From: Ptychodera flava
Lineage: Eukaryota; Hemichordata; Enteropneusta; Ptychoderidae
NCBI RefSeq assembly: GCF_041260155.1
Contig: NC_091930.1
Coordinates: 49,478,500-49,542,499 of the forward strand
DNA: 64,000 bases
Direction of reading: 5' to 3'
A program made the translations under genes and the position numbers. Each line of letters starts with the position of its first letter. Position 1 is the stretch's first letter. Under the pieces are notes generated by a model, which did not search any database, had not been told where the DNA came from, and worked only from the letters and a program-made list of their open reading frames with translations. Below, one piece after another: positions 1-64,000 of the stretch.

Positions 1-362
1 GTACAAGCATGACAAACAAGCTTCGGACATAATGTTAAGCCGCGCCCAAAAATGGTTTGATGATGCCGCAGACATCAAAAAGAACCCCGAGAAATATGAG
101 AAAATCTTTAAAATATTTGAGGGCATAGGAGCCGTTCTCAAAGAGATTGCCCCTGGGTGCCTCGAATTTAAACTTAGCCTTCCAACAGCTACATCGCTTG
201 TATTACTCTGGGATCGGCACCAGGAATTCCTTCCAAGACAACTCGAAACAGTGATGATTACAGAGGAAGTCATTAAATCTGTGAATGGTCGACCACTGCA
301 AATATGTATTATCATGGATCAGATGATGTATAATAGGGGCTTACAATTTTTTGCAACTCAAG
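1..362 (+). CDS. SAMD9-like gene exon: TRADD-N-like death-fold module
   Basis: Open from base 2 without a stop, so it continues upstream of the window. The peptide contains GCLEFKLSLPTATSLVLLWD, then QLETVMITEEVI and a closing MMYNRGLQFF. That G-x-L-x2-KL-x2-PT-x2-SL-x2-LW pattern resembles the N-terminal TRADD-type domain found in many invertebrate STAND proteins; I recognised it by eye. The donor is CAAG|GTAAGA, phase 1, and the next plausible acceptor at 887/888 is also phase 1. An isolated short protein ending at 421 would be the alternative reading, but the phase match argues against it. Confidence 0.6.
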
Positions 363-3300
363 GTAAGATGTATCGGGAGAATTCATCAAATGATAGGCGA
401 GCGGATTGCCTTATTTTATGAATCACTTGATAACTGCCATAATCGAACACCTATGTAAGTGTCCTTTACTGGAAATGTTTATTTCTCTAGGATCTGTCAG
501 GATATAATACCCTACTTAATTGCATTTTCGGAATTCCTTTTTTAGCTGAGCTTGTATCATTCTAGAAAAAAGCAAATAATCCTGAATGAATTTTGATACT
601 AAACTATTCAATGAGTAAAGCTCTTTCCATCGTGTCCTTGGAAGTGCAACATCCAAAAGCGGAGCAATAAATGCGACACAACAATCAGGCATACAGTTCA
701 CATATAAAACCTGAAAAATAGGGATGAGAGGAAATTTTGATTGAGTTTCCATTTTGGGGCGCTTTGCATTGTCACTCATTTTTTTTATTTGAATTGACAT
801 CATTTTTCAAGCAATGTTGCAGTTTTCAATATTTTCCGGTTACTTCATGTATATTCATGCCTTTTGTGCTTCTCTTTCAATAATAAGACAATTTGGCAAA
901 ACTGTCTTCAAGAAGGCCAAAGAAGATGAAAGATTGGAATGCTAAAGATGTACGCGATTGGTTGAACGAAATTGGTATTGACACAAAATATGTCAAACGA
1001 ATATATGAAGAGGAGATCACTGGCCCAGTACTCATGATGTATAGAGAGAAAGACCTTGAAGCAGATTTCAACCTGAAGAAGGGAGCCCTGCGAAACATCA
1101 TGTATTCAAGGGAAAATCAAATTGAAAACGAGGCCAGGCAAAGTCTTCAGGAAACGTCGATAGATAAGTCCTATGAGCAGAGTGTTGTTTCTTCGTCCAC
1201 CAATGACAACAAGCACCCTGAAGGCATATGGCCGATTCCATCTGCTGGCGATAGGGAGTTATCATCTACAGAAGGTGAAAGTGCATTGAAACCTTCAAAA
1301 TCATTGCCATATAAGGAACATCGTTACCTAATGCAAGAGGCCACACCCCATTCTTCGACAATTGAAGGGGAAGAACAGAACAAGGCAAGTGATGTCGTAA
1401 AGAGAGAGAAAATGAGAGATAAGCAAAGAACTGAGCAGTCCGAAAAGCATTACATAGATGTCCAAGAGAAGCACTATGATAAAGGAATTGTAACCAGTTT
1501 CACGAGGGCAAAGGAAACGCGAAGCAGCTCCTTTGAAAGCCGAATGGAGGTTCTTGAACTAAGTGAGCGAGCAACAGAGATAAGGTCACCGACGCAATAT
1601 TCAACACAGGATAGAAAACTAAAAGAATATGGATCACAGGAAAAGAGACAAGATAGCAAATTTTATAGACAAGGAACAAGCGAGCAAGATCCGACACATG
1701 TTCAACCCTTAGATCAAGAAACGAGCTGTATTGATGCCCTAAAAGCCCGTACGTCCGAAAAGATGGTGGATGTTAATATCATGCAGTCTAAAGATAATGA
1801 TGATGACGTGAACAAACAGTGCAAATCTTCAACTTCTGTGTCACCAAATAGTGAAAAACAAACTCGGAAACATTTAGCTATAGTAAGTCCTTATGTAGGA
1901 GAGCAAGATAAAGGAAATGAAAGTGGACATGCTAGGTCTAGAGACACTGCGGTAGAAGAAAGTGATGATGAGTTTTATCAGAAAATGTTAAGACGAATGG
2001 GGATAAAATCAAGTTCACGTGAAGTGTCTTCCAGCCAAACACATGCAAAGAAGACAAGTCTGAAAACAGATCAGGGATTTTCCAAATTGAAAGACTCTAG
2101 CAATAAGCAGCATAAGCCGAATATCACACAATCGGATCGTCGCCTGAAGGAACTTTTGTGTGGGGGATCAAAACAAATAGATGCTTCATTGTACCCTCTG
2201 CTTGTTATTAATAAGCCTGCTGAGGAGATTTTTAAAGCTGGTGTAGATACGCCTCTGTCAAGAGACCTTCAATTTGTCAGTAGTGTTAAGTGGGTTGGAG
2301 TGTTTGACCTTGATGCTGAATCCTATGAAAGTGGTTTGTGTAAGCTATTCAGAAGAAAGAATGACATCAAAGCCCAATCGCCGGAGACCTTCTGCAACAT
2401 TTCTGAAGTGGGTTGTTTTCGAGATAGTATGAGGTTTCCTGAAGTGACAACATGGATTTTTGCGAATGGACGTACTGATATGGTAGAAGAAGCCCTTGAT
2501 AGAAAGCAGTGGAATGCTGTGCGAAGCAATGGTGTTGAAGATGCAATTAGCTTTTTTGCCAAACCAGAAGTTATTCCTGACTTAAAGAGAGCAACAATAC
2601 TGTTTCTTCTCCTATCAGACAACCTTGGCATTATGTGTGACACATTCCGTAAGTTTTATTCAACGTTTGGCATAGAACACATAACATGTATTGCTGAAAA
2701 GGAAGAGTACTTTGTTAAATGGGCAGATGAAATTGAAAAGTGGTGTTGCCGTGAAATGCTTGAAGAAAGAAGTGTTGTAGGCATGTCCTGGCAAGCTGTT
2801 AAAGAGAGTGTCATGAGTATTCAGGGAGTCATTCACAAGACAGATGATTATCTCCCTTCTTCGTCTGGCTCAAGTTGTCCTTTATCGGAACGAGACAGGA
2901 ATAGGTGGTCAGATTTGTCAATCCTGTGCCAAAATGAGTGTGAAAATACAACAATGGCTGACAGTAGTAGCGGTTTTGAAGAATTTGCACAAAGTATGGA
3001 GCTTGACTTTTACCGAGGTCATAAAGTCTCATGGTGGAATTTTCACTTAACTGGCAAGAAGTACAACCAGGTTCTGAAAAGAGACATTCATGAGCAGTTA
3101 CACGATATGGTTGATGCTTCACTCAGAGAGAATCAAGACTCTCTTCCACGTGTGGTGCTACTAAGATTATTTCATCAACCTGGGGCTGGTGGAAGCACTT
3201 TAGCAAGACATATCCTTTGGGATTTCCATAAGAAGTTCCGCTGTCTTGTGGTGAACCATATTAGAGTGAAGACATGGGAACAATTCTTGAGGTGCGCAAA

Positions 3301-4067
3301 TACGGAGAGGTCGATCCTCGGACTGCAAACCGTTCTTGTTTTGGTTGAAGATGCCGAAGACACAGAGATCAACGAGCTGATATATCATCTCGAATCAGGT
3401 TCAAGGACAACTTCACATCAAGCTGGCTGTCCATTGTTTGTTGTACTGCATTGTAAAAGAGTCCATTCCCCGTATAAACACATGGTGAAGTGCCAGAACA
3501 CGAGTATAAAGCTAGAACAAGAACTGAGCAGTAGAGAAATAAGATGGTTTGCTGAGAAACATCGAGAGCTAGACACCAAAAAGGCAAAAGGTCTTCAAAT
3601 ATACAGTCCCGATAGGCTCGTTTCCTTTATGGTTATGAAGGACAATTTCAAGAGAGATTATGTCGAGAATCTTGTAAGTAGAATACTCCAGGACATACCA
3701 AGTGACAAAGGAGAGTCTCATCTTTTGAAGTTCTGTGCCCTGTTGAATAAATATGAGCCAGATGCGTCGATACCAGTTTCTTGCTTGGATGCTATAATGG
3801 GAGGTACTTACCTTAAGAGGAAAAGCAAAAAACATAAGCAAGACACACAGGAACTTTGGGAGAACCATGTATCTGACTCTGCCCAAATGTTGCTGTTGAA
3901 NNNNNNNNNNNNNNNNNNNNNNNNNNNNNNNNNNNNNNNNNNNNNNNNNNNNNNNNNNNNNNNNNNNNNNNNNNNNNNNNNNNNNNNNNNNNNNNNNNNN
4001 TTCAAATGCAATTGAAAAGGACAGCTCAAAAGATAAAAAAAAGCTGCAAAAAGCTAACGGACAGTGA
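1..4067 (+). CDS. SAMD9-like STAND NTPase gene, partial (5' end outside window, 3' part broken by gap)
   Basis: Two exons join in phase 1: 1-362 (TRADD-N-like) and 888 onward (SAM plus SAMD9 core). Seen in the sequence: a SAM domain with W-x5-V-x2-WL just after an internal Met (926-928); a long charged linker; a central block with VKWVGVFDLDAESYESG; the motif KVSWWNFHLTGKKY; a P-loop QPGAGGSTLAR near 3175-3210; and a Walker B-like TVLVLVEDAED near 3330-3360. Family knowledge: vertebrate SAMD9/SAMD9L are cytosolic, antiviral, growth-restraining proteins with SAM, Alba-type nucleic-acid-binding, P-loop, TPR and OB-fold regions. The TPR and OB-fold parts should follow the P-loop and are not visible, because the sequence stops at the N gap. 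Inference: innate-immune or cell-death effector. No frame breaks before the gap. Confidence 0.8.
363..887 (+). other. Intron of SAMD9-like gene
   Basis: It begins GTAAGA and ends with the pyrimidine-rich tract TTTTGTGCTTCTCTTTC followed by AATAATAAG. A 95-codon open frame lies on the minus strand here (516-803), but it has no recognisable domain and I do not call it a gene. Confidence 0.55.
888..3900 (+). CDS. SAMD9-like gene large exon: SAM, linker, SAMD9 core with P-loop
   Basis: About 1004 codons without an intron, running into the N gap. Counting from Met 926: SAM domain about residues 1-65 (starts MKDWNAKDVRDWLNEIG); a polar, charged, probably disordered linker to about residue 410; the SAMD9-type central block to about 730; then the P-loop NTPase. 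Downstream, SSREIRWFAEKHRELD and MVMKDNFKRDYVENLVSRIL match the helical part that follows the NTPase in SAMD9 proteins. A single giant exon is typical of vertebrate SAMD9/SAMD9L. Confidence 0.82.
3901..4000. other. Scaffold gap, 100 N
   Basis: Exactly one hundred N, a usual placeholder for a gap of unknown size. It interrupts the SAMD9-like exon in the middle of the NTPase/helical region, so the true missing length may be several kilobases. Confidence 0.98.
4001..4067 (+). CDS. Possible C-terminal fragment of the SAMD9-like gene after the gap
   Basis: The second frame after the gap reads SNAIEKDSSKDKKK and ends at a TGA at 4065-4067. A lysine/serine-rich tail is plausible as the C-terminus of the interrupted gene, but only 21 codons are visible and the frame cannot be tied to the exon across a gap of unknown length. 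Confidence 0.3.
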
Positions 4068-4666
4068 CTACACTAACTCTCAATTAAAAGATCATCAAGC
4101 TTAAAAGCTCAGCTGTATGTAACTGTTCTCTAATGCGAAAAACGTGTAGAGACCCATCTCTTCCAGTGTTTGTAACCACAAAGCGTACGTAATCGTCGTC
4201 GCTCGACAAATTACAGACTAATCTTGGTGCTAGGAAAGACTGTGTTGGAATTCGCAAATGCTTTGGTGTTTTTTGTTTTAAATCATGACCTATGATGTCC
4301 CGTAATCTTGTCAGCCGGATGAGACCTCTTTACCGTTACCTTGTCAATTAGTAGGGGATAAGCTGTCGATTCAATTAACGATATAACAGTCCTCGGTACC
4401 TTAATGATCTGATTGACACTGCTTGATCTGTCGCCGTAATTATCGCGGCATCGAACCACGACTACGACTGATCAGCGATCAGAGAACAACAATCTTGATT
4501 CTTGACACTGAATAGTACAGAATTTTATTTGTCTCCACCACAGACAGTAGAAGAAACTGTGTATGTTTCCACCTAGCTCATTATTAGCATAAGTTTACTT
4601 GTCAGGTTGTGGAATATTAGTTTAAAGCACACAACAAACAACTTGACTACATGAAGTATGATGAAG

Positions 4667-4931
<265 letters not shown>

Positions 4932-6977
4932 ATGTTGCTTTACCATTTCGTAATATCTCAACAATATGTTGTCGCTTCATTGTTTTCATTCGTTTACAGG
5001 CGAATAAAAACTCAGGCAAGTCTGTACACACCATCATTAGTGATGTGTCCATTAGAAAAAAGCTCTCATTTCCTTCAAAGAATAAATATAATTAAATGAA
5101 AATTAAGTGGAATGAAATTACATCGAAGGAGACTGATGAATACTAATAAGGGTCGTGACCCAGTGACGTTTAATGAAGCGTGACTGATGAAGAGACATTC
5201 TGACAATACTCAGGGGATTAATTAGACAATGCTAAAGGGATTAATAAGACAATAATGAGGAGATTAGTATGGCGATGTTAGACAGTTTGTCTTCATTTTA
5301 ATGTATGTGTTTCCACGCCTGATGGAAAAGGATCGTGAGAGAACATCGCAACTCGACGTGTTCATGTGTTTTATTGGCTTCCAGATCAAGCATTGTTTGA
5401 CCTGATGTGTTTGAATCGGCCTTGTGTATCTAAATCTTGATATGAAATCTTTGAGGACGATAAGATTTCTTCACGCCAACTCATGTCAACTTTGCAACAG
5501 TGCCAGCATACTTTCTGAGACAATGCTGATATCAAGCAAAGGTATTCTTAGTGATGCACTCTATCCTCCACCCACCCTCCCTGTAAGCCTGTGCATGTGT
5601 CTGTGTGTCTGTCCGTCTCTCTCAGCTAACATGTTCGTTGTTACTCTAGTTTGTTTCATTTTTCTTCGGCTATCTGCGCTGTTGTAAACCCCATCTTCCC
5701 TCCATCGACATGGAAGGGGGAAAATGCTCAGAGCTGTCTGCACCATCGCAACTAAACGTGAAAGCGTCTTCCAGCTAACCTAATGTCAAAACTAGAAGGG
5801 GAAGACCCTGTATACCGTCCATAAATAAACACGATGGTACTTTCGACCATAGACCATTAGGGTCTATGTTTCGACGCAGTGATGGTCGTGATGGTACTGA
5901 TATCGCACTTGGTTTTACTGTCAATGGTTGACGTATGAATATTTCTATTCAATCAATTTTCCTTGGTAGATTGTTCATCAGTCATTTGCTCTGCAGTCTA
6001 GACAGCGCCCCGTCTCAATAACACACAATTCGTAACTATGGTGACCGATTGGAAAATCATTTATTCTACTACTATGGCAACTATCACCAGCCTTCTTGTT
6101 TCCCCATCGAGTTTGGTACAAACACAAAGAAAGTATGAGATTCGGTCTTTGTCAAAACTGTTTGTGTATGATTTGATGTTTGACTTAAACTTTGGACCGT
6201 TGATACAAAACTGATCGGCAGGCCGTCTTGTTGCAGCTATCACGATGACTTTGCAACGCTATCACTCTGACTGCAGACACTTCGCATACACAAATGTTCA
6301 TACCGTTTCTGAGTTTGTTTCACAGCTCGAACTGTGAGTCGATTATTGCTAAAACAAAACACACTGTGTCAAACCTCTCGCCCGGTGTTTCAATTCAATG
6401 GCACAGATCGTTAAACCATTATCTTCCATTCAATATATCTCTAATGCAAATAAAATGTCATTCGTATTGCCCGTAACAGACCCTGCCTCCCCTTCCACAG
6501 ACAAATTCATCTCATTTCTGAAGTTTAAATCTTTGTTTGGAGTCCTCAGCATGACACAACACCAAGATAATGTAAGGGATTAAAATTATCGACTGTATTG
6601 AAGGTCGTGATCTTCGCTGTGTCAAAAGTTGAAATTGTGACCATTGTATTACATGCTCTGCTGTCAAAAGTTGATTGTCAACTGATCGACTCCAATTGTC
6701 TTTTGAATGACGTCAATCTCTGGGGTCTAATCCCTCCATTAAGAAAAGACAAATCGAAGTATGTTCTCTCAAATCCCCAAAGAGTGCTGTACGAAAACAT
6801 CACCTCCCCCATCTTTCAACTGACCGTGCGCGGTCTGCGGGGATTTGTCGGCGATGACGTCACGCGGGATCACTTATGTGCGAAGTTCAGAGATGATGTC
6901 ACCATATCCTGTCTTGGAAGAGCGATTATTGGTCAAGATTTTTTCACCAATGCAATGACTACCTCATATTATGTTAA

Positions 6978-7329
6978 AGGGCCAGTAACGCTGACTTTTG
7001 ATAATATTTTCACCATTTTTACTTTGAATGTGAACCATAATTCCTTCTTCTTCTCCCCAAAGAATGTTGATATACACAGTATCAAGCTTGTCAACTAAGC
7101 CCGTACGCGTGTAAACTGCATTGTTATTGTTGAAAAGTGACTTTTGGTCCGGACTAGAATTCAAATGTAAACAATAACAATGCATTTTCCACTTGTAAAC
7201 GATTAGCTGATAAGCTGAGTAGTAAGTGTTTTTTCTACATTCTTTTGGGAAGTAGAAAAAGATGTTGCTATTGATATATAAAATAAAAATAATATAAAAA
7301 AATCATTGAAAGTTAGCATTACTGGCCCT
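6978..7329. mobile_element. TTAA-flanked non-autonomous DNA transposon (MITE)
   Basis: It starts AGGGCCAGTAACGCTGACTT and ends AAGTTAGCATTACTGGCCCT, imperfect terminal inverted repeats of about 35 bp. TTAA lies directly outside both ends (6974-6977, 7330-7333), as in piggyBac-type insertions. Parts of its interior recur near 53350-53530 (reverse orientation) and 58200-58340, recognisable by GAATTCTAGTCC-type blocks. Confidence 0.75.
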
Positions 7330-9348
7330 TTAACACTTCCCTCTTTGACCAAAATGTTGTGCTACCATCTCACATCGAGAGAAAGTTCCTATCACGGAAT
7401 TCTATAGAGAGACGATCTGCTAAACGAGTGATTTCACGTTGTTTTAGTTCAGTTCAGTTCAGTGCACATGTTGCTACTGTCCTCTCACCCGTGTTCCTCG
7501 ACCGGAGTGTTGTTTCATCAGTCTGCAGGTCTCTCCGATGGTACTTTTCGGACTCTGTCCAGTGGTGCAACATAAGGTCTTCTATCTTATAGGCAGATCA
7601 AAAACAAAACAAAAAAACAAAACAAAACAAAAAAAACCGTCGTGACAGTCCGAAAGCCGCTCGGCCTTGGCACAAGCTGATGAGCCATAGCTAGATTGTC
7701 ATCGGCGTCGAACACCCACACATTTCCTTGCGTGGATTCCCCACATTTCTCAGATAAATTACTATTTTTTCAAGACCCGTGACAGCCCCCTTAGACAAAT
7801 ATTGTCGAAACATGACTTTGTTTTGCGATACAGCGCATAAATGGCGTGCTATTTGCCGTCAACTGATCCGAAACCAAGTTAAATATTTTGCTGTCCAGCC
7901 GATCACGGGTGACTGCAAATATTTTATTCGTCTGGTGTTTTCTATAGAAGAGCCACTTCGGTCAGTTGACGTTACCCGACGGCCCTTTCACTGGAATTAT
8001 TCATATTGTTTGTAGACATTAACTCTAGACGTTTAGTTGCTGTGAGGTATGTCTGCGCATTTACACAAACCAGTTGAGCATGATGCTTTACAGAGCCGGG
8101 ATTTAACATTTTGTTTCGCTGTCTGTTAACACAATGATATCTGACTGCGATAACTTTGAAGAAAATCTTAAAGAAAACAGAGCTCTGTCATAATACATCG
8201 CGAGTAAAGTTTGCTTTAAAAACGTCAAAGTTGTAGAGAGGACAGAACGAAAAACAAAACGCTGTGTATACAGTATGTTGACAAACCATTTGTCCTGGAA
8301 GAAACGGAACGAGGTGAAAGTGCAATTTTATCGGTGTTCTGATGTACACATTTGCCGGTGGAGCGCATCACAATCGACGTCAAGTCTTTAGCGATCGTAA
8401 AAGATCATCAAAAAGTGAATGTTGAGACATAAAGCATGCTAGCGCAAATTTAGGGGCAACGTACAGTCTCTCGGAAGATTGATTGGCTTGATCTCATTAA
8501 TTGTTCTTACTGAAGTATTTCCAAGCGGCCAATCCGGTTGAGAATAGGCATGCTTACAGACCCTTTAAGTTGATGTAAATGGTAACAATCGACCAATCAG
8601 ATACAACTTACCAAGCTGCTGTATATTGCGAGGTTGTTATTAACCTGCCGTGTTTTAGAAGTCGTTAGACTCTGAGTTTAAAAAATAAATTATCAAAATA
8701 ACTTCAACTGTCGACACTTCTGTCATAAATGAACTGCATGGCGTTCGAACGGTGTAAAGTGGCAAGATTAAAAATGTATATTTTTGACTATGTGATATCT
8801 AATCCGCTATAATGCACTATACTGCCTTGAAGGGTTTGATCTGGACCTTAGTGCTGAGTGATGCAACATTTCAGATGAAGAAAAATACAGGAAAATAATA
8901 GCTCTGAAAAAATGTAAAGGTCAGATCAAGTAATATATTAATTAAAGCACCATTACTTACTTGATAATTATGACAAAGGATGATAAGAAAAAACAGTCTT
9001 TCTATTATTTGGCTAATGGACTGTCGACAATGATTTTCCCGTGGTATGTATTCCCTGCACGCCGGAAATCAGGAATCATGAAAAGTGAAAGTGAGGGTTC
9101 AAAGGGGTTATAAACGATAAAAGAGTTTACACATTGTGAAGCAAGAAAATAAGAATAGTTCGGTCACATGGCTTTTTCGACTTGTTCGTACGCAAACTTA
9201 GAACCGGTCTCGCTGTGTCATATTGAGCCCCTTCAAGTTTTCAATACGTCGTTGAGGGCGTTACGCACTGAACTCATGGTGGTTGAGAGTGGAAAGCATG
9301 TCAACTGACACAAATCTTTCGATGTTTTCGTCTTTTTTACTCTTGTAG

Positions 9349-9475
9349 GGCGGCTGCGGAAGTCGAAGAGGAGACTCGCTCTTGTCGTTTTCAGCCTTTG
9401 CGGAGAAAATGTCACGTGGATCTGGAGTCGTTGAAGATTTGACTTTGATAAAAATACTACAGGGCACAGAAAGAG
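9349..9475 (+). CDS. CNBD2: CNBD2-like exon 1 seen
   Basis: Acceptor TTTTTTACTCTTGTAG, then 127 nt, phase 0 to 1, donor AGAG|GTAACA. Reads from GGCGSRRGDS to LIKILQGTER. It contains an internal Met (EKMSRGSG), but the good acceptor implies an earlier exon I could not locate. Confidence 0.6.
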
Positions 9476-9786
9476 GTAACAACCGTGACAGTCAGTGATC
9501 AGCGGAATTTGTCAATCATCTTGACGGTCACAAATAGATGGAAATGTACATAAAAATTTAACGCATTGTTTAGTTATGTACGGCATTACATAGTTTTGAA
9601 GATATGAATAGATGTTCCAAATGCGTAGCACTTAAATTCAAAACTTACGTTCTGTGGTGACAAACTATTAATTATAAAATGTCTTACAATGTTTTGTACA
9701 GCTCCGTCTCAGCCAGGAAGTAAAAAATATATTGACGAAGAAGTTCAAGATCGGACGCCAGAACAATTGAAAAAGGTATGTGCGTA

Positions 9787-9862
<76 letters not shown>

Positions 9863-9863
9863 G

Positions 9864-9924
<61 letters not shown>

Positions 9925-12900
9925 CGCATGGTACTACACACATTTAATGAACTTGTAAAAGTTTAGACATTGCTTGATAGTCATGGAGAAGGAATAAAAA
10001 TTATTTTTCACATGAGAACCTTGACCGGAGACAAATACAAATAAACCCTGTCGATGTGCAATCGCGTTCAACAGGAGTATAGGGTCGTACAAAATTGTTT
10101 TCTATTGTTTCAGTCCCTCTACGGTTTGCAGTCACTGGATTCATATTTGTGAATATCCACTTCACATGCAAGACAAACTGTGCCGGGTTGCTTTCTTACA
10201 CACGGTAGGTTCAAAGAATTTACAATACGTATTTCATGACGCCAAACGTTTATACAGCGCCATCTGTGTGTGAAGATGTCATACTACAGGTGGACTAAAA
10301 GGAGAAATCACATCTCATCTTCGACGATTAGTTTATGCAATGTAGATCGCGGTAGATAAAGATGTCAAAAGAGATTGTGTCATTAAACACTGAATGATTT
10401 ACTACTTTCAAATTATGGGCAGTATGAGCGAATTAATTGGACTAGGGTTGTCTACAGAGCAAGATCATTCTTTGACGGTACTAACGGTACAAAAATATTC
10501 TTTGAGACATTAAATGTTTACTGTTTTGTTTTTTTATCAGTGTCCCGCCGAAACGTGTGATAATTCGACAAGGTCACAACGCTGAAATGTTCTACATAAT
10601 GATATCTGGTCGAGGTAGGTGGAAATCTGAAAGGGGCTTCACCAACGTGTGCTGAATTTATTTGCTAATATGTAAAACCATGTTAAATGACCTCTTTGTT
10701 CATACGTTCAATTTCGTCTGATGTGTTATTTTAAAGTGATAGAGGATAGAAACTGACACACTGTAGCTTTTGTCTTTGAAAGTCATTTGTTTGAAGTGAA
10801 ACATACTTTTGATCTAATAAAAGCCAACCTGTTGAACGTAACGAAAATTTTTCCCGGTGTTGTAAGAAATAAAAATCCCACATTTATCGTTGTCGCCGCT
10901 GTTATTACTACCACTGAAGTTCATTCGCCGAGAGGAACTGACACAGTGCAGAATTTCTGAAAAAGGAAAGCATGTCCAAGAGCAACCGAGTCGTTGGGGC
11001 GCTATTTAATCCAGTGAACAGTGTCCCAAAATTTAACAAGTGCGATCCCTGCATTCTTGTTTTCGCAGCCATTGTTACCATAATGGAGACAGATCCCGTC
11101 ACCAAGGAAACCGCAGCCAGGACGGTCAATATACTGAGACGCGGAGCATGTTTTGGTGAGTTGGCTCTCATCCATCACTCCAAGAGAACGGCGACTGTCA
11201 CCAGCGACACATTCTGTGAACTAATATCAATAGGACGAGAAGTGAGTTTCTTTATTGTTTTATGGTTTGATTTTACTAACATGATAGCCGACTCATCATG
11301 GCTATCCCCATGAGCCTTTGATGACGTCACTGATTGAAGCAAACATTTGATTATTCTTGCTGTTGGCCTGAGGTCGTTGTCATGTCGATTTCATCTAAAT
11401 CTACTTTGCTATAGGATGTCGATATTTGTAATTAAGACAATTGTCAAATAATCTTTTTACAAAAAGCAAAACGAAAAAAATGATGAAATCGAAACAAATG
11501 GCTTTAACTCGATTTCTAAGCAGGACGAGGGACACGAAAATGGTTTGGGGCCTAGAAATTCCTGAAATATATTAGTCATGAATTATCACTGTCGCTGTGA
11601 GTCTTCACAGAGTTAAGAGAAGAACAAAACAACAAAACATTTTTCAAGTTGCATTTTATTACTACTTTTGAATTCACATATCGTGTAAGAACGTCCTTCT
11701 AATCAGTTCAATGTCAATGTATTTCAGGATTTCCACGATATTTTCATGAGAGTCACGGAACCTGGAAAAGATCCACCTCACATCGAATACCTCAGGTGAG
11801 ATGCCGCTATGTTATGTGCCTGAATGTACACAAACACGTTTGCGTGTTCCATCACTGGGGCGCCCTCTACTGTGTTTTATGAGTTACATAATTTCATGCA
11901 AAGTTTTCACATCACTCGCAAAGCCAAAACCAGTGTTTCTCACAGAAAGTCGTGCCGGCGTGACTCGAAAGAAGGTTAATTATAACGGAGTAGTAACTTG
12001 CCGCTTTTCTCCAATGAATCGACGTATGTATTTAAAACTAACAAACAATTGGTAACTCCAAATGAAACATGATGCGAAAGGCCAAAGTTGTCATGTTCTC
12101 CGAAAAAATTAAAATCGTGCCAAATGAATAATTCAATAAACCAAACAGCCATGCAGTCAATACGCCATTTCTGTCGGTGGAATGTTTCAGCGACGGGACT
12201 TATAGCGCCTTGGTCTCATTTAGACATTTGCATAATTTTCTCCCCAAAGAACGCTGCCATTGGTGAAAAATTGGCCTGTGGATCTTCTTTTCGAAGAAAC
12301 TGAAATGTGTTCTTTTCCACTACTACAAGTAAGGCTTTGTTAGTGTTTGTTAACTTTAACCTGATGGGTTAATGAACCGTCTCGAAGAATTATATTCATG
12401 ATGATGACTATATGTGACTCAAGTTAAATTGTGATGGATTCACTTGAATAAGAAGCCTTAGATAGCAGACGTTGCTATTTTGTGTTGCTCTTTTGTGAAG
12501 TATCTGTCGACGTCATCCGATAGGCGAATTTGATCTAGATATCCAACCACCGATAACTTGTTGTCAGTACGATGCCAGGTCGACACTAATGATGATCCAG
12601 TATTCTCACAACTGTACACAAAAATTCATCCACTGAAGCGCGCCCTCCTCTGTAGGATGCATACTGCTCAGGAGGCTCTTCGGTTTCCGCTTTGTGCAGA
12701 CATGGCATTGACATTCGGACGTGAAAATACTTCAACAATTCTAAGATATATTTAAACTTTGAGTAACTTTCAAGTATTGCGTCGTAAATGCCTGTTCAGC
12801 GAGTACATACAAAACTAATCGCGAATACGGTTTGAAAAAATACAAGGAACTGTATGTGTTTATTAATTAAATAATTTACTTATTTATTTATTTATTTGTT

Positions 12901-13063
12901 TATTTATTTATCGTCTGTTCTCTATCACACAGGCGAGGTACCGTTATATGCAAAGACAGCAATGATTCAGAGTGGATTTACATCGTCAAATCAGTAAGTG
13001 GCTACACTAAACTTTCAAATATCTTTGGATGTGCACAACTAATCAATCAATCAATCAATCAGG

Positions 13064-13094
<31 letters not shown>

Positions 13095-13100
13095 ATCAAC

Positions 13101-13145
<45 letters not shown>

Positions 13146-13829
13146 CAATCAATCAATCAATCAATCAGTCTTTTGAATCAGCAGACCTAACCGAAGAACA
13201 TTTGATGCGTCGAGGGTAATTTTTCGAAGATAATTGGTTGTCGATATTTTTGGAGATTTTATAGTTCATCAATAAGCGCAACCTTATCAGCTGACATGTT
13301 TACAAGCAGCTTGAAAAGTCATGCCAACATACATCTATGCAACGAAACAAAACCAAACAAAATATATTTGAGAGATGAAGAATATTCAAGTTGAAAGTAA
13401 CATCAGGCGGCCAATTACTTGACTAAAATAGCCAGGCAAAATCGACGCCAGTATCGAGCGAAGACAAAGCTTGGAACATATGCCACATACACCATCGTCT
13501 CATGTTTTCTTCGTCAGGGCACTTGCCAAGTCATTAAACAACTAGAAGACGTTCAGCCATTACCGGATGTCTTTCTACGGCGACGAAGAAGAAACAAAAC
13601 AACGGAAAGATGGCGACAACTACGCAAGAAACGGCACAAACATAAGTATGTGTCTATCTGTCATATAGTGAAGCCAACAGGCGTTACTGTAATACAACGA
13701 TCGCAGCGTAACATAGTGTAAAATTTTTGCCTTGCCAGATGCTTTGAGAGCGTACTTCTGTATTAATGGTTTTGTGAATATATATATATATATATATAAC
13801 TATATATAATATATATATATTATATAATA

Positions 13830-13879
<50 letters not shown>

Positions 13880-13960
13880 TGTCTATTATCTGCTGACTAT
13901 TGATCTGTCTTTGTTTATATCTACATAGTTTCCATAAGTTTGTATTTTACATATGTTTAC

Positions 13961-13993
<33 letters not shown>

Positions 13994-14955
13994 ATATATC
14001 TATATATTATAATATATAGATATATACATATATATCTGGTGCTGTTGTGTGTATTGTGTGTGTATGTGTGTGTGTTCATCTATATGTTTACATCTTCTAT
14101 ATGTGTGGATGTATAATTGAAATTTTAGCATTAACAAAAATCAAGTATTTGGAAACACGTACTGTATAATGCATCTGTTATGATAGTTTCTCTCGAATCC
14201 CGTCTTCCTTACACACAGGACCCAAGATTGACAATGGCCGACGACGAACGAAGTCAACACCGGCATCCATCGATAATCTCCACCTCCCGGATATTTTCAA
14301 CCCGAACGCAAGCATGAGGTCGGTAAGGTCAGAGTCGACAAGTGGCCTTAACGCCAGGTCAGAGGTCACGAGGTCATCCGGGACCGTCAAAAAACCTAGA
14401 AGGTCGATATTAATGACAGAGTATCTGAGGAAGGAAAACACCATGCTATCGAGGGAAGGCAGGACGAGGAGGCCATCGGATACGAGATCTGTGACGGAGT
14501 ATCTTCGGAGGGAGAACACGATGTTTCCCGATGTTAGCCGACGCAGGATCCCTTCAGACACCAGATCAGTGTCGGATTATCTCCGGAAGGAAAATACCTC
14601 CTTATCCGACGTTAGCCGACTGTCAGTCTCCGACTTGACCGACATACATTCCATTTCAACAAATATGAAAACAATGAGATCAGTAAGTAACAACATCACA
14701 TCAGTGAATCAGTCAATCTATCGATCAATCAATCAATCAATCAATCAATATCGTAGAGTCTGTGATTATCACATATACTTATTGCAGCAGCTATCGAGTC
14801 ATACAGAGTACATATTAGTTATCGTTTTTTTCAGCGTTTAAATTTATTCATGAAATAACAAACTTACACAAAATAAGTTTGCCTCTACCTGAGAAGTCAC
14901 GTGTCATCATGGCTGTAACTAATCACAACAGACACCAACAACCACGAAATATCTG

Positions 14956-15018
<63 letters not shown>

Positions 15019-16526
15019 TATTATGTTATCACGTCTTATTGACTACATCGCTTTTCATAATTTTATTCAGCGGAGTGATACATCGCGGAAGGATGTTTTC
15101 GTTCAACTTGAAATTCTACACAGCGGTCAAGTATTTGTGAGTATTTAATACACACTAGTGACATTCACCTTCGATCAAATGAGAGCATAAACTTACGTGT
15201 ATATTGGAATTCATCTCAGTCTATGTCTAAGTGAAAGTGCACGTAAAAATAACGCTTTCATTCGTCCACGTGCCATTCACCTGGACCCTTATAAAACAAA
15301 TAATTACACGGATATATGACCATCATATACACACCCTCAGTAAGTAACCAACTAGACCATCTTATACATTTATTTCAATCGTTCAATCTCTCCTGATAGA
15401 CATGTTATTGTGTAACTGACAGACTTACTCACTTACTGTATTACAATTGTCTGACCTATCCGCCATATATGCTAACATCTGAACTTGTATCTTGCCCATC
15501 CATCATTTCGGTATACCCAGGAATCTAGTACGTGATACGAGCAAAATTAGACTCATATGTACCTGGCCGCACCCTAGGTTCAAGATTTTAAGATTTTAAG
15601 TATACAAGGTGATGATTTTGGGAGGTAAATGAAAAAAAGCAAAACAGAACCTAAACATGCATAACGACTGTGACCACGCATTGAGAAACCAACAAACATG
15701 AATTTGTAATATGTAACCAAACCAAAGAAAACGAAACGAAACAAAGTCAAACAAAACAAAGTCAAACAACAAACTAAATACAGCACCAAACGATCACTAG
15801 CACCATTCTTTGGCATAAACTGCAGCAATTACAGTGGTTATGAAGGCCGCGTCACAGTTGCCAGGACTGTTTTGATTTTTTGTCATATCCACCAATCACA
15901 ATAGTTTTGCTGTGGTCTATTGCAGGGATTGACTAATATGTGCTATGATACCGGACTGATAGATTCCCAACAGCCGTCTGTGAGTCTGGTAAGTTTTTGC
16001 GTAATTTCATGACGAAAAGACAGCCCGACGGAGGGATGTTAGTAAACAAATGTACACATTTTAAATAAAAGTAACACTAAGCCCGGATCTTATTGTTTAA
16101 AAGTTTCTATGGTATTATTCGGAAAACTGCTCTGAAACACGAATTCTTTGTCTCTAGGAACCCATCTGTTTTTAGAAGTAAACTAAAGTGGTCGCTGGTA
16201 TATCTATGGTACTTTTGTTGAAATCGATTTTCGTTTACTAAGTGGCTCACCTCAATCCAATTAATTCTGATATTATTTGGTCACATGACAAGGCTTCTTT
16301 GGGTTTGTTTCAGGTGAGCCGGGGAGCTGAGTGCTTGATGCTGAACAAGAAGTTCTTTTTTGACAACCTCAGCGAAGCACAGCGGGTCAACCTCAAGTCT
16401 ATAGTCCGTCCATACCCGCTGCAGGAGACTTTGCAGGAACGCTTACAAGACCTCGTCAACTGGCAGCTATACAAACAGCACACATTGAACAAAATCGTCA
16501 CGGAACATTTGAAAATTATGACGTAA
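9349..16526 (+). CDS. CNBD2: CNBD2-like cyclic-nucleotide-binding-domain protein gene, 13 exons seen, frame-disrupted
   Basis: Exons at 9349-9475, 9702-9775, 10114-10204, 10541-10614, 11069-11241, 11728-11795, 12250-12328, 12933-12993, 13518-13645, 14219-14682, 15071-15136, 15926-15988 and 16314-16526. The first cyclic-nucleotide-binding barrel shows PPKRVIIRQGHNAEMFYIM and the phosphate-binding cassette FGELALIHHSKRTATV. A second, degenerate barrel follows (RGTVICKDSNDSEWIYIVKS). Two CNB-type barrels, the DFHDIFM/HIEYLR segment and a C-terminal VNWQLYK match my memory of CNBD2. Vertebrate CNBD2 is linked to cAMP binding and sperm function; that is family knowledge. Phases are consistent at most junctions, but exons 3 and 7 need a one-base shift and the exon 9/10 junction does not match in phase. 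The start codon was not found. Either indels in the assembly or a pseudogene in progress. Confidence 0.75.
9702..9775 (+). CDS. CNBD2: CNBD2-like exon 2
   Basis: Acceptor TGTTTTGTACAG, phase 1 to 0, donor AAAAAG|GTATGT. Encodes KKYIDEEVQDRTPEQLKK; the RTPEQL segment is the usual lead-in to the first barrel of the family. A long (GA)n tract begins 14 bp after the exon. Confidence 0.65.
9790..9924. repeat. (GA)n microsatellite in CNBD2-like intron
   Basis: Purine tract of about 135 bp with a few GGA interruptions, lying immediately after the donor of exon 2. Confidence 0.95.
10114..10204 (+). CDS. CNBD2: CNBD2-like exon 3, frame-disrupted
   Basis: Acceptor TCTATTGTTTCAG; donor ACACG|GTAGGT. 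The incoming phase-0 frame reads SLYGLQSLDSYL and then meets TGA. The conserved continuation EYPLHMQDKLCRVAFLH lies one base over. The switch falls at the short T run near 10146-10149. The exon is 91 nt, while the neighbours require a length of 3n+2, so the frame cannot be closed as sequenced. Confidence 0.6.
10541..10614 (+). CDS. CNBD2: CNBD2-like exon 4: start of CNB barrel 1
   Basis: Acceptor TTTTTTTATCAG, phase 2 to 1, donor CGAG|GTAGGT. Reads VPPKRVIIRQGHNAEMFYIM then ISGR, the canonical beta strands that open a cyclic-nucleotide-binding domain. Confidence 0.85.
11069..11241 (+). CDS. CNBD2: CNBD2-like exon 5: phosphate-binding cassette
   Basis: Acceptor CTTGTTTTCGCAG, phase 1 to 0, donor GAGAA|GTGAGT. 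Carries LRRGACFGELALIHHSKRTA: the FGE-L-AL...R-x-A core with the Glu and Arg that contact the cyclic phosphate and ribose in known CNB domains. Nucleotide binding therefore looks chemically possible. Confidence 0.88.
11728..11795 (+). CDS. CNBD2: CNBD2-like exon 6
   Basis: Acceptor CAATGTATTTCAG, phase 0 to 2, donor CTCAG|GTGAGA. Reads DFHDIFMRVTEPGKDPPHIE then YL, the helix after barrel 1 leading into the inter-barrel link. Confidence 0.8.
12250..12328 (+). CDS. CNBD2: CNBD2-like exon 7, frame-disrupted linker to barrel 2
   Basis: Acceptor ATAATTTTCTCCCCAAAG, phase 2; donor TACTACAA|GTAAGG. The incoming frame reads TLPLVKNWPVDLL; the family-like ending KCVLFHYYK is in the next frame. The exon is 79 nt where its phase-2 neighbours on both sides need a multiple of three. 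The four-T run at 12288-12291 is a likely site of one surplus base. Confidence 0.65.
12876..12911. repeat. (TTTA)n microsatellite
   Basis: Short tetranucleotide run directly upstream of the acceptor of CNBD2-like exon 8. Confidence 0.9.
12933..12993 (+). CDS. CNBD2: CNBD2-like exon 8: CNB barrel 2
   Basis: Acceptor TTCTCTATCACACAG, phase 2 to 0, donor AAATCA|GTAAGT. Reads RGTVICKDSNDSEWIYIVKS, the opening strands of the second barrel. Confidence 0.82.
13039..13168. repeat. (AATC)n microsatellite
   Basis: Tetranucleotide array with three or four small interruptions, within the intron after CNBD2-like exon 8. A shorter run of the same unit recurs near 14724-14748. Confidence 0.95.
13518..13645 (+). 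CDS. CNBD2: CNBD2-like exon 9
   Basis: Acceptor TGTTTTCTTCGTCAG, phase 0 to 2, donor CATAA|GTATGT. Begins GTCQVIKQLEDV, completing VKS-GTCQVIKQL as expected for a CNB strand, then becomes strongly basic (FLRRRRRNKTTERW and on). Its phase-2 end does not fit the phase-1 start of the next visible exon, so a small exon or an indel is missing. Confidence 0.75.
13777..14037. repeat. Compound (TA)n/(TG)n microsatellites
   Basis: TA runs, a (TG)n block at about 13832-13877, then further TA runs. Fills most of the intron between CNBD2-like exons 9 and 10. Confidence 0.9.
14219..14682 (+). CDS. CNBD2: CNBD2-like exon 10: basic insert with three internal repeats
   Basis: Acceptor CTTCCTTACACACAG, phase 1 to 0, donor AGATCA|GTAAGT. 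A 154-codon exon rich in R, S and T, sitting between two halves of barrel 2. It holds three near-copies of a unit: MTEYLRKENTMLSREG, VTEYLRRENTMFPDVSRRR and VSDYLRKENTSLSDVSRL, the last two preceded by PSDTRS. I know of no such repeat in vertebrate CNBD2; it looks like a lineage-specific disordered insertion. Confidence 0.7.
14955..15020. repeat. (TA)n microsatellite
   Basis: Dinucleotide run in the intron before CNBD2-like exon 11. Confidence 0.95.
15071..15136 (+). CDS. CNBD2: CNBD2-like exon 11
   Basis: Acceptor CATAATTTTATTCAG, 66 nt, phase 0 to 0, donor GTATTT|GTGAGT. Reads RSDTSRKDVFVQLEILHSGQ then VF, the strand leading to the barrel 2 cassette region. Confidence 0.8.
15926..15988 (+). 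CDS. CNBD2: CNBD2-like exon 12
   Basis: Acceptor TGTGGTCTATTGCAG, 63 nt, phase 0 to 0, donor AGTCTG|GTAAGT. Reads GLTNMCYDTGLIDSQQPSVS then L, a degenerate barrel 2 segment in which the FGE-type cassette is lost, as expected for a non-binding second barrel. Confidence 0.78.
16314..16526 (+). CDS. CNBD2: CNBD2-like terminal exon
   Basis: Acceptor TTTGGGTTTGTTTCAG, phase 0, 70 codons then TAA. Reads VSRGAECLMLNKKFFFDNLS, then a helical tail with YPLQETLQERLQDLVNWQLY. This closing segment supports the CNBD2 assignment. Confidence 0.85.
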   Translation: MSRGAECLMLNKKFFFDNLSEAQRVNLKSIVRPYPLQETLQERLQDLVNWQLYKQHTLNKIVTEHLKIMT

Positions 16527-17370
16527 CACTTTCTGGACATCCGGGTACTATAAAGAGCCGATTCCGTCGCTAGTCTGTACTGATATTCCACATTTACAAT
16601 GGATGCCGTTAATGGTGATCGATTTTTCTACAACTACCATGTCTGTGTCTGTCTACTTGGATGTCTCTCGTTCTGTCTTTAGCTCTGTCTGTTCGTCTCC
16701 TCGTTCGTTCATTTACCTTGTTTGTTTCACGTCTTTTCAGTAACAACGGCGACAATGGCATTAGCTAACACAATGTTCTTTTTTACCTCGAAAAAATACT
16801 ATTCACAGTTTTATCACCCAAAATTCCATAAACTTGGGAAGAGAGAACATACACCTCAATAGTTCAACCTACAAGTCGGAGTACAACGACCATCACCCTT
16901 TCACTACCGATATGCACAATCGGCTGACAGTCTCAGTGAGCCTATACCTTCACAAAGTATAAATAGATATCATCAAAGGAAACTGTAAACGAAAGTTTCC
17001 TTTTCGTTTGCATGGCCAGAACGAAATCAACAGTGCCAGGACATGCTTCAAGTCGTACTCCTATCGCATGTCCTAACGACACGAAAACAATATTTGAGAC
17101 AATTATTTCAATGGTGGAATCAGTGTAGTTTTCTCCTGAGTCGTTTTCTAATAATAACGTGAACAGATTGATATGAAAGCACAGCCGACAGGACCAATGT
17201 CTTATTTGGTTTTATGACCATGGCATATATTCTGTGGCGCAAATTTCAAAGTGTATTCAATCATATCGTAACGTGACGTTGCTTGATCCTTTTCACACCA
17301 TTGACTAACTAGACGATCAAAACTTTGTACAAAATGTCAAACGTGACCAATATCTGAAGTAGTTTCCTAA
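16527..17370. other. Intergenic, nothing recognised
   Basis: Between the CNBD2-like stop codon and the 4-kb foldback. I see no open frame with a domain, no RNA gene and no clear AATAAA close to the stop. Confidence 0.5.
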
Positions 17371-20237
17371 TAGTCCAGTCAAAATAGGGTTAGACCCACC
17401 ACAAATTGCAACAGAATTTTTTTCTTCAAAATGCATTTTAGAGAGGTACCCAGAACAACATATTAAAAGTTTACTCGAATCCACCTTGGGGAAATATGTC
17501 TAATTTGCATAAATCAAATATGGCGGCCAACCATCTGACAAAATAACATAATTGGCTATATATCACATGTTAAACAAGCTATTTCAGTGATTTCAAAGTC
17601 TGACACTAGTTATTAGGCTCAGGGAATCATTTTGGAGGTATAATGTTTCATATAGGCACTTCATTAATTTGCATAATTCCAATATGGCGGCCAACATTCC
17701 TACAAAAGACATTTTCGGTCATATACTACGTATTAAACAAGCTATTTCAGTGATTTTAAAGTTAAAAGTATATTTCTTTGGCATGGACAAATGATTTTCG
17801 AGATGCAATGATTTGCATAGGTAATTTGTTAATTTGCATAAGTCCAATATGGTGGCCAACATTCCTACAAAGACATTGTCGGTCATATACCACGCATTAA
17901 ACAAGCTATTTCAGTGATTTTAAACTTTTAATATTTTTTTGGTATGAAGAAACACTTTTAGTGGTTCAATTTTTACAAGGAACCTTTGATAATTTGCATA
18001 AATTAAATATGACTGCTATATTAATGCCCCATGGCTTAATAGCTTCTATTATAAATAAGGGTTTGGTATAGTGTTTAGCACTAGGAAACTATCAAGAAGA
18101 AATTGTTAAGTCCTTCGACATTCATTTTTAGCTCATATTTGGTATTGATATAAATACCAAAAAGAGCTTATATGGTGAGTCTATGGCGTCTGTATGTCTG
18201 TATGTAGGTATGTATATGCGGATGTATGTCCGTCACACCAAAGGCTCCTATACCGCCAAAGCTGCCATCTCAGTATTTGGTGTACAGGTAGATGCAGGGG
18301 TCGAGATGTTACGTTGTTTAAGTGCTTAAAATATGCAAATGAAGTCAGAAAAAGGGAAAATCCTGCAAATGTGCAGGAGTGGTGGCAATAACTGAAACAG
18401 CGCACACATCTGAGTAAGAGGTTTTTGACCTTTAACCTATTTGTATGCAGGGTACCTATTATGTGCGAGAGTGGTGGCAGTAACTGAAACAGCTTATTAT
18501 TCATTTCCTGTGATTGTTTATGAACTGTGACATATTAACAGACCTGCTCAAACCATGGATGTCTATTTTTGTACATCCATGGTTGAAACATTCTCTGCTA
18601 TGCATGTTGCTAAAGTTGACCTCCAGTACCTAAAGTTTCAGACGTTATTTACTTTTGTCATTCTTGTTTTCTGGTTTAAATATTTCTTGTTGTTTTTCTG
18701 GTTGTGCAGAAATCATTGTCATAACATCAACGTAGAATTTTCCTGCACTGAACAGATAGAAACAACACTTATTGTTGATCTTTGGTATGTACCAATTCTG
18801 ATCAAATGTGAGCGACACCGTATAATTGCGGTATTTTTAAAATTTTAATTTATCTATATATGACGACTGTTAATGATTGTTAGTCTTCTGAATAATATAT
18901 TCTCTTTCTGAGTATAACATTGGATTCATCTGTGTACGGCATTTTCGTAATTTGTATTGGTGTTTAACACTGTACAGTGTCAAAACATGTAATCTGTAAT
19001 GTTTACTGTTAAAAAAAGACGTGTTCAAAATCTTTAGTTTTTAATTTAGACTGAACCCCCTTCTTATGGATGGGTGCATCTTTATAAGATCCCTAGATGA
19101 CAGGCAAGAAGTCATCACACATAACAGCAAAAATACAATAAACACAACAAAGCTAAAAAACAGAAAAAATGATATGACCAAAATAAAAAATGCCATAATA
19201 CACACAAATTGAAACTTAGCACTATTGCAAACAATGTCAGATTCATAAAAACTTTATGGAACATAGACTCAAAAAAATCTGAAAACTGCATGCTTTAGCA
19301 AAGGCTTAAAATTAATCCAAAAACAGAATCCAACTATTACACAATACAAACAAGTACATCTTGAGTCATTTTTCCAAGTGTCATTTTTCCAGATGTACAT
19401 GCTTGTATCGTGTAACAGTTGGATTCTGTTGGGCTGATGAGTTGTTTGAATTAATTTTAAGCCTTTCTTAAGCATGCAATTTTCAATTTTTTGTGAGTTT
19501 ATGTGTTGATCAAGTTTTTAAGAGTCTGACATTTTTTGCATCAGAATTTTATTGCAAAACAAAATAGTTGTTTTGTTATATAGCATTTAAAAAACAATGT
19601 GAAAATTTCAGAAAATTTGACCCAGCCAGACTAGAGTTATATTCTTTGCAAATCTTGAAATTCGGATAAAAGGGAAGCAGAAAATCGAGTGATTTGCATA
19701 AATTTGCATAAATTACCCCTTCTATATCATGAACTTACGACTGCTTGCCAAGCTAAAAGGTGAGCCTAACCAAATTTTAATCTTCGGTTAACAAATTAAT
19801 CAAATTGGATGAATATTTGCAAAAAATTATTTTGAGCAAAATACGCTGCATTGGGTGCAGTGCCTTCTTAACAGTTTTTTCGTGATATTCCGATTGCTAA
19901 AATCTCTACAGAACCTTATTTATATAAGAAGCTATTTGGTCATTAATTTGGCAGCCATATTTAATTTCTGAAACTTATCAAAGTGTCTTTTAAAACATTG
20001 AACCGCAAAAGGTGTTTCTTCATGCTCAAGAAATATATTTAAACTTCAAAATGGCTGAAATAGATTGTTCAATACATGATATATGACAGAAAATGTCTTT
20101 TGTAGGTATATTGGCCGCCCTATTGGATTTATGCAAATTAACGAAGTGCCAAGGCAAATCATTGCACCTCAAAAATCATTTGTCCATGCCAAAGAAATAT
20201 ACTTTTAACTTTGAAATCACAGAAATAGCTTGTTTAA

Positions 20238-20451
20238 CCCTTTGACTGCTGTTATTATTTACACAAAAATTTTAATGCAATATTTTACCAATTTGTGTTA
20301 ACTTTTCTGTACGTTTTTTCATAATTTTTTACCAAATGGATATCATTTTTAAGGAGCCACATTTTTTTTTCAAAATTTTGGCAAAAACCAGAAAAATTGA
20401 CTGTGATACATTTTATATAGTTGACAATAATAGACTTTGGCGCCAAAAGGG
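20238..20451. mobile_element. TTAA-flanked MITE, copy 1, inside giant foldback
   Basis: Begins CCCTTTGACTGCTGT and ends GGCGCCAAAAGGG, with TTAA on both sides (20234-20237, 20452-20455). It interrupts a 164-bp unit at CTTGT-TTAA-TACGTGG; sister units without it read CTTGTTTAATATGTGG, the empty site. Confidence 0.8.
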
Positions 20452-20624
20452 TTAATACGTGGTATATGACAGAAAATGTCTTTTGTATGTATGTTGGCAA
20501 CCCTATTGGATTTATGCAAATTAACGAAATACCTAAGTATGCAAATCATTGCATCTCGAAAATTGTTTGTCCATGCCAAAGAAATATACTTTTAACTTTG
20601 AAATCACAGAAATGGCTTGCTTAA

Positions 20625-20836
20625 CCCTTTGACTGCTGTAATTCTTTACACAACATTTTTTATGCAATATTTTACCAATTTCTGCGAACTTTTCTGTAGG
20701 TTTTTTCATAATTTTTGACCAAATGGATATCATTTTTCATCAGCTACATTTTTATCAAAATTTTGGCAAAAGGCAGAAAAAATGACTGTGGTTCATTTTA
20801 TAAAGCTGACAAATATAGACCTTGGCGCCCAAAGGG
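20625..20836. mobile_element. TTAA-flanked MITE, copy 2, inside giant foldback
   Basis: Same element and same insertion point in the next tandem unit (TTAA at 20621-20624 and 20837-20840). Shared position means it was copied with the unit rather than inserted twice. Confidence 0.8.
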
Positions 20837-23130
20837 TTAATACGTGGTATATGACAGAAAATGTCTTATGTAGGTATGTTGGCCACCATATTGGATTTAT
20901 GCAAATTATCAAATTACCTATGCAAATCATTGCATCTCGAAAATCATTTGTCCATGCCTAAGAAGTATACTTTTAACTTTAAAATTACTGAAAGAGCTTG
21001 TTTAATATGTGGTATATGACCAAAAATGTCTTTTGTAGGAATGTTGGCCGCCATATTGGAATTATGCAAATTAATGAAGTGCCTATATGAAACATTATAC
21101 CTCCAAAATGATTCCCTGAGCCTAATAACTAGTGTCAGACTTTGAAATCACTGAAATAGCTTGTTTAATATGTGATATATGGCCAATTATGCTATTTTGT
21201 CGGATGGCTGGCAGCCATATTTGATTTATGCAAATTAGACATATTTCCCCAAGGTGGATTCGAGTAAACTTTTAATATGTTGTTCTGGGTACCTCACTAA
21301 AATGCATTCTGAAGAAAAAAATTCTGTTGCAATTTGTGGTGGGTTAGGTGCCAAAATCTCGTAGATTGACTGACTATAAAGCTTCTGATTGGTTAATTCG
21401 GCCTACACGAGGTTAACGTGTGACCAAAGTCCTGATAACTTCAACACTATCTACATCGCGGTGTATGCCGTGTACTTACTCGTGTCAAGAAAAGCGACAT
21501 TTATTTTTCGAAATCATTGTCAAGTTCTGTGCCAAACAGGTGACAGTGACGTCATGCTATGTATTTGATATGAGATTGTCTTCATTTAAAGCTGACATAT
21601 TAAAGTGTGGCAAAATGGCCGTTTGGAGTAGTTCAAGGATCGAATTCTGTAAAATATCTAAGCTAGCTACGGTCTTATATTATAGCAAATTTGACCCTAA
21701 GAATGTCGGTGAGATGACGAAGATGATTTGCACATGTTGCATGGACTTTGAAGGTTTTGGCAAACAGAGGCTGTTTGTAATATCATCAAGTTTGGGGTTT
21801 GGTTTGGGGACTATCATAGGGTGTCATTTACGGCTGAAAGTTTGCAAGGGGGCGCTATTCGTTGAAACGAATGATACTCCCATTGATTGACTGAACAGCG
21901 ACTCGCATGCTGCCATTAGCAGTGTTTCAAGTATACTCTGCTCATGCGGCAGACACCAGGGAACCCATCATCTCCGGCGGCGTGCTCAGGCTGAACCCGG
22001 CGCCTTACTTCGGGGTGTAAAGCGCCCTCTACCACGACGTAGTAGTGACGTCGACCGTGACGACAAGTCGAGAATATACAACTCGTTAGGAAATGATATT
22101 GTCGTCGACTATTAAACGGACGACTTTCAGAAATTCTCTAACTTTAAACAGAGATTGAATGTCGATAATAACAATATGTCAGGGAAAAATACGTTAGTTA
22201 CTTTTAAGCTTTGTATACTTTTCAAACCTCATTTCGATTGTACATATCAACGTTATATTCTGTATTTTATAGTCTTCTACGAGAAATAAATATATAAATT
22301 GCTCTTATTTCTTGTCTCAGGGGAAAATATCTAATTTACATAACTTGGTCCACAGTGGCATTATTGTCTGCCACTCATCTCTTGTTCAAACATATTTTAT
22401 GGCTTAGTGTAGCTTGTTTTCAATTTGGTTTATGTTGCCAGTCGTAATTAAGGAATCGTTTCTGAACTTTTTATAATTTTTTCATATCTATCAGTCATGT
22501 TTACTTTCAAAAGTCGGTCAGACAAAAATACTTTGAAAGCGTGTTTTTATTTTCATCAAAACCTGTTCTCCAGAAATGAAAAGAGAAGTCAACAGCAAAC
22601 ACACGATACAATGTACAAATTTAGAGTTGACATGGACACACGTACAGGAAACACTATGGTGGGAGACAGCAATGTGGGCTTCTGTCATGGGGCTTTATAA
22701 GAAATCAAAAACACTCGCATTAAAACACAATTATCCAATTCCGTTTTACAATATAACTTCTTTATTTTCCCTTTCGTTGCATGTACGAATACAGTTTCCG
22801 ATAAACATCGTCCAGAATAACCGCGTTCCTGCTTACACAGTTTCACACCTGACCATAAATTAAATCGTGACAGGTCAGATCTGGTAGTGCACAGCAAAAC
22901 CAGCAATAAAAATATAGAATCATCTGAAGAAATTCGAAAACAGGACATTCGAAAGCGTCAAACAAAGTGGAAAAACAACACAATAGACTCAGGATAGCAA
23001 TCTAAAATGTGTAAATAAAGCAATTTTGCCACCGTTACAATAATTTCGCCGAAAAAAAGGCGAAAAAACACAACAACAGACCATTATTGATTGAAGAGTG
23101 TAATCTGCTGGCAGTTGAACTAGGCAGATA

Positions 23131-23183
23131 CATTGGTTCTGAGAGAATAAAGTCAACTTGACTTTATTCTCCCAGAACCAATG
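23131..23183. repeat. Near-perfect 53-bp palindrome
   Basis: Arms CATTGGTTCTGAGAGAATAA... and its complement ending AGAACCAATG, 26 bp each with one mismatch and a one-base centre. It is followed by a looser inverted repeat with TAGGTTTGAGGC and GCCTCAAACCTA (about 23187-23224). Confidence 0.8.
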
Positions 23184-23299
23184 TATAGGTTTGAGGCCTA
23201 TTCTAGGATCTGCCTCAAACCTACAATAACCAAACAATACCCTTTTGTCTACTACTTATGGGGGCACATTTTGAAACCCAGGGAGCATGCGCAAATAAA

Positions 23300-23470
23300 C
23301 TTTACACCAGTTTATTTTTGAAAAAGCCGTCATTTTGAATTTCAAGTATGGGTAATTTCTTCTACAGTGCCGAATTTCGCACGGTGACCCCCGGGCCTGA
23401 TTTTTATTCTTGATTAAAAATGGAATGGTTAAAAGTTCTCTTTCGGAAAGTTTGAGCAAAGGTTTTTTTC
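23300..23470 (+). repeat. Dispersed repeat family copy 1
   Basis: Shares CATTTTGAATTTC and CACGGTGACCCC followed by TTTTTAT and TTGATT with the copy at 52530-52680. A reverse-strand copy lies near 56690-56850 and a weaker one near 46470-46560. No coding content recognised. Confidence 0.55.
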
Positions 23471-24443
23471 CCCAATTTTATAGGCTCATACCATCTTAAT
23501 GGAATACGCGCCTCTAAAATGGAAGCCTATAAATGAGGCTATGATTACATTTTGCAACCATACTCGTACAAAATGATCCCCTCCCGCAGGTGGTAGACCT
23601 GAAAACTATTATACAAAATTTAAGAATCAAAATATTTGTCCCGGAGGCGCACCCTACCCCACGGGGCAACGAGCGACTGAAAACGGTATAGCCGTGACGA
23701 CTGCTCACCAGTCGTTCTTCGGCCGTGCTACAGCCTTGATACATTGTGTACATTTCCGCGACAGTGTCACAGTACGTCCGTTGTCTTACCTTCCCATGGG
23801 AGACTTGACGCGACGTTTATCGGTATTTCAAAATATTAATGAAAGAAAGCGGAAAACGACCTTGAAGTGGCCATTTTTGGATAAAGTCTGAGCGAAAACC
23901 GTCTCATCTTATTTGGGTTCCAGAAAATACGCCTTCGCAAGCACCTTAGTTTGAAGAAGGTTCAGCGGGAAACATATTACATTGTAATCTGGATACAGCG
24001 AATAATGCGAACATAAATCTGGCTGACAGCGATTCGAACATTTATTCTGGATAATCTCTTAACACATCGGGGAATTGCTCACTAAATAAATGATACAGTG
24101 TTTGATGAAACCAGCTTACTCGGAGAATCATTAAATGACCCGTTCTCTGATTAGGCCGTTCTCTGATTAGGCGCGCAATTAATTATGGCAAGTACTTTTA
24201 AACATCGCGTTACAATTTTCGCGGTCACTTATATCTGAAACGCTGAAATACCAACAACTGTAAAAATATATAAACGTCCTGTTACCTCTCTGAAACCATT
24301 TTTCAGGGGAATATGCAAATATTACACTTGTCTGGATCTTTGGTGAACATAGGTAATGGCATATCGTCATGACACAAGCATGCGCACACTTAAACGTTTC
24401 AAGCCTACAGAACCATACGTTGATAACCATACACACATGCATG

Positions 24444-24565
24444 CATACATACATACATACATACATACATACATACATACATACATACATACATACATAC
24501 ATACATACATACATACATACATACATACATACATACATACATACATACATACATACATACATACG
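24444..24565. repeat. (CATA)n microsatellite
   Basis: About thirty uninterrupted tetranucleotide units. Long open frames on both strands here are repeat artefacts. There are no spacers, so it is not a CRISPR array. Confidence 0.97.
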
Positions 24566-25280
24566 TAGCGACAAACAATTTAAGCCTTAGTAATTCAGAA
24601 CCTAGCAAATCCCGACATGAGGTTGTCATGGTGACTTTTGGCCGTTTCTAAAAAAACTAGGGTATACAGTTATTATCGTAAGGTCATGATCTAAATTTAA
24701 GGGCTAACGTTTTTCCCATTTGACCTATCTATTGTATAATGACCGAAATAAACAAAATGGCTTTGTTCCAATCACGTTACTAAAAAACTACTTTCGCTGT
24801 CGCTGAATTTTATAATGCCAGCCTCGTAAGTGGTATTCATCCTCCTATCCCATATCACATTTACTTTGAATCAACCACATATTGAAAGGAATGGTCCATT
24901 AATATGATTGGGGGTGTCGTCGTTTTGTGCTATTTGTGTCATATTCGGGCGCACATAATAATTGTAACTGTGTGACAGATATCCCTTGGAGGTGGTAACG
25001 AATACACGAATGAAAAGGGGTGTTCACGAGTCGTTCTTTACAGGGTTGCCTCGATCTCATACAGGTGTAGTTGTCGTGCATCAAGACCGTTATTACTTGA
25101 ACTATAATACGTAGCCCATAGAATTCGCATAGACGTTCCGTGCTTGTGACAGATCGGTGGAGCACCATTTTACGTGTCCTTCAGTTCAGTTCTCTTGAAT
25201 GAGTCAAAATGAATGCCTTAGGACGCGTCTGTTGGCTCCCTCCGTGCACCCTTGAACCGTGGCAAATGCATATTGGTCCC

Positions 25281-25985
25281 TAGCTGTGGAAACGCAGCTA
25301 TCTTTTGGCGGGGTTGCGTGCGTCTTTATGTGGGTCAAAGGTCAACCCCGCCACGGATAGCTGCGGGCCAACTGCGAGCGAAAGTGGGTCTATTACGACG
25401 ACACAACATGTATCGGAACTTTGAACGGCAAAATAAACCAAAGTGAGCGTAATTCAATAAAATGACCTATACCTGCCTGAACTCTGATTATTGCTCATTC
25501 CCTAACTCCTTTTGTGAACAAAATTTCTGGTTCGTTTACGTTATTTCGGCTGATTTTCCAAGGAGTACTCAAGATTTTCACTCCAGCAGCGAACTTTGAC
25601 TTCTATTGATATGCTAATAAGGATCTGACCGAACGAGCGACGTCTGTATTAGCATATCAATAGAAGTCAAAGTTCGCTGCTGGAGTGAAAATCTTGAGTA
25701 CTCCTTGGAAAATCAGCCGAAATTACGTAAACGAACCAGAAATTTTGTTCACAAAAGGAGTTAGGGAATAAGCAATAATCAGAGTTCAGGCAGGTATAGG
25801 TCATTTTATTGAATTACGCTCACTTTGGTTTATTTTGCCGTTCAAAGTTCCGATACATGTTGTGTCGTCGTAATAGACCCACTTTCGCTCGCAGTTGGCC
25901 CGCAGCTATCCGTGGCGGGGTTGACCTTTGACCCACATAAAGACGCACGCAACCCCGCCAACAGATAGCTGCGTTTCCACAGCTA
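25281..25985. mobile_element. 705-bp foldback transposon with 339-bp arms and 9-bp target duplication
   Basis: Left arm 25281-25619 and right arm 25647-25985 are near-identical reverse complements around a 27-nt loop. Termini are TAGCTGTGGAAACGCAGCTA and its complement. The flanks ATTGGTCCC (25272-25280) and ATTGGTCTC (25986-25994) look like a 9-bp target-site duplication with one difference, the size typical of Mutator-like elements. No protein. It ends 15 bp from the stop codon of the NHL-module gene, inside its probable 3' UTR. Confidence 0.88.
25805..25834 (-). promoter_or_regulatory. Candidate poly(A) signals for the NHL-module gene, inside the foldback
   Basis: On the minus strand, AATAAA occurs at 25829-25834 and 25805-25810, about 180-205 nt after the stop codon. 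No nearer AATAAA was noticed, so the transposon may supply the 3' end of the transcript. This is inference. Confidence 0.35.
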
Positions 25986-26009
25986 ATTGGTCTCAGACTG
26001 CGTCTCACT

Positions 26010-26833
26010 TCACAAGTTCAGGATGCTAACCCGGTGCTTTTGGTGCTCTGTAACTGCGATAACGAACGGACTGATAACTGCCACGTCAATCGGTCCTTTG
26101 AGCTGCCCTTGACCTATCGTGTACAGAAACTTTCCCTCGCCTGTGTACTTGGCGATCCGGTCGTTCCAGAAGTCGCAGATATAGACATTGTCCTCCTGAT
26201 CGACGTCGATTCCGTAAGGCGTGACGACAGAACTGGCAGTGCTGAACGATGATTGCAGTCGCCCGTTGCAATCGTAGGTCTGTATGACTGGACGCCCGTT
26301 TCCTGGAACGATGACGTGCCCCTTGCTGTTGACGGTGAGGGCGCATGGATACTGCGTCTGACCCTCGGCGGCGCTGTAGGTCGCAAATTCTCCAAGGTGG
26401 CGACCGTCGAGGGTGTACTTACGAATGCACGACCTACCCTCTTGGACATCGGTGACAAGCACTTGGCCTTGTGGAGTGACAGTGATTCCACGCGGCACAA
26501 TCCCTTCCTTCGGGCCGAATATCCTTAATACTTGGTCGTACTCATTGCAGACGACGATTTGATTATTGCTGATGTCTGTAACGAAGAACTTGCCGTCGTC
26601 GCTGTAAGCGATCCCGAAAGGCATGAAGGGTCGAAGAAACTTCTTGAACTCTGACGTCACCTTGCACAGCCCGCGACGGTCGAGCACCTGCAGCCGATGG
26701 TTATCCTTGTCGGAGATGACCATCTTCCCATGTTTGTTGATGATGATCCCACAGGGATGGTTAAACATGCCAGGCTTAGTACCTCTTGATCCAAAAGCAA
26801 GAGGTGTTCGTGCAATGACTGAGTGATTAACTG
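26010..26833 (-). CDS. NHL-module gene exon 15: six-blade NHL beta-propeller
   Basis: Acceptor CTTTACTTTTCAACAG, phase 1, 273 codons then TGA. Six NHL-type blades: [87 protein letters not shown] and [20 protein letters not shown]. The pattern G-h-x-h-x(4)-G-x-h-x-V-x-D-x3-N-x-h is that of TRIM2/3/32/71-type propellers, which bind RNA or proteins. GC is clearly higher than in the surrounding introns. Confidence 0.9.
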
Positions 26834-29800
26834 CTGTTGAAAAGTAAAGAAACACAGTCACTAATTATTTTAACAACACACAGTAACGGTACCCATCTGT
26901 ATTTCTCAGAGTTTTCGTTGCATATGTGTCTATCTCAGTACTAACTGTACGTATGTACGTATGTATGTATGTATGTATGTATGTATGTATGTATGTATGT
27001 ATGTATGTATGTATGTATGTATGTATGTATGTATGTATGTATGTATGTATGTATGTATGTATGTATGTATGTATGTATGTATGTATGTATGTATGTATGT
27101 ATGTATGTATGCAAGTATGTAATATTATGTATGCCTATATTTAATGTCTGTCTGTCTCTTTTTGTGCTTACGTTAATTCAGAATGAATGCTAAAATTAGC
27201 ATACCATGCCATTTGTATGCTCATTTCAAATGCGATGTGTTAATAAGGGAATTCTCTCGTAACTACCTTGAATCTCTGGTAACAGTTTAACGCATCTCTG
27301 TCGCTGTTTCGCTGAAACCATCAAAGACATGGCGTCTAAGAACCATTTCCATTTGTCTTGATAGGTCTTCGTCTCTGGTACGGGTGTGTTCAGGCCTTTC
27401 TTGAGAAATTTTACACTCGTATGATCATAGGGCTTGGCGTTGGAGAAACTGCTACAATCTACGTTAAACACGAAATTGGATTGATTACTTATGTCCGTTT
27501 TATAGTGGTGATATTTATTAACCGCTCTGACTCGATAAGCACCGACCAATCAGAGAGCCCTTTTAAATAAAAAATCGTAAACCCAGAGAATAGGCCCACC
27601 TATGAACTTGTGATTTCTTTCCCCTTGTATTGCAAAACAAAAGAAAAACAAACGGACCCCTTCGCTGTTTTGTTGCAACATTTGGTCTTGATAGGGTTTT
27701 GTCATCCGGGGAACTTGTCCAATCGTAGAGTGTGTAGTGAGCGATTTGTGTTAAAAGTCATTATGATACACTATTCATAAATAACTACCTCTATTCGTAC
27801 ACGACTACTACCGGTACAGATACTAGAATCGTGTAATATTGCAATAAGCTTACTTAGCAAAATTTTACTGACCTACAATTTTAACAGCAGTAGACGAGTA
27901 GTTTTCATAATCCAAGGCAGTCATCATCGTGTTCCACTTGTCAAGGACCTTCGACCACGCTTGATGATTTGTCCTCGGTATGAGAAGAGTGTTGTCGATA
28001 GCCGAGTCAGCGTCCATGGCATGGATGCGGTTGTCATCGCCTCTAAAGCGACCAAGAATTTCTGTAGGAAAAAGAAAAATCCGTGACAGGAATGATCATT
28101 GGGGATTGGGTGATTGAAGTACTGTGTACCCGTGCATCGCAGTGACTCAAGCCACAAACGGCATACGATTCTTGTGGATGGATTCCATTCTCATAATTGT
28201 ATGAATCATCATCACTTGCATCATGATGGTAAGTTTGGAGACAAAGTGTTTCAAATCAATAGGACATGAATGAGGGAGCCATTGGGCTATGAGCCAGGGA
28301 TCGAGTATTTATTTAGAGGCCCACAAAAAGCGGACCGGTTCGTATCTAAAAATTCGTGTCGACTAAATTTCACTCATATCGCTTGAAATAGAAATATTGT
28401 TAACCGTAACTTTTGTATTGAAAATCAAAAATGACCCAACAACCGTTGCTAAAAATAAGCACGATAATGCATGCAAGAGTTAAAAGAAGAATATCATTTC
28501 ACCCGGCGGCCAATGATTATAGAATGATTCGGGATGTACTCATTTTACAGACCAAGACCATATTGCTCAAGATTGCATGATGTATTTGTAATTGATGATA
28601 TTTAGTAATTAGAGGCCCGCCTCTGATCCAGCAACACCCTTCGTAACTTAGCAGTGCTGATAAAAACGCAAAAGTTAATTCAGTGACTGTTTCAAGGCTC
28701 TGGAAGAAGGATGTATCTAATATCAGGACCTAATCTCGCAATATTCTACGCTTTGTGTATGCGATTGATTTAAACTCCCATGTCATGTGACGGAATTTCA
28801 GATGCCATGAAATACTCGTGAAGAGAACCTAGTGTTACGAAGATGTCTGAATTTCCTCATGGATTCATTATATTAAGAAACAGATTGCGATTACTTCATT
28901 CCGTGATTGGTTTGCGGTATACATGTCTAGTTGTCTTAACAATGGAGGTGATCTGCACTTCTTAATTGAATTTAAAAAATAAGAAACTCACCATTCTTTA
29001 CTTCGCCAGGTGACCTGATACTACTCTTCGGTTTCTCGTCTCCTAACTTCATGGCTTTCAAGATCCATCGTCTAAGTTCTCTGTCCCACACTTGGTACAG
29101 ATTCATGGGTATTAGTGTGATCACTGGGCCACTGCCTTCACTGTGTTCCGTATATGAGTCAAACTCTGCATCGCTCAGGTAGGTGTCTCTGATCGCACTT
29201 TTGAAGTTTTTCTCTAGTCCTGTTGACAATCGCAGACAATTGTTAAGTTATTTATACAGAAATCGCGCCGTGTCATTCATTATATGATACGGTGTTGTGC
29301 AGGAAGGATGCCGTACATATACATGGCACATGGTTATGCGAATATCCATTAACGGTAGACGAATCTGATTTATCGAAGTACTATCGCCCAGGCATTAAAA
29401 ATGCCTACGTTGCACCATGTGGCTTCTATCGATTAACGTCGCCAAAAGATATTTCAAATTTCAAAGTTTTGGTCATCAAATTTCAAGCAGTGTGCAAAAG
29501 ATCTCACCTTGGATGTTAGGAATGGTGGCAGCTAGCTTGGATTGACCAACTACCGTGACCATGGCGTTCCAGGTATCTCTCAGCTTGACCCAATGCTGGT
29601 ACACCTTTTCAACGTCAGTGACAGCCTTGCTCGACCCACCGCCCCCCTGCTTTCCGTACACGTGATCCTTGAATTCTGAATTTAAGATAAGGAGACCGTT
29701 AGACGTCATTGCGTAGTGTATGAGTCACTGTGTACTCACTTTTGAATACAAGTGCAAGCGCAAGTATTCGTCATATTAGGTAAGTACTGCTATGTAAATT

Positions 29801-32800
29801 ATTAATGACAGCGCCCTCTTTGCTCTACCCTATCATCAGTGTTACGGATGTTAACTTTGACACACTGGACGGCTGGCAAATTTCATCATTTTTTACATGA
29901 CTCAGTTAGATTGATGCATCTGAATGTCAACATTTTTCACTGTCACCGTGCCGAGTTTTTGACAAACTTTATCGTACATTTGTACCCAAATGTAAAGCGG
30001 TGGTGGAAAAATCGACTAAAAGTATTTCCCTTTTGTCCATCATTGCTGGTATAGTGACCGCCACTACCCTCACCGTTTCTATCGATGTAAATCCGCACTA
30101 TTGTTTTGCCAGTAGTAATTAATAGGGTAACTTCTTTTTCCTAAAGCCTGTTAAAATTGCAACATATAATAGCTTGTAGTGCGTGTTAAATCGACCACTT
30201 CTCACTCATGAACAAGTTTCGTTTATTGCCTATAGTCTGCCGTTCCGTGTACTTTAAATCGCCGACTGTTTTCTTCCACTGATTACTACTCAGTGATCGA
30301 AAAACTAACCTTACTTGACCGTTTGGTACTAACATCTCCCTTACCTTGCACCTGTTTTAAACTTGTCTTGTAATCTTCGTATCCGAGGGCCATTAACATC
30401 TCATGACCAGTTTCAAGTATGCTAGGCCATTGACCGTGAGCATGGCTGCCGAATAAAGAGAAGGGAATTTTTCATCCTCTAAGTGACTGCTAATATGAAT
30501 ATTGCAAGATGAAAAATCTATATCTATGAGGGCGCACTTGTTAATTTTACAATGAGGTTCAATGCATTGACTCCGTTTAATATATTAAAGGCAAGCTTGA
30601 AAATACCACAGTACGGATGACGTATGCATGAATACGTCAATCACATTAACCCTTTGAACCCGGCACTGAAAAAAATGTCCGCTTGATGTCATAGGTCACA
30701 AGGCAGGGCTCGAAATTAGCGGTAGTCCCGCGTCCACAGACTACCAACTTTTCCCCGGGGCTACCAAAACCCATGAAATGGTAGCCCACATGGACTACCA
30801 AAGCCTGGGACATGAAATTACTTAGTTCGACATGATGTTGATCGCTTTTCGATGACCGACGCTCAAACAGTCAACCTAGCTGGACACAGAAAGGCCAGAC
30901 TATGGCTTTGTCATGCAAATTGAAAGGTGACAGTGCAGTCGAATTTGCTGCGACAAACTTTCATCGAAATATCATTACCTGAACTGATGTACTTGGATGA
31001 CAGGCTTGGGAAATGATGGCCAATGAAAATTCATTTTCGTAGTTATTTAATCACAATGTATCAATCGCAATTAAATACAAATTATAAATAGCGTCCCTAG
31101 TACTAAACCCAACACTCGCCTTGGCCGACTTTATCTGATACGTGTCAACATGAGTATTATGAATTATTTCCGAAAAAAAAATCTTCATTTAAACATGGGC
31201 TACCAGACCTTGTCACTGGGCTACCAACTTCAGAAAATGGTAGCCCAATGGGACTACCAGTAGAAAAGTTAATTTCGAGCCCTGCAAGGGGTCAGGGTGC
31301 AAAGGGTTAAGAAAAAGAATGAACTTCTATAGGTCAAATTGAGAACAATGAACGAAATTTAGCTGACTTGTATTTCTTATTCAATTTCTGTTATACTTAA
31401 AGCCCCAATAGTGGCAACTGTGTAATAAACCGATCTCAAAATATCTTCAGTTTCCGAGAACTTTCATTGAATAAGACCCATTAGAGACTGAAAAAGTGTG
31501 TACACTGTTATAAGTGTGGAAAGTGGCATGTAATTTCAAACGTTTCCACATTATTGTAGATTTCCCGCCATTTTCAAAAACTAATCATATGACAGAGAAA
31601 ATAAAGATTACAACAACAAAATGTTGGCCATCATGCGTGGTGCATTCAAGTAAATAGCATCATGCTTGTTTCTTTTACTACCACGATGTGTATGTGCAGG
31701 AAATACTGATTTTTACACTTTTCTGTGGGGTGCTATTTTATGAGTGCGGCCGCATCCGTTTATTATTCAACCTGTTAAAACGTCACGGTGTAGGCATGGT
31801 CCAAATCAGCGAGCAGTGATACGTCTATACACGTCCTTCAATTAGCACGTTTACACGAACCAACTTTGGTTTGAAAATAAAATCATGATAATAATTCTTA
31901 AAATTAGCAGCTATTGGGGCTTTAATGATAACCGTTTATGTGCCAATCTAACTGAATGTTATTTGAACATATTAAATTAAGCAATATAAATTGGTCTCTT
32001 CTTCATGAACTTCAATTTAACGGACGGTACATTTCTTAGGATAAACTACATAAGTCACTGATAAACACACTTTTGAGGATGACAAAATAGGAATTGGGAT
32101 TCAACGTGGAACCTACGCAAACTTACTTCAACCAGTCGGTCAATACCAGTTCAGGAATGCTGATGAAGTGATCGCTATCGTCGCTGTTTTCGATGTAAGA
32201 CATGCAAACTCGTCTCCTTCTGGCAGTAAATGCAGTTTCCGGCATCTTTAACACTGTAATGGAATAATAAACATATTGTTAAGTTACCGACCATCCTATA
32301 CACCTATCTACCTACCTACTACTACCTAACTACATACCTACCTACTACCTACATACATAAAATACATAATATATATACATACACACACACACAACACACA
32401 CATACATACATACATACATACATACATACATACATACATACATACATACATACAGACAGACAGACAGACATACAGACAGACAGACATACAGACAGACAGA
32501 CAGACAGACAGACTAACTTACTGAAACTCATGCGATGACTCTTTTATGATGAAAGTATACATACTGAAGATTGTTGCTTATAGTCTTCGAGCGAAAAAAT
32601 ACATAAAAAGATACAACACCAAAATCACTCACAGTTTAACCTTTGGATGTAAGTTGTCTTGCTACCGTATCCAAGAGTAGAAATCAGAGAGTTCCAGGCG
32701 TCTAAAGCTTTGAACCACATGTCATGCAGTGTCTTGGGCATCAAGATAATCTTCTTAAGTTTGTCTTCAACGTCTGCCTCTGATTGGTCCACACTGTGAC

Positions 32801-35800
32801 TTTGGTCTTCTTCCAAATCTGCGTAGTTCATGAAGAGGCAACATATTGAGAAATCGCCAAAATTTATTTGTTCGATAAGGTCAGGTATATAAATCTGTAG
32901 CATCGTTCTTTTAAGGGACCGTCAACTAAACGAACTCATTTTATCGGCCATAACACGTCGATTCTGGTAGTTTCATCAATAAATCATGATCTTTGTTATC
33001 ATACTAAAGCAATCTTACAAACATGTTTCTTCTCGGCTAAAACGTGCATTAATCAAACACTCGTTTCATGCAAATAAACTATTGTACGGTCAAAATGTAT
33101 GCAATATACTAGTATCATCCAGGGATATTATCTGAGGGGTGCAACAGCGCCCTCATGCTGTTGGCTTTACCTTACCTGGTAATTTAGGAAGCGTCAATCG
33201 ATACTGCCTGTAACCGAGGCACGACACCATCACGTTCCACGCGTCGAGCAATTTCCTCCATTCACTGTACGCAGCCTCTGGGACTGACATCATGACTTGG
33301 CTTGCATCGTTTGCGACCGTGTCCTCCATGGGTGTCGGCGGCTTGTTCTGCGCATGCTCGTCTACTGGGGCGTCGTTGTTCTGGAGTCGTCGCGGTGGCT
33401 TTTCATAGGAACTAAACCTTTTAGCTAATAATAGAAAGGCGGAAGTTGAGTGAGTGTTGATAGCGCAGCGTAGTTTTGAAATGTGCAGATACGGAACACA
33501 GTCCGGAATAACTATAAATTTCAGAGGCACTTTACAATGATTTACCGCCAAAAATAAACTGAGTACAGTTGCTGCGATGTTAGGATACCATGGCAATGAT
33601 CACATATTTACCGACTTATTATTATTTCTTGAAACATGATACTGGCATGTTTTTTATGTCTAGAAGGCCTTTTTGTTTACATATAGATATTATTTTTCCT
33701 GTTTCGGGTGTCCTTTCCGTCTTTCCTATGGTCACTGCTTGGGTTCTGCATACTGAGTGTCCATCCGTTGCCGGTTGTCCGGTCGATTTGATTCCCACTA
33801 TAACCCATGACCTACCTTGCACCTTCGAAATCGACGCCTTGGACGAGATATTTATCTTACAGCCTTTCAGTAATTTCTCCCAGGCCACGCATATCGTCAG
33901 GGGCATTGGTATCGTGATGTCGTCTTTGAGGTCTGTCTTTGTGAGAACCACCGATTTCCTTACATCGCGGCGGTCGACTCTCGGCGTCTGCTCGTTTCCT
34001 AGGACGAGGAGGAGAAAAAAAAGTTTGCTTTGCTACGTGTTGGCAGTGTAATTCAGATAAATTCAGCATGTGTTGTTACCAACAGTTAAAATAATCCTAC
34101 AGTCCGCTCCTTAAAGGGACAGTCTCCAATCCCTGGTTTCCGAAAACCCTATCCTAGACATGCGTTTACCGAAACATGGTCTCACTATTGTCATACTCGA
34201 GCTGAAGTCGGTATATGTTTTGTCAAAGTTTAATCGATAATAGTGAATTTTAAAATGCCCTTTGGTTAAATGAAAGTGGATAATATGTTCCCTTCTATTT
34301 TGTTTTGACTAATTTTCACTCTAAAGTCATTTTCACGATCATACCCGACCTTCACACATCACCCAACATACCTGGGCAAATGCACAGGGCGGCCATATTG
34401 TTTTCAGCCTGCTGTGACGTAATAGCCAGGTCCCAGTCGTCGACTGAGTTACACCATTGCTGGTATATTGTGCTTGGCAACGGTTTGAAAGCAGAGTCCT
34501 TACACTCGTCAGTTTCGAGTGTTCCATATCCTGAAAGAAACAACGCGTAATTACATGTATATATCACTGAGATCACGTCATAAACGCCTGAAAGGTCAAA
34601 AGTTCGTACATTTCAGGTTAAAAGTAGTATACACATATTGACTGGGCATGAGCGTCACAGCATGCATTTGTTGCCCAAGGTCCTTAGAGTGCCCCAAAAC
34701 TGTTACAGGAGGCCGTGTGCCGACGGAAACAGACTGCTATCGGACGACTCTCTAGCCTAGATTGCTTTTCCCTTCGCTTGCCTCCGTACCTCCGTCTTCA
34801 CACGGTAGTGAAGACAGAGGTACGGAGGCAAGCGAAGGAAAAGCAATCTAGGCTAACGACTCTCATGCCCAAGGGGAAACAAACGTATGTTGTTGTCCGA
34901 AATATAGCCAGTCAATATGTGTTATGTAATACACCCCGTCAAATCTTCTCATAAAATATCGAGAAGTTCCTCAGCTATCATCCCTATCGTCTCAGTTGCA
35001 GACGATAGGGTCATCTCTTCACGCGTTTTACAATGTGTGCATCGTCAAACTCTCCCACTTTATAGCTATTGCAAACTGTTTACCGGTTAACAGTTTCGGA
35101 AACTGTTGACCGGTACATGTATCTTGCTCTTTGCATGTATCAGCATAAAAAATGGTGCATCAAACATGAACATAAATTAACGAATCACAATGTAGAGTTA
35201 TATAAATTGTTAACAGCAGCAATGTATTCAAGTCACCGTATTTCACATCCTTTCCTCACTGACGAACGCTTTCAGCGAGTTTGCATATTCAGACCCGATT
35301 TCTTTATGCACTTCTAATCATTTCTATCTCGTTGATACTCAGGCTGAGAACCAAGAATGTTGAAAAGTGGCACATAGGATTGTTGGATAAGTGGGTTTGT
35401 CAAAATGAAACAAAATATAGTTACGTGCAAAATTATGATCTATTGAACACATCTACATGTAAAAGCGTATATTATAAAAACATTCACACCCATTATCACC
35501 ACTTATAACAATGGGTTAGGGTCAAACCATAGCTGTGAAGGGGTTAAAATTATGTCGGAGTTTACGACCAGTTAGCCATATTGAATGGACGTAGATATAT
35601 CAATCTTATGTTTAATATGACGATAACCATCATGCCTTGCAGTAAATTTCGGCACCACGTGCCCAATCTAGACCAACTCATCACTATCTCGATGAAAACC
35701 AAACTGACGATTGAAAACCCGTCATAAATCTTAGTTTCACTTCCTACCATAATTTATTTCCATTAATTTGATACAGGCAGAGCAGTCTGTTCACGCTGAG

Positions 35801-35956
35801 ATTTTCGTTGTGTACGGCGAGCTTACTTATATATTCTGAAGTAGTATAATCTGTATATCCATTATACTGCTCATAGACTCAACTACTTACTTATATCGAC
35901 CCACACTTAACCTTTAATCAGATGAAATATTTGGTTCCTACGGGCACAGAGAGTAC

Positions 35957-36011
<55 letters not shown>

Positions 36012-37737
36012 CACATATATAATGTTTATCACGGTGCAAAGACTCGATACCTTTACTTTTCACCGTCGAAGAGTGCTGCTTCGTTTCTTCGATGGCCGTT
36101 TTGACTGATTCCAATATGGTACACCATCGTTGATAGGTCCCCTTCGGTACCATGACAACGCGCCTGGTTTCCTTGCCATTTCCCGTCCTGTAATCTGATT
36201 GGTTTATTGAAATTCTCCTAGAGGTGCTGAGAACACGCTTCCTCTCTGAAAGGTCGATATAAGCCAACATGAAACTTCGGCAGGGTTTCTGTTTACATTT
36301 GACAGTCGGGATAAAGGGGGTCGCATTACTGATTTTATGAAGAGATAAACTCAGTTCACTGTATGATTCATTCGTCTCAATGTCATTGTACTGAGACTGT
36401 ATGATGACACCTTAAACGTCCCATTTGTTTATCAATGGACCGTTCACTTAGTCCGCTAGCAGGGTTTTCATCTCGAAAACATGTATTGCGCTGTTACACT
36501 GTTCAATCATGATGAGTTAAACACCAGTCTTTAATATCTTCCCTAACATTGTGCCACTTCTTTGGTCGTTATATCATTCCCGAAAGGTCTTCTTTGAACC
36601 ATAGTTGCCAACGACTCATGGTGTATAACCCTACCGCAATGATACACTGATGTTTGCGGATTCTGTTGTGTGTTAAAATAATCCCTAAAGTTTCTAGGCT
36701 GCAGTAGCGCGCCGCCGTCGATTGCTACCCTTGGTCCTATGGTTGACGTTGTTTAATAAAACTACTTTTCAGCAAGCTAAGGGGTGTTGAAGAGCATACA
36801 AAGTTAGCTGTCTCTACAAGCATTTCGTTAACATTCAATGATGTTTTTCTATTAATAGCAGCTTCTCCATCACTATCTGGACTCAATTCTGTTCTCAATA
36901 AAACAATGCACCGTACACTTTCCGTAATACATTAAGATATTGTACGTGATACCGGAACAAGAAAAAACTTAAACATTTGTATAAATTAACATACAATAGG
37001 CATGCTTATAGATAGAATAGAAATCCCATTGCGGTTATAACTTCGAACTTGTATTGTGTCTGTTAATTTTCAATTATTTTTGATCTTTCATAAGTGATAT
37101 TTTTTACTCCCGGAAAAGCATAGAGTTCACCTTGTCAACACAGTTCACATGTGTATAACTTCCGTCATTATTGGTAAATTTTACAAATGAATTTTGATGC
37201 GGGACAGAATCCATTTCTTATATTATGCTATGAATAATTATTTCATATTGTTCAAAATGCAATGAGTCGGCAAGGCTAATAAGATACTTTGTATTTAACC
37301 ACACTATAAGGAGTAAAAGAAGAAAATGCATATTTTCTTCAGCAAATTCACGGTAATGATATCAAAATTTACAGTTATTGTGCCCTTTTTTTTGGAAATT
37401 TTAACTCGCTCACCTGACAACTTGGCGATACTGGCCAGGTATGAAGCAAACTGTTTGACCGCAGCGATGACAATCAAGGTTTCCAATATCCCCGCCCATT
37501 GCTCATGTCTGGCCCCGGGCACAGTGACGTACAGTCTGTCACGGGTTGCCTCTCTTTCGTTCACTTTCTCGTGTTTGCTGGTTTGCTTGTCGCTGTCGTC
37601 ACTTTTCGTCGTGGAGGTAGTAGATCCTTTTTTATTTCCTGCAACGGAACAAAGTGATCAAATTTTAGTAATTACTTGGCGACACTGTATGTGCAGTAAA
37701 GCTTAACCAACACAGTTTGCTCTCGATTCAGTAAATA

Positions 37738-37819
<82 letters not shown>

Positions 37820-40800
37820 GATGTTGATGATGTCGTCGTCGTTGTTGTTGTCATTATCATCATCACTCATCACTTTATCTCAGACTGACCAAAAGGCCTT
37901 TGCTACAACCAAAAATGTAATTCTTCACACTGACAAAACACCAATTCAAAAAAGAATTTCCTCTGTTGGGTCACACAGTCCCTCTGGTTGGATATAACAC
38001 GCGAAAGACACTATCTGATTGGCTATCATGATCGTCTGCAGCATGATCAGTACCAAAATAAAAAGCCTTTACTCTGACTCTGTTCAGAAATCCAAGTCTA
38101 TAGCAAGGGAACTGTCAATTTCTGTATTACACACCGTTCTGTTAATTTCAGAGGTCACGCGCATGACCTCTTCTTCGCGACGGTTGCAGTTAGCGTCGAC
38201 GTTCGAAAAAAAATGTAAGTATTCTGACATGATTTGGGGGAGTAGGCAGGTCATACAAAAACACCCTGACATTGAAAATGGTGGCTTTGGACTGGAGGAT
38301 GGAGAATCGTGGCAAGGCGGTGTCACTCATAGGTTAATTTTTTACTTCAAGCCATGTTCCAATTCTGACAACGTTATTTTGATATATTAACAGGGATAAT
38401 GACTGAAAGTTTTGATAATATTTTCACTATGGGTGTACTATTATTGGTCTCTGTAAATTCGACTATCACGTGACATGCGGAGACTGTGTTAAACTTGGTA
38501 AGCTGAACTAAAAGCATGCCGACATGATTTAGATAGTAGAGAAACAAAACTGCATATACAGCCGGGCCGAAAACATACACCTTACTAGTAAAAGCTGCGA
38601 TTATTTGAGCCTTGGTTGTTTATCTTTTATCAAACCATCAAAAGAACTTGTCAGGTCGGAAGTGGACTTGCCCATATACTACGTTATCTTACTTTAAAAC
38701 ACCCGGATGTCCATTAGTGAAAGCTGCTCGTAGTGGGTCTCGAAACTGACGCATGCGCTGTGCATATTAGAAATTATGGATGAGTAAAATTGAGAGAAAT
38801 ATGTCAGGATATACTAAAACGCATTACAGAAGTCTGTTAAACAGTTTTAAAATTAGGACTTTTAGTGAAATCGAATCAAAGCCTACAGCTGAATTATCGC
38901 TCACAGTACTCACGACGTAGAAGAACTATTTGACGATCTGCCATTATGTACATTAGAATGCTTCGTATCGAAACTAAAACCGAAAAGAATCCGCAAAAAT
39001 CGTTGCCAAACTAAAACTTGTCATGATTTTGACATAAACTGGGTTCATAAGATTTATGTCCTTTGGGATTGATGTATTGGGGAGGGGGGGGGCGGATTAC
39101 CTCCGGCAAAAAATATTCAATTCGACAAAGTGTATCACGTAACGGTGAAAAACAACTGGCTGGTATTCGACGGCTCAAAAGCACAATTCCTTAGTTTAAA
39201 TGTCAGTTTGGCGCTGTTCGTAGCAGAGCTTGAGTTCGAAAAATACTGCAAACTCTGATATGGTGTGAGTGATGACATGGCATTATTAGACTTTTACCGT
39301 GAGATTCAAATTAATAGACACATTGCAGAATGTTAACAAAACAAATCCAACCACGTTAACATTGGATTACAATGATATCACTGAAGTGATTCCTATATGG
39401 CCATTTTATTCTATTAAAAATCACAAACAGTTCACCAGTTCATATGACTTCCTGCATGGGAGGGGGTTCACAGATTTTGCAACGCACACGCATATTGCAA
39501 TAGTGTACAGATGCATGGATGAACGCGTGTATGACTGATGGCGAAGGCGAGCATTTATACAGCCAGTAATGTCACGAAGGAGTACAAACAATTTTGCGAC
39601 AAATGTCATGTACACATTAATCCATGGTCTATACTGTTGGTAAACACAGTAATGTGTCAGTCCGCCTTGATCGTTGCTTGCATGGACTGGTGCCAAATGA
39701 GGCAAAGTTGAGCACGGACTGAGGTTAAGTTGAGCGACAGGAAAAGTGACTTAAGTTTCATCGGTAGCCAGTGAGGCCGTCCGCGTTAAAAGACGTTCAC
39801 AAGTGGTGGGGGCAAGCTATTTTATTGCATCAGTGGCCCAAGTAGATGGCATCTATTTCATGACAATAGACTTTGAAAATTTTGTGTTCTATTTTATTTT
39901 ACGAACATATTAATAGGAATGAACAAACGTGTTTATGAGTGAACATAGAGGGTCTTTCGTAAAAGGAACAGGAGATCGGAGAGTTGCGGTGGGGAGAAAG
40001 GCAGAAGGGAGTTTCGGTAATGGAGAGGGGAGCGAGGAACACACGAATGGTGGTTTCTTTACATGAAGTAAAGATTCCCCCAGAGCGTGAAGTACAATTA
40101 CAGCTGTGATATAAATGATCAAGAGACTCCGTTTCAACCTTGCATAAAACACAAAGTGTGGTTGTAAATTACTGCGGGTTAAACTTGTTCAGCTGTTTGC
40201 TTGTGTACAAAATATTGTGGGGTAGTTTATGTTGGAAAACTCTAGCCTTATAATCTATTGATGTTTCCTATTCGACTGCAACAGTCAACGAATGAGCCGT
40301 TGGTGAATTTCGCATGACATGTTCACCTGATCGTGATCCCTGAGTCTCGCCTGTGATTCATTACCTACCGAAACAACATCACATGCACGCCTACTCGCTC
40401 AAACCTGGCTCTTCGACGAAATGCTTTCGGGTTATTTTTAGATCCAGATTGCCATCGCTGTGTCACGAATACTGTATGTAGGTTGACACAGTTAGCCGGT
40501 CAGGCATAGTCGTTCAGTTCAAAGGTGAAGCGACGCCGAAGGATTCTTCTTATTGCATGTTGTAAACAAAAGACTTTGAAATCGAGGAATCTAAACTCAC
40601 AATTGATTGCGGACGCATGCATCATCTTATCTCAATTATATTATTGCCTTGTAAGAGGGCAATAAAGATATTTTACGTGGCCAATAACACATGTTATGCT
40701 GGTCAATAACACATGCCGCATACTTGATAATATGACAAATTCCTGTATCATCTCTTGGTGAAAAGGGCCTTTGCCCGATAACGTGACAGTACGTTGTTGC

Positions 40801-43800
40801 TGTATATACGTGTTTTGGCTCGGTGACTTCGAGGGCGAATGGCAACGGATTGGTCTTTGGCATTCAGTTGAGAAAAAAACTGAAACGGCTAGAAACCACG
40901 GAGATCAAGAGTGATAAAAATCTTTACATTTATAATGATGAGGTATCACAGGACTTTTAACCTTTAGAGTCGTTTTTTACAACCCACCTGTAAACGCCGA
41001 GAGTCTCGGGCATCGAGCACAGCGGTTTATCGATAAAAGGAAATGCCAAACGGGGGGGCAGAACAGAGCCGCTGATATTTTCAACTTAGGTGCTATTGAG
41101 GAAGTGGAAGTTTGACTAAATTCCCGAGTGAGGTGAATGTTGTCGTATCAGCGGTACCTCCCTTGTAAGTCTTTGAGTGCATGGCAAATACAGCGTCAGT
41201 CAGTGACACTGTACGTGCAGGTAAGGCCAAAAAATTCGTTTGTTTCTTGTATATGCCCTTCCGAAATAGGATAGGTAGATAAGGAATTTTTTAAAATTGA
41301 CTTGACCGACAGAAAAGGAGATATTCAAAAAATGATATACATGTGTGTTGTAACATTGATAAGAATCTTATAAAGATAAGAAAAGCAAAGAAAAAGTTTT
41401 GGGTCAGGGGTTTTACCCCCGGGGTGGGTTGGTTACTCGAGACAAGGGCAAGGAGGTAATTTGGAGAGGGTACGCATGCATGTTATTGTCGTTCAACCTG
41501 GCCCTAACAGTCCGATGACATTGGGTGTATCGAAAAATGGCACATAACACGGAAGAGTTCGGAGTTTGTGTCGTCTGTGACACAGGCTTTTAACATCGAC
41601 AGCGAGGCTGTAACTTTGACATGGGTCGAGTGGACTTTATGTTGACAAATAAAGATTTTATGTCGACCCAAAAACGCCATGGTATTTTATCTTGTTGATT
41701 TTTGCCAGGTCGAGTGGCACACAGGAACTGTTATCATCTGCCCTGAATTTGCGTTAACCACAGGTTGTTGAGTGGGTGACACGGCCTCAGAACAACAAAA
41801 ATGCTGTTTTGTGTACTCGAAATATTTTAAGGGATGCAGACAGTTTGGGGGACACGGTGGGATGTGAGGTGTGGTGTCGGGACAGTCCACCGTATTGATC
41901 TTGTCAATCAGAGCATATTTATATATCTGATGCTATTTACATTGGCGCTTCTTTTTAATAACAAAGGCAGGCTCTTCAGAAACCGAGTGGAAGTAACGTA
42001 TTTCACACGGCACCGCTCGTTATCTGAACTAGCAGTGCATGCTCGTTCGCCGTCTACACTTCCGAGCACAGAGGTGGTGTGGCCGTAATCAGACAGGCAT
42101 GAACCACAGTCACCTGTGGTCTATTCCGCTCTGCGCCTATGCTCCCACAGACGTGTGTACATATGCCTTCTCAGGCATAATGTACGCACGTCTATGGGGC
42201 GCGTAGACGCAGAACGGAATACACCACAGGTGACTGTGGCATGAACCTGCACACAGAGCTATACCGTCAGTATACCTTACTCTGGTAATATAGTAAACTT
42301 CAAAGAAATGACGTTCAGCAAAGCATTCTATCGATGACCTCGATGTCTCGTTAAACGGAAAAGAACGCCCATCAATTATGTTATTTCCAGTATTATGCAA
42401 CGCAGGGTTTCTATTAGATCATTGCTGACGGCCAGAAGATAAAAATAGATGCCGGATACCAACGTAGAGTATGTGCGACCATTGCACAGCTCTGAAGGTC
42501 AGATTACGGTACCGAAGTCCAGACATAATAATCGCGTTGCGAAGCACGCCCCTCTAATTATCATATTTATTCCTGGTTTGGCATTTCCAAAATTGTGATA
42601 AGTGTTGTTCTGTGCTAGAGCAAGTAGCACGTCTACCAAAGTACGGTCCCTCCACAAACACCAAAACCGGTTTGTGGAGGGACTGTGACCAAAGGTACAT
42701 GTACGTTGGTATGTCTTATCAATGGCACCGGTGGTGACACTGACAGGGTGACTGTGGTAAACATGCTGGTTCCGCAAAATTTCAAAACACCATTATGTGG
42801 GATTGTTCACAAAAATCATGTAGATGACGACGTCTTGTTTCAAACAAACTTATTTCAATGTAGCACGGCCACGACTGTACATCTGAGAACATCATTTACC
42901 AGGTCTATCCTATATTAAATCATTCACGGAAAAAAATGTTGGAAAAATACCCTGCTCTTCCCAGACCGTGACCATAACATAGAGACGCCCCCTTTTCCGT
43001 AACTGTTGTAATTCGCACTGATGTATACCCCTTGTACCCTGAGAGTCTGACTGTGTCCTCCAGGCCAATGGCGAGAGCTGTTGGGTTCAAACGACGGTGA
43101 CACAACTCACAAACCGAAAATTGTAATATTTTAAAGCCAGGTTTTTACGCTTCTTCGTGATTTTAATGGGGGAAAATGATGTTGTTTTGCACATTTTTGT
43201 GTCAAATAGCTGTGTACACTTTAACTTTATTTGCAAACGTTACATTGGTTAGAATTGTTATTTCTGACAAACCTGATTTTAGGGGAAGTAAAATGTTCAT
43301 TTGTATGCCTACTCACCCTTTTTGTTGTTGTTGTTGTTGTTGGTTGATCGCTTCCTCTGTTTCTTCGCACACACCATTAAATTCATGGCTTCCAGTTCCT
43401 GGCTCAGATTTCTGTTCTCCGTGTCGGGCAGGTCCAGATGCGACAGGATGACGGCCTCCTTGATGGCATCTCGATTGCGGAAACTGACCGTCGGAGTGGA
43501 CGCGTGACCGTCGACGGACGCCGTGGCTCTCTTTTCTGTTTGACAGAGCGAGAGACAGTCAGCCATGGTAAGAAAGCCAGGACACGAATGACAGGGTTGA
43601 TGAAATCGTTACACGAGACCAAAGCGGGAGACAGAGAGACATAGGGTGATAGGTGGTGCGGAACAGTGACATAGACAGGAACGACCAGAGAACACGGAAC
43701 AGAACAGGTTGCAACTGAGAGAGAAGGGGGCGACACGGAAACAATAAATCGATCAATGAAGCGTGTATATGTAGTGTATTGTTCCTCATAAAAACACACC

Positions 43801-44856
43801 GTTGACGCGTACCAATTTGCATGGCGTACTTTGATTTGTCACCGCCAAAAAGACTTTGCACCTTTTGTTTTCGTACGTGGCGATTTTGATCCCAGCTTCG
43901 GACAAAAACCTTACTTTGATCCCCAGCATACCTTGGTTTCACAATTCATACAGCGATGAAAGATTTTGTACATATTTTCAAGTACATGACCGTCAACTTT
44001 GATCCAAGCTTAATTTTTTTAACAGTACTTTTATCCTAACTGGCCAAATCCACTCTGAAAGTTTACTCAGTTAAAATGCGAAATGGCTTGTGATCGGTGG
44101 ATTCGTTATGGTAACTGATTACATCTTTCAAAATTTTGCTTATTTCCTATATCATTTTTCCGTTTTCACAAGTCTCCCTGCGTGTTTTTTATCTTCATAC
44201 CCTGCCTGCAAGGCCTTCAAGTTCACGGCGTACGCCTTACGTCATCACGACAAATGACGTCTTTAACGACTTTGATATCATTAGTTTTAATATACCAATT
44301 AATCAGAGAATTTTTGAATGATGTCGATGTTTAATATCAAGCGCCGATGGACGACTAAAAGTTTTCGGCTTGCTTCGGGAAAAACTCGCTCTGAACTTTG
44401 ACCTCAGCGAAGCAAAGCGTCGATTTGAGCACTGATCTGCAATCGTTCGACCGTGCAGAGTGAGTGACAGTGGCTTTAATCTCTAGGCAAAAAGTCAAAA
44501 CAATCGGTCATTATTCACAGTCGAACAAAAGAGCCAGCCTGGATGAACCACTCGATCAACCTTTGACCCGTATGTATGCCTGGACGCCTAGTGAAAACCG
44601 CCGAACAATAGTTTATTGAGTATAATTGTAGATAGGCTCGCTTACAAACACCGAAACAAAACAAAATAGTATTAGTATGGAAACAGAATTATGTGTCCGG
44701 TACTTATCAGAGAACTTTTGGTCATATGAGGTGTTAAATATTTTATTTTTCAGTCGTGACCTTTGGTGACCTTTGGTTGGAACATCTGTCGGCTGCCGCT
44801 GCAAACTGAGAGTTGTGCGGTGGCATGAGATGGATGATGGTTTTATTTGGATGAGT

Positions 44857-44930
<74 letters not shown>

Positions 44931-45082
44931 ATATATATATATTACATACATAACACCACCAGCTACGAATAGAATGGTACATCTCAAGCATATGAGTGAG
45001 AGTGTAGAGCTAATAATCCTTTCACTTCAGTCTGAAGATTGCAGGATGTATGAAACTTTAGTAAAAATTTTATTACTCTGTA

Positions 45083-45166
<84 letters not shown>

Positions 45167-47359
45167 AATTACAATAGTAATGATACGTGACGGCATAAAA
45201 TAATATTGTGCATTTCCGTTAACATGCCATCAGGAAATAGGGTAGGTTAGTCAGGAACATTATACTTACTTTTGTGTGTGAATAATAAAAATAAACAACA
45301 TTTGGCAAAATTATTTGTGATTTTGGAGTATTTTAATTCGAGTAGGTCGGGATGCCGGAAAGTCATAGTTTTATTTTTGCCACACAAGCTTTCACTAAAC
45401 TTTGTTAGCACTGACAAAAGTCAAAGTATCGGGTGTCGGGGGCTCGCCTTGTGATAACCTTACGATGTCAATGCTGTCATCGGATACAGGCAAATAAATC
45501 AAACACTGCCGACATTTAGTGCATTTGCTAGCTAGACAGTATTGCCACATATTCTGTGAGGGGGTAGGTGCGTATTATCTTTGCAAATTGAATATAGTGT
45601 TGACTTACAGTGATCAATAATTGAACGTCTGGTTCTTGAAAATACTTGTTAATTGAACATTTTTGGCTATCCTGGTAATAAATTACCTTATTATAAACAA
45701 TAAAAATATGCTTCCAATAACGTGCTTAAAAATGCAGAAAATGGCATTATAACGTGCCTCCGTTTGGTTGGAAACGTTGTGACGCTCCGAAAGTGTCAGC
45801 GCGGCAAAATTTCGTCAACCGCCCGTGACTCCTATAGCGCCTGGCCGTTCACTTTCCCGCTGTAAAGAGCAAAATCTACAAAATCACCTATTTTGGGTAA
45901 AGTTGGTAAACATCGTGCTCAGCGTATATGAGTTTTCAGGGGTCTTCAAGTGTTAAAATCTTTGTTTAAATCATGCCACGCTTGACTCAACCAACTTGAA
46001 CCGATTGTGACATATGAACTTGGCAAGATATGGGTCACAGATATGAGAGAATCTTTGCGCGTTTACAATATGGTAGGTCGTATTAACTAAACCATGCACA
46101 GATGGACTGTGACGCATGTGCAGTATTTGCTGTTTGAGCAGTGTCATGGCCCAAAGGTCAAACTACAGGTCAGATAGTTTGTATAATCTAATTTGTCTTC
46201 AAATGGCAACAAAGTCATGGAAGGTATGCATTGTTTTAATTACTGGAAGCTGTCCCTGAAAACGTTAACTGCAGCTATACACATATTTTTCAGAGATGCT
46301 ATTTTTAAGGCACTACGCGCTTCGGGGCAGATATTTTGATTATTAAACTGTTAAATTCGCCGGTATGTTGTTTGTGTGAACCCATCTTGAAGTTTGAGGA
46401 GTAAAAGAAATTTTAACAGTCTCGATTTTTATATACCGATAAAACATTATTTATCCAACGTCGAAAACATGGGAAGCCATTTTGAATTTCAATTATCGGT
46501 CGATTTTCGGAAATGTGTTTCTCTATTACAAAATTTGCACTGTGACACTTGTTTTTTATTCTTTATTTTAAAAGGAGGATGGTTCATACTTTCACTTAGA
46601 AAAGTTTCAGCAAAAGTCCAATCTTTAATTTTTGGACGTGCCAACTATGTAATTACTTGCAGTTCAGAAAATGACAAAGACAAGATAATTATACGATTGG
46701 AACTAATTTGGGATAATTGGATCTTTATGTTTTTTTCAAATTTCTCAAAATTTTTAGGTGCCATATAACTGAATGTTGCGATATTACAAATTACTCATAA
46801 AAACAAGTGTGTAAAAGCAGATGAGATTACATTTGCAGATTGAATCGACATTACTTCACCATCCAATTATCCCAAATTAGTTCCAATCTTGCTTAAATGG
46901 AATAATGCCAAATGTAGGGCAGAGATTTGTGTGATCGAATTCGACATGAAGTTAATGTTTGGCGACTGACATTTCGAATACGTGGAATAGCCAAAACTTC
47001 TGGCGGCAAATATATGTGTGCAAATTCTCACAGTTGTAATGCCATGCCTGAGCGACACTTCTTGGTTTCAATAGATAACGCTGCAGTATGTGATGAGCGC
47101 CGATTATTCAAATATTTGCGAAAAAAGTAAACATTCAAAGATCGACATCTGATTTGGTTGTCTCACCTTGCTTTTTCGGTTGTTTACCACCGATATGATT
47201 TGATGACTTGACGACCACAGGCGTCTTAGTCGTTCTGGCGGTGCCCGCGGGAGATGAAGTTGGACGCTGCCGCGCCGCAGTGCCGGTCGGTCGAACATAT
47301 TTTCTGTAGGTTACCTTTGGCTGCGTGCGTTTATTCCGGTTGATGTCCACTTTTTCCAT
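26010..47359 (-). CDS. Uncharacterised 15-exon gene: twelve W-x3-L-[DE] modules plus C-terminal NHL beta-propeller
   Basis: Fifteen exons join in frame without a stop: 1145 codons plus TGA. Order: basic N-terminus (exon 1), module exons 2-14, NHL propeller (exon 15). Of thirteen internal junctions before the last exon all are phase 1 except the exon 9/10 junction (phase 2), so most module exons are symmetrical 1-1 cassettes. Core of the module: [IVLM]P-x6-W with Tyr or His three before the Trp, then x3-L-[DE]-x-W-N, followed by a hydrophobic stretch and a closing Gly split by the intron. Leu stands at W+4 in nine of eleven Trp-containing copies, Asp/Glu at +5 in nine. No signal peptide or membrane segment, so probably cytosolic or nuclear. 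No RING, B-box or coiled coil of a TRIM protein was seen. I recognise no family for the module. Further exons could be hidden in the large introns 1 and 2. Confidence 0.8.
26950..27110. repeat. (TATG)n microsatellite
   Basis: About forty units in the intron before the NHL exon. Frames encoding MYVC repeats are artefacts. Confidence 0.97.
27267..27458 (-). CDS. NHL-module gene exon 14
   Basis: Acceptor TTTCGTGTTTAACGTAG, donor ATTCAAG|GTAGTT, 192 nt, phase 1-1. Core [20 protein letters not shown], closing with LLPEIQG. Pro-Trp spacing is two longer than in most copies, and W+7 is Met. Confidence 0.72.
27873..28061 (-). CDS. NHL-module gene exon 13
   Basis: Acceptor TTTTTCCTACAG, donor ATTGTAG|GTCAGT, 189 nt, phase 1-1. 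Core [20 protein letters not shown] then ALDYENY, a near-consensus copy. The exon has no internal Met start, so it is easy to miss. Confidence 0.8.
28992..29219 (-). CDS. NHL-module gene exon 12
   Basis: Acceptor GATTGTCAACAG, donor AAGAATG|GTGAGT, 228 nt, phase 1-1. Core [20 protein letters not shown]. Has Tyr at -3, Leu at +4 and Trp at +7, but Arg instead of the acidic residue at +5. Confidence 0.75.
29508..29675 (-). CDS. NHL-module gene exon 11
   Basis: Acceptor TTATCTTAAATTCAG, donor ATCCAAG|GTGAGA, 168 nt, phase 1-1. Core [19 protein letters not shown], then TIPNIQG. Keeps W, D, W and N but lacks the Pro. A Gly-rich linker (GGGGSS) precedes it. Confidence 0.78.
30345..30445 (-). CDS. 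NHL-module gene exon 10: second half of a module
   Basis: Acceptor CTTTATTCGGCAG, phase 2, donor GTGCAAG|GTAAGG, phase 1, 101 nt. Core [20 protein letters not shown], then [12 protein letters not shown]. It has the Trp-to-Gly part without the linker and Pro part. Its phase-2 start matches the phase-2 end of exon 9. Confidence 0.72.
30650..31306. mobile_element. TTAA-flanked MITE interrupted by a second element
   Basis: Ends CCCTTTGAACCC and GGGTGCAAAGGG with TTAA on both sides (30646-30649, 31307-31310). Without the inner element (30704-31284) and one copy of its duplication it would be only about 70 bp. It lies in intron 9 of the NHL-module gene. Confidence 0.75.
30704..31284. mobile_element. 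Nested 581-bp element with CAGGGCTCGAAATTA termini
   Basis: Starts CAGGGCTCGAAATTA, ends TAATTTCGAGCCCTG. CAAGG directly flanks both sides (30699-30703, 31285-31289), a 5-bp duplication. Inside, GGTAGCCC-type and CTACCAA-type blocks recur near both ends. No coding frame. Confidence 0.75.
31401..31921. mobile_element. TTAA-flanked MITE, second in the same intron
   Basis: Termini AGCCCCAATAG and CTATTGGGGCT, flanked by TTAA at 31397-31400 and 31922-31925. No coding frame. Confidence 0.75.
32127..32253 (-). CDS. NHL-module gene exon 9: first half of a module
   Basis: Acceptor TATTCCATTACAG, phase 1; donor TTGAA|GTAAGT, phase 2; 127 nt. Ends with [10 protein letters not shown], which has the usual Pro-x6-Trp, and is then cut. 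Joined to exon 10 it reads DWL-N-HAHGQW. The two therefore form a hybrid or one-and-a-half module. Confidence 0.7.
32397..32514. repeat. (CATA)n/(CAGA)n microsatellite
   Basis: Compound tetranucleotide array in the intron between exons 8 and 9 of the NHL-module gene. Confidence 0.95.
32633..32818 (-). CDS. NHL-module gene exon 8
   Basis: Acceptor TCATGAACTACGCAG, donor AAACT|GTGAGT, 186 nt, phase 1-1. Core [20 protein letters not shown] then STLGY, a near-consensus copy. An acidic linker precedes it. This exon ends on T rather than the usual G of the closing codon. Confidence 0.78.
33176..33424 (-). CDS. NHL-module gene exon 7
   Basis: Acceptor CTATTATTAG, donor TTACCAG|GTAAGG, 249 nt, phase 1-1, the longest module exon. 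Core [20 protein letters not shown], then [17 protein letters not shown]. This is the best consensus copy and the best search query. Confidence 0.82.
33816..33998 (-). CDS. NHL-module gene exon 6
   Basis: Acceptor CTCCTCCTCGTCCTAG, donor GTGCAAG|GTAGGT, 183 nt, phase 1-1. Core [20 protein letters not shown], closing ISKVQG. A divergent copy: wider Pro-Trp spacing and Lys at +5. Confidence 0.7.
34372..34530 (-). CDS. NHL-module gene exon 5
   Basis: Acceptor CGTTGTTTCTTTCAG, donor TGCCCAG|GTATGT, 159 nt, phase 1-1. Core [20 protein letters not shown]. Keeps Tyr -3, Asp +5 and Trp +7. The shortest complete module exon. Confidence 0.76.
34753..34855. mobile_element. 103-bp hairpin MITE with perfect 9-bp target duplication
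   Basis: Arms of about 48 bp starting TAGCCTAGATTGCTTTTCC, with one mismatch and one extra C, around a six-base loop. ACGACTCTC flanks both ends (34744-34752, 34856-34864). A 9-bp duplication suggests a Mutator-like source. It lies in intron 4 of the NHL-module gene. Confidence 0.88.
35957..36010. repeat. (TA)n microsatellite
   Basis: Begins about 40 bp beyond the donor of exon 4 on the minus strand. Confidence 0.95.
36051..36245 (-). CDS. NHL-module gene exon 4
   Basis: Acceptor TATATCGACCTTTCAG, donor AGTAAAG|GTATCG, 195 nt, phase 1-1. Core [20 protein letters not shown], closing VKSKG. Trp +7 is Val. A basic, Ser/Arg-rich linker precedes it. Confidence 0.76.
37414..37638 (-). CDS. NHL-module gene exon 3
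   Basis: Acceptor TTTGTTCCGTTGCAG, donor TTGTCAG|GTGAGC, 225 nt, phase 1-1. Core [20 protein letters not shown], closing SIAKLSG. The linker is rich in S, T, K and D. Confidence 0.77.
37738..37820. repeat. (ATT)n/(GTT)n microsatellite
   Basis: Trinucleotide run about 100 bp upstream (minus strand) of exon 3 of the NHL-module gene. Confidence 0.95.
42104..42239. mobile_element. 136-bp palindromic MITE
   Basis: Starts CCACAGTCACCTGTGGTCTA and ends with the near-complement ...CAGGTGACTGTGG. The arms pair over almost the full length with several mismatches. CATGAA flanks both ends (42098-42103, 42240-42245), a probable 6-bp target duplication. Confidence 0.72.
43317..43535 (-). CDS. NHL-module gene exon 2: most divergent module, with poly-Asn tract
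   Basis: Acceptor CGCTCTGTCAAACAG, donor AAAGG|GTGAGT, 219 nt, phase 1-1. Core [20 protein letters not shown] aligns with W-x3-L-[DE]-x-W-N if Leu replaces the first Trp and Met the second. It ends in six Asn encoded by an AAC repeat, then KKG. Confidence 0.65.
43536..47166 (-). other. Large intron 1 of the NHL-module gene
   Basis: Contains two (TA)n-rich arrays (44860-44941, 45089-45165) and a perfect 26-bp inverted repeat pair near 46696-46721 and 46864-46889 (GATTGGAACTAATTTGGGAT and complement). No exon recognised. Confidence 0.5.
44860..45165. repeat. Two (TA)n-rich microsatellites
   Basis: TA runs at about 44860-44941 (with TG units) and 45089-45165. Confidence 0.93.
47167..47359 (-). 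CDS. NHL-module gene exon 1: start codon and basic N-terminus
   Basis: ATG at 47359 is the first Met after an in-frame TAA a few codons upstream; donor AAGCAAG|GTGAGA, phase 1, matching the module exons. Begins [20 protein letters not shown] and stays rich in K, R, P, T. No signal peptide. The shared phase is the main link to exon 2, so a start further upstream by another exon cannot be excluded. Confidence 0.6.
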
Positions 47360-51877
<4,518 letters not shown>

Positions 51878-51949
51878 TCAGTGTTTGCGATCTTTGTTCT
51901 TCAATCCGACGTCCACTTTGTTGACCTCCAACGGTGCCACCTTGGTGTG
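51878..51949 (-). CDS. Adhesion GPCR last exon (tail)
   Basis: Acceptor CACTTTTTCTTCACAG, phase 0. Reads HTKVAPLEVNKVDVGLKNKD then RKH and TGA. A second frame is also open to a stop, so the C-terminus depends on the tail model being right. Confidence 0.5.
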   Translation of the reverse strand, partial: HTKVAPLEVNKVDVGLKNKDRKH

Positions 51950-54574
51950 CTGTGAAGAAAAAGTGAAATTCTGTGTGAAGGTTTCTTGGTTTCGTTTATT
52001 CTTGTTTGGATATAAACACTGCCATGCCCCAATGTCTCATATTTAAAATTGGACGCTATGTCCCTTTTTAAGTATGAAACATTGGGGCATAACATTCGGG
52101 CTAGTATCTATGCCTAGTAACACACACATTAGATCATGTTTTCCAATGAAAACTTTGGTCTCCCACATACCAACGCTTCCTGGCCTGATATTGCCTCTTC
52201 TGGTAGGAGTCCTACCAACAGTTCAATGCTTCCGTCAAAAATCACGAATGAAGTCGTCCAGGTCTTGTACAACTGCGGAACGGCTGTCTTTGACTCAATA
52301 CAAATGTGTGATTGCAATAATGATTCCTTGTCGTCAACTTTCACGTGTTTGTTTATTTGTTTGCAAAAAATCTGCTCTTAAGCTTAGAATGCGCCTTTGG
52401 GACAGATATCAATTCTTTCTAATCTACCACTTATTGCCTGGGTTCATTTTAAAGCTCTTGGTGTAAGAAACATTTTCACCGTCTTCTGTTTTCGAAAATC
52501 GAAAATTTTATTCTTCCCCATGGAGTTAGCATAGGGATGACGGCCATTTTGAATTTCGAATATCGGTAAATTTTGGGTTATTTGTTTCCTCAAATTTGTA
52601 CGGTGACCCCCGATTTTTATGTCTTGATTTTGAAAGAGTAAATACGAGAAATACGAGTAGAATGAAGAGAGAACTTTTCGCAAGCGACTGTACTGTCATT
52701 CGCCGACACTGAACATGTGCGCTTGACTGCATACAAAGATAACAGCTAAATTAGCAGTAAACAGTAACTTTTTGTGACTTTTCTCAGTGATTTTGCTCTG
52801 CTCGTCAAATGAAGTATCTTGTTCTTCCACAGATTGTATAAATTTCTTGAACAGCTGCTCAAGGTATAGCTGCAACGTAACTTATCTAGGTATAATGTAT
52901 TTTGCCTCTTATAACTTACTGATGGAGATCCCAGTCTTGAGCTGGCAGTTTTCTTGGTCTTCGAGTCGTTCGCCCACGCCGACGATACGACCATCCTTGA
53001 TGACGTGAACCGACTTGCAAATCGACGGTGGCAGCTATTTTTCACCTATGTCAAGAGAGGGCGCAGTTCAGTTTGCAGTGTAGAACGTGCGACTGAGAGG
53101 GAAATGACCTCACACATAGGAAGTAAACAGAGATGATCCATTTTTTCTCGAAATATAACGAACCCTAATGAACCCTGATCTAAACCCTGATGATGATGAT
53201 GATGATTGCTTCTGTTATATGGTAAAGCCCCACCAATGCTAACTTTTTATGATTTTTTCATTATTTTGTTTATTTTACATATCAATTGCAACTTCTTATT
53301 CTACTCCTAAAAGATGTTGAAACACCCACTATTTAGCTTGTCACTTAGCGTCTATATGTGTAAAATGCATGGTTATTGTTTACATTGAATTCTAGTCCAG
53401 ACCAGAATTCACTTTTCAACACACAACGCGTTTTCACACGTGGGGGCTGAGTTGACAAGCTGAATACTGTATATATCAACATGCCTCGGGGAGTGGAACA
53501 AGGAATTATGGTTGAAATTCGTACATGACTGTATGTACAGACAGAGCCGGGGTTCAAGTTGAATTCATACTCAGTTACAGAGTCGGTCAATTAGCAAAGA
53601 TTTTAGAGTTTGGAATATTCTCAGAAATAACTATTTTAGTTATCCATGAAGAAAAAAACCCCAAAAACAAACAAACACAAAGCAGAGATAAGAAACTGAA
53701 CGTACCTCATCGTTGAGTGCGCAATGGAAGAGAAATATGAACATACCCTGAAATGATATGCAAAATGTTACCATAGGGGGCGGTGTTCTACGATATAACA
53801 CTTGGTTGTTTGATATACAAACAGAATTTAGAGAAATATTTCAAAAAATAAAAGCCTATGTAGCTATGGTGCTGGGCTCTTTTATTTGTTTTTGTTTGTT
53901 TTCACCGTCGATCCGAAATTCACGGTTTGCCTATTGTCTGTAGGAAGAAAGACCCTTATCACACATCTTCAGATTTCTCTTGGCCAAGAAGGCGGCAATC
54001 ACAGTAGTCCTCCCTCACAAGATAGCTATTGGCTACCAACGCAAATAGTTTGGACATCATAGATCCATCAGTGCTAGCCTCGGCATGAAGCGTGCCTAGA
54101 AACATGGTATTGATGGCAATAAAAGGGACAAAGTCGGCCATTTTTCATGAATTTTGTTTCAATATACGAGATACTTCTATATTTGACATGTTGAAAGATA
54201 TTGAATGAATGGGTGACCATGCATATATTCGACCCCGGTTCCAGACACGATACCATCGCGAAAATGAATTAATGGCCATGACCATTAATTCATTTTCGCG
54301 ATGGTTTCATGTCAAACAATATAAGTAGTATCTTGCATCGAACAAGGCCGACTTTGTCCCTTTAAGTTGCACGCCTGATCGGATTAAGAATCATGTTACT
54401 CACCTGAAGAGAGTTGAGAATTGCAAAGATGTACTGGAAAATGAGGGTTTCTTGGTTGACGGCGAAGATACCGAATAGCCAGGTCAAACCGAGGAGCGGC
54501 ACCAGAACCAGACTAGCACGGATTCCAGCTCTGTCTCGGGAAGATAAGTAATCATTATAGTCTTTGGAAGTAAA

Positions 54575-54633
<59 letters not shown>

Positions 54634-54648
54634 ATCTCTCTCTCTCTT

Positions 54649-54703
<55 letters not shown>

Positions 54704-54769
54704 AAATTAATAATAATGCATTTGTTTATCCGTTTGTCACTCTATATAATCTACTCACAAACACTTAGT

Positions 54770-54827
<58 letters not shown>

Positions 54828-55462
54828 ATATATAACACTAAGTTAGAGCCAATGTGACTCTCGAGAAAAACGGACGTTTGACGTTCTCATTTGCAGTCTA
54901 TTCACAGAGTACAGGAGTGTGAATGGACTATGGTGGCTTTGTTTCATGCAAGTCCCATATCGTCATTTCATATAATCTCGGAAAGAGACATTGTCTCCCT
55001 CGAACTCATGAATGATTTACACGAAACCGAAATGCATTCATCCACACTCACTTGATTTTCTGGGCGTCCGTCTTCTTGGCGTTGACCCGAACAGAGAAGA
55101 ACGCTTTTAAAACACTTGCTATGACGAATAAGTTTGCCTGCAATGAAACGGTAATCACGGTTATGCGTACGATCTGCATTCTCATGGCGATATGATCAAG
55201 TCACCGTATGTTCCCTATTCCTCTAACGACGTGAGCAATGTGCAATTGTATAGATTTGGTTATTTCACAGTTGAACGCAGAGTGCACGTTTTACGGTATT
55301 TTCACTGGTGATTCGTACTGTATTAACTTCCAAGAAGAAGGTGCAAGGCGTTCAACAGCCTTTCACAGTCCGAGTGAATGGATGCTGCTGCTACTGCTGT
55401 TGATGATAATGGTAGTGATGATGACGATGATGATGGTGGTGGTGGTGATAATGATGATGATA

Positions 55463-55499
<37 letters not shown>

Positions 55500-58400
55500 C
55501 GACTTACCAGCGTGATGACCAGGACTGGACCAACGAATGCATAGATGACGCCGTTATCCGTAGACAGCCAACACCTGCAACGAGGAACACACTTTGACTG
55601 AGAGCAAGACATCGATACGGCAAATAACATTATGATAATTATCCAAATGCAAATGTAAGAAATAACACGGTCAAAAATACCCAAGCGTCAGCTTTTCAAT
55701 CAGCCCAAACTTGACAATTTTGCGGAAATACAGGTATCATTGCGTAGACTTGACTTTTTTGCCCGCCTACCTTTATCATGTTTATTGGAGATTTGGTTTC
55801 AGTAATTTTCACGTCGTCAATAGCTTATCGAAAAAAATATATTATGTTGCGTCTAGCTTAAAAAGCTAATCACGACCATGAGATCGAGGAATATATAACA
55901 TGACGTGAAATAGATTAATAGTGAAATGTATATTTGCAGCAAATAAGAGAGATATACTCACAGACAGAAAATATGGCGGAAGCAATGAAACTGGTATATC
56001 GGATAGAGATTAAGAGGAAGAAAAACATGCAGGCAGGGACAGATATGGAGATACATATACCGACAAACAGGGAGACATGTACTCACAACAAGGCGAGGTA
56101 GAGGATGACTGAGACCGACAGAGGAAGACTCGGTCGCTCACGGAGACATGGGTGAGCGACTTGAGTGTATAGAGGTTTGTAGGAGCAGAGAAGAGTACAT
56201 CAGTTGAAAGGACAGTCATGGATCCACTTCTTGAAAGTAATGCAAAACTATTAATCAAAAACTCACAGTTTGCCGTTGCCATAGTGATCATATCTGATAC
56301 TCGCTGTGACAACCACGATGACCACCGGTGACACCCAGCCGACGATTGCATAGTAAGGCAAGACGTTGTGGGACGGCGTAAAGACGTTGCGGACTTTGAT
56401 GTAGAGTTGAACGCCCTCTACCAACATCCAGAAAAACGCCGCCAAGAATAGGTAGTGCAGACAGATGGCCAAAGCTCGACAAAGTGTCTGAAATTCAAAA
56501 TATTGGCATGATGTCAAATTGGATATCGATCTGGCTGTTTGGAATATTTGTCGAAATCTACTTCGATATTTTTACATTTAATTGTTATATTTAATTTGTA
56601 TGGGATAATCTTCGTATCTCTTGTAACATTAAGGTAATACATACCTCCATAGTGAAAGACTTACACTTTTACTAAAACTTTCCTCAACCAAACTTTCGAT
56701 CATTCCCTTACCAAATCGAATGTAAAGCTGTGGTCTCCGTGCAAAGTTTGACACTAGAGAAACAAATTACCTAACGAATGCTGATATTGAAATTCAAAAT
56801 GGCCGTCGTCACTTATTAACTCCAAGGGGAAAACAAAGTTTTCGATTTTATAAAAAATAAGAGAGTGAACATTGTCGTTACTTCAAGAGCTTCAAAATGA
56901 TCTCCCTCAAATGGTAGATCAGAAAAGAAATTTAAAATTTTGAGAGTGCGAATATCTGTCTCCGAGGCACGTTCTACTTGAGTGACACTAAAGTGACACA
57001 AAAAAGCTTAATATATATCTGTAAGCTTATAAAAAAGCTTTCATATTTCAGGAAATACGAATTTACTTGAAGTAAAAATTGGAAAATATTAGAACAAGCT
57101 TATGTGATAATAGAACTGCTGCAATAATCCTATAGGCTGTTTCAATTACGATAGACGGATGACGTATATTTTGGCACGTACGGCGGGACCAGTGTACGCG
57201 TGCACGTAGGCAAACAAAGTTGTTTTGGATGGGTCGGGAGAAGCCCTTTTGGTTATTGCTTTTGGATTTGTTCATTTACAAAGTAAACTCGCAGCCCGCC
57301 TTTCGACCTCTCGTGTATACATTTTTGGAAAAATGGAGAGATCCGTATAATAATACTTGGGGGTGGAGGGCAAAGGACACGTCTCTTTCTATTTTAAAAT
57401 TATACTATTCTCGCCTTTAACACTATTTCAACTTTGAGGGCGTGCTCGCATATATCAGGATTGAACGATAAGCGGGGACGACACGTGCATCCTAAATATA
57501 ACAATATTCGATTGCTGTCACTACCAAGTCACATTTGCTATAATCCCATATTCTTTTCTGACCAGAGGGAGGAATTACAAGAGAGCCGAAGAGCCCTCTA
57601 AAGATTTGAATACTAGTTTCGAACAAAACGTTTCTGTTAACAGGAAACGCAATTTTAGCATTTGCCAGATGTGTCGCCGGCAGCGCTTAAATTAATGGAT
57701 TATACGGCGCGTAATAATCCAAAGCCGTTGGACAGTAAATATCTAAAACCGTATCTCTAAAGTTCAAGTATCACTTCGCAAAAGAGATGCATTAATTTAC
57801 GGTAAACGTTTGCAACCCCCGGGCAAAACATTTTTATTTTGTTGATAGTTTCCGAGTGGCATCATCGACTAGCCCTGAAATTGCCGCTTTTTAAGCGTTC
57901 TACGAGAGCGGAAGAGAGATCTTACATATTCTGCTAAGTCATAGCAAATATGGAAAAGGGGAGGTAGGAAAATTACATCGTCCTTATTTCTAGTCTTTGT
58001 TTTAAGAAGCTACCGAAGAGCATAAATTCAAAGAGTCGTGATGTGCTTATAAGAAGCATTTTGTTTTACAATAATTAATTAAAGCAAGACAACCTGGTTA
58101 GAATATCTACAAGAAACATGTTACTGATTTAAGAGGTCATCAAAACCTCTTGTGGTACTCCAAAAAGCATTTTAGAACATCCGCCATTGGGCTTGTCAAT
58201 ACAGCATCTCGCACTGTCATTTTTTACATCGAATTCTAGTCCGGATCAGAATTCACTTGTCAATAATAACAATTAATAAAATCAGTCTACACATGTACAA
58301 GCGATACGTACGTAAATCAACATGCTTTAGGGGGTACAGTAAAAATGTAGTTTACATGGAAAGCAAGCATAGTGCAGAAATAAAAAATTACAGATTTGAA

Positions 58401-59444
58401 AATACATACCTCGTTACCAGTCGCCGATGCACCCGCCAAAAATAGTAGTTGCGCCAAAGTGAGCGCGGCCACAAGATTCATCAGAATAATAGCGCGATCG
58501 GAACGCAATCTGCAAAGATATAAAATGAGCAAACACATATTCAAGGTTCTGAAAACTGACGATAACAGTTATAAAAAAAATATTACAACCGAAGATAAAA
58601 TTTAAAGATTTCTCATTTGCGTGAGAGAGGGTAGCATAAATCAAACCGTGGAAGCCTTACGTCTGACTACACAATACAAAAACTCGGATTCAACGACAGT
58701 CGTTTTAAATGATTTACGTTTTCTTGTTTTTGATATTGTTCGACGTATACTCTGAAATGATGCCATATAATTTTAAGACCACATAAATCAACGTTGGACT
58801 GATCAGTTTTTACGGATTTATTTGTCATTGAAATTGAGTTTATTCATATATCACTAACCCTACATCAATAATGGATTATCTGGATTAAGGCACTGCTATG
58901 CAAAGCACAGCCACTCAGTATTTCAAAACATTTTTTTCCTGTTTCAAATCGTGACATTTTGGTATTGATCATAAAATGATGCGGAGCAAAATGTGGATTA
59001 TTATACTTCCATAACGATATCATTAATCAGAAAGAAGCTTTCCTATGATATGTTTGCATGTACAACGTTTGGCAAAAATATATGTCTTGTAAGGTCGGTC
59101 AGAAGCCTCACGTATTTTCACTTTCAAGATTTGCATTATTTTCCAAATCTTGCGTGGCATGCACACTCTTTCCCCACCAGAATTCAACAAACTCTAGATT
59201 TTCTTTGCATCTGAATATCATTTTGGTAATAGCACATGGAAGTAAATGATTTTAAGTTTTGAGTTAATTGATCATTTTCCCGCAAAGGCAACCGTATTCC
59301 CAAGATATAGTGATCTATCACTCAAATAGAACTGTTGTCATCAGAGATGACATAACTTAACTTAACTTTATTGACGTTATTCCCTCAAAGGTGAACATAG
59401 TCAAGAACTAATACTACAAAAATAAGAAAAGGATACTTATCAAA

Positions 59445-59536
<92 letters not shown>

Positions 59537-62500
59537 ATATAACTTTATGGAGAATATGAAATGTTGGGTAATCTTAAAAATATCTGTTTCTTGGATAAAT
59601 GTTGTGAGGTATATCATGCTATCTGTATTGCTCATTATGTAGCAAAATTTGGCTTGCAAATCCCAGTTGTTGAAGTTTTCATTGTTGATGCTATCGAGTC
59701 TAACAATTTTTGTCGTGATTGTGTATGACATGGACAACACATGATATAATGAAATTCGTCCTCAACTGAGTTGGTATCACACCTATTACAAATTCTGTCC
59801 TCAGCTTTTAGTTTTGGTCTCATGTGTCTACCTTTCTCAATCATCAGATTATGGTCACTTATTCTCAGCTTGGTAATGTATTTTCTGTCATTTTTATCTT
59901 TGATACAGCTTAAATACTTTTCCATTTTAAAATCTGTTTTAAACTTTCTATAAATGCGTAATTTGTTATTCTCTCCTGATGATGTCTTTTCTGCATTAAC
60001 TTCATTTTTCCATTTTAAAATGTAGTCATTACTTATCTTATCTGTTAAGTTTTTCACACTATGTTTATCATTTTGCCAAAAATTACCAACACTCTCCAAT
60101 CCTGTAATTTCTTGCATTGCAGTTGCCCAGGCCATGTTATTGTTAGTACAAAATACCATCACCTCATGGATCAAAGTATTTTCTTTCTTAGTGTATGTTC
60201 TATACCAATATTTAACCATCATTTTCTTGATAAAAGTTAAAAGAGGATGCCTGCCCATCTCACCTCTCACTGCTAAATTTGTTGCTGACTGATTAACTTG
60301 GAGAAGTATTTTACACAACTTAAGATTCAATTTTTCAATTGGTGTCCTATCTGAATATTTCTCAGTTCCCCAAATTTCACATCCGTAAGTTAGTATAGGC
60401 CTAATAACATGGTCAAAAATATGAATCCATGCATGAATATTTATGTTAGCTGATGAACTGACCACTTTTCTAATATAAAAGAACGCTTTCAGTGCCTTCT
60501 TGTATAGAGTCTCCTTTGCAATGTCAAACTTCCCATTACATTTGAAGTCTATGCCTAAGTATTTGTAGCTTTGAACAATTTCTAATTTCATACTATTATA
60601 ATAAAAGTTATATCTATGACGAAGGACCCTAGCATTCTTGTTGAAAACAATGACTTTGGTTTTGTTAGTGTTGACTTCTAAATTCCAGTCATTACAATAT
60701 GAATGAAGTTTATCAAAGCAACGTTGTAATCCAGCCTCTGATTCTGAAATTAATACAAGATCATCAGCATATAATAGGAAATTGATCAGAGACTGTCCTA
60801 AATTAACTGGTTCACACCTATCATCAAAGTAACCTGATAAATCGTTAACAAACAGATTAAAAAGAATGGGACTAATATTGCAACCTTGCCTAACTCCTCG
60901 CATTGATTTGAACTGTCGTGTGATTCCACCATTAAGTTTTATACTGTATTTGACTTCGTCATACATACTTTTAATTATTTGATAAATATTGCCATTAATA
61001 TTGTGTGTTAGTAACTTATAATAGAGCCCTTGACGCCAAATACTATCAAATGCCTTTCTAAAATCAACAAATCCTACAAACAACCTATTTACATTTTTCC
61101 TTTTATCCTTCGCATTTTCAATGTTTGATTTACTAATATACTTATCAATAACCGATTTTAAGATGAACATGTTGTCTGTTGTTCGAAATCCAGGCCTAAA
61201 CCCAGCCTGATATTGACTTAGAATATCATGACTCTCAACATATTTATGTAATCTGTTATTCAAAACTGAAGTGAAAAGTTTTGAGAGACAACTTGATAGA
61301 GCTATCCCTCTGTAGTTATTTGGGTTATTTTTATCCCCTGATTTGAAAAGTGGTTTTATAATGCTAGTGCGCCAAATGTCTGGAAACCTTTTTGAATTTA
61401 GAATACTATTGAAGAGTTTTGTAATTGGTTTCAGAAGGACATACTGACCACTTATTAACATTTCATTGATTATTTTATCATCACCTGGCGACTTTTTCTT
61501 TTTTAACTGTTTAATTGCCTTCATGATTTCAGTTGAAGTAATATCCCCATTCAATTCTTCATTAATTTCCTTACTTTCTAGCTCCTTTATAATTTTGTCT
61601 AATTTTGAACTATGGTTATATTTCTTATTTTGATTTGAGAAATCTTGATCCATTCCTCAACACTTATACTATTACTGATATCATCATTTGTTGGTAAGGA
61701 ATTGTTGGTTTTTAATTCTTTCAATGCACTCCAGAATTGATCTAAGTTACCACCATTCACTTCCGTGATATTATTTAAAAGATTCTCCTGGTACATTCTC
61801 TTTTTAGTTCTAATTAACTTTTTATACTCCTTAAGTTGAAAATAGCGACCTCTCACATATGGGTCATTTGGATATTTCACAATCAGTTTACCCATTGCTC
61901 TAACTTCACGTTTTATTATAAAACATGATTTGTCATACCATCGACGACCTGTTTTCTTTTTCACATTGCCTTTCTTTATAACTTTATGAGTGCAGGTTTT
62001 GGAGTGACATGTCTGCAGCCGTATAAATTATATCATTATATTATATTAAATTATATCATATGAGAGAGAGACAGACAGAGGCAGACAGAGACAGACTAGG
62101 ATAGAGAAACAGAAACAGATAGAGAGACACAGAGACATGGGCAGAGAGACAGCGACAGTGAGTGACAGCGTTGTATTCGAGATAATCTGCTAAATAGGAT
62201 TATTGCTTACCTTAGACACACCATGATAACGAATGTTATGAGAAGACACGTGATGGAGATTGCACATCCTACTTGACTGATAATTGATAATGCTTGAGAA
62301 TTGGCTCTATCAATCTGATGGCGAAAGGAAACAAACCTTTTAGAACGAGAACGGATATCTGAGGTAAAACACAATTGTTCCTCAACATAAAGATTTAGCG
62401 TTTCAAAAAGTTGCTCTAAACACGTGTAAGATGTGTTGTATATGTTACAACGGTTGACAATTCGTTTCGTTAAGCCCTTATATTGCAAATCTGTCGGGTT

Positions 62501-63653
62501 TATTACTTTGTTCAACTTTACACTTAATTATTGGAATAGAATCAAGTTATTTCGAGGACAAATATGCTCATTTTCATAGAAGTATTCAAACACTGTGAAT
62601 TAAATATTATTTAGCCGAGAGGAAAATAATATCTAGACTCATTTATCTGCAAGTGATGGCGTGGATGGATGTGAGACTGTGATCGTCCTGTTGCAGTAAG
62701 GGAGAGTATACAGCTGCACTGGATCGTTGGAAATGTACCGTCATTTTCACCATAGACCACGTGATCAATTAATCACAAAAAGCATAACAAGGCTCTCTGA
62801 GGCATAGACACCGACTAGATTATAACATCGAAAGCAACCTTCAGCATGTGGATAGTACATCATACCTACGTCACCAAGGCGTTTAGTCAACATACTAATT
62901 CTTATCAGCCAGGATATTCGCAAAAAAGAGCGCGTCTTCTTAACAATCGATAGAGAGATATTAGCAATAAATCCAAGTGCCACGGATGTGTGCACAGGAA
63001 ACCAATTACCTCTATATCAGCGACTTGAACCAAGAGGGCGAAGTTTGTCATGTGGTCACAGTGGCAGTTTACGACGCCCCCAACGTCGATTATGGTGTCG
63101 CAGCCGTCAGTGGTCCATCCACTTTAGATTAAAAACAAATATTGTCAAAAGAAAAAAAATTGATTACTTAGGTTGCGTACCTATTATAAGTTGTTCATAC
63201 ATATATGATATTTCTAATTCAGCACACATCAGCAGGGACACGCGCGTCAAGGTTTGAGGTTTTGCCCGACATCAAGTCACAAATATTGTACAGCAAAAAG
63301 CTCGATTGCGGGGTCAACTGCCGTTAATGCTGACACATTTATCTTTGTTGACGTGCCCTCCCCCGCCCGTCTGTCCCGCCACCGTTTGTTCTTCCTTTAT
63401 GGAAAATTTAAGACATCACTACAAAAACACACCGAGACGGTCCATGTCTGTAAATGTATGTTCATAACTCCGGTGGTTTGAGTAACATTTTTCGTACACA
63501 TACAGCAGACAGAATGACAAGCACTCAAGTGGTTGAAACGACAGTGTGTTCTCTAGTGAAAACACGAAGGAACAAAAAAGTTAAGTGTATGTCGTTAGGA
63601 CCACTTTACCTGGCTATGTCGATGGAACCGCACATGATGTCGCCATGGGTATT
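51878..63653 (-). CDS. Adhesion G-protein-coupled receptor (family B2), 3' part: GPS, 7TM and cytoplasmic tail
   Basis: Thirteen exons join in frame (452 codons plus TGA), listed 5' to 3': 63610-63653, 63010-63121, 62211-62314, 58410-58509, 56267-56487, 55508-55574, 55052-55137, 54404-54530, 53706-53747, 52920-53045, 52735-52869, 52171-52293, 51878-51949. All junction phases match. The GPS reads GWTTDG, then CHCDHMTNFALL, with His-Met-Thr at the usual self-cleavage point. TM3 carries FFWMLVEGVQLYIKV, TM6 LLGLTWLFGIFAVNQETLIF, TM7 FQYIFAILNSLQ then GMFIFLFHCALNDE: hallmarks of the adhesion class. The long extracellular part lies beyond 64000, so the subfamily and ligand cannot be told. Plasma-membrane receptor. 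The last three tail exons are less certain than the 7TM exons. Confidence 0.88.
52171..52293 (-). CDS. Adhesion GPCR tail exon
   Basis: 123 nt, phase 0-0, acceptor TTTGTATTGAG, donor GCGTTG|GTATGT. Reads SKTAVPQLYKTWTTSFVIFD and on to GLLPEEAISGQEAL. It is the only open frame between these splice sites. VPQLYKTW superficially recalls the modules of the neighbouring gene, but phase and spacing differ. Confidence 0.45.
52530..52680 (+). repeat. Dispersed repeat family copy 2
   Basis: Shares CATTTTGAATTTCGAATATC and ACGGTGACCCC with the copy at 23300-23470, in the same orientation. Lies in a GPCR tail intron. Confidence 0.55.
52735..52869 (-). CDS. Adhesion GPCR tail exon
   Basis: 135 nt, phase 0-0, acceptor AGTTACGTTGCAG, donor ATCTTT|GTATGC. 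Reads LYLEQLFKKFIQSVEEQDTS and on through DEQSKITEKSHKK. The charged stretch looks coding; the hydrophobic end (ANLAVIF) is less convincing. Confidence 0.5.
52920..53045 (-). CDS. Adhesion GPCR exon: juxtamembrane tail
   Basis: 126 nt, phase 0-0, acceptor CCTCTCTTGACATAG, donor CCATCA|GTAAGT. Starts VKNSCHRRFASRFTSSRM, directly continuing FHCALNDE from TM7, where adhesion receptors normally read EV-[RK]. Basic Ser-rich tail follows (SKTKKTASSRLGSPS). Confidence 0.7.
53706..53747 (-). CDS. Adhesion GPCR exon: end of TM7
   Basis: 42 nt, phase 0-0, acceptor CATATCATTTCAG, donor GATGAG|GTACGT. Reads GMFIFLFHCALNDE, equivalent to the family's GFFIFIFHC...EV. Found from motif and splice sites only. 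Confidence 0.88.
54120..54364. mobile_element. Palindromic MITE, about 245 bp, in GPCR intron
   Basis: Ends TAAAAGGGACAAAGTCGGCC and GGCCGACTTTGTCCCTTTAA. The arms are partly complementary (TTTGACATG and CATGTCAAA). Near the centre is a perfect hairpin at 54252-54305 with 24-bp arms and a six-base loop (ACCATCGCGAAAATGAATTA on the left). Confidence 0.75.
54404..54530 (-). CDS. Adhesion GPCR exon: TM6, ECL3 and start of TM7
   Basis: 127 nt, phase 2-0, acceptor CTTCCCGAGACAG, donor CTTCAG|GTGAGT. Reads AGIRASLVLVPLLGLTWLFG, then IFAVNQETLIFQYIFAILNS and LQ. Confidence 0.93.
54578..54832. repeat. (CT)n and (TA)n microsatellites
   Basis: Interrupted (CT)n at 54578-54703 followed by TA runs at 54770-54832, in the intron between the TM5 and TM6 exons. 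Confidence 0.95.
55052..55137 (-). CDS. Adhesion GPCR exon: end of TM5 and ICL3
   Basis: 86 nt, phase 0-2, acceptor GTTTCATTGCAG, donor ATCAA|GTGAGT. Reads ANLFVIASVLKAFFSVRVNA then KKTDAQKIK. Confidence 0.92.
55411..55499. repeat. (GAT)n-rich microsatellite beside GPCR exon
   Basis: Trinucleotide tract ending 8 bp from the donor of the ECL2/TM5 exon. Confidence 0.95.
55508..55574 (-). CDS. Adhesion GPCR exon: ECL2 and TM5
   Basis: 67 nt, phase 2-0, acceptor TCCTCGTTGCAG, donor ACGCTG|GTAAGT. Reads CWLSTDNGVIYAFVGPVLVI then TL; the CWLS motif holds the conserved ECL2 cysteine. Confidence 0.93.
56267..56487 (-). CDS. Adhesion GPCR exon: TM3 and TM4
   Basis: 221 nt, phase 0-2, acceptor CAATATTTTGAATTTCAG, donor AAACT|GTGAGT. 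Reads TLCRALAICLHYLFLAAFFW, MLVEGVQLYIKVRNVF, and TM4 YAIVGWVSPVVIVVVTASI. Confidence 0.95.
58410..58509 (-). CDS. Adhesion GPCR exon: TM2
   Basis: 100 nt, phase 2-0, acceptor TTTATATCTTTGCAG, donor AACGAG|GTATGT. Reads LRSDRAIILMNLVAALTLAQ then LLFLAGASATGNE. Confidence 0.93.
59350..62030 (-). mobile_element. 5'-truncated non-LTR retrotransposon (LINE) with frameshifted ORF
   Basis: An open frame at 59635-61653 encodes a reverse transcriptase: SPGDDKIINEML, NNYRGIALSSCLSKLF, VGFVDFRKAFDSI, GVRQGCNISPILFNLFVNDL and catalytic YADD near residue 295, then a C-terminal Cys/His segment (CNRCDTNSVEDEFHYIMCC). The 5' portion continues in another frame at 61599-61964, so a frameshift near 61640 breaks it. 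The endonuclease is absent. The 3' UTR contains a (TA)n tract (59445-59534) and ends in AATAAAG plus TTAAG repeats near 59352. It sits in the TM1-TM2 intron in the same orientation as the GPCR. Clade not assigned. Confidence 0.88.
62211..62314 (-). CDS. Adhesion GPCR exon: TM1
   Basis: 104 nt, phase 0-2, acceptor TTTCCTTTCGCCATCAG, donor CTAAG|GTAAGC. Reads IDRANSQALSIISQVGCAIS then ITCLLITFVIMVCLR, the family's L-S-x-I-x3-G-C-x-I-S start of TM1. Confidence 0.9.
63010..63121 (-). CDS. Adhesion GPCR exon: GPS autoproteolysis motif
   Basis: 112 nt, phase 2-0, acceptor TTTTTAATCTAAAG, donor ATAGAG|GTAATT. Reads GWTTDGCDTIIDVGGVVN then CHCDHMTNFALLVQV. Conserved Trp and the Cys-x-Cys-x2-His-x-Thr pattern are intact. 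Confidence 0.92.
63610..63653 (-). CDS. Adhesion GPCR exon: end of the GAIN domain
   Basis: 44 nt, phase 0-2, acceptor CTTGACAACTGCAG, donor GCCAG|GTAAAG. Reads NTHGDIMCGSIDIA; the Cys before the GPS tryptophan is the expected disulphide partner. Upstream exons lie outside the window. Confidence 0.72.
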
Positions 63654-64000
63654 CTGCAGTTGTCAAGGAGACGAATAAAGTAAATATTAATATAACAGTT
63701 AGTAAAAAACGTGTCCCTCATTACACCCATGCTGTTTTGAAAGACGGCATGACAATTGAATTCGTTCCCTCAAGTCATGGTTCATGGCGTTGATGTAAAA
63801 TCTCATGTCTGTTTGTTTGCCTGTCCCTGTATGTACCTGTCTCTCTCAACTTCTCTCAACCTCTCTAAACCCCTCCTTCAACCTCTCTCTACACCTCTAT
63901 CAGCCAACTCTTGACCAACGTAGAAACAGTCGACATCGTCTTGAGTTTCAATATATAGGCATGCTTCCAAGATCTCGTATCAATTCCGAAATACACATAG

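Follow-up and report, generated by a model that had tools for sequence, protein, structure and literature searches.

NHL propellers are known chiefly from TRIM ubiquitin ligases and from RNA regulators, in which they form the targeting end, and TRIM-NHL proteins usually carry a ubiquitin-ligase (RING) part. At a locus of the hemichordate Ptychodera flava an NHL exon appears to close a long series of small exons that encode a recurring unit, which raises the question of whether these exons belong to a single gene, what the unit is, and what a protein built in this way might do. We address this question within a window of 64 kb, by which we mean the whole stretch of DNA that was analysed; all coordinates below are positions in this window.

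Gene model and NHL propeller

The gene model lies on the minus strand between 26010 and 47359 and joins 15 exons in a single frame of 3387 nt, encoding 1128 amino acids and a stop codon (Table 1). All 14 introns have GT..AG ends, and neither a stop codon nor a frameshift interrupts the joined exons. An earlier note on this DNA had described 15 exons in frame over 3438 nt; its exons and frame are recovered here, but not its length, which exceeds that of the present model by 51 nt. Of the 14 introns, 13 are in phase 1; the remaining one, between exons 9 and 10, is in phase 2 and falls inside module copy 8. The description of the module exons as symmetrical consequently applies to the 11 of 12 copies that are carried on phase-1 exons, but not to copy 8, which is divided over two exons. 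As the splice sites were picked with the reading frame in view, this tally of intron phases is not an independent test. The note had also given each copy an intron-split Gly at its end, which does not withstand splicing: the joined codon specifies Gly at four of the 14 junctions, or four of the 12 that end a module, and the split codons read, in order, E, G, D, G, G, A, D, L, N, E, G, E, D and A. The final exon base is G at 12 of the 14 junctions, and the apparent terminal Gly probably results from reading G/GT unspliced across the donor.

Table 1. Exons of the gene model and held-out scores of the module copies (profile built from the remaining copies; last column, shuffles reaching the score out of shuffles scored).
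Exon	Position	Strand	Content	Phase in-out	Score (bits)	Shuffles
1	47167..47359	-	ATG and basic N-terminal tail; donor AAG/GTGAGA	0-1		
2	43317..43535	-	module copy 1, Trp-less	1-1	12.4	0/1450
3	37414..37638	-	module copy 2	1-1	9.5	0/1680
4	36051..36194	-	module copy 3		11.9	0/1766
5	34372..34530	-	module copy 4		17.9	0/1641
6	33816..33998	-	module copy 5, most diverged		1.5	98/1642
7	33176..33424	-	module copy 6, canonical		34.1	0/1420
8	32633..32818	-	module copy 7, canonical		29.9	0/1731
9	32127..32253	-	linker and beginning of module copy 8	ends in 2		
10	30345..30445	-	module copy 8, Trp to end		12.8 (with exon 9)	1/1414
11	29508..29675	-	module copy 9		18.5	0/1629
12	28992..29219	-	module copy 10		7.2	1/1356
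13	27873..28061	-	module copy 11, canonical		35.4	0/1596
14	27267..27458	-	module copy 12		12.9	0/1718
15	26010..26833	-	six-bladed NHL propeller and stop codon			

An A at -3 and a G at +4 give the start codon a favourable context, and an in-frame stop codon lies a short way 5' of it. Polyadenylation-like signals were scanned over 24000-26009; AATAAA occurs at 25834 and 25810, which is 176-200 nt 3' of the stop codon, and again at 24046. The donors of exons 4 and 14 look weak, as does the acceptor of exon 4, for which an alternative phase-1 donor is present 6 nt upstream. Introns 1 and 2 are long, at 3.6 and 5.7 kb. Exons have a G+C content of 42-54%, compared with 39% in the introns. With exon 15 used for training and excluded from the count, 12 of 14 exons have a codon score in the model frame above that of 98% of random intron segments, whilst exons 1 and 14 score above 88% and 94% of intron segments, respectively. 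The model frame is the best-scoring of the three in only eight of these 14 exons, so codon use indicates a coding-like composition rather than a frame, and the contrast between exons and introns may in part be plain G+C content.

At the two ends of the product, exon 1 encodes a tail with a net charge of +13 across 65 residues, for which a Pfam scan gave no match, and exon 15 encodes an NHL domain. The latter is matched by Pfam PF01436 in four stretches (E 2.8e-20, 71.7 bits against a cut-off of 20), and its closest PDB chain is TRIM71 (2.6e-42), followed by Drosophila Thin. Landmarks of six blades follow one another at intervals of 42-49 residues, as in a six-bladed NHL propeller; the D-x-x-N corner is retained in three blades (1, 2 and 5) and degenerate in the other three (3, 4 and 6). 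Exon 15 has no Met before residue 23, where blade 1 starts; since residues ahead of this Met can be aligned with TRIM71, the propeller probably depends on splicing to an upstream exon. The acceptor of exon 15, 433 nt from exon 14, is in phase 1 and fits the donor of that exon. The gene model, the repeats and the propeller are read from the sequence, and on this evidence one protein-coding animal gene with a real repeat array is supported.

Several other elements were observed in the window. The intron between exons 9 and 10 contains, at 30699-31289, a transposon-like element of ~580 nt with terminal inverted repeats CAGGGCTCGAAATTA (16-nt arms) and a direct CAAGG on either side. Two intron hairpins, at 34746-34862 (35-nt arms with 94% complementarity, 6-nt loop) and 42104-42239 (43-nt arms with 88% complementarity, 50 nt apart), are possibly small foldback elements. 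On the plus strand, a long open frame at 887-3898 encodes a SAM domain (Pfam SAM_1, 3.2e-5) and a P-loop-like stretch before running into a gap of 100 N (3901-4000), and is reminiscent of SAMD9. A frame at 10942-11313 (+) contains a cyclic-nucleotide-binding domain (4.6e-8), and downstream of it, at 14409-14598 (+), three repeats with a spacing of 78 nt encode a YLR-[KR]-EN-T motif. A reverse transcriptase frame (RVT_1, 3.4e-37) at 59638-61656 on the minus strand probably belongs to a LINE.

The repeated module

N-terminal to the NHL exon, the array consists of twelve diverged copies of a unit of ~41 residues. When the copies are aligned on the conserved Trp (position 0, 11 of 12 copies, copy 1 in exon 2 being the one without it), Pro is found at -7 in 9/12, Tyr or His at -3 in 9/12, Leu at +4 in 10/12, Asp or Glu at +5 in 10/12 and Trp at +7 in 6/12. 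Where +7 is not Trp, it is Met in two copies and various residues otherwise, and columns +11, +23 and +26 are mostly aliphatic across the twelve copies. The counts that the earlier note gave over eleven copies (Pro -7 in 8, Tyr/His -3 in 9, Leu +4 in 9, Asp/Glu +5 in 9, Trp +7 in 6) were reproduced exactly. Summed column conservation reaches 174, against a shuffle maximum of 117; with the Trp anchor column removed it is 163, and the highest value among 2000 shuffles is 118.

Each copy in turn was then left out of the profile and scored against its own shuffles, 2000 per copy, of which only those reported by HMMER (1356-1766) have a score. Nine of the 12 copies score above all of their scored shuffles and copies 8 and 10 are equalled by one shuffle each, whereas in this test copy 5 is indistinguishable from shuffles (98 of 1642 reach its score). 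Its identity is based on the Pro at -7, the Trp at 0 and the Leu at +4, together with its place in the series. The claim of twelve module copies is thus borne out by held-out scoring for eleven, with copy 5 as a weak member. A six-frame profile search of the 64-kb window, quoted in bits because HMMER E-values are conditional there, returned the 12 copies at 37.7-60.2 bits, scores that are in-sample and in which copy 8 is represented by exon 10. No further copies were found in the window, the next score being 6.7 bits, which is within the range of shuffled windows (6.8, 14.6 and 6.9).

The pattern of hydrophobic residues suggests a helical unit. Over columns -6 to +15 hydrophobicity has its peak at 100 degrees per residue, with 0.34% of 5000 column shuffles equalling it at 90-110 degrees, and over columns +15 to +27 the peak is at 110 degrees, with 4.0% of shuffles as periodic; columns -13 to -7 have no periodicity (39% of shuffles). 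Positions -3, 0, +4, +7, +11 and +14 follow one another at intervals of 3, 4, 3, 4 and 3, which is the a/d pattern of a heptad. Nine of the 12 copies are without Pro or Gly over -4 to +13; inside the putative helix copy 8 has three such residues and copies 2 and 5 have one each. From the heptad periodicity and the scarcity of Pro and Gly we read the module as probably an amphipathic helix with aromatic core positions, followed by a short second helix. With respect to coiled coils, the putative module helix has heptad spacing, judged from sequence, but in pieces of ~20 residues.

The module has no significant match in Pfam, PDB, NCBIfam or PADLOC as searched, and the strong hit to a known domain that the earlier note named as a refutation was not found in these libraries. 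By exon, a Pfam scan identifies exon 15 as NHL, two module exons have chance-level matches (exon 11 to DUF7441 and LAMB4, exon 3 to Corazonin; E 0.046-0.23) and the other twelve have none, so that for the module exons nothing is significant at a best E of 0.046. The 12 module cores likewise gave nothing significant in Pfam, the best being two single-member matches at E 0.15 (LAMB4 and DUF3644), which we attribute to chance. A PDB search with the 12-copy profile had as its best match a designed soluble bacteriorhodopsin (E 0.25). A typed consensus reached at best E 0.15 in Pfam (PhoLip_ATPase_N, again chance) and 0.1 in PDB, with no match in NCBIfam or PADLOC. The same consensus doubled in tandem matched PhoLip_ATPase_N at 5.9e-4 and 12 weaker families, including the death-like DEATH_SH3BP4 at 0.047, but all 13 are below their gathering scores, and these matches were discounted because a duplicated query lifts any chance score. 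Beyond the library matches, resemblance of the module to death domains, SAM and TPR was judged by eye. Lineage-specific arrays of diverged helical modules are fairly common in invertebrate genomes, so the absence of the module from Pfam is not in itself very surprising.

A scan of prokaryotes with copy 6 (290 candidate stretches, two loci) led to bacterial proteins of 522 and 525 aa; these resemble each other but are unlike the module. The best scores of the module profile at the two loci are 4.7 and 4.9 bits, with no hit at E 1 in one of them, and both loci were rejected. No relative was found in a viral-contig scan with copy 11 (32 candidate stretches).

The copies of the array are, by the following comparisons, old. 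The mean pairwise identity of their cores is 17.8%, and neighbouring copies are no more similar than expected: among 5000 random orders, 1033 gave a value at least as high. When the locus was compared with itself under low-complexity masking, no duplicated DNA was detected, although a planted copy with 20% mutations was recovered; the unmasked comparison has 34 off-diagonal matches, and the 12 of these that were inspected are simple repeats. We reject recent exon duplication on the absence of duplicated DNA after masking and the lack of any excess similarity between neighbours. The proposal that copy number changes by exon duplication fits the intron phases, but not as a recent process.

Possible roles of the array

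What might such a protein do? The product would run from the basic tail through twelve modules, each a linker plus a helical hairpin, to a C-terminal six-bladed NHL propeller. Within a module, a variable charged linker would lead into a short hydrophobic stretch, usually ended by Pro, and then into an amphipathic helix of ~20 residues with Tyr/His at -3, Trp at 0, Leu at +4, Trp or another residue at +7, Val/Ile at +11 and Leu at +14 on its a/d face; the short second amphipathic helix, usually present, would span about +16 to +27. From this layout we infer helicity, self-association and an adaptor role. The array would most likely stand in for the TRIM coiled coil, with the aromatic helix faces packing within or between chains to form a scaffold that is flexible and multivalent, and with a partner bound by the propeller. 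As neither a RING nor a B-box was detected, the protein would be an adaptor without catalytic activity, RING-less like Brat. We give about an even chance to this best reading, in which an NHL adaptor without a RING uses its array to multimerise or to cluster partners.

Instead of self-packing helices, the copies could be independent partner-recruiting motifs on disordered linkers, in other words a multivalent short-motif array, of which the Trp motifs of GW182 are an example; we regard this as somewhat unlikely, if the nearest competitor. The linkers (9-41 residues) are charged, variable in length and disordered-looking, with a fraction of disorder-promoting residues of 0.69 compared with 0.53 in the cores. 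Conservation peaks around Pro-x6-Trp-x3-Leu-Asp/Glu, and a helix of ~20 residues with a short companion may be small for a free-standing fold, both of which would suit recruiting motifs. A heptad core over approximately five turns, together with a second amphipathic stretch, nevertheless exceeds what a short motif needs.

A regulator similar to Brat and LIN41, in which the propeller binds RNA and the array recruits effectors, would agree with the TRIM-NHL type of the NHL domain and with the basic N-terminal tail, and several TRIM-NHL proteins bind RNA according to the excerpts of PMC9070667 and PMC5908797 used here. This is unlikely in the present case. The excerpt of PMC5908797 places eight basic residues among the RNA contacts of LIN41/TRIM71, and the eight residue numbers land on the correct letters of the TRIM71 PDB chain; the six possible blade registers keep 1, 0, 0, 0, 0 and 2 of these 8, the register that aligns the identical D-K-D-N-H-R corner being the one that keeps two. 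As only 0-2 of the eight LIN41 contacts given there are kept, RNA binding of the LIN41 type by this propeller is unlikely, and the net charge of the whole domain is only +5.

TPR and other two-helix repeats consist of tandem units of ~40 residues, and the modules might in principle stack in this manner as a continuous alpha-solenoid. The length of the tandem units, their two-helix appearance and the constant spacing within each of them would be compatible with stacking, but the linkers between modules are long, charged and widely different in length, and neither TPR nor any other Pfam helical repeat matched any exon or core, which makes a solenoid quite improbable. It is very improbable that the hand-built model fuses two genes, or that part of the array is decaying and spliced out, as the degraded copies 1 and 5, the weak-looking donors and the long first introns might suggest, given that the 15 joined exons are free of stops and frameshifts and that the NHL exon has its first Met only at blade 1 and a phase-1 acceptor matching exon 14.

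We return to the RING-less adaptor as the preferred reading. In a bolder form, which we offer tentatively and rate somewhat below an even chance, a class of helical domain outside Pfam and PDB would have replaced the tripartite motif of an NHL protein in some animal lineage and multiplied to twelve phase-1 cassettes, giving a RING-less multimerising adaptor with an aromatic heptad core whose valency is set by the number of exons. If true, this would point to re-use of the propeller, without the ligase part, at the head of a multivalent scaffold, and the layout in exon cassettes would tie exon number to valency in a directly testable way. Should the module turn up in further animal proteins, it would merit a new entry in the domain libraries.

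Comparison with known systems

TPR-like families resemble the array in their tandem, two-helix-looking units of ~40 residues, but differ from it in that the module has no Pfam match and its linkers are long and variable. No NHL protein with such an array was encountered in the literature on TRIM-NHL proteins, exon cassettes and Trp coiled coils, among the matches listed.

The TRIM-NHL proteins (subfamily C or class VII, including TRIM71/LIN-41, TRIM2/3, Brat and Mei-P26) share the C-terminal six-bladed NHL domain with the present protein. In contrast, the place of the tripartite motif is taken here by the array of twelve modules, which has exons to itself. In Pfam scans, none of the 15 exons gave a match to RING, B-box or filamin, and regular-expression searches of the 64-kb window in six frames, which register matches within single exons and were run without a positive control, detected neither a RING nor a B-box pattern. 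Within the window, the gene product therefore appears unlike a TRIM ligase, and membership of the TRIM-NHL family fails, as far as tested, on RING and B-box. The earlier proposal of an array joined to an NHL propeller without a TRIM N-terminus agrees with the sequence. TRIM coiled coils mediate antiparallel homodimerisation, as stated in the part of PMC9732051 consulted. Compared with TRIM71/LIN-41, the propeller lacks most of the LIN41 RNA contacts listed in the excerpt of PMC5908797. Malin/NHLRC1, like the protein described here, has an NHL domain in an architecture other than that of TRIM proteins, but in the account excerpted from PMC3503706 it is short and has a RING, whereas the present protein is long and a RING was not found. 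Brat retains a truncated TRIM domain, of which none is seen here; it likewise combines an NHL domain with the lack of a RING, and according to the excerpt of PMC9070667 it is still a potent regulator.
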